The notes under the pieces: model-generated
The model's input: the letters and a program-made list of their open reading frames with translations, nothing else
Database searches by the model: none
Told to the model about the DNA's origin: nothing
Translations under genes and position numbers: made by a program
Origin: Verrucomicrobiota bacterium
Lineage (GTDB): Bacteria; Verrucomicrobiota; Verrucomicrobiia; Verrucomicrobiales; DEV007
NCBI GenBank assembly: GCA_020630975.1
Contig: JAHDID010000014.1
Coordinates: 58,579 to 122,578 of the forward strand
DNA: 64,000 bases
Direction of reading: 5' to 3'
Shown: one piece after another, positions 1-64,000 of the stretch
Numbering within the stretch: the first letter of the stretch is position 1
How the letters are laid out: every line of letters begins with the position of its first letter

Positions 1-90
1 GTCATTTTGGCGGCCACTTCTCAAGCCGCGCTGCAGCACGTCTCCCGCAGCATCCTGGAGGAGTACGGAGCCGACGCACTAGAAGAGTAA
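1..90 (+). CDS. C-terminal end of a truncated CDS (unknown product)
   Basis: Frame 1 is open from the window edge (VILAATSQAALQHVSRSILEEYGADALEE*) and stops at TAA 88-90. Too short to identify. Confidence 0.5.
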   Translation, partial: VILAATSQAALQHVSRSILEEYGADALEE

Positions 91-185
91 AGTGGCCCTC
101 TCGATACCTGAAAACCACTTGCAGGTACGGTAAATCCGAACTTGGGTGTCGATCTGTTTTCCGAGCCGGGCATTTGCCCCATACT

Positions 186-1148
186 ATGAGCAATCAAAAC
201 AATCGAAATCGCCCCGGGCAATCCTCCCGCAACAACAACTCACGCTCTTCGTCTAGAGGTGGAAACGGGGGCCAGCGCGGCAATGCCAAGGCGACTCCAA
301 AGAAACTCAGTCTGGTAGACAAGGTTTTGATCTTCTTCGGCTTCAAAGAAAAGCCGACCACTGGCAACAAGGGTAAGGGCAAAGGTACAGCCAAGAAAAC
401 TCCTACCAAACAGCCAGTCACCACAGAGCGCCTGTTCATCGGCAACCTGAGCTACAAAGTGACCGAGGAAGAATTAGCAGATTTTTTCAAAACCGCAGGA
501 ACGGTGAAGAAAGCCGAGATCGCCACGCACTCCAAGAGCAAGCGACCCAAGGGCTACGGCTTCATCACTATGGGCTCTGTCGCAGAGGCAGAGAAAGCTG
601 CTGCCACTCTCGATGGCAAAGCTCTCGATGGCCGTGAAGTCACCGTGACCGGTGCCAAAAGTGCTAACCGCTCTTCTGGCCCATCATCCAAGAAATCTGC
701 CGCCAATAAGAAACAAGGCGAGCGCCGTGACCGCCCCCAGGGCGACGGCAGGAGAGGTGGCGGCGAGCGCGGCGGCAGAGGTGGTCGCAACGAGCGTAGC
801 GGCGGTGGTAGAGGTGGCCGTGGCGGCCGCGGTAGCAAAGCCGATGCCGAGAGCACCGTCACTCCCATGGAGGTGCCTACTGTCTCGACACCGATGCTGA
901 CGATTTCGAATCTCACTAAAGACTTCGGCGAAGCAGAGCTTGGCGATTTGTTTTACGGCGTAGGCGATTTCGTGAAGAGCGATCTGAAAGAAGGCCTAGC
1001 CATGATCGAGATGAAGTCTGTCGATGATGCCCAGCAAGCCGTCCGCCTGCTGGATGGCAAAGACTTCATGGGGCAGACGCTCAGTGTAAAGGGCGACGAA
1101 GACGTCTCCTCCTGGGCATCGACCAACAGCGAAGAAGAGGAAGGCTAA
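186..1148 (+). CDS. RNA-binding protein with two RRM-like domains flanking an RGG-rich linker
   Basis: RRM motifs RLFIGNLSYKVTEEELADFF and GYGFITM; RGG-rich GGGERGGRGGRNERSGGGRGGRGGRG; second RRM-like PMLTISNLTKDFGEAELGDLF. The track start at 174 is TTG; ATG at 186 is preferred. Confidence 0.88.
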   Translation: MSNQNNRNRPGQSSRNNNSRSSSRGGNGGQRGNAKATPKKLSLVDKVLIFFGFKEKPTTGNKGKGKGTAKKTPTKQPVTTERLFIGNLSYKVTEEELADFFKTAGTVKKAEIATHSKSKRPKGYGFITMGSVAEAEKAAATLDGKALDGREVTVTGAKSANRSSGPSSKKSAANKKQGERRDRPQGDGRRGGGERGGRGGRNERSGGGRGGRGGRGSKADAESTVTPMEVPTVSTPMLTISNLTKDFGEAELGDLFYGVGDFVKSDLKEGLAMIEMKSVDDAQQAVRLLDGKDFMGQTLSVKGDEDVSSWASTNSEEEEG

Positions 1149-1299
1149 GCCGCACCTCCTCCCCCCTTCTTTACCAGCTTTGATTGGGATTTTAGCATCC
1201 CAAAAGTGAACAAAGTCTTTTCTCACCGAGGAAAGTCCTAGGAATTGCCGCGTGTTAGCGTTAGGTAATGGCGCTCAGCGGCGTAGAGCGATTTGCATC

Positions 1300-3624
1300 A
1301 TGGGGCCCAAAAAAAAATCCGGAATCAATCTCACCTTCACTCCGAAACCACAGACATCGGAGGGAACCACCACCACCACTCCCACAGCCCCCTCCCCAGC
1401 TACAGATCCTGCGGAGATCCAGATGATCCTGGACGCGCGGCATAGGAATCCCTTTGCCTTCCTCGGTCTACAGCACTCGGGCACTGGCTCTGGCATGGTG
1501 GTGCGCACCTTTCAGCCGGCGGCAGAGAGCATCACTGCTATCGTGCAGGGCCGAGATTTCCCCATGCGGCGCACGCATCAGGCTGGATTCTTCGAAGCCG
1601 AACTACCCGAGCTCGATCACCGGGCAGACTACATCTTTCGAGTCACCGACTATGAGGGCCATATCTCTACCCAGCGCGATGTCTACCAGTTTCCCACCCT
1701 GCTAGGCGATCAGGATCTTTATTTCTTTGGCGAAGGCACTCACAGAGGCCTGTGGAAAGTGCTCGGAGCACACCTGATCAAGGCCGCTCCCAGTGTGCAG
1801 ACCGCTCCAGGCGGCGACTTCAGCGAGACCGATCCTGTCAATGGAGTGCGCTTCACCGTATGGGCGCCCAATGCCTGGCGAGTCAGCGTGATCGGCGATT
1901 TCAACAATTGGGACGGCCGCGTACACCCGATGCGCAATCGTGATGGCGTGTGGGAGATCTTCGTTCCCAATATACTCCAGGGAGCTCACTATAAATTTGA
2001 GATCATCGGTCGCGATGGCGATCTATTGACCAAGAGCGATCCCTTTGCCTTTTACTCGCAGCATGGCATCGATACTGCCAGCATGGTGTACGATCTCGAT
2101 CGCTACCAGTGGTCGGACCAGGAGTGGATGGACAAGCGCGCCAGCCACGACCTATATCACTCGCCGATGAGCTGCTACGAGGTGCACCTCGGCTCCTGGA
2201 AGCGCAAGACCGAGGAGGACAATCGCATGCTCAGCTACATCGAGTATGCCACAGAGTTGGTCGACTATGTGGTGGAGATGGGCTTCACCCATATCGAGCT
2301 CATGCCAGTGTCGGAGTTTCCATTCGACGGCTCGTGGGGGTACCAGGTGTGCGGCTACTACGCGCCGACCAGCCGTTTTGGCTCGCCAGATGAGTTTCGC
2401 CACTTTGTCGATACCTGCCACCAGCGCGGTATCGGAGTGATCATGGACTGGGTGCCAGCTCACTTCCCGAAGGATGACCATGGTCTAGCCAAATTCGATG
2501 GCACCGCTCTCTACGAGCACGAAGATCCGCGCATGGGCGAGCACATGGACTGGGGGACTCTCATCTTCAACTACGGTCGAAATGAGGTGCGCAATTTCCT
2601 CGTCGCCAATGCTCTCTACTGGCTCAAGGAGTATCACATCGATGGTATCCGCGTGGATGCGGTGGCCTCCATGCTCTATCTCGACTACTCGCGCGAGGAC
2701 GGCGAGTGGCTACCCAATGAGCATGGTGGTAGGGAAAACCTAGCCGCTATCGAATTCCTCAAGCAGATGAATATGGCCTGCTACGAGGAGTGCCCCGGCA
2801 TCACCACCATCGCCGAGGAGTCGACCGCCTTTCAGGGAGTCTCTCGCCCCATCGACCAGGGTGGATTGGGATTCGGCTTCAAGTGGAACATGGGCTGGAT
2901 GAACGACTCGCTCGACTATATGAGCAAGCCGCCCATCTACCGCAAGCATCACCACGGCGAGGCGACCTTCTCGATGATCTATGCCTACACCGAAAACTAC
3001 ATCCTCGTGCTGAGCCACGATGAGGTGGTGCACGGCAAAGGCTCGATGGTCAATAAGATGCCCGGCGACAAGTGGCAACAACTCGCCAATCTGCGCATGT
3101 TTTACGGCTGGATGTTTGCCCACCCCGGTAAGAAGCTACTCTTCCAGGGCGATGAGTTTGCCCAGACCGCCGAGTGGGATCACGACCAGAGTATCGACTG
3201 GCACTTTCTCGACTACCCCGAGCATGCCGGCATCAAAAAAGCTGTGCAGGACCTCAATCGCCTCTACATATCCGAGCCAGCGCTCTACGAGATCGATCAC
3301 GAGCCCGGTGGATTCGAGTGGATCCTCCATGACGATGCCGAGAATAGTGTCTTCGCCTTTGTCCGCTATGGTCGCAACAGCGAGCGCATCGTAGTGCTCA
3401 TCAATGCCACCCCAGTGGTTCGCGCCAACTACCGAGTCGGCGTACCGATGCCCGGTTTCTACGAAGAGATTTTCAACTCCGACTCCGAACTATACGGCGG
3501 TGCCAATACCGGCAATCAAGGCGGTATACCGAGTGAAGCCTACGGCTCCCACGGCAGAGATCATTCTATCGTGATCAAGCTGCCACCACTAGCCACCGTA
3601 TTTTTCAAAATGCGCGAGGTCTAA
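1300..3624 (+). CDS. glgB: 1,4-alpha-glucan branching enzyme
   Basis: GH13 branching enzyme motifs: DWVPAHFPKDDHGLAKFDGTALYEHEDPRMGEH, DGIRVDAVASMLYLDYSR, LSHDEVVHGKGSM, KLLFQGDEFAQ. Track start 1252 is GTG; ATG at 1300 is more likely. Confidence 0.96.
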   Translation: MGPKKKSGINLTFTPKPQTSEGTTTTTPTAPSPATDPAEIQMILDARHRNPFAFLGLQHSGTGSGMVVRTFQPAAESITAIVQGRDFPMRRTHQAGFFEAELPELDHRADYIFRVTDYEGHISTQRDVYQFPTLLGDQDLYFFGEGTHRGLWKVLGAHLIKAAPSVQTAPGGDFSETDPVNGVRFTVWAPNAWRVSVIGDFNNWDGRVHPMRNRDGVWEIFVPNILQGAHYKFEIIGRDGDLLTKSDPFAFYSQHGIDTASMVYDLDRYQWSDQEWMDKRASHDLYHSPMSCYEVHLGSWKRKTEEDNRMLSYIEYATELVDYVVEMGFTHIELMPVSEFPFDGSWGYQVCGYYAPTSRFGSPDEFRHFVDTCHQRGIGVIMDWVPAHFPKDDHGLAKFDGTALYEHEDPRMGEHMDWGTLIFNYGRNEVRNFLVANALYWLKEYHIDGIRVDAVASMLYLDYSREDGEWLPNEHGGRENLAAIEFLKQMNMACYEECPGITTIAEESTAFQGVSRPIDQGGLGFGFKWNMGWMNDSLDYMSKPPIYRKHHHGEATFSMIYAYTENYILVLSHDEVVHGKGSMVNKMPGDKWQQLANLRMFYGWMFAHPGKKLLFQGDEFAQTAEWDHDQSIDWHFLDYPEHAGIKKAVQDLNRLYISEPALYEIDHEPGGFEWILHDDAENSVFAFVRYGRNSERIVVLINATPVVRANYRVGVPMPGFYEEIFNSDSELYGGANTGNQGGIPSEAYGSHGRDHSIVIKLPPLATVFFKMREV

Positions 3625-3630
3625 ACACCA

Positions 3631-3669
3631 AATTCAATAGGGTACAGTTTTGACTGAATAGGGTACAAC
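3631..3669 (+). repeat. 39-bp two-box interspersed repeat, copy 1
   Basis: AATTCAATAGGGTACAGTTTTGACTGAATAGGGTACAAC. Two AATAGGGTACA boxes 21 bp apart, 6 nt after the glgB stop; a third GGGTACAAC follows at 3672. Confidence 0.85.
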
Positions 3670-3688
3670 GCGGGTACAACGCTACACA

Positions 3689-3786
3689 GTGCCGGTAGGC
3701 ACGACAGATAATAGCCGGTGGTGAAGCATAGCGGAACCACCGGACCAAGCGCCAAATAAAGCTAGCCCCGGCAGGGGCGACAGACG
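3689..3786. repeat. REP/BIME-like element with three hairpins
   Basis: Hairpins GTGCCggtaGGCAC (3689-3702), CCGGTGGT...ACCACCGG (3715-3743) and GCCCCggcaGGGGC (3765-3778). The two short hairpins are each followed by GACAGA. Confidence 0.7.
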
Positions 3787-3823
3787 CAGGCAAAGAAGAC
3801 AGGCTTCAGTCATGCGGCTGTTG

Positions 3824-6805
3824 TTACTTTGTGCGACCTTGAGCATACTCCTGCCGCTCAGCCAGCGCCGCTCGCATCTCCTCTAGCCGCTGCTGCACAT
3901 GCTCTTTACCTGCTAGGTTATTTTTCTCAGTCGGATCATTGGTCAGATTGTAGAGTTCCTCACCATCGGGCCATTTGGCATAGCGCCAGCGTTGATTGCG
4001 GATGGCGTAGCCTAGGTTTTTGGGGCCGCGAGTGACGACGCTGTAGGCGTATTTCTTTTTGCCCATCCGCTCGGGGTGATCGAGTAGCGGTCGCAAAGAG
4101 GCTCCCTGCAGATGCTCGGGCGGTGTGAGACCTGCTAGCTGGGCAAAGGTGGGATAGATATCGACCAGCTCGACCATCGCCTGCGAGCGGGTGCCACCCT
4201 GAGTGAGTCCCGGAGCGCGTACGATGAAGGGGACCCGCGCTCCGATATCGAAAAGGGTGACCTTTCCCCAGATGAAGTGATCGCCTAGGTGGTAGCCGTG
4301 GTCAGAGGTAAATACGATGATGGTATCCTCCCAATGGCCGGAGTCTTTGAGTGCATCGAGCACGATGGCTAGCTGCGCGTCGATGAAGGAGACGCAGGCA
4401 TGGTAAGCCTGCATGTACTCGCGGCGTAGCTCATCATTCTCTTTAGCGAATTCAAAGCCAAACGCTTCATAGCGCTTCGAGATGGCACCCATGGGTAAGC
4501 TGTCCCAGAGATTGGCGCGGTCGGGAGTGTACTCGATTTTGTCGAGCGGGTAGAGATCGAAATACTTGTCAGGTGCGAGGAATGGGACGTGTGGCTTCTG
4601 GATGCCGCAGGCGATGAAGAAAGGCTGGTCGCCATAGGCTTTTTCCTCTAGCCAGGTCGCCACTTGGCGGGCGTTTTTGCCGTCTTTGTGCTGGGCATCG
4701 GTCAGACCACTGCGGCCATAGCCAGGCGGGGTCTGGGCATCGAGTTTGGACTTGGCGGCTTTTTCTGCTTCTTTCCAGGCTTTGCGGTTTTCGCGTTTGT
4801 CGATAGGGCCGTGCTCCGCCTCGAATGCCTTGCGAGCAGCTGTGACTACGGGTAGCTCATCATTGAGGTAGCGGATATTTTCGTGCCAAGCGATGTCGCC
4901 GTGATCGGCTTTGGTATTGTGGAAAACTTTGCCGACACTGGCGGTCCAGTAGCCGCTATCTTTAAAGAATTGGGGCATCGTGACTGTCCCAGGGCGAGTC
5001 TCGCGGATATCATCATTATTGTTGAGTACACGAGTCGACTCGGGGTAGAGACCATTGAGGAATGAGGCTCGCGATGGACCACACACAGGGTACTGGCAGT
5101 AGGCATTGGGGAAAGTCATACCCTCGCTGGCTAGTCGAGCTAGAGTGGGGGTATGGATCGGGCTGTATCCATTGGGTGAGGTGTGAGTATTCAGATCGTC
5201 GCAGACGATGAATAGAATGTTCTTGCCGTTGCCTTTCTTTTTCGCGCTGGGCTGTGGCTGAGTTTTGTCTTTGCTCGCTGCAGGGACATAGCCGGGCTTG
5301 GATTTGGCATTACCTTTATCTTTTTCCCAGCGGTAGGTCTCGCCTTCTAGGACCAGGTCTTTGTTGGTGTTCCATTTGGTTTCGGGTGCTGCGAAAGTTG
5401 GGGGGGCTTTGGCAGCCATCTCTGCCTTTCGCTCGCTGTGCTCGGGTGCAGCCGCTAGATTGTGCCACTCGTTGGGGTCAGCCTGCAGATCGTAGAGCTC
5501 TTCACCGTTTTTGTAATGAATGTAGCGCCAATCCCGATTGATGATGGCGTACTCCTCTGGCTCCATATGTGGGAGAAAGATGTCCCGGTCCTCGGCCTTT
5601 TCCGGTTCGCGGAGAGTGGTGGCGAGCGATGTGCCTTCTAGCGATTGTGCGGGCGCAGGCAGATCACACATCTCGACTAGCGTGGGGTACATGTCGATCA
5701 GGCTCACGGTCACATCAGTTTTCACGCCTTGTGCCACGCCCGGTCCTGCCCAGATGAAGGGCACATTCGAGGTGCGCTCCCACAGGGTGTGTTTGCCCCA
5801 GTCGCCTTTCTCTCCGTGATGATAGCCGTGGTCGCTCCACAGCACGACAATGGTGTTATCGGCATGAGGACTGGCATCGAGAGCATCGAGCACGCGGCCC
5901 ATCATGGCATCGGCATAGCTGATGCAGGCGAGGTAGCCGTGGATGGCATCATCGACCGCATCGAGCCCCTCCAGCTTCTGGTGGATGCGCGAGCGAGCGG
6001 TCTTCATCTTTTTGATGTGCTCGGGCAGATCATCGAGATCGTCGCTTTTGTAGGGAGGTAGCTCGATCTGCTCGACATCGTAGAGGTCGAAATATTTCTG
6101 CGGGCAGTAGTTGGGGAAGTGTGGGGCATAGATGCCGCAGGCGAGAAAAAAAGGCTTATCCTGAGGCTGCTTCAGCTGCTCGACTGCCCAATTGATCCGC
6201 TGGGTATCAGCCATCCCTTCCTCTTTATCATCGGGGATCGCGCCCCATTCCATGAACAGGCCACCGGTCACTTTGGCATCGGCCTGCTGATTGTAGATCG
6301 AGGCGGGAAATGGATCGGGGAATGGCGTCTCCTCGCTCCACGAGTTGAGTGGCCAGCCGCTGGTACGCTGGGAGAGATTGCGCAGGTAAAACTCCGTCCA
6401 GCCTCTCTGATCGATAGCTCCAGTCGGGTGGTGATAGAGTTTGCCCGTGCCCAGAGTGGTGTAGCCTGCTTTGGCAAAGGAGGTCTGCATCGACTCGATC
6501 TCTGGGCGATTCACATAGTAGTGAGCCGTGCGATAGCAGCCAGTGGTCGAGGCATATTGACCAGAAAAGATAGCAGCTCGCGATGGTGCGCAGAAGACCC
6601 CTGCCGTATGGGCATTGGAAAAATTCACCCCACGAGCGGCGAGTTTATCGAAGTTGGGGGTGATCGCGCGCGGCGTGGTGCCCAGGCAGCCGATCCAGTC
6701 ATTCATATCGTCGACGGCTAGAAAGAGCACATTGGGCCTGTCTTCAGCAGCACTTAGCGATAGGAATAAAAGTGCCGACAGAGCAGCAGCAAACAATGGT
6801 TTCAT
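3824..6805 (-). CDS. Secreted double-domain sulfatase (two sulfatase modules in one polypeptide)
   Basis: Signal peptide; [15 protein letters not shown] with [11 protein letters not shown] in the N-terminal half; [13 protein letters not shown] with [11 protein letters not shown] in the C-terminal half. Both carry the formylglycine C-x-P-S-R motif. Confidence 0.93.
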
Positions 6806-6872
6806 CAGGCATTATCGCCGAGATTGGAGGGTTTAGGACTGCAGGGTTGTGACGTGATCACGATGCCCACAC

Positions 6873-9440
6873 TCAATATCGAATCGAGTTCTCTCGTAGC
6901 CATGCTCTAGCAGAGTCTGCGACTTGATCAGCGCTGCGGCCATTGAGTAAGATCTGGATATAGGCGAGATCGGCATCCTTTTCATCAGTTAGTTCTTTGG
7001 GGCGCTCTGGGTGAGGGAGGTAGCTGGAGTAGGTGTAGTAGCCATCTTCACCCACATCCACACCGGGTAATTTTTTGAAGGCTTTCACTGCCGTGTCGTA
7101 CTTATCCCGCTCGAAATTGTAGACCTTGATCCCTGGGGCATCCTTGCGACAGGCATTGAGCATTTTGATGACTAGCTCAGGTTCGTTTTGCATGAAATAG
7201 GAAACCAATAAGAACGAACTGAAGTAGAGAGAACTCTGGCGAAAGTTGTCCCCATCGATGTAGTCAAACCACTGCGATCGAGTCATGGTGAGCAGCTGCT
7301 CAAATGAATGCACCCCGGGTACAGTTTTTCCGGCTTCGATCCAGCCACGTCTCCAGCGTTCGCGATTTTTGGCATCGGTCACGATGGCACCGACCATAGC
7401 CGAGTGGCGAAACTCATGGGTATAGCGAGGCATGTGGTCGACATACTCGGCAGAGCCTTCGATGAAAAAGATCGGCAATCTGCGTAGGATGTCATGCATC
7501 ATCATGTGAGTGATCTCGTGCACCAGAGTGTCCTTGCTGAATTCGATCGTCATGATCTTTTGGCCCATGGTGTCGAGCTCGTCCGACTCTCTGACACTGC
7601 CGCGCTCGACGGGCATCATAAATGCCTTTTTGCTACGCATGTAGACTCCGCTACTCATAGGTGGGCCGCCGGCTAGCTTGTAGCCCTGCTCAGTATCATA
7701 GAGATGGGCTCGGTAGTAGCCATCCACAGGAGAGGCCTGTATACCAAATGGCGACTTGGCCAGCAACTCACGCGTCGCCTCGAATAGCCTAGCCAATCCC
7801 TCCATCTGTAGCTCGGTGATGGGGTGGCGCCCATGCAGGGTGAAGTGAAAGTTCTTGGTGGTGTAGATATACTTTCCCTCAGAGGATTCATCTTTTTGGA
7901 ACCGAGCTTGGGAGATGCCTTTGCGGGGAAAACTGAGCGACGATGGCCACATATTTTTGGTGGTCACGGTCGACTCCCCGACACTGGCTAATATGCTCTC
8001 GTAGTCGATCGCCTTTTTCACATTGGCCAACACATAAGCTTGATCGCGGATCGAGAACGCTTGGATGGGGATCTGAAATTCGCGCCCATTGTCGGACTGC
8101 AGGGTGATCTTGCCATCAGTGTGAAAGCCTCTCAATTCAGCCGATAGAGATTTCCCTGCCTGATTGGTCCACATCCGTGGCCGGCGGATCGTAGCGGCAC
8201 TCAGGGATTGCCATCGCTCCTTCTCATACTCTTGGTAGGCACGGCTCAGCTCACTCCATTCGGGTGCCTTGCCGCTGGGTAGTGCCACTTGATTGATCGC
8301 AGCTTCGTCGGCCCCTCCTTTAGCCGTGGTCATGATCTTGTTTGCCCAGACTTTGCCCTCGGGCTGCAGTAGGCGGTAGTACCCTGTCGCAAAGAAGCTG
8401 GCTTTGCGTAGCTGGCGACGGTAGGTGGGCTCGCTGACTCCTTTGCGGTCTTTCTCGCTGGAGTCCATCCACTGGTCGTAGTCGATGGAGGGCACTGCGG
8501 CTAACCACTTCTGAGCCGCTTCACGATTAAATTCCTCTCGCCACTCAGCGAATGCCGCAGCCGGGAAGACTGCTCTACCGCGCTGCGGGATGCGACTGAC
8601 CAATCGGCGAAAACCATAGTAGAGCCACATCGGTAGATCATCGCAGCCAGACTCTCGGGCGAGTAGCTCGAAAAGCTCCATGCGGAAGTAGCGATTGGCC
8701 GCTGCTGTGTCGAATGAGATTTCGCCATCCTGGGTGGTGATACCGAGCATACCATCGACACAAGTCACCGAGGAGAGCTTGTTTGATCTGCCTGGGGAGG
8801 AGAGTTTGGTAGCTTCTTTTAGCGTCTCGACATCGTCGAAAAAATGGATGTTCCAGTGTGTCGCATCACCATCGCTGGATCGTTTGAGTAATTCGGGCGA
8901 GACTAGCTCGATTGATAGCAGGGTACTCTCAGCGAGCAGTGCGAGATCCTTTCGGACCTGGGCGGGGAAGTCTCGCTGGGCGTGGTAGCGGAAGTGTCCA
9001 CTGGTCCAGACATGGGGCCAGTCTCCATCTGCCGTGCCTGCTTGGATCTCTGCATCCTGTGGATCGACGTAGAGGATCTCTGGCCAAGTCGATCCGGTGG
9101 TGGCGAGTTTTGGGGTCAGGATATGCTCTGCCATCTGGCTCTCCAGAGCGCTTTTGATGTGCAGTAGATCTGCTTCGACAAAGGCATTTACTGGTACATT
9201 TACCGTCTTACCAGCAGCATTGGCTAGCGTGACCTTGCCATTGGCGAATTGGCTCAGTTTTGCCTCCATCTTAGTGCCGGTAGTCGAGGTCCACTGCCGG
9301 AGGCCGGCCTCTTGTCCTTCGAGATGGGACAGGAGAAAAATGACGACGAAGTAACAAGAGCAGAAGCGGGTCCAGAGGTGGGGAGGACAGAGATTCATGT
9401 GGAGGAGATGATCTGAATGAATCGTGAAAGTGTCAATCAA
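6873..9440 (-). CDS. Secreted protein with two SHD1-like domains and a putative zinc metallopeptidase region (HEITH)
   Basis: SHD1-like RQWTSTTGTKMEAKLSQFANGKVTLANAAGKTVNVPVNAF and RMWTNQAGKSLSAELRGFHTDGKITLQSDNGREFQIPIQAF; HExxH in LVHEITHMMMHD. The start could be downstream (9398). Confidence 0.75.
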   Translation of the reverse strand: MIDTFTIHSDHLLHMNLCPPHLWTRFCSCYFVVIFLLSHLEGQEAGLRQWTSTTGTKMEAKLSQFANGKVTLANAAGKTVNVPVNAFVEADLLHIKSALESQMAEHILTPKLATTGSTWPEILYVDPQDAEIQAGTADGDWPHVWTSGHFRYHAQRDFPAQVRKDLALLAESTLLSIELVSPELLKRSSDGDATHWNIHFFDDVETLKEATKLSSPGRSNKLSSVTCVDGMLGITTQDGEISFDTAAANRYFRMELFELLARESGCDDLPMWLYYGFRRLVSRIPQRGRAVFPAAAFAEWREEFNREAAQKWLAAVPSIDYDQWMDSSEKDRKGVSEPTYRRQLRKASFFATGYYRLLQPEGKVWANKIMTTAKGGADEAAINQVALPSGKAPEWSELSRAYQEYEKERWQSLSAATIRRPRMWTNQAGKSLSAELRGFHTDGKITLQSDNGREFQIPIQAFSIRDQAYVLANVKKAIDYESILASVGESTVTTKNMWPSSLSFPRKGISQARFQKDESSEGKYIYTTKNFHFTLHGRHPITELQMEGLARLFEATRELLAKSPFGIQASPVDGYYRAHLYDTEQGYKLAGGPPMSSGVYMRSKKAFMMPVERGSVRESDELDTMGQKIMTIEFSKDTLVHEITHMMMHDILRRLPIFFIEGSAEYVDHMPRYTHEFRHSAMVGAIVTDAKNRERWRRGWIEAGKTVPGVHSFEQLLTMTRSQWFDYIDGDNFRQSSLYFSSFLLVSYFMQNEPELVIKMLNACRKDAPGIKVYNFERDKYDTAVKAFKKLPGVDVGEDGYYTYSSYLPHPERPKELTDEKDADLAYIQILLNGRSADQVADSARAWLRENSIRY

Positions 9441-9573
9441 TGTATGAAAGAGTCGATTAACAAATGCTTATTACTTCCGACTCTTAATCACGGTAAGCCA
9501 ATTTGAAACAAAATTGCAGAAATGCGATAATTGTAATTTACATAAAAATCATATCGAGTATAATTTAACGATC

Positions 9574-10377
9574 ATGTTCCGCTCACTCTCCCTTATTCTA
9601 ACCCTCATTGCCATTCACTCGGTGAATGCGCAATCTTTAGACGCAAGCCGCATTGCGTCTATCATCGCTGCGGACGCTGGTCCTGGTGTAGATGCGAGTC
9701 GGTACGATGAGTACGCGCAGGGGCTCACCGTGACTCTCGAGCGACTGTCCCCAGTACAACTATATCGTGTCTTAGGCACCGATGTGGACTCTGATGATCC
9801 TATCCCAGTCAGTCTGCCTGGTGATGATCCCAACTCGCCAGCTAATAGGGATAAGCTACGACGCAAAGGCCAGTGGCTGGTCGATAGCGCTAAAGAAGTA
9901 GCAGAAGAATGGCGGGAGATCGAAGAGACGGCCAAGCGCCGAGCTGAGCGCCGCAAGCAATGGCTGGAAAAGCTCGATCGCGACTATGACGATGATAATT
10001 TTCCAAACTGGGTATGGCCATCTGCTTCCAAGGTAGCCAGCGTATTGAGGACCAGTGAGGCGGCCTATCGTGAGGCTATTGATACTATCCAGGAGCTGGA
10101 TATGAATCCTGACGACAAGTGGATCAAGGATGTGTTTAGCGAGGCCGAAGCTCGAAATAATCTAGAGCGTGCGCATGAAGACCAGATCGCCGAGAACAAA
10201 AAACTACTGAATGAACTCCGCTACGAATTTCGCAAAAATCCGACCTCCAGCAAAACCCGTCAGCTATGGCAGGCGCGATTCGACGCTCAGGAGGCTAGGA
10301 TCAAAGCGGCAATGATACTGTCTGAGAAAGAGATGGAGATCGTAAAAATGGTCGCCGAGAAGGCACTGGAGAAGTAA
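9574..10377 (+). CDS. Secreted hypothetical protein, charged and helical
   Basis: Signal peptide MFRSLSLILTLIAIHSVNAQ from ATG 9574; Glu/Lys/Arg-rich helical body. Confidence 0.7.
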   Translation: MFRSLSLILTLIAIHSVNAQSLDASRIASIIAADAGPGVDASRYDEYAQGLTVTLERLSPVQLYRVLGTDVDSDDPIPVSLPGDDPNSPANRDKLRRKGQWLVDSAKEVAEEWREIEETAKRRAERRKQWLEKLDRDYDDDNFPNWVWPSASKVASVLRTSEAAYREAIDTIQELDMNPDDKWIKDVFSEAEARNNLERAHEDQIAENKKLLNELRYEFRKNPTSSKTRQLWQARFDAQEARIKAAMILSEKEMEIVKMVAEKALEK

Positions 10378-10433
10378 ACGTTCTTCTTCTGTACGTAGCT
10401 AGATCGCAGAAGCGAGAGGCGCTACCAGACTCT

Positions 10434-10480
10434 AAAACAAATCAGGCCAGCGAGGCTAGAATCTAGCCTGCTGACCTGAT
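10434..10480 (-). terminator. Inverted-repeat terminator for the DUF1501 gene
   Basis: ATCAGGCCAGCGAGGCTAGA-A-TCTAGCCTGCTGACCTGAT, imperfect stem, with a T-rich run on the minus strand (TTGTTTTAGA). Confidence 0.65.
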
Positions 10481-10513
10481 GTGAAAGAATCGTTTAGTCG
10501 ATCTAATTTTTCT

Positions 10514-11851
10514 CTACGAGAAAAGCTGAGCAATCGGCTTGCCCTCGGTGATCACCTTGCCGGTCTCGCGATCGGACTTGTGACCAGCCACTAGGAATGG
10601 ACGACCAGACGAGGAGTAGACCACCTTATTCAGATCCATACCGAGCGCGTGGGCGATGGTGGCATTGAAGTCGCGTGGATCCACAGGATCTTCCTCGACA
10701 GCCATACCGAGATTGTCCGACTTGCCGTAGGCCTGACCACCGGAGATACCGCCACCGGCAAACATGGTGGAGAACACTCGTGGGTGGTGATCGCGACCGC
10801 CGTTGGCATTGATCTTTGGCGTACGGCCAAATTCGGTGCCCAGCACGATCAGAGTCTTCTCGAAGAGGCCTTCGGCCTTGAGATCGTCGATCAGAGCGGC
10901 CAGCGCCATGTCGAGAGAGCCTGCGCGCTCTGGGATGGCATTCCACAGATCATTGTGCATGTCCCAGCCGCCAGCAGTCACCTCGATGAAGCGGATACCC
11001 GAGCTGACCAGGCGTTTGGCGAGCATGGCACCTTTGCCGATACGAGAGTCGCCATACTTCTCCAGTTTGGCCTGGTAGCCAGGCTCATTGGTCAGCTTGA
11101 AAGTCTCGAGATCCTCAGAGCTCATCAGCTTCAGAGTCTCATCGTAGAATTGATTGTAAGCAGCCACCTCGTTGGTCTTGAACTCGCGCTGAAAGACTTC
11201 GTCGAAAGTATTGATCAGCTTGTAGCGACGGTCGAACTGCTTCTCAGACACCATCTCTGGGATCTCGCCATCCTGCACACCGCGATCGGGATCGCCGATA
11301 GGCAGGGGGGAGAGACTAGGGCCAAAAAATCCGGAGCCAGGGTGATTGCCACCGCCACCGATCACCACGGAGTCTGGTAGAGTCTCGTGCTTTTTGCCGA
11401 GAATCTTGGCAGCCCACGGTCCCATAGTCGGGTGGATGATAGTCGCGCGTGGCTGGTAGCTGGTGTGCATCCAGTAGGAGCCACCGCGGTGGTCGCCAGT
11501 CTTCTGCGTCATCGAGCGGACTAGAGCGATATCGGAGAAACGCTTGGCCAGCTCGGGCATGAACTCAGCCATCTGCACACCGGCCACACCAGTCGAGATA
11601 CCAGCGGTGCTACCACCGGTCTCGGTACCGGGCTTCGGGTCGAAGGTGTCCATGTGAGTCATGCCACCGTTCATGTAGAAAAAGATGCAGTGCTCTGCCT
11701 TTCCTCCGCCGGCTGCCAGCACCTTTGGCGAGGCACCGAGCACTGGCACCACGCTCACTCCGAGCGCAGTCTTGGCCGTGCGTGCTACGAACTGTCGGCG
11801 GCTCTGCTCATCGAGTTTGCCTAGTTTCTTCTTTAGGTCGTGGGCGATCAT
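10514..11851 (-). CDS. DUF1501 family protein, Tat-exported
   Basis: Twin-arginine leader SRRQFVARTAKTALG; MTHMDTFDPKPG, VLGTEFGRTPKINANGGRDHHP. Confidence 0.9.
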   Translation of the reverse strand: MIAHDLKKKLGKLDEQSRRQFVARTAKTALGVSVVPVLGASPKVLAAGGGKAEHCIFFYMNGGMTHMDTFDPKPGTETGGSTAGISTGVAGVQMAEFMPELAKRFSDIALVRSMTQKTGDHRGGSYWMHTSYQPRATIIHPTMGPWAAKILGKKHETLPDSVVIGGGGNHPGSGFFGPSLSPLPIGDPDRGVQDGEIPEMVSEKQFDRRYKLINTFDEVFQREFKTNEVAAYNQFYDETLKLMSSEDLETFKLTNEPGYQAKLEKYGDSRIGKGAMLAKRLVSSGIRFIEVTAGGWDMHNDLWNAIPERAGSLDMALAALIDDLKAEGLFEKTLIVLGTEFGRTPKINANGGRDHHPRVFSTMFAGGGISGGQAYGKSDNLGMAVEEDPVDPRDFNATIAHALGMDLNKVVYSSSGRPFLVAGHKSDRETGKVITEGKPIAQLFS

Positions 11852-11883
11852 GATTCTCTTTGGAATTAGGGTTCAGTTGGTGA

Positions 11884-11922
11884 AATTCAATAGGGTACAA
11901 TTTTGATTCAATAGGGTACAAT
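11884..11922 (+). repeat. 39-bp two-box interspersed repeat, copy 2
   Basis: AATTCAATAGGGTACAATTTTGATTCAATAGGGTACAAT, 5 nt beyond the stop of the minus-strand DUF1549/DUF1553 gene. Confidence 0.88.
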
Positions 11923-11927
11923 CCGAT

Positions 11928-14147
11928 CTACTGGACGAATAGGAACTCGCGGGTGTTGACCAGGGCCCAGATGACGTCGCCGATAGCGGCTACCTCAGCC
12001 TCTGCATCGCTACGCTGGATATCGCGATCATTGCGAGCGCGCAGACCAGAGGCGGCAGCACGCTTCTCTGCAGGGTAGGGCATGCGGCCCAGTACACTGA
12101 GGAAGATCTTTTCGATCTTGTCGCCTTTCTTGCCCTCTCCATAGGCGATCTCCTTGATCAGGTAGGCATCCTTGCTAGTCAGCGCGGCATTGGTGATGCT
12201 GCCATTCAGCAGGGTCATCACCTGCGGAGTCGATCCCACAGTGGTTGCATTCTCGATTAAGATCTTGTCGGACTGGCCGAAGATCCGCAGGAAGTGATTG
12301 GCTGGCATCGGCACATCGAGCTCGGAGGCGCGCACCATCTGCTGACCACCCACGCGGCCTACCATATTGTTGCGGCCCATCATGCCCATGCCGCCGCTGC
12401 CCATCATGCCGCCCTCACCATCGGAGACTTGGCCGATGGTGCGGTGCTTCATCTTGAATTCCTCGATCTGCTCAGCAGTCGTCATGGTGGTGTAGTCCAT
12501 GTTCATCAGCTCTTTGTAGGCCTCGGCTCCGCGGCGCTGCATACGCTCGGGGTGGGCGGTGGTCAGAGTCACCATAGAGTCCCAGACCTGTTCAGCACTC
12601 ATGCGGCGCAGGATGGGGCCAGGGAAGTGGTAGGCGCCATTGTCGATCTGAGTCAGCGTCGGCGAGAGGCTCTCGGCTTTGCGCTGGTAGGTCTCAGTAT
12701 TGTAGATCACGCGGAAGAAGTCCTTCAGCGAGTACTTCTGGTCGATCATCATCTGCTCGAGGAACTGGAGTAGCGCGTAGTTCTGCGCCTGGCCGTCGAG
12801 GTGGCCAGGGATATTGTCGACTGGCTCGATCTGACCTAGGCCAAAGGCGATCTTCCACATGCGGTTCACCAGATTCACGGTGAAGCGAGGATTCGTCGGC
12901 GAAGTGATCCAGTCGGCGAAGGCCACGCGAGGAGTGGCGTGCTTTTCGATATTCACCGTATCGCCGAAGTAGGCGCCGGGGCGCACCTGCTGGTGGGGTT
13001 CGCCGTTGTCGTATTTGTAGTCGTGCGGCAGCTCCACCGTTTGGTTACCAGTGTCGTTCACATTGGTGCGATTGCTGTTGAGCATGATGCTCAGCCCGAT
13101 GTCGAATGTGGTATTCGGGCGCAGCTTGCCCGCGCGCTCCAGGATGCCGCTCATTCGCTGTGCCTCGGCACGTGGATTGAAGTCGAGACGAGTGCGGGTC
13201 TCATACTCGCCCATGAAAGAAGCCATGCGGTAGAAGTCGAGCTGCTTCACCTGCTCGAATGGGTGGTCGTGGCACTGCGCACAAGTGATCTCGGTGCCGA
13301 GGAAGACGGTGAAGGTATTCGACAGGTTGCACAGGCGCATGCCCTGATCGGTCACTAGGTAGCCAGAGGCGGGATTGTCCCAGAGGGTGCCCTCGGCAGT
13401 CAGCATCTCGGTCACGAGTTTATCGAAAGGCTTGTCAGCGCGCAGGCTGTCTTTCATCCACTCCATGTAGGAGATCGCTTTCAGGCCATTGCCCTCCATG
13501 GCCACTCCATCGCGCACGCGCAGCAGGTCGGACATGTAGTTGAACATACGCATCGCGTAGGCATCGGTCTCCAGTAGCTCATCGATCAGCTCAGCACGCT
13601 TGCTGCGCGAAGTGGAGCCGAGGAATTTGCTGGCCTCGTCGAAGGTCGGGATACGGCCAGCGATGTCTAGGTACACGCGGCGCATGAACTGCGAGTCATT
13701 GGTCTTCTCATTGGGCACGCACATCACCATCTCGCGCTCGATTTCCTCTTTTCGCTTGGCCTTCTCGGCATTGGTGAGAGTGGAGTTTTGTGGCAGCTCG
13801 GCCAGATCCTTGCGCAGGCCATAGTAGGCTTCTTTCATGCGGGCTAGCACCAGCTTGTCGATCTCGGCGGCCAGAGCGGCGGTATCGTTGGGCAGCGAGC
13901 TTTTCACAAAGATGCGGTCATCCTCGCTCAACTTAGCGATAGGGTAGTTGATGATATTGCCGTTTTCGAGCTTCAGCTTCACCGATGCGGTCGCACCAGC
14001 GCCTGCTGTGCCCACGAATTCAGCCTGTAGCTTGCGCCCGTCTGAAGAGGTCCACTCGCGCATCTGGGCCTGACTGATGCTAGGGGTGAGTAGCGATAGC
14101 AGAGCGATAGCTAGCGCAGAGCGAAGTAACGGTGTTAGATATTTCAT
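11928..14147 (-). CDS. DUF1549/DUF1553 protein with N-terminal SHD1-like domain and CxxCH motif
   Basis: Signal peptide MKYLTPLLRSALAIALLSLLTPSISQAQ; REWTSSDGRKLQAEFVG (SHD1-like); RRVYLDIAGRIPT; ITCAQCHDHPF. Start set to ATG 14147. Confidence 0.9.
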   Translation of the reverse strand: MKYLTPLLRSALAIALLSLLTPSISQAQMREWTSSDGRKLQAEFVGTAGAGATASVKLKLENGNIINYPIAKLSEDDRIFVKSSLPNDTAALAAEIDKLVLARMKEAYYGLRKDLAELPQNSTLTNAEKAKRKEEIEREMVMCVPNEKTNDSQFMRRVYLDIAGRIPTFDEASKFLGSTSRSKRAELIDELLETDAYAMRMFNYMSDLLRVRDGVAMEGNGLKAISYMEWMKDSLRADKPFDKLVTEMLTAEGTLWDNPASGYLVTDQGMRLCNLSNTFTVFLGTEITCAQCHDHPFEQVKQLDFYRMASFMGEYETRTRLDFNPRAEAQRMSGILERAGKLRPNTTFDIGLSIMLNSNRTNVNDTGNQTVELPHDYKYDNGEPHQQVRPGAYFGDTVNIEKHATPRVAFADWITSPTNPRFTVNLVNRMWKIAFGLGQIEPVDNIPGHLDGQAQNYALLQFLEQMMIDQKYSLKDFFRVIYNTETYQRKAESLSPTLTQIDNGAYHFPGPILRRMSAEQVWDSMVTLTTAHPERMQRRGAEAYKELMNMDYTTMTTAEQIEEFKMKHRTIGQVSDGEGGMMGSGGMGMMGRNNMVGRVGGQQMVRASELDVPMPANHFLRIFGQSDKILIENATTVGSTPQVMTLLNGSITNAALTSKDAYLIKEIAYGEGKKGDKIEKIFLSVLGRMPYPAEKRAAASGLRARNDRDIQRSDAEAEVAAIGDVIWALVNTREFLFVQ

Positions 14148-14337
14148 CGGGAAAGGTGAATCGAATGTGTGAAGGTGATGATGCAGTTTCAGGGAGTATC
14201 CTCCATCTTTTGCATAACACCACAGCATTAGTCTATTACAGATTTTTTGCTAATTTGTGACACTGAGCCAAAGCAATTGCTTTTAGCCGGTGGTTTTATT
14301 GGTTGAAACACCGGAACGAGCTAGGCATTGCTCTCTT

Positions 14338-16083
14338 ATGACCAATTGTTTCCGACTCGGTTCATTTTTCGTGCTGCTCGCATCCACCCTCCATGCCCAG
14401 GGCGAGATTTCTCCTGTAGCCCCTGGTGTGCCACTCAGGCATGTCATGACCGCTGAGAGTTTCGGTCTAGCCGATGGCCCTGCCTGGGATGGCTGGGCAC
14501 TGACAGTGGCTGACCCCAAGGCTGAGAAAGCAGAGCGCTATGTCCCCTCGCAAAAGGCATGGCTAGCAGGCCCCAAGAAAGGCCGCAAGTTTAGCGCCAG
14601 TTTTTACAATCACGGTCGGCTCTACTATTCGGATAATGCAGGCGGCAAGATCTTTTATCGCGAGGAGCGAAGTCAGGACGAGGTACAGGTGAGCGCAGAG
14701 GACTTGGCGCAGGACAAAACCCGCCGCCCCAATGATCTGACCGTCGATCGCAGTGGCGGCGTCTACTACACACTCACTCGAGCTGGGCAGGTCGTCTACG
14801 TGCCTAGTGGTGGTGAGCTGCGTGTCGTCGCTGACGATGCCGAGACCGCCAATGGCCTGATCCTTAGCCCCGATGAGAGTATCCTTTACGTCGCCGAGTA
14901 TGTGCCCAAAAACATCCTCGCCTACGATGTCGGGCCGGATGGCTCGCTGTCGAATCGCCGCGTGTTTGCCAAGATGGATGATGGTCAGCCCGATCTAAAA
15001 GGCGCCGATGGCATGTCTATCGATCGCGCGGGCAATGTCTACTGCGCCGGTCCAGAGGATATTTGGGTGTGGGCACCCGATGGCCAGCTGCTCGACCGCA
15101 TCGCCGTGCCCGAGCGGCCGATCAATTGTACCTTTGGCGGCACTGATCTGCGCGATCTCTACATCAGCGGCTTCGGCGGTCTATATTTGCAGCGCATGCG
15201 CATCTCAGGTGTGTCGCCTCAGCCACCAGCCCAGTGGCATCCGGAGAAAGCCAAGTCTCAGCCCAGTGTGGCCGTGCCAGATGGAGTCGAGCCGCATCTC
15301 GATCTCACCTATGCCAGCTATGGCACCCGCGACATGCTCGCCGATATCTTTGTCCCACCCGGTGATGGTCCGCATCCGGTAGCGATCATCCTCCATGGAG
15401 GTGGTTGGCACAGTGGCGATAAGATGAAGTTTCGTGCCATGGGCCTAGAGTTGGCGCGTCGCGGCTACGTGACCATGGCAGTCGCTTACCGACTGAGCGG
15501 CGAGGCCAAATTTCCTGCCAATATCCACGACTGCCACGCTGCAGTGCGCTACATCCGCGCCCATGCTGCAGACTACCGGGCAGATGCCGACCGTATCGGC
15601 GTAGTCGGCGGCTCGGCTGGAGCTCACCTAGCTGGACTACTCGCCACCACAGCCGATGTCGAGGCTCTTCACGGCGATGGTGGAAACCCCGGCGCCTCCT
15701 CCGCAGTCCACGCTGCGGTCGTCATGTCCGGCCCCATGCAGATCGCCACTGGCAGCGTAGCCGAGCGCTCGCTGATGAAGGAAAACAAGAAGCCGAATGC
15801 CATCTGGCTATTCGGCGGCAACGTCGAGGAGAAAGCCGACCTCTATCGCCTAGCCGATGCCCACGAGCACATCAGCGCCGCTACCCCGCCGATCCTTTTC
15901 CAATACGGCGGCGCCGAAGATCCCAGCAAAGTCGATCCATCTGTGAACAAACTGAAATCCCTAGGCATCGCCACCAAAGTCCTCTCCCACTACGAGGGCG
16001 GCAAACACGGCTGCTGGAATCGTCATCCGTGGTTCATGCCCATGGTCGAGGATATCGATGCTTGGTTTCAGGAGCATTTGTAG
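14338..16083 (+). CDS. SMP-30/gluconolactonase-like domain fused to an alpha/beta-hydrolase (esterase) domain
   Basis: N-terminal beta-propeller RRPNDLTVDRSGGVYYT; C-terminal ILHGGGWHSGDK and GVVGGSAGAHLAGL (nucleophile elbow). Start at ATG 14338. Confidence 0.88.
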   Translation: MTNCFRLGSFFVLLASTLHAQGEISPVAPGVPLRHVMTAESFGLADGPAWDGWALTVADPKAEKAERYVPSQKAWLAGPKKGRKFSASFYNHGRLYYSDNAGGKIFYREERSQDEVQVSAEDLAQDKTRRPNDLTVDRSGGVYYTLTRAGQVVYVPSGGELRVVADDAETANGLILSPDESILYVAEYVPKNILAYDVGPDGSLSNRRVFAKMDDGQPDLKGADGMSIDRAGNVYCAGPEDIWVWAPDGQLLDRIAVPERPINCTFGGTDLRDLYISGFGGLYLQRMRISGVSPQPPAQWHPEKAKSQPSVAVPDGVEPHLDLTYASYGTRDMLADIFVPPGDGPHPVAIILHGGGWHSGDKMKFRAMGLELARRGYVTMAVAYRLSGEAKFPANIHDCHAAVRYIRAHAADYRADADRIGVVGGSAGAHLAGLLATTADVEALHGDGGNPGASSAVHAAVVMSGPMQIATGSVAERSLMKENKKPNAIWLFGGNVEEKADLYRLADAHEHISAATPPILFQYGGAEDPSKVDPSVNKLKSLGIATKVLSHYEGGKHGCWNRHPWFMPMVEDIDAWFQEHL

Positions 16084-16121
16084 GGCTACGAGATGCCAGT
16101 TTTGATCGTTTCTGATTCAGT

Positions 16122-16370
16122 ATGGATGTGGATGAAGACAAAATCGATCAAGCTGTGATAGCGCTCTTATATCTTGCAAGTTGGAGAGAGAAAGGCATGC
16201 CTGAGGGTGTAGCAAGAGTCTGGAAGTCGTTCGACTGGGATGTGATGGAGCGGCTACACGAAGCAGAATTAATCTCCGATCCTGTCGGTAAAGCAAAGTC
16301 GGTCTATCTCTCCAAAGCAGGTATCGAAAAAGGCCGCGAGCTAGCCGAAGCATTGTTTGGGAAATCTTGA
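16122..16370 (+). CDS. DUF6429-like small protein
   Basis: MDVDEDKIDQAVIALLYLASWREKG...RVWKSFDWDVMERLHEAELISDPVGKAKSVYLSKAG. Confidence 0.7.
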   Translation: MDVDEDKIDQAVIALLYLASWREKGMPEGVARVWKSFDWDVMERLHEAELISDPVGKAKSVYLSKAGIEKGRELAEALFGKS

Positions 16371-16458
16371 CTTTCGTTTCCGTGAAGTGACGAAGGCCCA
16401 CAGCTACCTCATCTCTCCGCGGTAGACTTGAGCCGATTTGGCACTACAGTCGACGCAA

Positions 16459-17010
16459 ATGACTCACCAAGAAATCGAACTGACTCGCGACGTAGACGCC
16501 ATCCAGATCCCTAGTGGCGATGAGATCAATCTGCCAATGGGCACCAAGGTCATGATCACTCAGGCACTGGGTGGGACCTACACGGTAGCCACGCAGTCGG
16601 GTCTGGCCCGCATCAAGTCTGAAAATGCCGATGCGCTGGGCATCGATCTAGAAGCTGAGGAGAAGAAGAAAAACGAGACCAAAGTGGCCATCGAGGCAGG
16701 CGATCTCGATGGCGCGATCTGGGCGCAGCTGAAGCAAGTTTTTGACCCCGAGATCCCGGTGAATATCGTCGATCTCGGGCTGGTCTACGATTGCCAAGTC
16801 GTCGAGGAAGACGGGCAAAAGAACGTAGAGGTGAAGATGACTCTGACCGCACCTGGCTGCGGCATGGGCCCGACTATCGCAGCCGATGCCCAGTCAAAGA
16901 TCCTCGTGCTCGACGAGATCGACAATGCACGCGTCGATCTGGTCTGGGATCCGGTGTGGAATCAGGACATGATCACTGAAGAGGGCAAAATGAAGCTCGG
17001 TATGATCTAA
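16459..17010 (+). CDS. sufT: Putative Fe-S cluster assembly protein SufT (MIP18/DUF59 family)
   Basis: DLDGAIWAQLKQVFDPEIPVNIVDLGLVYD and MTLTAPGCGMGP; N-terminal IQIPSGDEINLPMGTKVMITQALGGTYTV. ATG at 16459. Confidence 0.88.
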   Translation: MTHQEIELTRDVDAIQIPSGDEINLPMGTKVMITQALGGTYTVATQSGLARIKSENADALGIDLEAEEKKKNETKVAIEAGDLDGAIWAQLKQVFDPEIPVNIVDLGLVYDCQVVEEDGQKNVEVKMTLTAPGCGMGPTIAADAQSKILVLDEIDNARVDLVWDPVWNQDMITEEGKMKLGMI

Positions 17011-17019
17011 ACGAGCCCT

Positions 17020-17058
17020 AATTCAATAGGGTACAATTTTCACTCAATAGGGTACAAT
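17020..17058 (+). repeat. 39-bp two-box interspersed repeat, copy 3
   Basis: AATTCAATAGGGTACAATTTTCACTCAATAGGGTACAAT, 9 nt after the sufT stop. Confidence 0.88.
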
Positions 17059-17072
17059 CGCCCTGCTTTCCC

Positions 17073-17225
17073 ATGAAAGAAGCCATCGCCATCGTCATTG
17101 CCTTTGGGATAGGTGCGGCGTGTGGCCGCTTTCAGATACCGCTCCCCGCTCCGCCACACTGGGTAGGTGTGGCGCTGATCGTGGCGATCTGGTTGGGGTA
17201 TACGGTTTTCAAAAGCAGTAGCTAG
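17073..17225 (+). CDS. XapX (DUF1427)-like small membrane protein, absent from the supplied ORF track
   Basis: Translated by hand: MKEAIAIVIAFGIGAACGRFQIPLPAPPHWVGVALIVAIWLGYTVFKSSS*, 50 aa; two hydrophobic segments around PLPAPP. Confidence 0.75.
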   Translation: MKEAIAIVIAFGIGAACGRFQIPLPAPPHWVGVALIVAIWLGYTVFKSSS

Positions 17226-17237
17226 TCTCGAGTCTGG

Positions 17238-19778
17238 GTGATGAAATACTACCTGACTGCTCCCGAGGCGCGGGAGCCATCTGAGCAACCTATAGCAGAC
17301 GCTGAGGTGCGCTCTGCCATCGCAGCGGGCGAGATCGAGGCAGCGGCACTGCTGTGGCCAGATGGCGGCGGCGATGCTGTGAGCGCCCAGTCTCTCAGCG
17401 CCACACCGCCTCCGCTACCGCCGCGAGTGCCTGCTGCGTCAGTCGCCGCTACACCTCGGAAGTCTTCCCTAGCATGGCTCTGGTGGCTGCTCGGGATTAC
17501 CGCAGGTGCTTTTGTCTTGTTGGTTGTGCTAGCAGTTTTTTCTCTACAAAAAGTCAGTCAGAACGCACTATTAGACGGGCTAGCAGAAAAGCCTCTTTTC
17601 GAAGATCGAAAGCCCCATCAGACCAAGTGGCAGCCCAATGAAAACTACAAGCCATCTGGCGCGCCCGACCAGCCCGATGGCGAGATCTTTCAGCTCGTCC
17701 ATTATCCCGCTGAGGGTGGTGAGATGACAGCCTACCTCACGCCTGACCCTGGCGATGGCAAAAAGCACCCTGTGATGATCTGGGACTCCGGCGGCTGGGG
17801 CGGTATCGGTGACTTCCTGTGGGATGAGCCATCGCGTCTCAATGACCAATCAGCTCGTGCCTTTCGCGAGGCGGGGATTGTTCTGATGTGTCCTTCGTTT
17901 CGTGGTGAGAATGGTAACCCAGGAGAGTTTGAGCTCTTTTATGGCGAGGTGAATGACTTTCTCTCTGCCATCGAGTACGCCAAGGGGCTGCCCTACGTCG
18001 ATCCCGAGCGGGTCTACATCGGTGGGCACAGTACTGGCGGCACTGTAGCTCTGCTCGCAGCGGTATCTGGTGTGCAGTGTCGCGGCGTCTTCTCCTTTGG
18101 CGGTGCGCCTGATATGTTGGATGTCATGTCGGATGGTGAGGGCTTTGAAAACACGCCTTACTCCATCGATAGCACCCGCGATCATGAGCTGCGCAGCCCG
18201 ATTCGCTACACCCATTACATTCAGTCTCCGACTTTCTACATCGAGGGGGCGGCTATCACAGACTACGTGGCAGCCGCCAAGCGCATGCAGCGCATCGCCA
18301 AGCTAAAGGAGGTGCCATTCCAGGCGTTCTCGATCCCTAATGCCGATCATTTCGATGTGTTGACCCCACTGACTCAGCTGGTCGCGCAAAAAATCGTGGC
18401 CGATACTGGCGAGCAGCCCATTTCGCTGACCCAAGCAGAGCTGGTCGATGCGTGGAATGCGATCAATGACATCAGCCTACACTCCGAGCTCAGCCGCTGG
18501 TTGGAGAAGGGTGGCGATCTGGTGGCGATATTCGACAATCTGGAAGACGATATCGGAGCGACCAGCTCTGCCGAAATCGATCTGGCAGTGACTGCTATCA
18601 AGCAGGTGCTCAAGGGCGATGCCGATAGCCACTCCGATATCGCGGAGCTAGCCGAGCTGGTCGACTACATCGGCGATGAGGAACTCAGTGAAGAGTTTTT
18701 GGTAAAGACCGAGAAATATCTGCTCGGCTACATCGAGCGCCGCCTCGATCGAGAGGAGCGCAGCGAGCAGGTCGAGTCGAACTGCATGCGCATCGCGGGA
18801 TCCTTCGGGCTGCTCGAGCATCCTCCGATCCAACCCCTGCTCGGTCGTCTCGCTGCTATGGAAGTCGCGCCTGATGATCCGAACTGGGGCTATCTATTCG
18901 ACAAGATCGAAGACCAGTCCGAGACCAGCGAGTTTATCCTGCAGGCTTTCCGAGAAGCCGCCCCGACTGGAGTTGTCGCCGAGGAGCTAATGAGCGAGGT
19001 GAACAATCTGATGATCGACGCCGAGGAGCTCACCATTAGTCACCCCTACAATACCGAGAAAGGCGGCGTAGCTCTGGAGAAGATGATCCGAGCCAATGGC
19101 GATGAAACCTTTCACGCCACGCTATCTCTGGCATTCGTAGATGAGCCGCTGCGCGCTAAACTGCTGCCGCTAGTGATCGACCACAAGAGCAATGCCATCC
19201 AGATGGAAGCGGCCTGGGCCGATGCCAAAAATGGCGGCGCTCAGGGGCTGAAATCTCTCCAAGATCGCTGCCTGGACGTGAATTACTCCAACAAAGCGAA
19301 GCGCTATCTCCGAGAGCTGGATCTGGCGGCAGAGATCCCAGCTGCGGCGCAGGAGCCCGATTTCAGAGCGAAATCCAATATGGTGGCTTGGCTGCTCGAT
19401 GAGCAGGATGGACCGCCGTTATCCATCGAGCAAATTGATAAACGAGAGCTGATCTGGCCGCCATTTCAGAAGGAGGAAGATAACAATAAAGAGCCTAAGG
19501 ACGACGAAGAGAAAACTTCGATGGCTTACCTCTTCGAGTTTACCTACCCCTCTCCCGACGATGAGGAGCAGACTATCACAGCCTATGGCATCGATTGCCG
19601 TGGCGCTTGGTCATCGCTGCAGAGCTTTGAGCAGTCGCCTTCGGTCTTGGAGCTATACAGTCATTTCTGCGCGATAGAAACCAACTGGGATATCGAAGAA
19701 GAGGGTGACAAGATCTCTGATGACATCGCTAAGCAGCGGCTGCAGGAAGCCAATCCCAGTGAAGGCTGGGGCGAGTGA
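17238..19778 (+). CDS. Membrane-anchored alpha/beta hydrolase (prolyl-oligopeptidase-like) with N-terminal GYF_2-like domain and long helical C-terminus
   Basis: N-terminal KYYLTAPEAREPSEQPIADAEVRSAIAAGEIEAAALLWPDGG; TM segment WLWWLLGITAGAFVLLVVLAVF; YIGGHSTGGTVALL nucleophile elbow. Confidence 0.78.
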   Translation: MMKYYLTAPEAREPSEQPIADAEVRSAIAAGEIEAAALLWPDGGGDAVSAQSLSATPPPLPPRVPAASVAATPRKSSLAWLWWLLGITAGAFVLLVVLAVFSLQKVSQNALLDGLAEKPLFEDRKPHQTKWQPNENYKPSGAPDQPDGEIFQLVHYPAEGGEMTAYLTPDPGDGKKHPVMIWDSGGWGGIGDFLWDEPSRLNDQSARAFREAGIVLMCPSFRGENGNPGEFELFYGEVNDFLSAIEYAKGLPYVDPERVYIGGHSTGGTVALLAAVSGVQCRGVFSFGGAPDMLDVMSDGEGFENTPYSIDSTRDHELRSPIRYTHYIQSPTFYIEGAAITDYVAAAKRMQRIAKLKEVPFQAFSIPNADHFDVLTPLTQLVAQKIVADTGEQPISLTQAELVDAWNAINDISLHSELSRWLEKGGDLVAIFDNLEDDIGATSSAEIDLAVTAIKQVLKGDADSHSDIAELAELVDYIGDEELSEEFLVKTEKYLLGYIERRLDREERSEQVESNCMRIAGSFGLLEHPPIQPLLGRLAAMEVAPDDPNWGYLFDKIEDQSETSEFILQAFREAAPTGVVAEELMSEVNNLMIDAEELTISHPYNTEKGGVALEKMIRANGDETFHATLSLAFVDEPLRAKLLPLVIDHKSNAIQMEAAWADAKNGGAQGLKSLQDRCLDVNYSNKAKRYLRELDLAAEIPAAAQEPDFRAKSNMVAWLLDEQDGPPLSIEQIDKRELIWPPFQKEEDNNKEPKDDEEKTSMAYLFEFTYPSPDDEEQTITAYGIDCRGAWSSLQSFEQSPSVLELYSHFCAIETNWDIEEEGDKISDDIAKQRLQEANPSEGWGE

Positions 19779-19797
19779 TCGCGAGGTGAGACGAGGT

Positions 19798-19910
19798 AAA
19801 TCAAAAATCACAATTCGCTAATCAGGAATCATAGATCAGCTCTTCCAGCTGCTTGAGGCATGGGTTGAGGGTAGAGCTGAATGGAGAATGACGAGTGCGA
19901 TTTTTGATTT
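19798..19910. repeat. Imperfect inverted-repeat element between convergent genes
   Basis: Left arm AAATCAAAAATCACAATTCG... (19798-) and right arm ...CGAGTGCGATTTTTGATTT (-19910) are imperfect reverse complements. Confidence 0.55.
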
Positions 19911-19951
19911 TTGAAGTGCTAACATGCGGCGCGGCAGGGTGATTGGCAGGC

Positions 19952-20623
19952 TTAGCCTCGCGCTCCGAAGATAGCCGACCCCACGCGCACCAGGGTAGCG
20001 CCTTCCTCGATCGCCACACCAAAGTCGTGGCTCATGCCCATCGATAGCTCTGCTAGCTGGTCCACACCCAGCGAGTCGCGCAGCTCTCGCAGCGCCGCAA
20101 AATGGATCCGGGTCGCCTCTGGGTCTGGATCAAATTTCGGAATCGTCATCAGGCCGCGGATCTCGATATGAGGCAGCTCGAGCAGCTCATCCAGCGCGGC
20201 TTGTGCCGCCTCGGCGGAGAAGCCGTACTTGGCCTCGTCTTCGGAGATATTCACCTGCACCAGCGCACGGCAAGTGATGCCCTCCTCGCCAGCGATGCGG
20301 CTCACCTGTCGAGCTAGCTCAATGGAGTCCAGCGTGTGTAGCAGGTCCGTCAGCGGTAGCGCCTTGCGGATCTTGTTTTTCTGCAGGTGACCGATCAGAT
20401 GCCACTGCGCCTCGTCGCCCAGCTGCGGCTGCTTATCCACCAGCTCCTGCACGCGATTTTCGCCAAAGTGCAGCTGCCCAGCAGACACGGCATCTTGGAT
20501 CAGGTCGAGTGGCTTAGTCTTGCTCACCGCGATCAGTTGCACCTCATCGCGTTCCCGCCCTGAGCGCTGGCAAGCGGCCACGATCTTTGATTCGATCGAC
20601 TGTAGATTCTCTGAAATAGACAT
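19952..20623 (-). CDS. yggS: YggS family pyridoxal phosphate-dependent enzyme (PLP homeostasis protein)
   Basis: [75 protein letters not shown]. Confidence 0.95.
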
Positions 20624-20638
20624 ATTGAAACGTTGAGT

Positions 20639-21166
20639 TTAGTCCCCCTTCCTCGCGCTGCGATACCGCTGTGTCAGCCGCCGCGCGCACTTCATCTGAT
20701 CTTCGGTCTCCAGACAGCAGCGGCGACGCGCACGGATCCAGTCGACTGGGTCCGTCCCTTTGGGGATGTACCCAGCTGCCGCACACCACGCCACGATGAA
20801 CTGGCCGGTGCGTCCGCAGCCCGCCACACAGTGCACCACCACCGGTTCTTTCTTGCGATGGTGCTCATCCATCAGCTCGACGAAGTGTTCGAGCTGCTCA
20901 TCGGTCGGCACACCGTAGTCAGCCACATGGATGAAGTGGTAGGCAAAGTCGTCGGGCACGTCCTTGCGATTATCAAACTCGCAGCAATTCACCACCGCCC
21001 GTACTCCCTGCTCCCGGTAGATGTCGAACACATACGGATCCGGCCACCACGAGGCAGCGATCACATCATCGACGATCCAGGTGAAAGGCTCGGTGCGCTC
21101 GGGCTGACCATCGTCGGGCCAGTACCAAGGTCTGATTGGTTTTTGCATGGCTGCCGACTTTCGCAT
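20639..21166 (-). CDS. Dual-specificity/tyrosine-type protein phosphatase
   Basis: Active site VVHCVAGCGRTGQF (HCx5R). Confidence 0.85.
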   Translation of the reverse strand: MRKSAAMQKPIRPWYWPDDGQPERTEPFTWIVDDVIAASWWPDPYVFDIYREQGVRAVVNCCEFDNRKDVPDDFAYHFIHVADYGVPTDEQLEHFVELMDEHHRKKEPVVVHCVAGCGRTGQFIVAWCAAAGYIPKGTDPVDWIRARRRCCLETEDQMKCARRLTQRYRSARKGD

Positions 21167-21231
21167 CGGTATAAACCGAATGCGAACTTATAATCGTACG
21201 TCTCCGTCTAGCGTGGTTCAATACCAGTGTC

Positions 21232-21669
21232 ATGGATACTGCGCTTGTTTGGTTTCTCGTTGGCTTGGTACTGATACTGCTAGAGATAGCTGTGCCGGGT
21301 GTCATTTTGGTATTTCTCGGCGTCGCCGCCTGGATCGTGGCTGGCCTGGATTTGTTGGGGGTGAACTCGCTCACTGCACAGCTATGGATCTTCGCCGGAG
21401 CATCGGTCGCCCTGCTGTTCGGTCTACGCCGCTTTGTGAAAAGCTGGTTTCTCGGTAGAGCCACTAACGATAGCGATGACCTGATGGATGAATTCGTCGG
21501 CAAATCGGTAGTCGTGCTAGAGGCGATCGAGCCCGGTGGCTATGGGCAGGTCGAGCTAAAGGGTGCGCAATGGAAAGCCACCTCTACCGCAGCGATCGCC
21601 AAAGATGCCCGCTGCGAAGTCGAAAAAGTCGACGGGCTGTGTCTACACGTCAGACCTCTCTCTAAGTAA
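21232..21669 (+). CDS. NfeD-like membrane protein
   Basis: N-terminal TM helices (ALVWFLVGLVLILLEIAVPG) and OB-fold-like C-terminus; directly upstream of an SPFH gene. Confidence 0.88.
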   Translation: MDTALVWFLVGLVLILLEIAVPGVILVFLGVAAWIVAGLDLLGVNSLTAQLWIFAGASVALLFGLRRFVKSWFLGRATNDSDDLMDEFVGKSVVVLEAIEPGGYGQVELKGAQWKATSTAAIAKDARCEVEKVDGLCLHVRPLSK

Positions 21670-21708
21670 CGAAACAACCAATTATTCTTCAAACCGCTTA
21701 ATTAAACA

Positions 21709-22626
21709 ATGGAACAACTCATACCTATCATCATAGCAGCTGGAGTGGTCTTACTGATCACTATCGTCCTTCTCAAATCCGCTCGCATCGTGCCACAGCG
21801 AAAAGCCTTTGTGGTCGAGCGACTCGGCAAATACTCGCGCACACTGGATGCGGGTTTCCACATTCTGATTCCTTTCCTGGAAAGAGTCGCCTACAAGCAC
21901 TCGCTCAAAGAGGTGGCAGTGGATGTACCCTCGCAGATGTGTATCACGCAGGATAATATATCGATCGAGATCGACGGGGTGCTCTACCTACAAGTGCTCG
22001 ACGCCAAGCGCGCTAGCTATGGTATCGAAGACTACCTCTACGCCTCCACCCAGCTCGCCCAGACCACACTGCGCTCCGAGATCGGTAAGCTAGAGCTAGA
22101 CCGCACCTTCGAAGAGCGCGAGCAGATCAATGCCAACATCATCACCGCGCTGGACAAAGCTTCCGATCCCTGGGGGCTAAAAATCACTCGCTACGAGATC
22201 GCCAATATCACCCCACCACAAAGCGTGCGCGATGCCCTAGAAAAGCAGATGCGCGCCGAGCGCGAGCGCCGAGCCGTGATCGCCGAATCGGAAGGCGAGC
22301 GTGAAGCCAAGATCAACGTAGCTGAAGGTGAGAAGCAGGAAGTCATCAAGCAATCGGAAGCGAATCGCGAGATGCAGGTCAACGAGGCCGAGGGTAAAGC
22401 CAAAGAGATCGAGCTACTCGCCAATGCAACCGCCGACGGTATTCGCACCATCGCTCAAGCGATCGAGTCACCCGGTGGTCAGAACGCCGTGAACCTGCGT
22501 ATCGCCGAGCAGTATGTCGATCAGTTCGGCAATCTCGCCAAAGAGAACAACACTCTCATCATCCCCAGCGATGTCGCCAACATCGGAGGCACCGTAGCCT
22601 CCCTAGCGAAGATCCTGGAGAAGTAA
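21709..22626 (+). CDS. SPFH/stomatin-like membrane protease-associated protein
   Basis: VPQRKAFVVERLGKYSRTLDAGFHILIPF; QTTLRSEIGKLELDRTFEEREQIN; coiled-coil AEGEKQEVIKQSEA. Confidence 0.94.
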   Translation: MEQLIPIIIAAGVVLLITIVLLKSARIVPQRKAFVVERLGKYSRTLDAGFHILIPFLERVAYKHSLKEVAVDVPSQMCITQDNISIEIDGVLYLQVLDAKRASYGIEDYLYASTQLAQTTLRSEIGKLELDRTFEEREQINANIITALDKASDPWGLKITRYEIANITPPQSVRDALEKQMRAERERRAVIAESEGEREAKINVAEGEKQEVIKQSEANREMQVNEAEGKAKEIELLANATADGIRTIAQAIESPGGQNAVNLRIAEQYVDQFGNLAKENNTLIIPSDVANIGGTVASLAKILEK

Positions 22627-22649
22627 ACACTTCCCCCTCTTCTAATCCA

Positions 22650-22693
22650 CCCCGCCTCGCGCAGACCTAAGCCCATCTGCGCGGGGCATTTTT
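22650..22693 (+). terminator. Rho-independent terminator of the NfeD/SPFH operon
   Basis: GCGCAGAcctaagcccaTCTGCGCGGGGCATTTTT. Confidence 0.7.
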
Positions 22694-22717
22694 CGTTTCG
22701 GTAGGGTGAATTATCTA

Positions 22718-25279
22718 TCAGGGTTCCAGTGCATTAACCGCTAGCCTCCTTAGGTGCGCGGCATGAGCTGACGAGCGTGCGTCTAAATCTGCGACCAGTT
22801 TTTCGAGTAAGAAAACTGCCTGGCTCTGTGCCTGTACGGGGTAGTTATTTTCACCTTTAAGCCCTGTCATCTTGGCCAGGCGTTTTATATAGTCGATTTG
22901 CAGATCGCGGCGAAAGCTGCCGATGTTATCGCCGCCGGTCATGATGGCTTGATGGAGACGAGGTAGCATATCATCGACTGTGATTTCATTACCATACAGG
23001 GAACTATCGATGATGCGCTGCAGGGTCTTTTCATGTAGCAAATGATCGAGCGCGGTATCGTAGATCTGCTCCACGGTGGCATGCATTTTCGGATCCTCGT
23101 TTTCTAGCTCCCAAATGGTAAAGCCACGGCGACGTACCTGAGCGTGGGCGATCAGGTCGGAGCTGAGAAAGCTAAATGCATCGGCTCCGAAGACGCCCTC
23201 TGTTAGAACCTCAAGGGCCCGCTGTTGATCAGCGGCCGCCACCGGCTCGTAGGGGCGAGCGGTGCTGCCTGGCTGACCGTGCATGGAGCGATCGATCTGC
23301 ACGCCGCCGATCTGGCGCGACAGGATAGTAGCCGCACTGCGGTAGCTCCACATCAGCGAGGAGACAGCGGTGCGTAGCTCGTGGTAGTCTTCACCCTCTT
23401 TGGGGAAGGTGTCGACCAGTCCGCCCATGGTCTCACGCACGCGTTGCATGGTATCGGCCGCGTGGGCGATAGGATCGCTCGATAGATCGCTGATCATGAT
23501 GCGTGGGTCGATACCGCGGCCAGCCGAGCGCATGTCGTCGGCATCGTTGCCAAAGGCGTGCTCGGGTTTGGTCGATTCGGCGAGGATAGCAGCCGTGACT
23601 TCGGCTTCTTTATCAGTAGCCGCTGGCGAGTAACCATAGCGGATCGCCCAGTGATCGTAGGGCCCAGGGACGGTGGTGTAGTATTGGCCTTGCTTAGCCC
23701 GGTCGCGTGAGATATTTGCCGGGCTGTAGTCCATGACCGAGGCGGTGACGCCCATCTTTTCCGTGCGCGCTCGATCGTGCAGCTGATCGAAGTCGTGTAG
23801 GTTGCTCGCGGCGAAGTTGTGGCTAAGCCCTAGAGTGTGGCCGATCTCGTGCAGGATCAGTTCGTAGAGCGCTTCCTTTACCAGTTGATCGACTTCTAGC
23901 TGACTAGCACCTGCCGCTAGCAGTGAGGCGCGGGCAGCGATGGCGTCGTCCTGCCGATACGATCCGGCTTGGCACCAAGCGTGCCGCGATGGTTTGGCCA
24001 TCCGGTTGAAAGGGAAGCGCTGCGGGTCGGCGCGAACCGGGTCGCTGCTCTGCAGCAGACGACGCAGACGCACTCGATTGGTGAGAAAGACGTACTCGAG
24101 CATGATATCGGCGCCGAGGATCTGCCCGGTGCGCGGATTGACGAAGCTCGGGCCGTAGCCGCCAAATGGCGGATCAGGCGAGGACGTCCAGCGCATCACA
24201 TTGTAGCGGATGTCGCCAGCATCCCACTCGGCATCGTCTGGCTGTACCTTGCAGACGATGGCGTTTTTAAACCCTGCCGATTCAAAGGCAAGATTCCATG
24301 CTTCGGCAGCGGCTTTGATGGTATCACGCAGCTCGATAGGCGTGGTATTTTCGATCCACCAGGTGATTGGCTCGACTGGCTCAGAGGGAGCGGCTCCTGG
24401 TTGTTTTTTCTGCAGGTGCCAGCGGTGGATCACGTCGCGGTAGTTGGCACTTTTGGTAGAGGTCAGGTCAGTTTTGCGAGTGGTGAAATAACCGACTCGT
24501 GGATCCTCCAGACGCGAGAGGTAGTCATTGTCCGGCACGGCGATCAGCGAGTGTTGCACTTTGGCAGTGATGTAGCGCGCGTCGGTCACATCATCGTCTC
24601 CCCAGGCTTTCACCTCGCTATTGTGGTAGACGTAGTTCACACGTAGCAGGGTATTCTCAGGGTAGTTCTTTAGCTCGTAAAAGCGCGTGCGCTCATCGGA
24701 GAGTTTGCCAAAGGTCAGTCGATCTTGCTTGTCATCTTTGCCGCCTCGCGGTGTCGGCTTGATCATCGAGAATAGCTCTTTTAGAAACAAGTTGCTCGCC
24801 TTCACCAGGTGAGTCGTCTTATCCTCGGTAGTCGCTACGATCGGTAGCGAGGCGATGACCGCCTCGGAGATATTGGCATCGGCCGAGCGTGCTAGGGCAT
24901 TCTCTGGGTCGAAGTAGAAGGCGGTATTTTCCGCGACAAACTCCATCTTGTCGTACCATCGCCGAATGGTGAAAATCCGCTCGTCCAAGAAGCGGCCGCG
25001 AAAGGTGCTGAGCTCTGCCACCCCATCGAGCACGTAGGCAAAGTGGATGTACTCCCGGTCTAGCTGAGCATTACGGATCGCTAGATAGATGGTGCCATCG
25101 TCGCGGTTTTGGTAGAGATTGAAAAGCCCCTCATGCAGGTCGCAGTCCTCGATGGTTTCGGCGAAGGACTTTTTGTCGGAGTCTTTCTTTTTGCCTTCCT
25201 CTGCAGCGATGGCAGTCCAGTCCAGCCCGAGCGATACGACAGTGGTCACCAGTAGAATGTAAAATAGCTGCCTCATCAT
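22718..25279 (-). CDS. Secreted zinc-dependent metalloprotease (DUF5117/DUF4953-type)
   Basis: Signal peptide; HEIGHTLGLSHNF (HExxHxxGxxH); YFTTRKTDLTS; VMDYSPANI. Confidence 0.9.
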   Translation of the reverse strand: MMRQLFYILLVTTVVSLGLDWTAIAAEEGKKKDSDKKSFAETIEDCDLHEGLFNLYQNRDDGTIYLAIRNAQLDREYIHFAYVLDGVAELSTFRGRFLDERIFTIRRWYDKMEFVAENTAFYFDPENALARSADANISEAVIASLPIVATTEDKTTHLVKASNLFLKELFSMIKPTPRGGKDDKQDRLTFGKLSDERTRFYELKNYPENTLLRVNYVYHNSEVKAWGDDDVTDARYITAKVQHSLIAVPDNDYLSRLEDPRVGYFTTRKTDLTSTKSANYRDVIHRWHLQKKQPGAAPSEPVEPITWWIENTTPIELRDTIKAAAEAWNLAFESAGFKNAIVCKVQPDDAEWDAGDIRYNVMRWTSSPDPPFGGYGPSFVNPRTGQILGADIMLEYVFLTNRVRLRRLLQSSDPVRADPQRFPFNRMAKPSRHAWCQAGSYRQDDAIAARASLLAAGASQLEVDQLVKEALYELILHEIGHTLGLSHNFAASNLHDFDQLHDRARTEKMGVTASVMDYSPANISRDRAKQGQYYTTVPGPYDHWAIRYGYSPAATDKEAEVTAAILAESTKPEHAFGNDADDMRSAGRGIDPRIMISDLSSDPIAHAADTMQRVRETMGGLVDTFPKEGEDYHELRTAVSSLMWSYRSAATILSRQIGGVQIDRSMHGQPGSTARPYEPVAAADQQRALEVLTEGVFGADAFSFLSSDLIAHAQVRRRGFTIWELENEDPKMHATVEQIYDTALDHLLHEKTLQRIIDSSLYGNEITVDDMLPRLHQAIMTGGDNIGSFRRDLQIDYIKRLAKMTGLKGENNYPVQAQSQAVFLLEKLVADLDARSSAHAAHLRRLAVNALEP

Positions 25280-25336
25280 GCCGCTACCCTAAAGCTCGTG
25301 CTCGCCACATCAACTGACATGTGATAGCCATGAAGC

Positions 25337-25981
25337 ATGAGCCAAAAAACCATCGTATGCTTCGGCGACTCCAATACTTGGGGCTACATCCCAGGATCTG
25401 CCTGCGAGCGCTACCCACTGGATACGCGTTGGCCGGGTGTCATGCAGGCAGCGCTGGGTAGCGACTACCGAGTCATCGAGGAGGCCCAGAATGGCCGCAC
25501 CACCGTCTGGCCTGATCCCTGCGAGCCCACGGTATCGAAGTGTGGAAAAGACCACCTGCCAGTCGTGCTCGAGTCGCACAAGCCGATCGACCTCGTCATC
25601 GTGATGCTCGGCACCAATGATCTGAAAAATCACATCAATCAGACCGCGCAGACCATCGCGCAGGGAGCTATCACTTTGGTCGATATGATCCTCGCTAGCA
25701 CTGCGGGCCCGGACCAGCAGGCTCCACAGGTGCTGATGGTCTGCCCCGTGCCGTTGCACCCTGCACAGTGCCCTTTCTGGCATTTGTTCGATGGCGCAGC
25801 AGAGAAGTCGCTGGCGATGCCTACAGCCTACCAGGAGTTGGCCGAGGATCGCGGTGTGGCTTTTCTCAACGCTGGCGACCATGCGACTTGTCCAGATACC
25901 GACTGCATCCATCTCGATGCCGAGGGGCAGGGCAGCTTAGGGAAGGCAATGGCGGACAAGGTGCAGACGGTATTGCCCTGA
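25337..25981 (+). CDS. SGNH/GDSL hydrolase
   Basis: VCFGDSNTWGYIPG; VIVMLGTNDLKN; DCIHLDAEGQGSLGKAMA. Confidence 0.9.
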   Translation: MSQKTIVCFGDSNTWGYIPGSACERYPLDTRWPGVMQAALGSDYRVIEEAQNGRTTVWPDPCEPTVSKCGKDHLPVVLESHKPIDLVIVMLGTNDLKNHINQTAQTIAQGAITLVDMILASTAGPDQQAPQVLMVCPVPLHPAQCPFWHLFDGAAEKSLAMPTAYQELAEDRGVAFLNAGDHATCPDTDCIHLDAEGQGSLGKAMADKVQTVLP

Positions 25982-26055
25982 GCAAATAAGCCAAGAATGA
26001 AAATATTTTAAAATTTATTTAGAAGTTTTTAAATATTTGGTTACATTGATCACCG

Positions 26056-27126
26056 ATGAAACCAAACATTCAGATTATTCTTATTATTGCTACCCTGGTC
26101 ATCACCCCCTTTCTGTCACCAGCTCAATCCACTAATTCCAGCTCGATCCTGGGAGGAATCCAAGTCTCTGCGGATGGCACAGCAAAGGACGAACTTCTGG
26201 CTATCCCTAGTCCGGAGCCTCTGCAGAATGTTCCTCTGGAAGTCTCATTCACTACCGATGGCGAAATCACCACTGGCACAGTGAAAAACAACAATCCGTG
26301 GCGATGGAATATGTCAAAAAACCGTAGGCCGCAGCCACTGCCTGAAGCGGCCACGAAAATTAAGGAAGTCGGTGGGCCTGCGCCAGAGCCTGCCGCACCA
26401 GCTGCTGCGTCTGTTGAAGAGCCATCTTTGACTCTTTCTTTACCACTGCCCATCGATGAGGGACCTAGTCTGCCGAAGATGTCTGAGAATGGCACTTACA
26501 CAGTGGCATCTGGAGATACGGTCGATTCGATCGCCGATGCATTTGGTCTGACCAGTGAGCAGCTCAGAAAGATCAACTGGATGTCTCCGACTCGATCAGT
26601 GATCGCGGGTCAGGTGATCAAAGTGAATGCTCCGGGTATGAAGAAGGCGGCAGCCGCTCCAGCACCGCAGGTCAGCACGGGGACAGCGACTAAAATCGCC
26701 TCGACACTACCAGTCGCTGATGCGCAGAGTGCGGCAGCCGCAGACGACACGCCGCAGACCTATGCGATCCAAAGTGGTGAAAATCCCTGGACCATCGCCA
26801 AGAAGTTTGGTGTGAGCTATCAGAAGCTGGTCGAGATCAATGATTTCTCAGACCCCAAGCGTCTGCAAATCGGGCAGGAAATCAAGATCCCTGCTAAGTC
26901 GGTGGAATCGGCTACCATTTTAACATCAGCTAGTGAGCCGGCTTTCGATGCCGATGGCCACGAGGTCTATGTGATCCGCAATGGCGACAACCCATGGACC
27001 ATCGCTCAGCGACTAAAGGTCGACTATCAGGAGCTGATCTCGCTCAACCAGATCGATGACCCACGCGATCTCAAAGTCGGTCAGAAGCTAAAAGTTCCAA
27101 AGAAGAAGCTGCTCGCAGCTCAGTGA
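26056..27126 (+). CDS. Secreted protein with three LysM domains
   Basis: GTYTVASGDTVDSIADAFGLTSEQLRKIN; QTYAIQSGENPWTIAKKFGVSYQKLVEIN; EVYVIRNGDNPWTIAQRLKVDYQELISLN. Confidence 0.93.
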   Translation: MKPNIQIILIIATLVITPFLSPAQSTNSSSILGGIQVSADGTAKDELLAIPSPEPLQNVPLEVSFTTDGEITTGTVKNNNPWRWNMSKNRRPQPLPEAATKIKEVGGPAPEPAAPAAASVEEPSLTLSLPLPIDEGPSLPKMSENGTYTVASGDTVDSIADAFGLTSEQLRKINWMSPTRSVIAGQVIKVNAPGMKKAAAAPAPQVSTGTATKIASTLPVADAQSAAAADDTPQTYAIQSGENPWTIAKKFGVSYQKLVEINDFSDPKRLQIGQEIKIPAKSVESATILTSASEPAFDADGHEVYVIRNGDNPWTIAQRLKVDYQELISLNQIDDPRDLKVGQKLKVPKKKLLAAQ

Positions 27127-29688
27127 TTAGCCAAACAACAGCATTTGCGGATCTTCGTCTTCTTCCTCAAAAGCCGGCTCAGCGACTTTAGCCACCTCTT
27201 CCTTGGGGGTGGCTTTTTTCTTGGTCGCTCGCTTGGCCTTAGGCTTGGCGGGTTTCACCACTTCGAGCTGCGGCTGTGGCACCGCTGCTCCTCCCTCAAG
27301 ACTATCTAGGATCGCTTTGGCCCGATCGACGATGCTATCTGGTAAACCGGCCAATCTCGCCACCTGAATACCATAGCTCCGGTCTGCCGCACCGGGCACG
27401 ATCTGGCGTAGAAAGATGATCTGGTCCTGCCACTCGCGCACGGCCACGCTGTAGTTCTGCACGCCGCGACGACTATCGGCCAGCTCGGTCAGCTCGTGGT
27501 AATGGGTGGCAAACAAGGTGCGCGCACCGACCTGATCGTGCAGGTGCTCGCTCACGCTCCAGGCAATGGACAGCCCATCATAGGTCGAGGTGCCACGGCC
27601 GATCTCGTCCAGCACGACTAGGCTTTTGTCGGTAGCGCTATTGACGATCACTGCCGTCTCGGTCATCTCGACCATGAAAGTGGAGTGGCCTTTGGCGATA
27701 TCATCGCTAGCACCCACGCGGGTAAAGATACGATCGACGAGCCCGATCTCGGCGCTCTGGGCCGGCACAAAACTACCTATCTGAGCCATCAGTGTGATCA
27801 GGGCCACCTGTCGGATGTAGGTGGATTTACCGGACATGTTTGGCCCGGTGATCAGGATCTGCCGGTGCTCATCGCCGTCGAGTCTGGTGTCATTTGGCAC
27901 AAACTTTTCTTCGCCGATATTCTGATCGAGCACGGGGTGTCTTCCCTGGATGATCGACAAGTTGCGCCCTTCATTCAGCACCGGGCGGCAGTAGTCAAAC
28001 AAGCGGCTCACCTCGGCAAAGGCGATCAACACATCGAGCTCGGCCAGTGCAGCGGCGGTCTTTTGAATAGCCTCCAGATGCTCTAGCACGGTCTCGCGCA
28101 GGTTCAAAAATTCTTCATACTCGAGGGCGCGCAGTCGCTCATCGGCGCCGAGTATCTTGTTCTCCATCTCCTTCAGCTCGGGCGTGATGAAGCGCTCGGC
28201 ATTGGCCATGGTTTGCTTGCGCGTGTACTCAGTCGGTGCCTTATCGAGGTGGGCTTTGGTGATCTCGATGAAGTAGCCAAAGACATTGTTGTATTTCACC
28301 TTCAGCGAGGAGATTCCAGTGCGCTCTTGCTCGCGGCTCTGTAGCTCGGCGATCCATTGTTTGCCTTCGGTAGCGGCACTGCGCAGCTCATCGATCTCGC
28401 GGCTGTAGCCGTCGGCAAAGATACCGCCCTCCTTCATGGCTGCAGGCGGCTCCTCGACTAGAGCTCCCTCGAGCATATCGACCAATTCGCCAAAGTCGCC
28501 CATCTCGCGCTGCAGTCGCTCGCCGAGCACGCCGCCCTGGATGGCATCGACATGGGCTCTCACATCCGGCACTTTCGATAGCGAGACACTCAGGGCCTTC
28601 AGATCTCGTGCATTGCCCGAGCCCTGGCTCAGTCGACTGAGCGTGCGCTCGACGTCGCGGATCTCTTTGAAGGTCTCTTGGAGCTGATTGAGCACAAAGT
28701 GCTGCCCAATCGCTGCGGCTACCATATCCTGGCGCTCGGTCAGCACCTGCAGATCGCGGATCGGGTGCAGCACCCAGTCGCGCAATTTACGCGCACCCAT
28801 CGGTGTCGAGGTGCGATCGATCGCGCCGAGCAGCGAATGCTTAACCCCGCCGGAGCGGCTAGTCACTAGATCGAGATTGGCCTGGCTAGCAGCATCGATC
28901 AGCACGAAGTTTTCGCTAGCGTAGGGAATCAGCGAGCAGACGTGATCGACTTTGCGGCGTAGCTGGGTCTCGACGTAGTGCAGGATCGCACCAGCAGCCC
29001 CCACAGCAGCGATCATATCGCCACAGCCAAAGCCATCGAGCGTCTGTACCTGAAAGTGCTGCTTCAGCGCATACTCAGCCTGATCGTAGATAAAGGTATA
29101 GCCATCGTAGTCCTGAGCATTGGCCAAGCGATCAAACACCTCGCCCTGCTCATCGGCATACAGCAGCTCACTGGGACGCAGGCGCGATAGCTCATCGAGT
29201 AGTCCATCGAGATCGGTGAACTCAGTCAGGCGAAACTCTCCAGTGGTATGCTCCAGAAAAGCCAAGCCAAACTTGCGCTTGGCCTTGTACACCGCTGCTA
29301 GATAATTGGACCGCTCGGCATCGAGCAGGTTCATATCATCGATCGTACCGGCACTGATGATCTGTGAAATCTCGCGCTCGACGATCTTACCCGGCTGGGG
29401 CGTCGAGGTCTGCTCGGCGATAGCGATGCGCTTCCCAGCTTTCACGGCTTTGGCGATGTAGCCCTGAGCCGCATGGTGAGGCACCCCACACATGGGTATC
29501 CCATTGCGCTTGGTCAGCGCAGCATTCAGGATCGGTGCAGCGACTTTGGCATCCTCAAAGAACAGCTCGTAGAAGTCTCCCAACCGGTAAAATAACAGTA
29601 CGTCTTCAGGCAGACTGCGTCGCATATCCTGATACTGCTGCATCATCGGCGTGAGCTTCGCCGGCTTATCGCTTTTCTTATCTGCCAT
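27127..29688 (-). CDS. mutS: DNA mismatch repair protein MutS
   Basis: MMQQYQDMRRSLPEDVLLFYRLGDFYELFFEDAK; ITGPNMSGKSTYIRQVALI; VLDEIGRGTSTYDGLSIAW. Confidence 0.98.
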   Translation of the reverse strand: MADKKSDKPAKLTPMMQQYQDMRRSLPEDVLLFYRLGDFYELFFEDAKVAAPILNAALTKRNGIPMCGVPHHAAQGYIAKAVKAGKRIAIAEQTSTPQPGKIVEREISQIISAGTIDDMNLLDAERSNYLAAVYKAKRKFGLAFLEHTTGEFRLTEFTDLDGLLDELSRLRPSELLYADEQGEVFDRLANAQDYDGYTFIYDQAEYALKQHFQVQTLDGFGCGDMIAAVGAAGAILHYVETQLRRKVDHVCSLIPYASENFVLIDAASQANLDLVTSRSGGVKHSLLGAIDRTSTPMGARKLRDWVLHPIRDLQVLTERQDMVAAAIGQHFVLNQLQETFKEIRDVERTLSRLSQGSGNARDLKALSVSLSKVPDVRAHVDAIQGGVLGERLQREMGDFGELVDMLEGALVEEPPAAMKEGGIFADGYSREIDELRSAATEGKQWIAELQSREQERTGISSLKVKYNNVFGYFIEITKAHLDKAPTEYTRKQTMANAERFITPELKEMENKILGADERLRALEYEEFLNLRETVLEHLEAIQKTAAALAELDVLIAFAEVSRLFDYCRPVLNEGRNLSIIQGRHPVLDQNIGEEKFVPNDTRLDGDEHRQILITGPNMSGKSTYIRQVALITLMAQIGSFVPAQSAEIGLVDRIFTRVGASDDIAKGHSTFMVEMTETAVIVNSATDKSLVVLDEIGRGTSTYDGLSIAWSVSEHLHDQVGARTLFATHYHELTELADSRRGVQNYSVAVREWQDQIIFLRQIVPGAADRSYGIQVARLAGLPDSIVDRAKAILDSLEGGAAVPQPQLEVVKPAKPKAKRATKKKATPKEEVAKVAEPAFEEEDEDPQMLLFG

Positions 29689-29802
29689 GTGTGTGTTTCC
29701 ACACGCATCTTAGGTACCCTAATTATCTCTTCAACCAAATTGTTCCCCCAAAGTTCAAATACGAATCCTTCCTAGTCTTAAGAGCGTTCGCTAAAGCGTA
29801 CG

Positions 29803-29837
29803 AAAAAGCGGCGGCACCCACGAAAGGCACCGCCGCT
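29803..29837 (-). terminator. Rho-independent terminator of the EF-G gene
   Basis: GCGGCGG...CCGCCGC stem followed by TTTTT on the minus strand. Confidence 0.65.
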
Positions 29838-29874
29838 CCAAATTTTTCAGTCGTATGAACTGCCTAGGCAGCCA

Positions 29875-31965
29875 TTACTTGTTGGCAGCAGCTTTCTCAG
29901 CAGCAGCCTTCTCGATGATCTCGTCAGAGACGTTTCGTGGACAAGGTGAGTAGTGTGCGAACTCCATGGAGAATTGGCCGCGACCCGATGTCATCGTACG
30001 TAGGTCGCCGATGTAGCCGAACATCATGCTCAGAGGTGCCTCTGCCTTGATGCGCACACCAGTCGGAGTGGTGTCCTGGCTCTTGATCATGCCGCGACGA
30101 CGGTTGAGGTCGCCGATCACGTCACCCACGTGGTCTTCTGGAGTGAAGACGTCGAGGTTCATGATAGGCTCGAGGAGCTGAGCACCTGCCTTGGGCATGG
30201 TCTGGCGATAAGCTGCCTTAGCAGCAGTCTCGAATGCCACAGCCGAGGAGTCCACTGCGTGGAAGCCACCGTCGATCAGAGTCACCTTGAAGTCCAAGCA
30301 AGGGAAGCCAGCGAGCACACCCTTTTCCTTGGAAAGGTTAAAGCCCTTCTCCACAGCTGGGATGAATTCTTTAGGCACGTTACCACCAACAACAGTCGAC
30401 TCGAAAGAGAAGCCTTCGCCCGGCTCAGCAGGCTCGATAATGTAGTCGATCTTAGCGAACTGACCACTACCACCAGACTGCTTCTTGTGAGTGTAGCTGT
30501 CCTCGGTGCGAGCCGTGATCGTCTCGCGGTAAGCCACCTGAGGTGCGCCTACTTCTACCTCCACACCGTGTGTACGCTTGAGGATGTCCACCTTGATGTC
30601 CAAGTGCAGCTCGCCCATACCTTTGAGGATGGTCTCGCCGGAGTCTTGATCGGTCTCGACGTAGAAGGAAGGATCCTCTTTCACCATCTTACCGATAGCG
30701 ACGCCTAGCTTCTCAGCGTTTGCCTTGTCCTTAGGCGATACCGCCATAGATATCACCGGATCTGGGAATACCATTGGCTCCAGAGTCGCAGGATTTTTCT
30801 CATCACAGAGTGTGTGACCGGTCTGCACATTCTTCAGACCGACCAGAGCGACGATGTCGCCTGCCTGAGCAGACTCGATCTCCTCACGAGAGTCGGCGTG
30901 CATCTCGACGATACGGCCGACACGCTCAGTCTTCCCGGTGAAAGTATTCAGGATGTTGGTGCCTTTCTCGAGCTTACCGGAGTAGACACGAGTGAAAGTC
31001 AGGGCGCCATACTGGTCGTCCATGATCTTGAAAGCCAACGCACGCAGTGGCTTGTTAGGATCGACTTCAGCGAACTTACCAGTCTCGTTACCCTCTTTGT
31101 CGACCTCTGGCTGAGGTGGCACGTCAGTTGGGCAAGGTAGGTAATCAACAACCGCGTCGAGCACTAGCTGGATACCTTTGTTCTTGAAAGAAGAACCACA
31201 GTAAGTCGGGAAGAAGTCGAGGTTGATGGTACCCTTGCGGATGCAGGCCTTGAGAGTCGCCTCGTCTGGCTCGTTGCCCTCTAGGTAGGCTTCCATGGCA
31301 TCGTCGTCGGCCTCGACAGCCATCTCGATCATCTCAGAGCGGTACTGCTCAGCTTTCTCCTGAAGATCAGCAGGGATGTCGGTGATCTCGTAGTTCTCAG
31401 GCTGGCCGGAGTCGTCCCATACCCATGCCTTCATCGTCATCAGATCGACGACACCAGCGAAGCCATCCTCGATACCGATAGGCAGAGTCATCACCAGTGG
31501 CTTAGCACCGAGTACGTTTTTCACCTGGTCGACCACGCGGTAGAAGTCAGCGCCCAGACGGTCGAGCTTGTTCACGTAGATCACACGAGCGACCTTCGAG
31601 TCGTTGGCGTAGCGCCAGTTGGTCTCGGACTGAGGCTCCACACCGCCAGATCCGCAGAATACACCGACACCGCCGTCGAGAACTTTCAGCGAGCGATACA
31701 CCTCGATAGTGAAGTCAACGTGACCCGGAGTATCGATGATGTTGAAGCGATGATCATTCCAGAAACAAGTGGTAGCCGCTGACTGAATGGTGATACCGCG
31801 CTCAGCCTCCTGGTCCATGAAGTCTGTCGTAGCAGCGCCGTCGTGCACCTCACCGATCTTGTGGATCTTACCTGTGAGCTTGAGGATACGCTCAGTGGTA
31901 GTGGTCTTTCCCGCATCCACGTGCGCGAAGATTCCGATATTGCGATACTTCGAGAGATCAGTCAT
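29875..31965 (-). CDS. fusA: Translation elongation factor G
   Basis: [79 protein letters not shown]. Confidence 0.96.
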
Positions 31966-32139
31966 GACATCGTCAGTTGTTTAATATTTCCTAATTAAAA
32001 AAATTGACGGCTACATTCCTTTCAAAGAAAGGGGTAAGCAACCGAGAAAACGTCCTTTTGTGGAAAAAACTGGACACAGCGCTTGAGTTTTGATTAACGC
32101 TGATTTTCAACAAATCTGATGGATGTATGGAGGGCGGCT

Positions 32140-33420
32140 CTACACCAAGCCCTCCATCTCGCCCTCGCTCGTCGCGAATTGCTCGAACTCCAATCCTGCT
32201 CGATGCAGGGCGCTCAGGTACAGATTGGGTAGTGGGTAGTTGTTCTTTTGGTCGAAGGCCAGGTGCCTGCCGTGCTGGTATCCGCCGCCCGCAAACAGCA
32301 CGGGCATATTACGGTTGTTGTGGCTGGAGGCATTGCCGAGGTTTGAGGTGAGTAGTACCATGGTGTCTTCCAGCAGATTGCTATCTGGTTGCTCAGAAGA
32401 CTTGAGACGACGCAGGAATGCCGCCCACTCATCGATGACGGCTTGCTCCACGAGGGCTAGCTGGTCGAGTTTTTCCTCATCTTTGCCGTGGTGACTCAGG
32501 CTGTGGTAGCCCTCTTCGACTCCTTCGATGTCTTTTGCGCCTGCACTGCCTGGTAGGTGCAGGGTGATGAATCGAGTCGAGTCGGTCTGCAGGGCCAGAT
32601 ACATGAGGTCGAGCATCGTGCGCTCGTAATGGACGACGTTGCTGCGATTCACCTTTTCTGGAGGCTTGGCGTTTACCTTGGGCTTAGGTTTGTTGACCCA
32701 AGCTTGATGCGCTTCGAGGCGTTTTTCCATTTCGCGCACGCTGGTGAACCAATCGTCCAGCTTGTCACGATCGCCTTTACCTAGTTCGCGCTGCAAGGAT
32801 TTTGCTTCGGCTCCGATCACATCCATGATGCTTTGCCCCTGGCGATTGGATTTGGCTTTAGCATCGCGCTCCCATTTGGCGTCTGGTTTGAATAGCCGAT
32901 TGAAAAGACGAATCGGATCCGTCTCGGCAGGGATCATGGCGCCATTCTCGGTGTAGGATGGGCTGTTCGAGGAGCCTGCGTTTAGGACCAGGGAGGGAAA
33001 GCGAGTCTCGTGGCCGAGGTGCTTTGCCATCAATTGATCGAGAGAGATGGTGTTGCGGCTGGTGCTACCACGTGAATTAGGGCAGGCGGAAAAGATGCTG
33101 CCTTCAGCTGTATGCCCACCAGTCACCCCAGGGTGAGACGAGCCGGATACGATGGTGAAGTCTTTGCGCAGATCTTCGTGGGCTTGCAGGTATTTCGAGG
33201 CTTTGTACTGGGTGCCGGCTCCCTCGGGCATCCAATTGGGGGCGTGCAGGCCTAGGGATAGACTGATGCCAACGAAGCGCTTTGGCCTGGCTGGTGCTGA
33301 AGCCGCAAAGGCGGGGCTCATAGCATCTAGCATGGGTAGCGTCAGTGACACTCCAGCTGCTCGCAGCGCGGCGCGCCGTGAAAGAGATCGGTTGAAATTG
33401 AAGTGAACAGTCTTGTCCAT
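32140..33420 (-). CDS. DUF1552 family protein, Tat-exported
   Basis: Twin-arginine SLSRRAALRAAGVSLTLPMLDAM; SSHPGVTGGHTAEGSIFSAC; LLTSNLGNASSHNNRNMPVLFAGGGYQHGRHLAF. Confidence 0.93.
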   Translation of the reverse strand: MDKTVHFNFNRSLSRRAALRAAGVSLTLPMLDAMSPAFAASAPARPKRFVGISLSLGLHAPNWMPEGAGTQYKASKYLQAHEDLRKDFTIVSGSSHPGVTGGHTAEGSIFSACPNSRGSTSRNTISLDQLMAKHLGHETRFPSLVLNAGSSNSPSYTENGAMIPAETDPIRLFNRLFKPDAKWERDAKAKSNRQGQSIMDVIGAEAKSLQRELGKGDRDKLDDWFTSVREMEKRLEAHQAWVNKPKPKVNAKPPEKVNRSNVVHYERTMLDLMYLALQTDSTRFITLHLPGSAGAKDIEGVEEGYHSLSHHGKDEEKLDQLALVEQAVIDEWAAFLRRLKSSEQPDSNLLEDTMVLLTSNLGNASSHNNRNMPVLFAGGGYQHGRHLAFDQKNNYPLPNLYLSALHRAGLEFEQFATSEGEMEGLV

Positions 33421-33431
33421 AGCTAGATGAG

Positions 33432-35840
33432 TTACTTGATTTGGAAGGGTCGGCTGCGGATCACCTCAGTCAAGATGGAGCGCATACCGTAGTCGGAGGC
33501 ACTGCAGGTCTCCACGATTTTATTGAGATGCGGCCGGTCGCTAAAGGTGGGCTCTGCACCTGTGGCATAGCTGAGCAGGTGGCCAGCTAGCGTCTTAGTG
33601 AGCACCTGAGGTCGCTTGGCGTGAATCGCTTTCCATCCAGCTATCGTCTCAAAAGGCTGTCCTTCTGGGGTGATGCCCGAGGGATCGACTTTTGCGGATT
33701 TCGAGCTGCTGCCGTAGCGGGAGCGCCACAGTCCTGTCGGGTCGAATACCTCAAAGGCATACCCAGCTGGATCGATTTTTTGGTGGCAGCCCATGCAGCT
33801 TTCGCTGCTGCTGTGTTTGGCGAGCTGGTCGCGTATGCTCACTGCTCCGCGGATGTCTGGCTCGACCGCAGGTATACCTGGTGGTGGCGGTGGGATATGG
33901 CGCCCAAGGATGCGTTCATTCATATACACCCCTCGGATGATCGGCGAGGTGGTCGAGCCATCAGCGGTTACTTTTAGCACCGAGGCGTGAGTCACTAGAC
34001 CGCCACGCGGATTGTTGCCGAGCGATACTTTTTGAAATCCGCCGCCCAGTTTGAGGTTTGGCTTTAAATCCTTAACTTGGTCGAGACGGTAAAAGCGGTA
34101 CAGCCTCTCGTTGAGCATAGCGAAATCACTTTGGATCAGATGGCTCACTGGGAGATCGTTGCGAAACAGATAGCGCAGATACAGCCGAGTCTCCTCGAGT
34201 ATGGAGGCCTGCACCACAGGATCGAAAGTCCGGTAGCGGCCATCAGGGGTGGTGAAGTTGATTTCGTTTAGCTTCAGCCATTGGTCGGAAAAGCTGGCGA
34301 TAAAGCGGTCGAAGCGGCTGTGATTAATCAGTCTGTCGATCGCCTCGTCGAGACCTTTGCCAGTCAGCAGCCCCTGGTCTGCCTGCTGGCGGAGTGTCCA
34401 ATCGGGAGCGCTAGACCAGAGCATGTAGCTGAGCCGCGTGGCCAGAGCGTGCTGATCGAGATCGCCAGGCGGCTCATAGAGTGTGAGAAATCGGGGCGAA
34501 CACAGTATCGCGCGATAGCCCGACATCAGCGCATCTCTAGGGCTGCCGCGCTGGGCGAGTTCTTGCTCCGCTAGCTTTTGATAGGGCGCTAGCTGCTCGC
34601 TAGTCACTGGCCTGCGAAAGGCGCGATTGGCGAAAGAGCGAATACGACTGTTCACAAAGGTCTTCTTTTTCTCGCGAGATCGCTGGGACACCTCATCATA
34701 ATCCACGCCCTCTCCCAGTAGGATCTTGCTGACACGCTCGCGATCAGAGTAGGGGTAGATCCGCTCGATGTGGATGCCATCGAGAGCGATGCCATGAGTG
34801 CCATCACCTATTAGGTCGCTGCCCTTGAAATTGACGGTGCCACCTTTAGTCGACCAATCAGGGCGAGGGGTAGTGGCATCTTCCGGTGTCAGCTTGAGCA
34901 TCGATTTGCCCTCGATCCATGCCGTGTAGGTGAGGTCGCGCTTTTTCCGAGTCGCTTCTATATTGGCTATATGGTAAAGGACCGGGGCTGATGAGCTGCA
35001 AGCACCTGATTTCAGAGTGCCCCAGATGACATCCGTGTTCACGGCGTGCACATTCTTTAGCGTCACGCGATACCAGCCATCATCAGGCACTGTGGTGGCC
35101 GCCATTCGCCCGTAGAACTGCAGGCGAAACGGCCACGAGATCGCCCGGCCATCGGCAAAGTCCTGCAGAGTGCGATAATTACCACCCCTCCAGCCTTCTT
35201 TACCGAGTTGGTGGCCGTTTAGATTTTTGGCAAAGGTCTCATCGCCTTTTAGCGCGCGATCGAATGCCTCTTTCAGCGCCACTTCGGCAACCTCCAGATA
35301 CCGCTCTAGCAGGTGGTGTGATAGTTGTTGGGATTCGGCTTGGGTCTCAAAAATTCCTGTCGCGGCATCGGGCGGCAGCAGATCGACCAGCGGGATATCG
35401 ATGCCGAGCATGTCGTGCAGCGTGTGCTCATACTCTCGCCGAGTCAGGCGACGGGAGTGCACTCTGCCGTTGGCTTTGACTTGTTTAGCGCTGGTTTTGT
35501 AGAGTTGCGGCTGCAGGGTGTCGAGCAGACTGGCGAGTTGGTCTTTTTCAGGGCGAGCCTTCTTTTTGGGCGGCATTTCACCAGCTTTGGCGCGATCGAC
35601 GACATGCACCCAAGATTCAAAAACGTGGGGATCCGAGAGATCAAAGCCAAGGTCGAGCAAATTGAGGCCGCCCTTCTGCACGGAGTCATCATGGCAGTCA
35701 TAACAGTGAGCCTCTAGAAATGCATCGATAGGCTCAGGAATCTCAGTCGCAGCAGCGAGTAGCGAAAAACTGGTCACACCACAACCCCCAAAGACTGAGG
35801 CTGCGAGCAGTGAAAGAGGGCGATTGAGGCGGAATACCAT
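33432..35840 (-). CDS. DUF1592/DUF1588/DUF1587-type protein with CxxCH motifs
   Basis: LEAHCYDCHDDSVQKGGLNL; RLTRREYEHTLHDMLGID; SCMGCHQKIDPAGYAFEVFDPTGLWR. Confidence 0.93.
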   Translation of the reverse strand: MVFRLNRPLSLLAASVFGGCGVTSFSLLAAATEIPEPIDAFLEAHCYDCHDDSVQKGGLNLLDLGFDLSDPHVFESWVHVVDRAKAGEMPPKKKARPEKDQLASLLDTLQPQLYKTSAKQVKANGRVHSRRLTRREYEHTLHDMLGIDIPLVDLLPPDAATGIFETQAESQQLSHHLLERYLEVAEVALKEAFDRALKGDETFAKNLNGHQLGKEGWRGGNYRTLQDFADGRAISWPFRLQFYGRMAATTVPDDGWYRVTLKNVHAVNTDVIWGTLKSGACSSSAPVLYHIANIEATRKKRDLTYTAWIEGKSMLKLTPEDATTPRPDWSTKGGTVNFKGSDLIGDGTHGIALDGIHIERIYPYSDRERVSKILLGEGVDYDEVSQRSREKKKTFVNSRIRSFANRAFRRPVTSEQLAPYQKLAEQELAQRGSPRDALMSGYRAILCSPRFLTLYEPPGDLDQHALATRLSYMLWSSAPDWTLRQQADQGLLTGKGLDEAIDRLINHSRFDRFIASFSDQWLKLNEINFTTPDGRYRTFDPVVQASILEETRLYLRYLFRNDLPVSHLIQSDFAMLNERLYRFYRLDQVKDLKPNLKLGGGFQKVSLGNNPRGGLVTHASVLKVTADGSTTSPIIRGVYMNERILGRHIPPPPPGIPAVEPDIRGAVSIRDQLAKHSSSESCMGCHQKIDPAGYAFEVFDPTGLWRSRYGSSSKSAKVDPSGITPEGQPFETIAGWKAIHAKRPQVLTKTLAGHLLSYATGAEPTFSDRPHLNKIVETCSASDYGMRSILTEVIRSRPFQIK

Positions 35841-35883
35841 GTTTCTGCAATATCCCTACGGCAGACCGCTATCGCAAGTACCA

Positions 35884-35920
35884 CAAAAAAGCCCAACTTC
35901 AGGTTAACCTGAAGTTGGGC
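35884..35920 (-). terminator. Perfect 30-bp palindromic terminator
   Basis: GCCCAACTTCAGGTTAACCTGAAGTTGGGC (35891-35920) followed by TTTTTTG on the minus strand; downstream of the pilin gene. Confidence 0.85.
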
Positions 35921-35946
35921 TCGAAAGTTTGATCTGTTTTACTCTA

Positions 35947-35985
35947 AATTCAATAGGGTATAGAAAAAGCTAAATAGGGTACAAT
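35947..35985 (+). repeat. 39-bp two-box interspersed repeat, copy 4 (divergent)
   Basis: AATTCAATAGGGTATAGAAAAAGCTAAATAGGGTACAAT, 10 nt beyond the stop of the minus-strand pilin gene. Confidence 0.8.
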
Positions 35986-35995
35986 GACCCCGAGA

Positions 35996-36703
35996 TTATG
36001 GGAACAGAACGTTACCTGACTTGGTGTCGAGGAAACCGCCGCTGATTTTGCCCTCATCATCGCGCTCCATCTCTTCAAAGATGTTCTCGATTGAACCATC
36101 TTTAGATTTCACGGTAGAACCAGGCGCTGACCCAGAGAGGGTGTTTGTTTCCACATGTCCGTCGACATAAGCAACAACACACTTACGTAGCTTCAACCAG
36201 GGGTGGAATTCGCCCATCACGCCGGCGCCATCCATCAAGCCATTGAAGGCCAGTGGTGAGTTGGAAAACGAGGAATCATCCTGACCCGCAGCGTAACCAT
36301 AAACGCACTCCTCAGGGAGTAGCTCGCCATCGATTTTTGGCGGACGACGACGCTCTGGATCCTTGGTGCGGCTCCAGAAAGCAGTTTCCACGTCGATGTA
36401 TTCAGGCATCAGTTGCTGGAAGGCATCTGTAGATGTGCCGAAAGAGGTTTCACCTTCAGCCGCTTCTCCGTCACCCTCATCCAGATCAAAGGTAGGGTAG
36501 AGACCATCCCAGTCACTGGAATAGTTGCGGCACGCGAGTGCGATATTTTTCAGATTATTGACGTCTTTGACCATATCACCTTTTGCTTTCACGTTGTTAA
36601 GCGCTGGTGCGGTCAAACTCGCCAGTACGGCAATGATCGCGATCACGATCAGCAGTTCGATCAGGGTGAAACCCTGTCTCGACCGATTTTGTTTATTTTT
36701 CAT
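35996..36703 (-). CDS. Type II secretion/type IV pilin-like protein (prepilin N-methylation motif, H-X9-DG-like)
   Basis: RQGFTLIELLIVIAIIAVLASLTAPALN; VVAYVDGHVETN. Confidence 0.92.
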   Translation of the reverse strand: MKNKQNRSRQGFTLIELLIVIAIIAVLASLTAPALNNVKAKGDMVKDVNNLKNIALACRNYSSDWDGLYPTFDLDEGDGEAAEGETSFGTSTDAFQQLMPEYIDVETAFWSRTKDPERRRPPKIDGELLPEECVYGYAAGQDDSSFSNSPLAFNGLMDGAGVMGEFHPWLKLRKCVVAYVDGHVETNTLSGSAPGSTVKSKDGSIENIFEEMERDDEGKISGGFLDTKSGNVLFP

Positions 36704-36842
36704 AGTATGTATTTATTTTTATTATTTATCAGGCTCCACTGAGCGGTGCCTGGGTATTATTTGGGTATGAACGCATTGTAAGAACGCGCACTTCCACCCT
36801 GATATTGTCATTTATCCAATTTTAGGACAAGAAAATTCGGTC

Positions 36843-38348
36843 CTAGTTAGCCTTGGATGTGGTGTGTGCCTGCAGGATGCGAGCGATCTCTTCGATTCCT
36901 GTGACAGAGGCCTGCGCGCCATGATCAGATTCGATGATCGCCTCCGAGGTGACTCCATCGATGGAGGAGCTGGAACGCTCGACGATTTTATCGCATTTGC
37001 CGATGATCGAGTGGTACTTCACCTTAGGATTCAGCGGCAGTTCTGAAAACAGCTCGCCAAGGCTGTTGCCGGGTCGCATGTGTTCGATGCTGTTGGGGAA
37101 ATCTGCGACCAAATGTAGGCCTTCTGTGGTCAGGAGTTCAGGGTGTTTTCTCAAGACTTTGGTGGCCTCCAGTAGATCACGCGGTGTGCGTACGACTTCG
37201 TCGATCAGCTCCACACTGCGGCGCCCAGTGATCCCAGCTCCTCGGTGGGGAGTGGCGACGAAAATAGCCCGCTCAACCTCCGGCAAGGGCTCAAAGAAAA
37301 ACATCGCGCGGAGCTCAGCTTGCTGCGAGCGGCTGATTGGTAGGCTCTCGGGAGCGACTTTGAAATAAGCCTGCCATTGCTTCTGACCGCTATTCTGTGT
37401 CAGAGCCTTAGCCATTAGGCCGCCCATGCTATGCCCGATGAGAACCATGCCTTCGCGCTCTGCACCAAGAGCGGCTCGGCTTTGGGTGACTTGTTGCACT
37501 GCGCTGCGCAGTTCCTCAGCGAGAAAGGGAATTGGCGCGCCTGTGGGGTAATTGAAAACCCAAAATTCGTACTGCTCACGCACTTCAGGGATGCGCATCA
37601 GGCTGTTGATGGCGTTGTTCCACGAGTTGGTGGTCGAGTAGATACCGTGCACTAGGACGACAGGTGTCTTTTTTGGATGAAAACCGAAAACTCTTACGAT
37701 GCCCATACGTGGTGAAAATCGCTCGTAGTTCAGCACTGCTGTCAGCCTCTGAAATTCGCGCTGCCTAGCATGAATATCTTTGGCCAGCGGTGCGACAAAG
37801 TTCATGGCCAAAGGTGTCTGTCTGACACCGATCGCTGAGCGGCTCGTGCTATCTATTAATCGCAGATTCACTCCGTCAGAAACAACCGTAGCAGGGACCC
37901 ATAGCCCGTCTTCTGGCACGAGAGGGTCGCTAGCTGTAGGCTGGAGGCGGAGTGCTACAGGTATCCCGACTCCAGGGATGCTGCTTTTGTCGCAAAAGCC
38001 TCGTTGCACTTTGATGGTATCTGCGATCAGTAGTTGGTCGATTCGATCAGCGCCATGGATCTGGCTCGTATCGATAGCGGTCAGATTGGGTGGGCCGTCT
38101 TGCCCGTGCAGCTTGGCTACGAGTTTGCGCAGCTCGCTGTTGTATTGAGTAGCTACACTCTCATCGAGATCGCCGCTCTGTAGTTTAGCCCATGCAGTCG
38201 CGATAGTTTTGTTATCTGCATTCTGGACCTTCGCTGCGATGGGTTGTTGCTGGTACAGCCTGACCTTGGTGGAGCAGCTGCACAGGGAGATAGCAGAGCA
38301 CAAGAGGGCCGCTAGCTGCCACAGATAGAGTGAGTAGAGGCGGTCCAT
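36843..38348 (-). CDS. Lipoprotein-like alpha/beta hydrolase
   Basis: CSAISLCSCS lipobox-like segment; VVLVHGIYSTTNSWNN; MVLIGHSMGGLMAKAL. Confidence 0.85.
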   Translation of the reverse strand: MDRLYSLYLWQLAALLCSAISLCSCSTKVRLYQQQPIAAKVQNADNKTIATAWAKLQSGDLDESVATQYNSELRKLVAKLHGQDGPPNLTAIDTSQIHGADRIDQLLIADTIKVQRGFCDKSSIPGVGIPVALRLQPTASDPLVPEDGLWVPATVVSDGVNLRLIDSTSRSAIGVRQTPLAMNFVAPLAKDIHARQREFQRLTAVLNYERFSPRMGIVRVFGFHPKKTPVVLVHGIYSTTNSWNNAINSLMRIPEVREQYEFWVFNYPTGAPIPFLAEELRSAVQQVTQSRAALGAEREGMVLIGHSMGGLMAKALTQNSGQKQWQAYFKVAPESLPISRSQQAELRAMFFFEPLPEVERAIFVATPHRGAGITGRRSVELIDEVVRTPRDLLEATKVLRKHPELLTTEGLHLVADFPNSIEHMRPGNSLGELFSELPLNPKVKYHSIIGKCDKIVERSSSSIDGVTSEAIIESDHGAQASVTGIEEIARILQAHTTSKAN

Positions 38349-38471
38349 AGGTCAGAAGGGCTGATTTTCGCGATAACGTAAAAAATATCAAACATTAGAT
38401 TTTGGTATTTCTATGGAATGTTGTTATGGTGGTGCTCCGCACTTTTTCTGTTTCTTTCCCGTTTCTACGCA

Positions 38472-38945
38472 ATGGCACTACGATTCATCGGTGGTAATTC
38501 AGTGGAGTCTCACAGCTTGTCTGTGAACATCGGCCTGCTGTTCTTGCGCTTCGCCACCGTCTGCACCTTGGTTTACTACGAGTTAGCCATTCATTTGGGA
38601 AAAGCGTGGAATAATGTCTGGCAGGATGAAGTACAGTGGGGATTGGTCGATCAATTCACAGATTTGAATCTACCCCTCCCGAGTCCTTTGGCAGTCACGG
38701 TGATTTTAGCGGCTTTTTTGACGGCGATTGGGCTGTTACTTGGTTTCCTTTGTCGTGTTAACTCACTGATTCTCATAGGTATTTTTGGCTTTCTGCTGCT
38801 CTACCAAGTGAAGACATCCGACAATTTCACACCCGAAGTGATCGTGGTGTACCTGATCATCATGGCCACATTATTCATCGTTGGCGCTGGTAGATTTTCC
38901 ATGGATCACATCCTGACCTCGCAGCGGATTAGGAGAAAGGGTTGA
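38472..38945 (+). CDS. DoxX-like membrane protein
   Basis: LLFLRFATVCTLVYYELAIHLGKAW; four hydrophobic segments; ATG 38472 (track starts at 38418). Confidence 0.75.
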   Translation: MALRFIGGNSVESHSLSVNIGLLFLRFATVCTLVYYELAIHLGKAWNNVWQDEVQWGLVDQFTDLNLPLPSPLAVTVILAAFLTAIGLLLGFLCRVNSLILIGIFGFLLLYQVKTSDNFTPEVIVVYLIIMATLFIVGAGRFSMDHILTSQRIRRKG

Positions 38946-38993
38946 AAAACTTTGGTTCGCCGCGAGGGTGGCATTTTTCCGTAGCGAATCACC

Positions 38994-40190
38994 ATGCCTG
39001 CATTCACCGAACTTAATCTCTCCCCACCTGTGCTCAGGGCTGTCGAAAAGGCAGGATACACTGAGCCGACACAGATCCAGGCGCAGGCAATCCCGATCGC
39101 GCTTGAGGGTCGGGATATCATTGGTGCTTCGCAGACGGGCACAGGCAAGACCGCAGCTTTTGCCCTGCCTACGGTCAGTCAGATGATCCCGACAGAGCAC
39201 CCGCAGTGCTTGATTTTGGAACCGACTCGCGAGCTGGCTGCCCAGGTGGAGGATCAGATGCGCCTTTTTGGCCATTATCGTCCGATGAATGTGGTGCTGC
39301 TTCACGGCGGAGTTGGTTATGGCAAGCAGAGCGAAGGATTGAGCCGCAAGCCAGATGTGATCATCGCGACTCCCGGTCGACTGCTCGATCATATCGATCG
39401 TGGTAATATCAGACTCGACGGTATCAAATACCTGATCCTCGACGAGGTGGATCGCATGCTCGATATGGGCTTTTTGCCAGATGTGAAAAAGATCGTCGAC
39501 CGCTGTCCGAGCGAGCGTCAGACCCTGTTTTTCTCAGCCACCATGCCTGGGGCGATTCAGACTTTGGCGAATTGGGCGCTGAAGGAGCCTGCCGAGATCG
39601 AGGTGGGTGGACGTCGCTCGCCTGCGGAGACAGTTGATCACTGTTTCTACCCAGTAGCGATGGATCAGCGCGATGAGTTGATCGAGGAGTTGGTCGAGCG
39701 CACCGACTTCAAGAGCTTGATGATTTTCACAAGGACTAAGAAAGAGGCTGACTCTCTCTTTGAGAAACTGAAGTCAAAGGAAAAGGCTAAAGCAACTGTC
39801 TTGCACTCAGACATCAAACAGCGCGATCGCACCAAGGCTCTGGACGGCTTCCGTAGTGGTGATTTCAATATGATCATCGCTACCGATGTGGCCGCTCGCG
39901 GTCTCGATATCTCTGGAGTGACCCACGTCATCAATTACCGCGTGCCAGAGAATGCGGAGGACTATGTGCACCGTATCGGACGTACCGGTCGTGCCAAGCA
40001 GGAAGGCGAGGCTTTCACGCTGCTATCCGCAGATGAGGTGGAGTTTGCCAATGCGGTGGAATTCTATGTTGGCCAGAAGATCGAGCGCAAAAAACTGGAT
40101 AATTTCGACTACGTCTACACCACGCTGCTGCAAGACCAGCCGATACCTAAGCGCCGTCGCCCGCCCGCGCCAAAGCGTCGGAGACGCTAG
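38994..40190 (+). CDS. rhlE: DEAD-box ATP-dependent RNA helicase (RhlE-like)
   Basis: ASQTGTGKTAAFALP; ILDEVDRMLDMGF; SATMP; HRIGRTGRA. Confidence 0.9.
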   Translation: MPAFTELNLSPPVLRAVEKAGYTEPTQIQAQAIPIALEGRDIIGASQTGTGKTAAFALPTVSQMIPTEHPQCLILEPTRELAAQVEDQMRLFGHYRPMNVVLLHGGVGYGKQSEGLSRKPDVIIATPGRLLDHIDRGNIRLDGIKYLILDEVDRMLDMGFLPDVKKIVDRCPSERQTLFFSATMPGAIQTLANWALKEPAEIEVGGRRSPAETVDHCFYPVAMDQRDELIEELVERTDFKSLMIFTRTKKEADSLFEKLKSKEKAKATVLHSDIKQRDRTKALDGFRSGDFNMIIATDVAARGLDISGVTHVINYRVPENAEDYVHRIGRTGRAKQEGEAFTLLSADEVEFANAVEFYVGQKIERKKLDNFDYVYTTLLQDQPIPKRRRPPAPKRRRR

Positions 40191-40201
40191 GTGTTCGTTG
40201 C

Positions 40202-41269
40202 TTAGAGCACCATAAAGACGCCTCGGTAGGCTTGCCAGTTATCGGCCCATCGCTCCTTGTACTCAGAGTGCATACCGAGGTCGTATAGGGTTGCACCTTC
40301 TTCAGCGCGGAGTTTCATGTTCTCCAGTTGCAGGCGGTTGCCGAGCGAATAGCTGCGAAAGGCTTCGTCGTAGCTCATCTGAAAGCCTCGGTAGATACCC
40401 GAGGCCACACCACCCATGATGTAGGCGGCATCTACCCCGTCTACTTGAGCGAAAACCGTGCGGATTTGCCTCTGATCCAGAAGTTTGGCGTAGAGGTCGC
40501 GGTAAAAGTGCTGGTAGCTAGGCTGGCTAAAGATGTCCTCACCGGCTGCGGCTTTATGGGTTTTAGCCTGTATGGCAAAGATCCGGTCAAAGACTTCGTC
40601 TGCAGGAACTGTTGAGGCATCGACATAAGCGAGCCCTGGGAGGTCCTTTTGTTGTCGGATCGATTTGCGAAAGGATTTGGATCGTCTCGAGAGGTAAGCA
40701 TCAAAGCCATCGCTCAGATCGATGGTGAGGCAGTCAGTGGTTGGAAAAGTCTCCCAGCGGTGAGACTGCTCCTGGGCAAGTTTGATCAGCAGGCGATACA
40801 TTTCGCTGTTTTCCCGTACGCCACTGATCACAAAGCCGCGCCCAGCGCCGCCTTCTGTTTTGCAGGCGTTGAGCAGCATCTGTATAGCCTGTTCTGGCTC
40901 GCCGATCAGCGGGCAGCCAAACATCCATGCTGATTCGAGTGGGAAATAGACGCCTGGGTAGCGCTCGACCATGGTCAGCCAGCAGCCGTCATTCTCTAGG
41001 ATCAGGTGAGATATAGGCTCTGCGATACCAAAATCTTCTCCAAACAGATTGTCGCAGGCCGCAGTCTGCCACGCTGTGCCAGAGCAGAAAGTGGCGACAT
41101 AGTCCGCCTCGGCGACCGCTGCTTCAAAGGCGGAACTCTCCTGTAGGAACTCCGTGTAACTGAGATAACGCATGGGATTATTGTGGAATATGGGGATAGG
41201 ACATTTCTTTGCCAACGGAACTTCTATTTGATTTGTCAAGCCCATACCTTTATAGGTAGCCGCGCTCAA
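40202..41269 (-). CDS. GNAT/FemAB-like acetyltransferase (BcsL/CelD-type)
   Basis: [63 protein letters not shown]. Start may be 41173. Confidence 0.7.
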
Positions 41270-41288
41270 TCCAGCCGTCCTTCACCTA

Positions 41289-42470
41289 ATGAATATCCAC
41301 GAGTATCAAGCCAAAGAGCTGTTCGAAAAATTTGGCGTTCCGACCCCAAAAGGCGATGTCGCCAATACTGCAGAAGAAGCCCGCAAAATAGCGGAGTCTT
41401 TTGATTCTAATCTGTACGCGGTGAAGTCTCAGGTCCACGCTGGTGGCCGCGGTAAGGGAACTTTCAAGAATGGCTACCAGGGCGGTGTTCAGATCGTCAA
41501 GACAGCAGCAGAGGTCGAAGAGGCTGCCAAAAACATGATCGGCGAAGTGCTCGTCACTCACCAGACTGGAGAAGAAGGCAAGCTGGTCAGCAAGGTCATG
41601 GTCGCTGATGCGGTTGAGATCGAGAAAGAGTATTACCTTTCTATCCTGATGGATCGCGAGCACTCCTGCCCAGTGATCGTCGCCTCTACCGAGGGTGGTA
41701 TGAATATCGAGGACGTCGCTGAAGAGACTCCTGAGTTGATTCACAAAGAAGTCATTCACCCGCTCGCAGGACTACAGGCTTACGAAGTTCGCAAGTTATG
41801 CAAAAAGCTTGGTCTATCCGGTGGCACAGCTAAAGCGTTTGCTAAGACTCTCAAGTCGCTCATGAAGCTCTTTATCGAGTGCGATTGTGACATGGTCGAG
41901 ATCAATCCGCTGGTCACCACTCCCGATGGCGAGGTGATGGCTCTGGACGCGAAGTTCAGCTTTGATGATAATGCCCTCTACCGCCACCCAGAGATCCAGG
42001 CGTTGCATGATCCTTCAGAGGAAGACCCTCGTGAGGTCGAGGCCGCTAAGTACGACCTCAACTACATCGGTCTCGACGGCAATATCGCCTGTCTGGTAAA
42101 CGGTGCTGGGCTAGCGATGTCCACCATGGATATTATCAAGCACTCTGGCGGTGAGCCTGCCAACTTCCTCGACGTAGGTGGTGGCGCGACTCAGGAGCAG
42201 GTAGCCAATGCTTTCAAGATCATCTGTTCTGATCCGAATGTGAAAGGTATTCTCGTGAACATTTTCGGTGGTATCATGGACTGCGATGTGATCGCCAAGG
42301 GCATCGTAGCTGCCTCCAAGGAAGTGAATTTAGAGGTGCCTCTAGTCGTCCGTCTCGAGGGCAACAACGTAGCTGCTGGTAAAGAGACCCTCGCCAACTC
42401 CGATGTCGATCTGATCGCTGCCGACGACCTCGCCGATGCCGCTAAGAAAGCCGTCGCTGCTATTTCGTAA
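41289..42470 (+). CDS. sucC: Succinyl-CoA ligase [ADP-forming] subunit beta
   Basis: [68 protein letters not shown]. Confidence 0.97.
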
Positions 42471-42521
42471 ATTTATCGCCAACCATCCATTCTTTAACCA
42501 CACCGACACCCACCTAGTAAG

Positions 42522-43415
42522 ATGGCAATTTTAGTAGAAGAAGATACCAAGATCTTGATCCAGGGAATCACTGGAGGATTTGGCGGACGCCACGCTCAGT
42601 TGAGCCTCGATTACGGCACTCAGGTCGTAGCTGGAGTGACTCCTGGCAAAGGCGGTCAGATGTTTGCCGACCAAGTACCTATTTTCGATACCGTCGAAGA
42701 AGCTGTCGCCGAGACTGGTGCCACCGTTTCAGCGCTTTTCGTCCCACCTCCATTCGCAGGCGATGCCATCCTCGAAGGCGTCGACGCAGGTCTCGATCTG
42801 GTTTGCGCGATCACTGAGGGTATCCCAGTGACTGATATGATGAAGGTGAAGGCTGGCATGCAGGGCAAAAAGACCCGCTTGATCGGCCCCAACTGTCCAG
42901 GCATCGTGACTCCTGGTACGGGGGAAAATTCTCACGGTGGTTGCCGTATCGGTATCGCACCGGGTTACATCCACAAAAAAGGCAGCATCGGTGTCGTGTC
43001 TCGCTCTGGTACACTTACTTACGAGGCTGTCTGGCAGGTCACCAGCATGGGACTCGGTCAGTCGACCTGTGTCGGTATCGGTGGAGATCCGATCAACGGC
43101 ACGTCTCACCTCGACGTGCTCAAGATGTTCAACGACGACCCAGAGACAGAGGCTATCATCATGATCGGTGAGATCGGTGGTAGCGCCGAGGAAGAAGCTG
43201 CTGCCTGGGCCAAGGAAAACTGTGATAAGCCAATAGCTGGCTTCATCGCAGGAGCCACAGCGCCTCCGGGCAGGCGCATGGGCCACGCTGGAGCTATCGT
43301 GTCTGGCGGCATGGGCACGGCAGAGGCCAAGAAAGCAGCTATGGCAGATGCTGGCATCGTCGTAGCCGAGACCCCTAGTGAGATGGGTGCAGCACTGAAA
43401 AAAGCAATGGGCTAA
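42522..43415 (+). CDS. sucD: Succinyl-CoA ligase [ADP-forming] subunit alpha
   Basis: [63 protein letters not shown]. Confidence 0.97.
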
Positions 43416-43480
43416 TAAGGTCCTGCAGCATCCCGAAAACCAACCAACACCAAGAAACCAATTACTAATTCATAGAGATC

Positions 43481-44617
43481 ATGTCGGACGCACCAGATTA
43501 TGCTAAGGGACTCGAGGGAGTCATCGCCAATGAGTCAAAACTCAGCGACGTGCAGGGGCAAGAGGGTATCCTGCGCTACCTTGGCTACAATATCGACGAC
43601 CTAGTCGAGCACACTACCTTCGAAGAGGTTCTCTATCTGTTGCACCGCGGCAAGTTGCCCACGCAGTCTGAGCTGGATGAGCTGACCGCTGCGCTGCGCG
43701 ATCAGAGAGAGCTGCACCCGGCGATCGAGAGTTTCCTAGTGAATGCGCCAAAGGATGCGGCTCCTATGGATGTGCTGCGTACCGGCGTGAGTATGCTCGG
43801 TCTCACTGATACTCGTGGTGAAAATCAGAACCGCGAGCTGAACGAAGAGCGTGCGCTATCGATCTGTGCCAAGGTGCCTCTCATGGTAGCGGCTTATCAC
43901 CGTGGTCGTCAGGGATTGGATGTGCCACCAGTGCGCAAGGATCTATCCGAGGCAGGTCACTTTCTGTACATGATCAATGGTGAGGAGCCAGGTGTCGAGG
44001 CTACCAAGACTCTCGACGTTGCTTACATCCTACACGCCGACCACGGCATGAATGCTTCCACATTCAGTGCTCGCGTGACCATCGCGACTTTGTCTGACAT
44101 GTATTCAGCCATCACCGCCGCAATTGGCACTCTGAAAGGCCCTCTCCATGGTGGTGCCAACGAGGGTGTGATCCACATGCTCAATGAGATCGGCGATGAG
44201 GACAAAGTCGACGCTTTTGTCGAGGACTGTCTGGTCAATAAGAAGAAGATTATGGGAATCGGCCACCGCGTCTACAAGGTGCTCGACCCTCGTGCCCCGC
44301 ACCTGCAGCGCATGGCCATCAAGCTCACCGAAGAACTGGGAGAGCCAAAGTGGATCAACATGTCTGAGCGTATCGCCACGATCATGCGCGAGCGCAAGGG
44401 GCTCAATGCGAATGTCGATTTCTACTCAGCTACCGTTTACTACTCACTGGATATTCCGACGGATCTGTTCACTCCTATCTTTGCGATTTCTCGTGCGGCG
44501 GGTTGGACAGCTCAAGTGTTGGAGCAGCTAGACGATAGCCGTCTCTATCGCCCTCTCACTCACTACACTGGCCCGACTGAGGACCAGCCGATCACACCGA
44601 TCGCAGAGAGAGGCTAA
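43481..44617 (+). CDS. gltA: Citrate synthase (or 2-methylcitrate synthase)
   Basis: LHADHGMNASTFSARVTIATLSDMYSAITAAIGTLKGPLHGGANE; GIGHRVYKVLDPRAPHL; VDFYSATVYYSLDIPTDLFTPIFAISRAAGW. Confidence 0.94.
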   Translation: MSDAPDYAKGLEGVIANESKLSDVQGQEGILRYLGYNIDDLVEHTTFEEVLYLLHRGKLPTQSELDELTAALRDQRELHPAIESFLVNAPKDAAPMDVLRTGVSMLGLTDTRGENQNRELNEERALSICAKVPLMVAAYHRGRQGLDVPPVRKDLSEAGHFLYMINGEEPGVEATKTLDVAYILHADHGMNASTFSARVTIATLSDMYSAITAAIGTLKGPLHGGANEGVIHMLNEIGDEDKVDAFVEDCLVNKKKIMGIGHRVYKVLDPRAPHLQRMAIKLTEELGEPKWINMSERIATIMRERKGLNANVDFYSATVYYSLDIPTDLFTPIFAISRAAGWTAQVLEQLDDSRLYRPLTHYTGPTEDQPITPIAERG

Positions 44618-44640
44618 AACACGTCAGGCACTCTTTTGGA

Positions 44641-44681
44641 AAGACAAATTCCGGCCATGGACTGGAATTTGTCTTTTTTTT
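44641..44681 (+). terminator. Rho-independent terminator of sucCD-gltA
   Basis: AAGACAAATTCC ggccatggact GGAATTTGTCTT followed by a T-run. Confidence 0.88.
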
Positions 44682-44841
44682 GTACCTTTTCAGCGAGGTC
44701 GCTTGTGACATAAATCCCTGATAATCAACTCTGTCAAATAGTTTTATGTTTGGCTGGTGGAGTATTTGTTAATAATTACGGATATTTTGTTTTTGTTTCA
44801 ACGTGAATGTTTTATATTTACTAAAATAATAAGGAACAATT

Positions 44842-45951
44842 ATGTCTCAAAATCCCCCAATAAGTGGCAGAATTCTGGTTGTTGACGACGAGCCAGTGAA
44901 TCGCCAAATCTTAAAGACCTATCTCGAGCGAGTGGGGTTTTCGGTCTCCGAAGCCAAGGATGGCCCTGAGACGATAGCGATTTGTCAGAACTTCGAGTTC
45001 GACGTGATTCTGCTGGATGTCATGATGCCGGGGATGTCAGGTTTCGATGTCTGCGCACAGTTGAAAGCCTCGGAGAATTTCAAGAATGTTCCGATTCTTT
45101 TCATCTCGGCTCTGAACGATAAGCAAAACCGCTCGAGCGGCGTTCAGGCTGGAGCGAATGATTACATCAGCAAGCCACTAGACCTCGAAGACATTGTTTT
45201 CCGTGTGCACAATGCGATCTTGCTGAAGAGGCTGCTCGATGGGCAGTCGGAGCGGAAAAGCACTTCCGCCAGCATTGAGCATGTCAAAGATGAGCTGCTG
45301 AATATGGCTGTCCATGAGATGTGTCGTATGACAGAAGCGCTTTCGGTGATCGGTCGGATAGAGGAGTCTCGTCTAGAGCTAGCTGAGTCGAGTGCCATCG
45401 AGAGTATTGAGTCAGCCACTCTTAGCATCCTAGAGGTCCTCACCTCGATGGCGGACCTGAACTCATTGGAAGCTCAGCGCGTAGAACTGGAGAGTATGGA
45501 TCTGTCCATGGAGCAAGTGGTCGAGATCTCGCTAGATGCTCTAGTAGATCGGAGTTCGGTCAAATCGGTATTGGTCGAGGGAACTTTGTCGGAAAATCAG
45601 CGTTCCATTCCGATCATGCACCGTATCCTGACCCAGCTCATTGATCACATCTCCGGCCAGGCGAGAGGCTGGCCAGGGCAGCTCAAGATCAGCTTTGAAA
45701 GCGATGAGCAGAATAAGATAACGGTCAGACCTTTGGACGGGCAGATCGATATTGATTCGCACCCGCTATCGCAAAACACGCCACACAGCAGCACCTATGA
45801 GGCGGGTGTGAATATCGCTTTCTGTCGATTGGCGGTAGAGGCCGTGGGTGGTGAGATCGGAGTGTCGAAAGAACCCGGCGGAGAAGCCAGCTTTTGGTTC
45901 ACCTTCCCCGATCAGTCACCTGGGGTGGAGTCAGCGGCTCTCTCCTCATAG
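44842..45951 (+). CDS. Response regulator receiver domain fused to a degenerate histidine-kinase-like module
   Basis: Receiver RILVVDDEPVNRQILKTYLERVGF, DVILLDVMMPGMSGFDVC, PILFISALNDKQNRSSGVQAGANDYISKPL; C-terminal LLNMAVHEMCRMTEAL and GVNIAFCRLAVEAVGGEIGVSKEPGGEASFWFTFP. Confidence 0.88.
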   Translation: MSQNPPISGRILVVDDEPVNRQILKTYLERVGFSVSEAKDGPETIAICQNFEFDVILLDVMMPGMSGFDVCAQLKASENFKNVPILFISALNDKQNRSSGVQAGANDYISKPLDLEDIVFRVHNAILLKRLLDGQSERKSTSASIEHVKDELLNMAVHEMCRMTEALSVIGRIEESRLELAESSAIESIESATLSILEVLTSMADLNSLEAQRVELESMDLSMEQVVEISLDALVDRSSVKSVLVEGTLSENQRSIPIMHRILTQLIDHISGQARGWPGQLKISFESDEQNKITVRPLDGQIDIDSHPLSQNTPHSSTYEAGVNIAFCRLAVEAVGGEIGVSKEPGGEASFWFTFPDQSPGVESAALSS

Positions 45952-45956
45952 GGCGG

Positions 45957-46415
45957 TTATTTTTTCGACATCGCCCGAGCAAATTTTTCAAAGGCTTCGA
46001 GGTCGATAGCGCTTTCATCCATGAGCTGATCCAGTTCTCTGCGCTCTTTCTTGGTAGGTCTACCCGAGCCTGCTTCGCGGGCAGGAGCGCCCATCCGGTT
46101 AGCTTGCCGCACGGCTGTGGCCTGAGCGTAGACTTCCTCCGTGGTGTGATCGATCAGGTAGTCAGGCACTAGCTTCGCGCCGACTCGCTTGGTCAGGATA
46201 GCTTTCACCTCGACATCTTGTACGAGAGAGCCACGGTCCACAGAGACCCGATCGCCCACCCGCACCTGTCGAGCAGGTTTACCTTTTTGGCCGTTCACCT
46301 GGATTCGATTATTTTTGCAGGCGTCGGATGCCAGGGTTCGAGTTTTGTAGAGTCGGGTCGACCATAGCCATTGATCGAGTCGAGCGCTTTCGTTGTCTGG
46401 AGTTTTGTCGGTCAC
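45957..46415 (-). CDS. S4-domain RNA-binding protein (Hsp15-like)
   Basis: ARLDQWLWSTRLYKTRTLASDACKNNRIQVNGQKGKPARQVRVGDRVSV. Confidence 0.9.
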   Translation of the reverse strand: MTDKTPDNESARLDQWLWSTRLYKTRTLASDACKNNRIQVNGQKGKPARQVRVGDRVSVDRGSLVQDVEVKAILTKRVGAKLVPDYLIDHTTEEVYAQATAVRQANRMGAPAREAGSGRPTKKERRELDQLMDESAIDLEAFEKFARAMSKK

Positions 46416-46424
46416 GAGTATGAT

Positions 46425-47279
46425 TTAGCAGATATGGCCGCAGTAGGTCCATGTATTTTCACCAAAGTGGGCTACGGCATCCCTGGCGATAGCTTGGCCA
46501 CCTTCGTTGTCTTTTTGCACAGCGAGTACAGTAGAGCCGCTACCGGATAGGAGCGCGGCGTGCACCTCGGGGCGAGCGAGTAGCCACTCTTTCATCTCGC
46601 GGAGGACGATGTATTTGGTAAATACGGGATACTCCAGATCATTCTCCATCGTCCCCCAAGGGCAGGTCTGTGGCACGATCGGGTCAAGCTGGTATTCCTT
46701 CGACTTGGCATAGTTTTGGTAAGCCCAGGCTGCCGACACACCAAAGGCCGGCTTCAGCAAAAGGATCGGCAGTCGCTGCGAGTGTTCTATACCCAGAGGT
46801 GTGACGATCTCGCCGCGCCCACTGACATCGCAGGGGCAGTCATAGATAAAAAACGGTACATCCGACCCGATACTGGCAGCTAGTTGTACGAGCGTATCGA
46901 TGGGTAGGTGGAAATTTCCCATCTCATTGATGGCACGCAGGACAGCGGCGGCATCGCTGCTGCCTCCTCCGAGGCCAGCCCCATAGGGAGTGATTTTTTC
47001 CAGATGGATCGAGATACCAAAACGCTGGCCGAGATGCTGCTCCATCGCTCGCACCGCACGGACGACGAGATTGTCCTCGCCTGTGCTGAGTCCAGGGTCG
47101 CTGCAGGTAAAGGCGATGCCTTCAGTGTCTCGCCAACTCAGAGTCAGTTTATCGGCTAGGCTCAGATGCACCATGCGAGTCTCCAGGGCATGAAAGCCAT
47201 CGTCACGGCGCCCGAGGACCTTTAGCCAGAGATTGGTTTTCGCTGGGGCGTTTACCGTTATCGATTGGTTGCTGCTCAT
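46425..47279 (-). CDS. ispE: 4-diphosphocytidyl-2-C-methyl-D-erythritol kinase
   Basis: APAKTNLWLKVLGRRDDGFHALET; PYGAGLGGGSSDAAAVLRAINE; LLSGSGSTVLAV. Confidence 0.95.
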   Translation of the reverse strand: MSSNQSITVNAPAKTNLWLKVLGRRDDGFHALETRMVHLSLADKLTLSWRDTEGIAFTCSDPGLSTGEDNLVVRAVRAMEQHLGQRFGISIHLEKITPYGAGLGGGSSDAAAVLRAINEMGNFHLPIDTLVQLAASIGSDVPFFIYDCPCDVSGRGEIVTPLGIEHSQRLPILLLKPAFGVSAAWAYQNYAKSKEYQLDPIVPQTCPWGTMENDLEYPVFTKYIVLREMKEWLLARPEVHAALLSGSGSTVLAVQKDNEGGQAIARDAVAHFGENTWTYCGHIC

Positions 47280-47290
47280 CGTCTATTCCA

Positions 47291-47962
47291 TTACTTGGAG
47301 AATCCCATGACCGCCATCAGTCGCCCAGTCTGGCCTTTCTCGATGCGGTAGCTGTAATACCGCTCCAGATCGGTGGCAGTCGAGATGCCGCAGTCGTGGT
47401 AGTGCTCAGGCTGGATCCCTGCTGCCAGACAGTCACTCTGGATCTGAGCAGCAAAGTCGATCTCGTAGTGTGGTGGGCGTATGCAGGGCGCTAGCTGGAC
47501 GATGATGTCCTCCACTCGACTACCGAAAGCCTGCTGCATCAGCTGGATAGCGACCACGGCTATTTTTTGCTCCGTGCCTTTTTTGCCAGAGTGGACCAGG
47601 GCGCAGACACGCTGGACAGGATCGACCAGATAGACCGCCCCACAGTCTGCGACATACACACCTAGATACTGATCCCCGCAGCTGGTCGCGATACCATCAG
47701 TCTCTGGATACAAAATGCCCTCGGCACCGCCTGCCCCACAGAGCTGCACATGGGCGCCATGCACCTGCTCACCCAGAGCTAGGCAGTCTCGGCCGATACC
47801 CAGCTCGGCGAAGCAGCGATCGAAGTGTGGCTCGAGCCGGGCTATAGCGGTCTCCCGGTCGGTCTTCACATCGATCTGAGGATCGCGGCAGATAAAGCCA
47901 TGCACCAGACCATCTACGGCATCTAATGCGGGATAAGTTTCAATATAGGATGCTGTCATCAC
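47291..47962 (-). CDS. pgeF: Polyphenol oxidase/purine nucleoside phosphorylase family (YfiH/PgeF)
   Basis: EQVHGAHVQLCG; VADCGAVYLVDP; VCALVHSGKKGTEQKIA; QLAPCIRPPHYEIDF. Confidence 0.85.
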   Translation of the reverse strand: MMTASYIETYPALDAVDGLVHGFICRDPQIDVKTDRETAIARLEPHFDRCFAELGIGRDCLALGEQVHGAHVQLCGAGGAEGILYPETDGIATSCGDQYLGVYVADCGAVYLVDPVQRVCALVHSGKKGTEQKIAVVAIQLMQQAFGSRVEDIIVQLAPCIRPPHYEIDFAAQIQSDCLAAGIQPEHYHDCGISTATDLERYYSYRIEKGQTGRLMAVMGFSK

Positions 47963-48117
47963 GTGAACCCCAATCTTCGATTAGTTCAGGTTTGTTGAAG
48001 AATTAGCCCGAGTCGCTAGAATAATCAAAGGCGATATGAACGATTGCTATGGAATTGACTCCAATTGTCTAACGGGGTAATAATTGAGCAAATCCCTGAC
48101 ATTCAGTGAGTCATATT

Positions 48118-49563
48118 ATGAAGGTGTTTTGGGGATCGATATTGTTGGTAGTTTTAGGTGTTCAGTTAGGGTTTGCGCAGCAGCAGTTGCGAGTCGGTGA
48201 TCCCGGGGTGCGCTTTGATACTAAGATCGTTCAAGCCAATCTGGCCCAGTACCCACAGATCGAAAAATGGGTGACAGCAGGTGTGCGAGGGGGTATCCCA
48301 CCACTGGAGAGCATCGAGATAAAAGCTACGGTCACAGGTAGCTCAGAGACAGAGATCAATGCTGCGATACGAGAGGTGTCGGGAATGGGCGGCGGTGGAG
48401 TGCTTCTGAAAAATGGTAACTACACGATCAGCTCCAGAGTCGACATGGCGACTGGAGTGTCTCTGATCGGCGAGTCGAGAGACGGCGTGAAGTGCTCGAT
48501 CAAGATGACATCCGGCGGTGCGTTCCTATTCGACGGGGTGGAAAAATGCGGCATCTATCGCATGCACATCGAAGGCAGCTGGGGGCAGCCGAAGTATGAT
48601 TGGAACTACGGTTTCGAACTCAATCGAGAGATGCCGGACAATGAGAATATCTCGATCCGTATCGTGCGTTCGACCGACTGCTGGGTGGATGGGGTGAATA
48701 TCATAAATTCCGCTCAGGATCCGCTGCGTTGTGCAGCCAATCACATCACCATGCGAGATCTAAAGGTCGATGGCGCTCACAATAAAGCAGGCGGTGCTGA
48801 GGGATACTTCTTTATCCAGGGTGGCTACAATCTTATTACCGAGTGTCAGATCACCCGACTGAGGCATATCTCTCTCCAGGGCGATGCGGTGGAGTACAAC
48901 GTGGTATATGGAAATGATTTCCGCCAGGAAGTGAGTTTTCACAGCGGAGATGCGGGGAATAATCTGATCGCCAACAATCGCATCACGCTACCAGAGGACA
49001 TGCCCCCCTTCAAGCGGCCACCCTACGACGAGATGGAAAACAATGGACCTAATTACTTTGCCATCATGGGCCCATGGTCCGATCAGCACACCGTATCGGC
49101 TAATCCGAATTTTCTGATCAATAATCAATGTCAACAAGACAATCACCGCTATGGCTCATCCACTCCATGGTCAAAGCCCGGAGTGGTCTATAAAGGTCCT
49201 TTGAAAATAGGTAAAACTCCAGACGACCACGAAAAGAATTTTCCAGCACTTTCTTCTCGCGAATCCCCACAGGGAGGTCGCCTCTATCCCGTGCTCCTCA
49301 CCATCGAAGAAACACCTGTCGATATGGCCAACCGTCTGATCCAGCAGGGTAAGTCACCAGACTTCATGTCCACTCTGAATTTCCTAAAAGCCAACCCCGC
49401 ATCCGAGTGGGCGACGGATGCCAAATACACTGCCCTCAAGACCCACTGCGAAACCATCGCACAATCTTATCTAGATAAGAAAAAGCAATCTGGCTCGCCA
49501 CTCCAGGGAGCGGCTTTAAATTCCTTTTCAGCCGCTACAGAAGGGCTCGATTTGAATTTCTAA
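48118..49563 (+). CDS. Secreted right-handed beta-helix (pectate-lyase-like) protein
   Basis: Signal peptide MKVFWGSILLVVLGVQLGFAQ; VLLKNGNYTISSRVDMATGVSLIGESRDGVKCSIKM; NNLIANNRITLPED. ATG 48118 preferred over GTG 48106. Confidence 0.8.
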   Translation: MKVFWGSILLVVLGVQLGFAQQQLRVGDPGVRFDTKIVQANLAQYPQIEKWVTAGVRGGIPPLESIEIKATVTGSSETEINAAIREVSGMGGGGVLLKNGNYTISSRVDMATGVSLIGESRDGVKCSIKMTSGGAFLFDGVEKCGIYRMHIEGSWGQPKYDWNYGFELNREMPDNENISIRIVRSTDCWVDGVNIINSAQDPLRCAANHITMRDLKVDGAHNKAGGAEGYFFIQGGYNLITECQITRLRHISLQGDAVEYNVVYGNDFRQEVSFHSGDAGNNLIANNRITLPEDMPPFKRPPYDEMENNGPNYFAIMGPWSDQHTVSANPNFLINNQCQQDNHRYGSSTPWSKPGVVYKGPLKIGKTPDDHEKNFPALSSRESPQGGRLYPVLLTIEETPVDMANRLIQQGKSPDFMSTLNFLKANPASEWATDAKYTALKTHCETIAQSYLDKKKQSGSPLQGAALNSFSAATEGLDLNF

Positions 49564-49774
49564 TATCTGAAAATAAATCAGGCAGTTAAATTTCTACATT
49601 AACCATATTAATATTAATATTTAATATTTTCTCGATCCATTGTGGATTTACGAATGATTTTTACCAAATTTCGTTAAGCAATGTACGCCAAAAGACTCTT
49701 TGATTGTTAAATCCAGCCAGCAAATATTAAATTTTTCAATTGCATTAGATTAACTTACGCATCATGGTCGCGCC

Positions 49775-50110
49775 ATGGTTCTGACCAAACCGATTCCCTT
49801 CATAATTATTTTCACTCTCTTCCTTTTGACTTCTTGTGATCACACCAAGAAGCCAGCAGAAGAAGTTGAGTCTCTCCCTTCAACAACTCTTGTGGTTGAT
49901 GATCAGCAGCAGGTTCTGCATTTTCGTATCGATGGGATGACATGCCCTACCAAATGCGTAGGGAAGGCTCGAAAGGCTTTGTCTTCGATATCTGATGCCA
50001 CGGAGATAGTAGTCGATATGCCGGATATCGGCTCGGTATCAGGGCCGGTGGGGCAAGACCAAATCATCAAAGTTCTGGGTGAGGCTGGATTCGCTGTCAC
50101 CATGTTGTAG
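49775..50110 (+). CDS. Small lipoprotein with HMA-like domain (CxxxC)
   Basis: FLLTSCDH lipobox; LHFRIDGMTCPTKCVGKARKALSSISDATEIVVDMPD. Confidence 0.8.
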   Translation: MVLTKPIPFIIIFTLFLLTSCDHTKKPAEEVESLPSTTLVVDDQQQVLHFRIDGMTCPTKCVGKARKALSSISDATEIVVDMPDIGSVSGPVGQDQIIKVLGEAGFAVTML

Positions 50111-50145
50111 CTCCATTGAGCTAGCCAATTCAACTTTTCAATTCA

Positions 50146-53100
50146 ATGTCAGGTAATCACACTTTCTTACACAGACGTTTAAACCTTCTCCTAGGTTTGT
50201 GGATTTGCAGTTTCCTTCTAGCTAGTCTAGGAGCTTCAGAGGAGACTCAAAGTTGGTTGGTGACCACGCCGACTGGTTTCTACACCGATACTAAGACTAG
50301 CGATGGTGTGGCGCTGCGGATTAGCACCGATGCTCCTGGCTTCTCCGAGGAGAGCGATCAGGTGGCTAGTTATCTGACTCGATGTCAAGATGATTGCGAG
50401 GTGAGGGTTGCCATTTCAGAGGTAATTGGTCCGGATCTAGGTTTTGCTGGTGTGCAAGTGCGTTCAGGTGAGGGTTTACAGAAGCCATTTGTGTTTCTAG
50501 GTAGTAATTCCCAGGGTGAAATGGGGATTTTTTATCGTCGAGAGGTAGGTGGAGAGTTGATTGTGAGGAAGTTTAGTGTGGGTCAGATCCCTGCTCAGAT
50601 TTCAATCAAGGTCAAAGGTTCGAGCGCGTACCTCGCATCTAGCTTCGACGGGTTGACTTGGGTTTCCCACGGCCAGATTAATACCGATTTCTCCGGTCAT
50701 TTGTTTGCAGGAGTGTCAATTTTCTCTGGGAATGACGGCGAATTTTCCACGGCTGAGTTTGGATCTATCGTTTGCAGAAAGCCGGGATTGATTCACCAAG
50801 ACATTAGCAGGCAGGATTTTTCAGAACCGGTTGCTTATCAAACACCAGGTGCAGGGCGTTTTCATTTCTTTGCTCAGACACCCGATGGGTTTACAGGGAC
50901 AGTGGATGCCGCTTTGACCCGTTCGTCAGGATCGGTGAAGACGCAGGTTGATGTTTTTGATCTACCCGGGGTTAGTCTTCCCGTTCTTGAAATGGAAACG
51001 GTGTCGCCCGAGTCAGTTTCCGTGGAGTTATCTCTTGATTCACAGGGGCAGTTTGCAGCAGTTCGCGGGCTATTTTATAATCCACCTCGATGGAAGTTGT
51101 CAGAGAATGTACAGCATCGCTTCCAGGGCGATGCTGAGTGGCTCGAGAGTGGTGTGGTATCTGGTGATAGAGAGGGGGCTCTGTCGGATACGGAGATTCT
51201 ATATGATGGCGGAGTTACTTGGGTAGCCGATCGTGGGGCTGGCGATAGCTCAGTGGGCTTGTTCAGTACGGCGTCTAGCACATCTTATAGTGTGCGATTT
51301 TCTCAAGGTGTGTATCATGTTCAGCATTCTGGTTCATCAGGACCAGGGCGTTCATTTGAGTCAGGTGATGTTTTTTCGATCGAGCGTGTAGGTGGTTATA
51401 TAGTGTTTCTTCACAATGGTCGTCACTTGATTACAGTAGAGGCGGCTAGGGAACCGCTATCGCCTTATGTTGGGATGCTTGGCTCATATGCTAAAGTCCG
51501 CTCGGTGAGTGTATTTGGTGCAAGCATTCCAGGGGATCGCGATGGCGACGGTATAGATGATGGGGTTGAGCAGGGTTTGTTTTCCTTACTTGAGGTAAAT
51601 TCAGTGTTCGATGTCAGTAGCAGTGATGTGAAAAATTCTGCTACTGTATCCAGTTCGACTGACAATGAGAAGGCGACCGTTGCGGCATCCTCTCCTGTCG
51701 CTAAAGCTTCGCAATCAGTTGATAATTGGTTGGCGGTGACGTGGGAAAATAGAGTTGGGACTGCAGTTAGCGAGGGGATAGTTGGCTCCAATTTGCAAAG
51801 GTCAGCCTCTAGTCAGGGTTGGGGGTCGAGTGGGGCCGCCAGTTACCGGCGGTTAGTTGGTGAGGGTAAGTTACAAGTTGTTCCGGGGCAAATCGATGCT
51901 TACCGGATGATCGGCTTCTCAGCAGACGATGTTAATGCGGATTATCGAGATATCGAGTACGCTCTATATTTCGCTATCAATGGTAGTCTGAAGATTTACG
52001 AGGGTGGCACATACCGAGGCACCTTTGGGACTTACGCAGCAGATGATATTTTCGAGATTCGCAGGGATTCGCTAGGCGCTATTTCTTACTGGCAGAATGG
52101 TACAAATTTCTACACTTCCACTCGGTCAAGTGCGGGTGAGCAATTGATGGTGGACACATCATTTTACACATCGAATTCGAGGGTCACGGAGGTGAGATGG
52201 ACCGGTTCAGTTGATCTTAGAGATTGGAGGCCTGTAGTGTGGAGCTACCCTCAAGGGGTTTCTTCTTCGGAGGGTAGTACGGGTTCTGCGATTCAGCGCA
52301 CGGCTGGAGGGAATAACTGGGGTTCAAGCGGGGCCGTTAGTCTCTATCGTATGCCTGGGGCGGGTGCGGTACAGTTTCAGCCTGGCGAGGTAAATACTCA
52401 TCGCATGATCGGCCTGGGAGTGGCTAATGCTTCAGAGAGTTATCAGGATATCGAGTACGCTATCTTTTTGGCGACCAGTAGTCGCTTGTATATCTATGAG
52501 GGTGGCGCTTCTAGAGGTGGATTTGGTAGCTACAATGCTGACGATGTGTTTGAGATACGGCGTGCAGCGAATGGGCAGGTCAGCTATTGGCGTAATGGTT
52601 TGCTGTTCTACACGTCGACTCGTTCCAGTGCTGGTGAGACATTGTTGGTGGACGCAAGTCTTTACACGGGTGGCTCTCAGATTACTGAAGTTCGGTGGTG
52701 TGGAGTGGATGATTGGATTCCGGTAGAGTGGCAGCAGGTGATTGGTGCCACGTCTTCTCTAGGCTCCAAAGGGTCCGATTTGCAGCGTTCTGCCAGTGGT
52801 AATAACTGGGGTGGGAGTGGGGCTATTAGTATGAGGGCTATGCCCGGAGCTGGAGAGTTACAGGTGGTTCCAGGTGCCACCAATGCTTACCGTATGATTG
52901 GTCTTGGTGTTTCTAATGATAGTGCTGATTACCGGGATATTGAGTATGCGTTGTACTTCTCTATTAATGGTGGGCTCAAGATTTATGAGAGTGGTGTGTA
53001 TCGTGGTACATTTGGTAGCTACACGGCAACTGATGTGTTCGAAGTTCGGCGAGATGATGCTGGCGAGGTCACTTATTGGAAGAATGATGCGAAATTCTTC

Positions 53101-56100
53101 ACATCGCCACGCCTTAGTTCGGCGGAAAATCTATTTGTCGACACATCATTCTACACGGCTGCTTCCAAGGTGACGGAAGTGCGTTGGCGAGGACAGACTG
53201 CGCTTTTTGAAAACGATGGCGATCTCGATGATGATAACATCCCTGACGAGTTCGAAGAGTCATTGTTTGCGGCTATGGGGGTGACCTCGATCTACGATAT
53301 TAATCCTGGTGACGATTTTGATAATGATGGTGTTAGCAATTATCAGGAGTATTTGGACGGCACCAGCTTAATCGATTCGGCTGATTTCCGTGACTGGGTG
53401 CCTGTCGATTGGCAGAGTATAGTAGGTGCTTCGCCTTCAGCGGGTAGTGTTGGTAGCAATCTTCAGCGTTCTGCATCGGGTAGTAGTTGGGGGGCGAGTG
53501 GAGCAGTTAGTCAGCGCTACCTTCCTGGCGCAGGGTCGCTTCGAGTGATCCCTGCAGAGACCAACACATATCGTATGATAGGTTTGGGAGTATCGAATGA
53601 CAGCGCTGACTACAGAGATATCGAGTATGCCTTGTTTTTCGCGATCAATGGCGGGTTGCGGATCTATGAGAGCGGTTCGTACCGTGGCGCGTTTGGCTCT
53701 TACTCGGCAGACGACGTGTTTGAGGTGCGCAGGGATGACGCTGGTTTGGTCACCTATTGGAAAAATGGTGCTAAATTCTACACTTCGACTCGCTCCAGTG
53801 CTGGCGAGACTCTGATTGTGGACACATCGTTGTATTCAGCCAATTCACAGGTGACAGAGGTGCGTTGGAGCGGCGCGGTGTTGCCCCCAGAGCGAGATTG
53901 GGTTCCAGTGGATTGGGAAGCCCTAGTTGGTTCGGTGTCGTCTACAGGAGTTGATGGTACCAATTTGCAGCGCACAGCTGGAGGTAGTAGCTGGGGGGCA
54001 AGTGGGGCGGTGAGTCAGCGTTACTTGCCTGCAGAGGGTGTGCTTCAGGTTATTCCAGGAGAGACGAGCACCTACCGCATGATCGGATTTGGAGTAGGGA
54101 ATGATAGTGCTGACTACAGAGATATCGAATATGCCCTATTTTTTGCTATTAATGGCAGTCTGAGAATTTATGAAAACGGGACTTATCGCGGAGCATTTGG
54201 CTCCTACACTGCGGGTGATGTTTTTGAGATTCATCGCGACGCTGATGGAGAGGTTTCCTATTGGAAAAACAATGGCAAAATCTACACTTCGACTCGCTCC
54301 AGTGCTGGTGAGCGATTGATTGTCGATACATCGCTTTATACCAGCAGCTCAAAGGTCACAGAAGTTCGTTGGGAGGGGGCGGTTATGCCTGAGATCGATT
54401 GGGTGCCTGTAGAGTGGCAGTCTCTCATCGGGGTCACAGCCTCTTCTGGTTCAGAGGGCACGAATTTGCAGCGATCTGCGGCAGGCAGTGGCTGGGGTGG
54501 GAGCGGTGCTATCAGCAAGCGCTTCATGGCAGGCGAGGGGCGTCTGCAGGTGATTCCAGCCGAGACCAATACTTATCGAATGATTGGTTTGGGAGTATCA
54601 AATGATAGCGCTGACTACAGGGATATCGAGTATGCGTTATACTTCGCGATTAATGGTGTTTTGCGGGTCTACGAGAGCGGTGCTCACCGTGGTGCTTTTG
54701 GTAGTTATTCGTCGGGCGATGTTTTCGAGATTCGCCGCGATAGTGCGGGGCGGGTGACCTATCAAAAAAACGGTGTGATCTTCTACACTTCCGCGCGATC
54801 CAGTGCGGGTGAAAAATTGTTCGTCGACACATCGTTTTATTCGGCGAATAGCAGGGTCAGTGAGGTGCGTTGGGCTGGGGCAGATTATGATTGGTCGCCA
54901 GTCGAGTGGACCGCTGTGTCAGAGTCCGTTGCTACAGCAGGTACGGATGGCAGTAATCTTCAAAGCACTGCCGCCAGTAGTGGTTGGGATATCAGTGGCG
55001 CTATTAGCGCCCGTCACATGCCAGGTGCTGGCGGGCTTCAGGTTATCCCAGGGCAGTCAGATGCCTTTCGCCTCGTTGGTCTGAGTGTTCGGGGTGCTGC
55101 ACCCACACACGAAGGCATAGATTATGGATTGTTCTTCCGCGACGACGCCACTCTTCAGATTTACGAGGGCAATACCCTGAAAGGCTCTTTCGGCACTTAC
55201 ACAGCCGATGATGTGTTTGAGATCTGTCGCACCACAGATGGTCAGCTTTCTTACTGGAAAAACGGCACCAAATTCTACACATCGGATCGCGCTAGTATCG
55301 ATGAGTCGTTGATGGTTGATGCGTCGTTCTACACAGCTGGTTCTCGTCTCACTGAATTGCGCTGGCACGGGTCTGACTATGATTGGACTCCAGTCGCTTG
55401 GCAGGATCTTGTCGGGGCGGTAGCCTCTGATGGAGTAGATGGTACGGATCTCCGGAGAACGGCTGGCGGGAGTAGTTGGGGAGCTAGCGGTGCGATTAGT
55501 CAGCGTATTATGCCCGGCGAGGGTGCTCTGCGAGTGATACCTGGCGCTACCAATACCTATCGCATGATTGGTCTGGGTGTTGACAATTCAAACAACAGTT
55601 ACACTGATATTGAGTACGCGTTGTTTTTCGCCATTAATGGAGCTCTTCGTATTTATGAAAGCGGTTCGTACCGAGGTGCTTTTGGTACTTACAGTAGTAG
55701 CGATGTTTTTGAAATCCGTCGAGATGCAGAAGGTCAAGTCACTTACTGGAGAAATGGGATTTTGTTCTACACTTCGGCTCGATCGAGTGCAGGCGAGGAG
55801 TTGATAGTCGATACTTCTCTTTACACAGCTAGCTCTGCCGTGACAGAGGTGCGTTGGCGTGGTGTTCGATTCCCTGGACCAGTAGACTCAGATGGCGATG
55901 GTCTTACGGACGATCTCGAGGCTCAGTTCGGCACTAACCCGAACAATCCTGATTCTGACGACGATGGTATCGGCGATTTCGTTGAGTACGAAGCATCCTT
56001 GATCGATCCAGGCTTAGACACGGATGGCGACGGTATATCCGATCAAGTCGAGCGACTGCTCGGAACTAATTCAGAGAGTAGTGAGTTTGCTGATGATGAG

Positions 56101-56157
56101 ACTCGCATTGATGGATTCAGCACAAGGCTCCGGGTTTTTACTCCAGTCGCTCTGTAG
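50146..56157 (+). CDS. Giant (2003 aa) secreted repeat protein with eight ~165-aa repeats and Ca-binding (TSP3-like) Asp-rich segments
   Basis: Signal-like N-terminus LLLGLWICSFLLASLGAS; eight copies of NLQR..SGWG.SGA...R..PG.G.LQVIPG.TNTYRMIGLGVSNDSADYRDIEYALFFAINGSLRIYESGSYRGAFGSY.ADDVFEIRRD..G.VTYWKNG..FYTSTRSSAGE.LIVDTSLYT..S.VTEVRW; Asp-rich DGDGLTDDLEAQFGTNPNNPDSDDDGIGDF. Confidence 0.92.
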   Translation: MSGNHTFLHRRLNLLLGLWICSFLLASLGASEETQSWLVTTPTGFYTDTKTSDGVALRISTDAPGFSEESDQVASYLTRCQDDCEVRVAISEVIGPDLGFAGVQVRSGEGLQKPFVFLGSNSQGEMGIFYRREVGGELIVRKFSVGQIPAQISIKVKGSSAYLASSFDGLTWVSHGQINTDFSGHLFAGVSIFSGNDGEFSTAEFGSIVCRKPGLIHQDISRQDFSEPVAYQTPGAGRFHFFAQTPDGFTGTVDAALTRSSGSVKTQVDVFDLPGVSLPVLEMETVSPESVSVELSLDSQGQFAAVRGLFYNPPRWKLSENVQHRFQGDAEWLESGVVSGDREGALSDTEILYDGGVTWVADRGAGDSSVGLFSTASSTSYSVRFSQGVYHVQHSGSSGPGRSFESGDVFSIERVGGYIVFLHNGRHLITVEAAREPLSPYVGMLGSYAKVRSVSVFGASIPGDRDGDGIDDGVEQGLFSLLEVNSVFDVSSSDVKNSATVSSSTDNEKATVAASSPVAKASQSVDNWLAVTWENRVGTAVSEGIVGSNLQRSASSQGWGSSGAASYRRLVGEGKLQVVPGQIDAYRMIGFSADDVNADYRDIEYALYFAINGSLKIYEGGTYRGTFGTYAADDIFEIRRDSLGAISYWQNGTNFYTSTRSSAGEQLMVDTSFYTSNSRVTEVRWTGSVDLRDWRPVVWSYPQGVSSSEGSTGSAIQRTAGGNNWGSSGAVSLYRMPGAGAVQFQPGEVNTHRMIGLGVANASESYQDIEYAIFLATSSRLYIYEGGASRGGFGSYNADDVFEIRRAANGQVSYWRNGLLFYTSTRSSAGETLLVDASLYTGGSQITEVRWCGVDDWIPVEWQQVIGATSSLGSKGSDLQRSASGNNWGGSGAISMRAMPGAGELQVVPGATNAYRMIGLGVSNDSADYRDIEYALYFSINGGLKIYESGVYRGTFGSYTATDVFEVRRDDAGEVTYWKNDAKFFTSPRLSSAENLFVDTSFYTAASKVTEVRWRGQTALFENDGDLDDDNIPDEFEESLFAAMGVTSIYDINPGDDFDNDGVSNYQEYLDGTSLIDSADFRDWVPVDWQSIVGASPSAGSVGSNLQRSASGSSWGASGAVSQRYLPGAGSLRVIPAETNTYRMIGLGVSNDSADYRDIEYALFFAINGGLRIYESGSYRGAFGSYSADDVFEVRRDDAGLVTYWKNGAKFYTSTRSSAGETLIVDTSLYSANSQVTEVRWSGAVLPPERDWVPVDWEALVGSVSSTGVDGTNLQRTAGGSSWGASGAVSQRYLPAEGVLQVIPGETSTYRMIGFGVGNDSADYRDIEYALFFAINGSLRIYENGTYRGAFGSYTAGDVFEIHRDADGEVSYWKNNGKIYTSTRSSAGERLIVDTSLYTSSSKVTEVRWEGAVMPEIDWVPVEWQSLIGVTASSGSEGTNLQRSAAGSGWGGSGAISKRFMAGEGRLQVIPAETNTYRMIGLGVSNDSADYRDIEYALYFAINGVLRVYESGAHRGAFGSYSSGDVFEIRRDSAGRVTYQKNGVIFYTSARSSAGEKLFVDTSFYSANSRVSEVRWAGADYDWSPVEWTAVSESVATAGTDGSNLQSTAASSGWDISGAISARHMPGAGGLQVIPGQSDAFRLVGLSVRGAAPTHEGIDYGLFFRDDATLQIYEGNTLKGSFGTYTADDVFEICRTTDGQLSYWKNGTKFYTSDRASIDESLMVDASFYTAGSRLTELRWHGSDYDWTPVAWQDLVGAVASDGVDGTDLRRTAGGSSWGASGAISQRIMPGEGALRVIPGATNTYRMIGLGVDNSNNSYTDIEYALFFAINGALRIYESGSYRGAFGTYSSSDVFEIRRDAEGQVTYWRNGILFYTSARSSAGEELIVDTSLYTASSAVTEVRWRGVRFPGPVDSDGDGLTDDLEAQFGTNPNNPDSDDDGIGDFVEYEASLIDPGLDTDGDGISDQVERLLGTNSESSEFADDETRIDGFSTRLRVFTPVAL
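51721..55866 (+). repeat. Eight in-frame ~490-504-bp repeats inside the 2003-aa ORF
   Basis: The conserved Trp codon at each repeat start lies at about 51727, 52225, 52714, 53395, 53899, 54400, 54892 and 55384. The 681-bp step between units 3 and 4 contains an Asp-rich TSP3/EF-hand-like insert. Confidence 0.9.
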
Positions 56158-56187
56158 GTTAACCAAGTATTTATTAACTTAACTGGT

Positions 56188-59100
56188 ATGAGAAGTTATA
56201 TTTGTCCTTTTGTGTGGTTGCGTGGGTTTGTTCATCAAACCTTGAGACGGGTTAGATTAGTTTTGTCCTTATTAATAGCTTTTGTTTTCTCTATTGAGGC
56301 TTGGGCCGCCGATTATACAGCGATCGGAGTCGATATTGAAAAAATAGGTGAGCATACTGTTTTCACTACAGGTTATTTAGCGCGTGTTACTGTCCATCTT
56401 TCTTCTGAGTTATCTGCCGGCACATATGGTGCCTCAGGTGTCGGATTTTATTGGGATTCAAATGGCTATCAGTCAAGAAGCTATGGCGGTAACGTGAATC
56501 CGGATTCCATTGTTTATGATCCAGATAGTCTGACATTGACTTTTGAAGAGTATTTTCATGAGGCTGCAGAATGGACCTCAGTCACGCGCAGAAACCCAAC
56601 AGATAGGGCTACGCAGACGAAATCGCGGAGCGATCAGTTAAGTTTGTTTGGCCCGGAAGGAGTGCTCGATAGTGTGATTGCAGAGGTTCAGGGGTCTGGG
56701 ACGTACATTCATGACCCCAATGTTCCTGATCCTTATTGGAGTGCCAGCAGAGGCGCTGTGTTTCTTGCTGAGTTCGATATTCACTTATTTTGGGATGGTC
56801 CACCTAGCGACCCTCGGCCTGGCAGTGATGCGGCCAATTTTCAGGTAATTCCTAAATTTACAGAGGTCCCCATCACAGGAGACTCAAACCTAGAGGTAGC
56901 GACCGTCACCTCGGTTCAGCCCGGAGCCTCTTTTTCGTTCGCTTCTGATGCCCCGGATTTGGCCTCTCCGCTAAACAGCGGTGTTGGCACCACTCCTGGT
57001 GATGCGCTTTTTGATGTGCCAGGACTTAGCTCAATCGATCATGAGAGGTTCTACTCATATAGCAAGATCACAACGACAACAGTCCAAAACAAAGCAATCA
57101 ATCTCTACCGCAAATCTGCCGGATACGAGTTCACTCGCCAGCCTTCGATCGACAGTTTCGGCAAATTATGGCTGCAATTCAAAATGGGTGAACACGTTTC
57201 ATCCGAGAATGTGAAGGTTCTCTACCGCGTTGAGGGCACTCCAGATCCTTGGACGGAAGTTCCTGAATTGGTTGATGCCTTACAAAACTTCACTCCTGGT
57301 GAATATAGCCTTTCCTGGAATGCCAACTCCCTCCTTCATAACTCCACGGAGGGACAGCGGTTTTTGATTCGAATCGAAGGAACAACCGATGTGGCGGGTT
57401 CGGTATTCGGAGATATTTCTGAGCCCTTCGACCTATCCGAAGCCTGTGGCTGCACCGATACTTGTGCGCCAGGAGTCACCGTATCCAAGATCGGCTCAGT
57501 CGATTATTCCGTCAGCCTCGGCACGTCGTCACTTAACAGGAACTACGGTTCTCTAGATATCCGCCAGGAGACGGCCGACCCGATTCTCGGCACGGCTCAT
57601 TCGCTGAATGTGGGTGCTAGAAATGGCGCAGAACTCTACCCTGCAGCTTCAGGTGCCGCGGCCGATCCGACCGCCCCTGTCAGCCGACAGATCCTTACCG
57701 ATGCAGCTCTCTTCCATATCACCGATCCGGATGCCACCGATGATACTTGGCAGATCCTCGCTTACGATCGCGATACCCAGCTAGGCACCTACGACCTAGC
57801 CAGCGATCTCTACGACCAGTCGGGCAAGACAGCTTTCCAGACCATCACCTTCGCTCTCGAGCGCGATGAGGATAGCGATATCCAGCGTTTCCGCATCACC
57901 GAGGCGGGCTCCTTTGGCGATCGCGTGCACCTCTACCATTGGCAGAATGTCGATGGCGCCTATGGCTGGACACTCGACCAGATCGATCCCACCCATGGCC
58001 ATCTGCGCTCGATCCGTGTCAGCGAGACCGACTACGATGCCAATGGCATCAAGACCAAGGAGAAGCAGATCCTCGAGGCCGACGGCACGTTGGTTTCCAA
58101 GACCATCACCACTATCAAAGCTTTTCCCTTTGGCGAAAAGACCACCAGTGTTCAGCGCTTCAATATCGCCGCTGGAGCCGAGACGGGCTCGCAGACCACC
58201 TACTACACTTACCATGAGACAGAGGGTCAGCCTGGCTACGGTCTGGTCGACGAGATGTACACCGACTACGATAGCACCTGGACGCAGTCGATCTACGGTG
58301 CCGATGGCCTCGCCGAGGTCCACACCACCTATCTCGATGCTGGTCGCGGTACTGCTGCTGGCGAGCACCGTGTGACTTACCACAGCTACGCTAGTGGCGA
58401 GTATGGCCTAGGTGCCACCGTAGACACTGCCAAGATCACCACCACCTCCCTAGCAGGTACCGTCACCTCTCGTCAGGTCAGTGTCTGGTACGGCGACGAG
58501 ATCGCCATCACCCTACCCAGCGGCGAGCCTTGCACCTACCGCGAGCGTTGGGACATATCGCTTCTCGATCCTGCCATCGATACGGTAGCCGGCGCCCTAG
58601 CAGCTGGGGAGAATGCTCTGATTACCAAGACCCGCACCTACTCCAGCGGCAGCTACCAGGGCCTGACCCACAGCATGATCTACCCAGATGGTACCGGCAC
58701 CATCACTCACTACGATGGTAGCGAGACCACCACTCGCACTGGTCAGCTCTCTGGCGATGGCTTGTCACTCGTCGATGGCACGCGCGAGGTCACCCTAGCC
58801 AATAGCCACGGCCACACCATGGCCAGCCAGACCTATGCCGAGCCAGAGGGGCTGCTCATCGCCCAGCAGCTCACCATGGCTACCGACGGCCTCGGTCGCC
58901 CCACTCACATCCAGCACCTCGGCGGCCTCAGTAGCTACGCCGCCTACGACTGCTGCGGACTCACTAGCGAGACCAATGTGCGCGGCGTCACCACCAGCTA
59001 CACCCGCGATATGCTAGACCGGGTACGTACCAGCACTAGGCTCGGCGTTACCACCACTTACACGCACGATGCCCTTGGCCGCGTGCTCACCCAGGCCGAC

Positions 59101-62100
59101 TCTGGCGGTGCGCTAGCCATCACCCGCAGCACTCTAGTCACCGATAGTCTGGGGCTGAATCGCTCTGTGTCCGATGCCCTCGGCCGCACCACTGCCACCG
59201 CTGTCACTTATGTCGATAGCCGCCGCGTCACCACTACCACTCAGGCCGATGGCTCGACTATCGTCACCGCCAGCTATGCCGATGGCCGGGCGAAATCCGT
59301 CACCGGCACCGGGGCGCTGCCACACCGCTTTGCCTACGGCATCGAGCAGCCAGCGGGAGCCCCGAGTGCCCAGCAGTCCACCACCCGCTACGTGCTCGCA
59401 GCCGATGGCAGCAGCGACACTGGCGAGTGGACCAAAAGCTACTCCGATGCCCTCGGTCGCCGTTGGAAGACCGAGTCCTCCTCTGGCGCAGGTAGCACCA
59501 GTCTCTACAATACCCTCGGCCAAATGGTCAGCACTAGCGATACCGATGGTGTGACCACTCTCTACGCCTACAACGATCGCGGTCAGCGCAGCCACACCGC
59601 TATCGATATCGATCGCAATGGCCAGATCGATTTTGGCGGCACCGATCGCATCACCGGCACCACTTACGCTGTCGCCCAGCGCGATGGCACCACAGTCAAT
59701 CGCACCACCTCCAGCATCTGGCGCGACGATATCGGCGAGCAGCAGCTCACCGTTAGCGATCAGGCGGTCGATGGTTTGCAGAGCTGGTCGACTACCGATG
59801 GCATCACCAGCCACCAGCAGACCAGCATCACCGGCGGCGGAGCCTGGACCGTCACCCAGACTCGAGGCGATACCTCTACCACCACCCAGACTTTCGTCAG
59901 TGGTCGCCTACAGAGCGAGGTAGTCGCCACCGGTGGCGGCACCACCATCAGCTCCACCACCTATGCGTGGGATGACCTAGGCCGCCTCGATACCTCTACC
60001 GATGCCCGCACCGGCACCACCACCTACGCCTGGTACGATAGCGATGAGCTGCAGAGCGTGACCACCCCGGCCCCTGGCTTAGGCGGAGGTGCAGCGCAGA
60101 CCACCTCCTTTACCTACGATGCTCTCGGTCGCACCGATATCACCACCCTGCCCGATGCCACCACTGTCGATACCGACTACTACACCACCGGTCTGGTGCA
60201 GCGCGTCTCTGGCTCGCGCACCTACACCCGCGAGTATGGCTACGACTCAGCAGGGCGTCAGACCACTCTCACCACCAATCCCGGCACCGCCGATCAGCAG
60301 ATCACTTCCTGGACGATCAACCCCGTCACTGGTCGTCTCGATGATAAAAAGATCGCCGGTGCCCTCGCCTCTAGCTACACCTACACCACCGCAGGTCGCC
60401 TAGACATCCGCACCAATGCCCGCGGCACCGAGATCGACTATGGCTATAATAACGCTGGCCAGGTCGATAGCATCACCTACTCAGATGGCATCACCTCGGC
60501 GGTCGCCTTCACCCACCGTCGCAGTGGCGATATCCACACCGCTACCCACGCCGGCTCCACCTACACTTACGAGTATGGTTTACCCGGCGAGCTAGAAAAG
60601 ACCACCGTCTCCGGTGGCACGTTAGACGGTGTCATCATCGACCCCGGCTACGATGCCCTACACCGCCGCGATACCCTAGCGGTATCCCCCGGCGCACTCG
60701 CCCAGAGCTGGACCTACGAGCCCGGCAGCTCGCGCCTGCAGACAGCCAGCCAGGGCGACCACACCGCCACCTATGGCTATGTGGCCGATTCCGCGCTAGT
60801 CGGCACCATCACCCACGCGGCCGCTGGTACCAATCGCCTAGTCGATACCCGCACCTACGACAACCTCAATCGCCTGCACTCCATCGTCGGCACCGATCCA
60901 GCAGCGGCCAATGCGGTGATCAAATCTTTCACCTATGGGTACAATGCCGCCAACCAGCGCACCCGCATCGATCGCGAAGATGGCACCCACTGGCACTACG
61001 GCTACGATACCCTCGGGCACCTGGATATAGCCGAGCGCAGGCTGGCCGATGCCACTCCGCTAGCTGGTCACCAGTTCGACTACAGCTACGATGCCCTCGG
61101 CAATCGCCAGACAGCTAGCCACGGCGGCGATCCCTCTGGCGGCAGCCTACAGACCACCAGCTACACACCGCAGACCAGTGGCGATCGCAATCAATACGCC
61201 ACCATCGGCTACCCTGGAGCGGTCATCACCACCGGTCGGGCCGATGCAGCCGCAGCAGTTACGATCAATGGTCAGCCTGCAGCCCATCGCCAGGGCGAGT
61301 ATTTCTCGCACCAGGATGCGGTCGACAACAGCGCTGGTCCAGCCAGCTTAGAGCTAGAAGTCACCGCCACCCTCGGCGATGCTAGCGATACCATCACCCG
61401 CAGCGAGCTAGTGGTGATGCCCGCCAGCACCACCCGCGCGCACGATCTCGATGGTAACCTAACCTTTGATGGCTACCACGACTACACCTGGGATGCCGAG
61501 AATCGCCTACTCTCCGTGCAGACCCGCGCCGGCCTAGCGCCACGCGGCTCGCCCGAGTATCGAGTCGAGTACACTTACGACTACATCGGTCGCCGCATCC
61601 ATCGCAAGGCCACTCGCAAGCTAGGCAACGAGTGGTACCGCTCAGACGAGCGCCGCTACGTCTACGATGGCTGGAATATCGTGCTAGAGCTAGGCGGCCA
61701 AGAAGGAGCGCTCACCCAGCCCTGGCAGAGCTACCTGTGGGGCACCGACCTCAGCGGCAGCGCGCAAGGCGCAGGCGGAGTTGGCGGCCTACTCGCCATC
61801 CACAAGCACAACGGCGATCGCCCCGGCAGCCATTGCGTCAGCTACGATGGCAACGGCAACGTTGCTGCCCTGATCGACACAGCCGACGGCAGCCTATCGG
61901 CCAGCTACGAGTACGACCCCTTCGGTCGCACCATCGACATGAGCGGCCCCTTCGCCGCCAACAACCCGTATCGCTTCAGCACCAAGCCAGTGGACCGGGA
62001 TACTGGTTTCTATGACTACGGCTATCGTCATTATGATCCACAGAATGGAAGGTGGTTGAGTCGCGATCCGATCGCTGAAGATGGTGGGTTTAATCTGTAT

Positions 62101-62949
62101 GGGTTCGTGGGAAATGATCCGGTGAACTCGGTGGATGTGCTCGGGATGGAGCCAAAGGGCGATCCAAAGGGAAACTTATGGCAATGGATAGTTCACCGTA
62201 GTCACAACCCTAGAGATCTAATGGCAGAAGCGGATGCGGGCACAATGATGACCGCTCAGGCAGATTTTCAAGAAAAGGTGAGTGATGAGGTGCTGCCTGC
62301 AGCAAATACAGTGCTTAAAACTACCGCCGAGATTCAAAGTCCAGACCCTACCGCTGAAGTGGCTATTGTAGGAGCTGCGGTTGGAGCAGGGTTTAAACTC
62401 GGTGGAGACGTGGTTTTACCGTGGCTGAAAAAATTATTCAGCGGTAGAAAGGCCAATCAGGAATGTGAGATAAAGGATTTTGATCACTTTGGAGGTGAGT
62501 TCCTCGATGACATTCCTTTTACCAATCCTCCTCTTCCAAAGAGACTTTTCGATAACGATGTGCTGGTAGCAGCTTCGAACTATCCAACATCAAGAAAAGG
62601 TCAAGCTGCACTAGAGCTGCTAAAGAATAGCAATGCTCAGATTACCCCTAATCAGCTACGAGAGTTCATAGGATTTAAAGGAATTTCAGCTTCTCAGTTA
62701 AAAGCAAGGAAAGCATTTTTAGAACAGCACAATATAAGTGTCATAGACGGTGCCACGTTATCTCAAGGTAGTGATTTTAGGTCGGTTTTTAACTCAGTTG
62801 TTAAAGACCAGGGTAGAGGTGATGCTGCTTTGGCTGGATTCGCAAAAGAAACCGGGTTTGAAGCAGTCACATTCGAAAAGCGTTTATTTAATTTTATTAC
62901 AAAAACTCTTAGAGATGATACTGTTCCTATAACTCGAATTATTCCGTAA
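56188..62949 (+). CDS. Secreted RHS/YD-repeat protein with C-terminal PIN-like putative toxin (2253 aa)
   Basis: Signal peptide ([17 protein letters not shown]); many YD repeats ([24 protein letters not shown]-type); conserved RHS core [14 protein letters not shown]...[60 protein letters not shown]. Confidence 0.95.
   Translation: [2253 protein letters not shown]
62149..62949 (+). other. Variable C-terminal region of the RHS protein; PIN-like nuclease candidate at about 62530-62949
   Basis: Begins right after the conserved RHS core. [11 protein letters not shown] (compare DTNVL) and [29 protein letters not shown] (compare the D...A...G...vTrD..F of VapC/PIN). Family assignment by eye. Confidence 0.65.
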
Positions 62950-62954
62950 GTAAT

Positions 62955-63257
62955 ATGGGTCTCTATAATACAATTACTTGTTGTTTGCCCTGCCCGCATT
63001 GCGACGAGACAACAGAACATGAGGTTGAGTCTAAGTTTGGGAAATTAAATTTGATTGAGTACTCAATTGGAGAAAAAGTGTGTTGGACTAAATGCGATAG
63101 TGTTAAAAATGGCGGTAAACCCGCTACCCCTGAGAGCTCATTTGAGGGGTATACACAATGTAGTAACTGTAACAAAGATTTTTTTGTAAAAGTAATAATT
63201 TGTGACGATATAATATCGAAAGTAGTCCCAGATGCATCAAGAAATGGGTTTATATAA
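62955..63257 (+). CDS. Putative immunity protein for the RHS toxin, Cys-rich (zinc-ribbon-like)
   Basis: MGLYNTITCCLPCPHCDETTEHEVESKFG...KVCWTKC...YTQCSNCNKDFFVKVIICDD; starts 5 nt after the RHS stop. Confidence 0.65.
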   Translation: MGLYNTITCCLPCPHCDETTEHEVESKFGKLNLIEYSIGEKVCWTKCDSVKNGGKPATPESSFEGYTQCSNCNKDFFVKVIICDDIISKVVPDASRNGFI

Positions 63258-63316
63258 GAAAGGGGGTTAGCATAATAGCTCGACACGAATCATGTTCACT
63301 AACGGTTACCCTGTAA

Positions 63317-63648
63317 CGCAAGCGCTGGGAATAATGGTGATGTAAAAGGTGAGAGGTAGATTGAGGGAAAGATATCAACCCATCTTAAATTGCTCTGCTC
63401 TGGTCGGCTCTATTCTTCGACTAACGCACTGCTCGCAAGCGCTGGGGCCGAGTCTCTAGGGTAAGTCACCCGGGCAACGTTAAGGTTGGCAAGAATAAGG
63501 GGTCAGGTGTAAAAATAAGGGGTCGGGACATCTTATTTGACATTTGGTAATGTTAGGGCCACTTCTTGGCCGTAACTGGACTACCCGAGTCACGTTCCCT
63601 ACCGGTCACCATGCAACGCAAGCGCTGGGGCCGAGTCGTTAGGGTAAG
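63317..63648. repeat. Degenerate repeated motif CGCAAGCGCTGGGGCCGAGTCNNTAGGGTAAG
   Basis: 32-bp copies at 63434-63465 and 63617-63648, and a shorter copy (CGCAAGCGCTGGG) at 63317-63329. Confidence 0.75.
63494..63550 (+). repeat. Two-box element AATAAGGGGTC x2 (20-bp spacing), REP/transposon-end-like
   Basis: AATAAGGGGTCAGGTGTAAAAATAAGGGGTCGGGACATCTTATTTGACATTTGG. Confidence 0.6.
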
Positions 63649-63951
63649 GTCCGGGTGTTGGCGTGCTCTCTCTGGGCTAACGCCCAGCCGCCCGCCGAAC
63701 CGCCAGCCTGGTCCGGCTCACCCTCTAACTGCTCCGGCATGGCGAGTGGGCGTTTGGCGCGCCAAACTAGCACCCTTCGGGTGGTTGGGTTTGGGTACCC
63801 ACTCTCCAGCCTGCGCGCCCAGCAGCTTTGCTGGGCTATCGCCCGCTGATAGGCTTCGTAGACAACGGCCTGCCTCCCTCCTTCGCTAGCTACGGCGGAC
63901 AGGCTCTATCGGTCGGGAATGGATCGGCTACGGCCTACGCTGCGGGGTATG

Positions 63952-64000
63952 AACCGAAAGCATAGGTAACACTTGAACCGGCAACATGGGTAACAGTTTT
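63952..64000 (-). mobile_element. Possible end of an insertion sequence at the window edge
   Basis: ACCGAAAGCATAGGTAACACTTGAACCGGCAACATGGGTAACAGTTTT has two AT(A/G)GGTAAC(A) boxes 24 bp apart, the arrangement of transposase-binding boxes at IS ends. Truncated by the window; no transposase seen. Confidence 0.45.

What the first reader, a model, noticed from the sequence alone, without database searches (positions are those of the whole stretch)
49775..63257. Four-gene exported cassette: HMA-like lipoprotein, eight-repeat giant protein, RHS with PIN-like tip, Cys-rich immunity candidate
Seen: four same-strand ORFs with gaps of 35, 30 and 5 nt. Three carry export signals. The RHS protein ends in a non-core, PIN-like tail and the last ORF is a small Cys-rich protein. 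Known: RHS proteins deliver variable C-terminal toxins and are followed by cognate immunity genes. Inference: the giant repeat protein and lipoprotein act as surface anchor or delivery partners of a Sec-exported RHS toxin in a PVC bacterium, an arrangement distinct from T6SS-linked Rhs.
Basis: partly seen in the sequence, partly recalled or inferred. Interest (0 to 1): 0.85.

Follow-up and report, generated by a model that had tools for sequence, protein, structure and literature searches.

The report
RHS toxin with giant adhesin-like partner
A bacterium, probably of the order Verrucomicrobiales, carries a secreted RHS-type antibacterial toxin with a swappable tip and a probable antidote gene, directly after a giant protein of eight repeats shaped like animal SPRY domains; in relatives the two are neighbours or fused, so the giant protein is probably part of the weapon, although no function has been tested.

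Summary
The four ORFs, their gaps and the eight repeats are real. Genes 2-4 form a Sec-exported RHS polymorphic-toxin locus. GC falls from 62% (RHS core) to 39% (tip) and 37% (candidate immunity gene). A second locus in the genome matches the core up to the core/tip junction, then carries an unrelated tip. The 35 tails compared are nearly all unrelated. One homologue of the immunity candidate lies among SUKH-1, DUF4259 and DUF6714 genes. The T6SS sheath gene VipB was not found.

The 161-aa repeats match no Pfam or NCBIfam family; the predicted fold (pLDDT 94) is SPRY/B30.2-like. The domain is rare (4 of 388 phylum genomes), yet at 6 of 9 readable loci it lies directly upstream of, or is fused to, an RHS protein. 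I read it as the toxin's surface partner. The HMA lipoprotein is not part of this linkage.

The tip is weakly PIN-like; a 2012 survey said PIN is not used in polymorphic toxins. Unexpectedly, a repeat element headed by AATAAGGGGTC follows the tip-immunity pair at 5 of 7 RHS loci here; this head is absent from 1.17 Mb of sampled background. It may be the 3' arm for tip exchange. New variant of a known kind.

The parts
49775..50110 (+). HMA-domain lipoprotein, CxxxC site; probably NOT part of the system
   Evidence: PF00403 above cut-off; homologues not beside RHS
50146..56157 (+). 2003-aa exported giant protein: N-terminal region, eight SPRY-like repeats, TSP3 segment
51724..52206 (+). SPRY-like repeat 1
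52222..52704 (+). SPRY-like repeat 2
52711..53193 (+). SPRY-like repeat 3
53392..53874 (+). SPRY-like repeat 4 (modelled, pLDDT 94)
53896..54378 (+). SPRY-like repeat 5
54397..54879 (+). SPRY-like repeat 6
54889..55371 (+). SPRY-like repeat 7
55381..55863 (+). SPRY-like repeat 8
55876..56076 (+). TSP3 (Ca-binding type) segment, aa 1911-1977
   Evidence: PF18884, 6.8e-9; region matched in relatives
56188..62949 (+). 2253-aa exported RHS protein
   Evidence: PF05593, TIGR03696; signal peptide by inspection
61912..62148 (+). RHS-associated core domain (aa 1909-1987), end of shared sequence
   Evidence: junction with C16 copy
62149..62949 (+). variable tail; last 140 aa (62527-62949) are the PIN-like tip, GC 0.39
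62955..63257 (+). immunity candidate, 100 aa, zinc-ribbon-like, GC 0.37
   Evidence: position; homologue among SUKH-1/DUF4259/DUF6714 genes
63491..63945 (+). AATAAGGGGTC-headed repeat element shared behind tip-immunity pairs

Best explanation
Genes 2-4 are an interbacterial polymorphic-toxin locus. Both large proteins cross the inner membrane by Sec (inferred from signal peptides). The RHS protein folds as a shell around its tip, which is cut off after the core (inferred from the family). The giant protein displays eight SPRY-like binding domains and a Ca-binding-type TSP3 segment at the cell surface and binds the RHS shell or the target cell, so that toxin release depends on contact (inferred; the tie to RHS is supported by neighbourhoods and fusions in relatives). 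The tip is most likely a PIN-type RNase acting in the target cytosol, and the 100-aa zinc-ribbon-like protein neutralises it in the producer (position, GC and homologue context shown; activity not). Tip-immunity pairs are exchanged by recombination between the shared RHS core on the 5' side and, probably, the shared AATAAGGGGTC element on the 3' side (junction and element shown; the process inferred).
For: RHS core and repeats. C16 copy matches the core at 92% DNA identity to the core/tip junction, then is unrelated. 35 distinct tails with one weak tail-tail match. GC 0.62 core, 0.39 tip, 0.37 immunity candidate. Immunity homologue in a region with SUKH-1, DUF4259, DUF6714. Repeat domain upstream of RHS in G046 and G080 and fused to RHS in G073, G076 and Verrucomicrobium sp. 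BvORR106. SPRY-like fold. No T6SS VipB. Element behind 5 of 7 RHS loci, its head absent from 1.17 Mb background.
Against: No wet-lab data. Repeat domain occurs without RHS at three readable loci. The tip scores below Pfam's PIN cut-off, its model is poor, and hhalign gives 3.9% probability. One immunity homologue (G524) has no toxin or immunity genes recognised beside it. No outer-membrane exit route was identified.
Confidence: 0.55

Rival explanations
1. The giant protein is an independent surface adhesin or carbohydrate-binding protein that happens to precede an ordinary RHS toxin-immunity pair; there is no functional complex.
For: The repeat domain stands alone in Nannocystis sp. RBIL2, G080:C6 and G076:C1. 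SPRY-like and TSP3 modules are common in generic surface proteins. Foldseek also reports lectin-type sandwiches (Emp46/47, calreticulin) below SPRY.
Against: In a domain found in only 4 of 388 phylum genomes, 6 of 9 readable loci are adjacent to or fused with RHS.
Confidence: 0.3
2. The tip is not a PIN nuclease but another, undescribed toxin fold, with the immunity protein still cognate.
For: Below the Pfam cut-off; no significant structural match; hhalign 3.9%. Toxin tips diverge quickly.
Against: PIN HMM from own-genome PINs: 8.2 bits, reached by 1 of 2684 scored shuffles, best other tail 1.7. PIN/VapC entries dominate the top, though non-significant, fold matches. Acidic residues D2122, E2159, D2212 lie in PIN-like order (by inspection; positions).
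Confidence: 0.35
3. The AATAAGGGGTC element is an ordinary dispersed repeat that gathers at contig ends and repeat-rich loci, with no role in tip exchange.
For: Four of the five element-bearing loci lie near contig ends; an 83-bp piece of the element's later part occurs elsewhere. IS200-like transposases near RHS cassettes in relatives suggest simple insertion.
Against: The element's head is absent from 1.17 Mb of background that includes many contig ends. The C114 copy is internal to its contig. All five copies have the RHS orientation and lie 46-299 bp after the downstream ORF.
Confidence: 0.4
4. The locus is a decayed or silent RHS element and no active weapon.
For: Several other RHS loci of this genome are fragments with stops.
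Against: All reading frames here are open over 2003, 2253 and 100 aa.
Confidence: 0.08

Closest known systems
Rhs and CDI polymorphic toxin-immunity systems (Poole 2011, PMC3150448; Zhang 2012, PMC3482391)
   Same: Conserved core, variable AT-rich tip, small downstream immunity gene, displaced tip-immunity modules elsewhere in the genome
   Different: Linked giant SPRY-like repeat protein; PIN-like tip; repeat element behind the cassettes
Sec-exported WapA of Gram-positive bacteria (S. suis, PMC12704120)
   Same: RHS protein with signal peptide, upstream partner genes, no T6SS
   Different: No cell-wall-binding domain, SecF-like or sortase gene seen; the partner is a giant repeat protein
T6SS-linked Rhs effectors
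   Same: RHS core and toxin tip
   Different: Signal peptide instead of PAAR; no VipB in the genome
SPRY/B30.2 domains (DDX1, TRIM, RanBPM)
   Same: Predicted beta-sandwich fold, TM 0.72
   Different: No sequence-level family match; bacterial, tandem, exported; about 15% identity
VapC-type PIN toxins
   Same: Weak profile similarity and order of acidic residues
   Different: Tip of an exported RHS protein; immunity candidate is zinc-ribbon-like, not a VapB-like antitoxin
YD-repeat proteins in the Akkermansia outer-membrane proteome (PMC4960237)
   Same: RHS/YD proteins at the outer membrane in the same phylum
   Different: No partner protein or tip exchange described in the passages read

Membership tests
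RHS polymorphic toxin system | RHS/YD repeats and RHS-associated core | tested here: met
   PF05593 8.7e-7, TIGR03696 6.7e-23
RHS polymorphic toxin system | Tip varies abruptly after the conserved core | tested here: met
   C16 copy junction; 35 distinct tails; GC drop
RHS polymorphic toxin system | Small immunity gene directly downstream | tested here: met
   5-nt gap; position only, plus homologue context
RHS polymorphic toxin system | Tip is toxic and neutralised by the cognate immunity protein | not testable with these tools
   needs expression
T6SS-linked Rhs effector | T6SS in the genome, PAAR or VgrG link | tested here: not met
   VipB absent; no PAAR. Genome 96% complete, one marker only
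WapA | Signal peptide plus cell-wall-binding region | tested here: not met
   Signal by inspection; no cell-wall-binding family in Pfam
PIN domain (PF01850) | Profile score above the curated cut-off | tested here: not met
   14.6 against 23.6 bits
PIN domain (PF01850) | PIN fold with acidic cluster | tested here: inconclusive
   model pLDDT 58; non-significant PIN matches; HMM control favourable
SPRY/B30.2 | Sandwich fold | tested here: met
   pLDDT 94 model; best PDB matches SPRY, E 2.7e-6
SPRY/B30.2 | Sequence-profile match | tested here: not met
   no Pfam match; so 'SPRY-like', not SPRY
HMA domain (PF00403) | Score above cut-off and CxxC metal site | tested here: inconclusive
   Score met; site is CxxxC, and homologues have TGA-xxx-Cys there

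The most novel reading that the evidence does not exclude
A two-component Sec-exported contact weapon: an array of SPRY-like domains is the dedicated surface and delivery partner of an RHS toxin whose tip is a PIN RNase, a class reported as unused in polymorphic toxins, and whose tip-immunity cassettes are exchanged between two homology arms, the RHS core and a dedicated 3' repeat element, possibly with help from IS200-like transposases seen beside such cassettes in relatives.
Probability: 0.2. Interest if true: 0.82.

Novelty: new variant of a known kind. Interest (0 to 1): 0.6.

Why it matters
How RHS toxins are delivered without a T6SS in bacteria with an outer membrane is open. A rare exported repeat domain that is sometimes a neighbour of, sometimes fused to, RHS proteins names a concrete, testable partner. 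A PIN tip would contradict the 2012 survey statement that PIN nucleases are not used in polymorphic toxins (PMC3482391). The shared 3' element offers a testable explanation of how a tip and its immunity gene move together.

Tried and rejected
Tip relatives were sought in 289 phylum genomes, PLSDB plasmids, IMG/VR and GTDB contigs: none. Immunity relatives in plasmids, phages and IMG/VR: none; two in the order. PADLOC: no match. PDB sequence searches of tip and immunity candidate: chance hits only. Rfam: nothing. T6SS delivery was rejected. Integron attC-like cassette ends for the 3' element were considered by eye and dropped for lack of convincing core sites. The HMA lipoprotein as a delivery partner was rejected for lack of linkage. 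A hand-written regex for RHS cores missed most loci and was replaced by an alignment-based cut.

Full report
OBSERVATION. The four ORFs, gaps and strands are exactly as reported. The window is C93:58579-122578 of a 7.14 Mb, 158-contig genome that is 96% complete, and the window end is the contig end. The giant protein has eight repeats of exactly 161 aa, at aa 527-687, 693-853, 856-1016, 1083-1243, 1251-1411, 1418-1578, 1582-1742 and 1746-1906, then TSP3 repeats. The RHS protein has the RHS-associated core at aa 1909-1987. Export signals are judged from the sequence. The order Verrucomicrobiales is an inference from the named relative Verrucomicrobium sp. BvORR106 and the relatives list; the genome itself is unnamed.

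THE REPEAT DOMAIN. No Pfam or NCBIfam family matches it. An alignment of 29 copies gave an AlphaFold2 model with mean pLDDT 94.2 and pTM 0.90, an all-beta sandwich. Its best PDB matches are SPRY/B30.2 domains (DDX1 E 2.7e-6, TM 0.72; TRIM9, TRIM67, RanBPM). SPRY domains are usually protein-binding modules (own knowledge), so a binding role is inferred. The giant gene has no second copy in the genome, and the domain is rare: 4 of 388 genomes of the phylum at E 1e-6.

LINK TO RHS. Repeat protein directly upstream of an RHS gene on the same strand: this window; G046:C300 (L084, 9629-11365 then 3099-9566); G080:C18 (L131, 2391-8351, then RHS 8300-14602, then a 172-aa lipoprotein-like ORF). Same polypeptide: G073:C4 (L086, 4907 aa: repeats, TSP3, a weak transglutaminase match, DUF6531, RHS core, tail, then a SUKH-1 gene); Verrucomicrobium sp. 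BvORR106 (L134, 4913 aa; similar to G073, so probably not independent); G076:C3 (8885-aa frame, L089 and L132). A weaker case with one gene between is G050:C16 (L090). Without RHS in view: G076:C1, G080:C6 and Nannocystis sp. RBIL2. Cut by contig ends: G080:C22 and a Planctomycetota MAG (L136). So 6 of 9 readable loci are RHS-linked. I did not compute a formal probability.

TIP AND IMMUNITY. GC is 0.62 in the core, 0.47 in the linker, 0.39 in the last 140 aa and 0.37 in the downstream ORF. A second RHS in the genome (C16) matches window 60803-62121 at 92% DNA identity and is then unrelated; its tip and its Cys-containing downstream ORF differ. After the core, 35 distinct tails from this genome and relatives show only one weak tail-tail match. 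Another tip of this genome is a Peptidase M76 domain. The immunity candidate has a 37% identical full-length homologue in G278 (L169), in a region with SUKH-1, DUF4259 and DUF6714 genes, and another in G524 with no RHS or recognised immunity genes beside it. SUKH proteins are listed as immunity proteins in PMC3482391.

PIN QUESTION. Pfam PIN scores 14.6 bits, below its cut-off of 23.6. A PIN HMM built from 17 PIN proteins of this genome scores the tip 8.2 bits; 1 of 2684 scored shuffles reaches this, and the best other tail scores 1.7. A single-sequence model is poor (pLDDT 58); its PDB matches are not significant, though VapC/PIN entries are frequent among the top ranks. hhalign gives 3.9% probability. 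I put PIN at about 0.6. Zhang et al. [quoted passage not shown] The literature searches found no RHS-PIN report, but the library is partial.

DELIVERY. T6SS VipB is absent. YD-repeat proteins were detected in the Akkermansia outer-membrane proteome (PMC4960237). In S. suis the RHS/WapA toxin is Sec-exported and two upstream neighbours, SecF-like and SrtB, are reported as needed for export (PMC12704120), a precedent for partner genes upstream of a Sec-exported RHS. How the toxin would cross the outer membrane here is unknown.

THE 3' ELEMENT. About 455 bp behind the immunity ORF (63491-63945), headed by AATAAGGGGTC, recurs behind the tip and downstream ORF, in RHS orientation, at C16, C9 and C128, and in a shorter form (about 55 bp, repeated) at C114; a 99-bp piece lies at C149 and none at C47. 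In C9 the head reads slightly differently. In C16 copies also lie upstream of the RHS fragment (L018 25-185), so that cassette is flanked on both sides. Sampling 1.17 Mb of the same genome, with many contig ends, gave no AATAAGGGGTC and one 83-bp match to a later part. In relatives, an IS200-like Y1 transposase gene lies directly downstream of the cassette in G073 and G076:C3 and one gene further in G040. The element may be the 3' homology arm for cassette exchange, the core being the 5' arm; this is inference. Poole et al. describe displaced tip-immunity modules whose homology is bounded by a conserved upstream sequence (PMC3150448).

HMA LIPOPROTEIN. It passes Pfam's cut-off, but with a CxxxC site. 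Several homologues in this and other genomes carry in-frame TGA where the first Cys would be, as selenoproteins do (compare NF041115). None was seen next to RHS, so I leave it out of the system.

VERDICT. A real RHS polymorphic-toxin locus, ordinary in kind for the phylum, with three unusual features: a SPRY-like giant partner tied to RHS, a possible PIN tip, and a repeat element shared behind tip-immunity pairs.

Noticed in passing
window 63491-63945; L018 3455-3914 and 25-185; L020 983-581; L021 8426-8766; L022 5041-5170: Repeat element headed by AATAAGGGGTC behind the tip-immunity pair at 5 of 7 RHS loci of the genome, same orientation; head absent from 1.17 Mb of sampled background; flanks the C16 cassette on both sides.
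   Followed up: partly
L086 1675-2733, L132 5784-6113, L092 11757-12788: IS200-like Y1 transposase genes directly downstream of (L086, L132) or one gene beyond (L092) RHS tip-immunity cassettes in three relatives.
   Followed up: partly
window 49775-50110; L166, L167, L168: HMA lipoprotein with CxxxC site; homologues have in-frame TGA at the first Cys (UxxxC), apparently a selenoprotein-type HMA lipoprotein family with unusual spacing.
   Followed up: partly
L097 8138-10132, 10917-13307, 14899-15546 (G020:C45): Three short RHS proteins in tandem, the first two keeping a signal-peptide-like start, a short core and different tips.
   Followed up: no
L023 3433-4680 (G000:C47): RHS fragment whose tip is a Peptidase M76 family domain, followed by a small exported-looking ORF.
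   Followed up: no
window 63946-63990 and L204 11-55: The last 45 bases of the window recur exactly at the start of contig C36, probably the end of a mobile element at which the assembly broke.
   Followed up: no
L135 9236-11944 (Nannocystis sp. RBIL2): Stand-alone protein of five SPRY-like repeats in a myxobacterium, without RHS in the 20 kb held.
   Followed up: no
L087 5708-10054 and 3308-5668 (G076:C1): SPRY-like repeat/TSP3 protein followed by a TSP3 protein with a weak transglutaminase match, resembling the N-terminal half of the L086 fusion without RHS.
   Followed up: no
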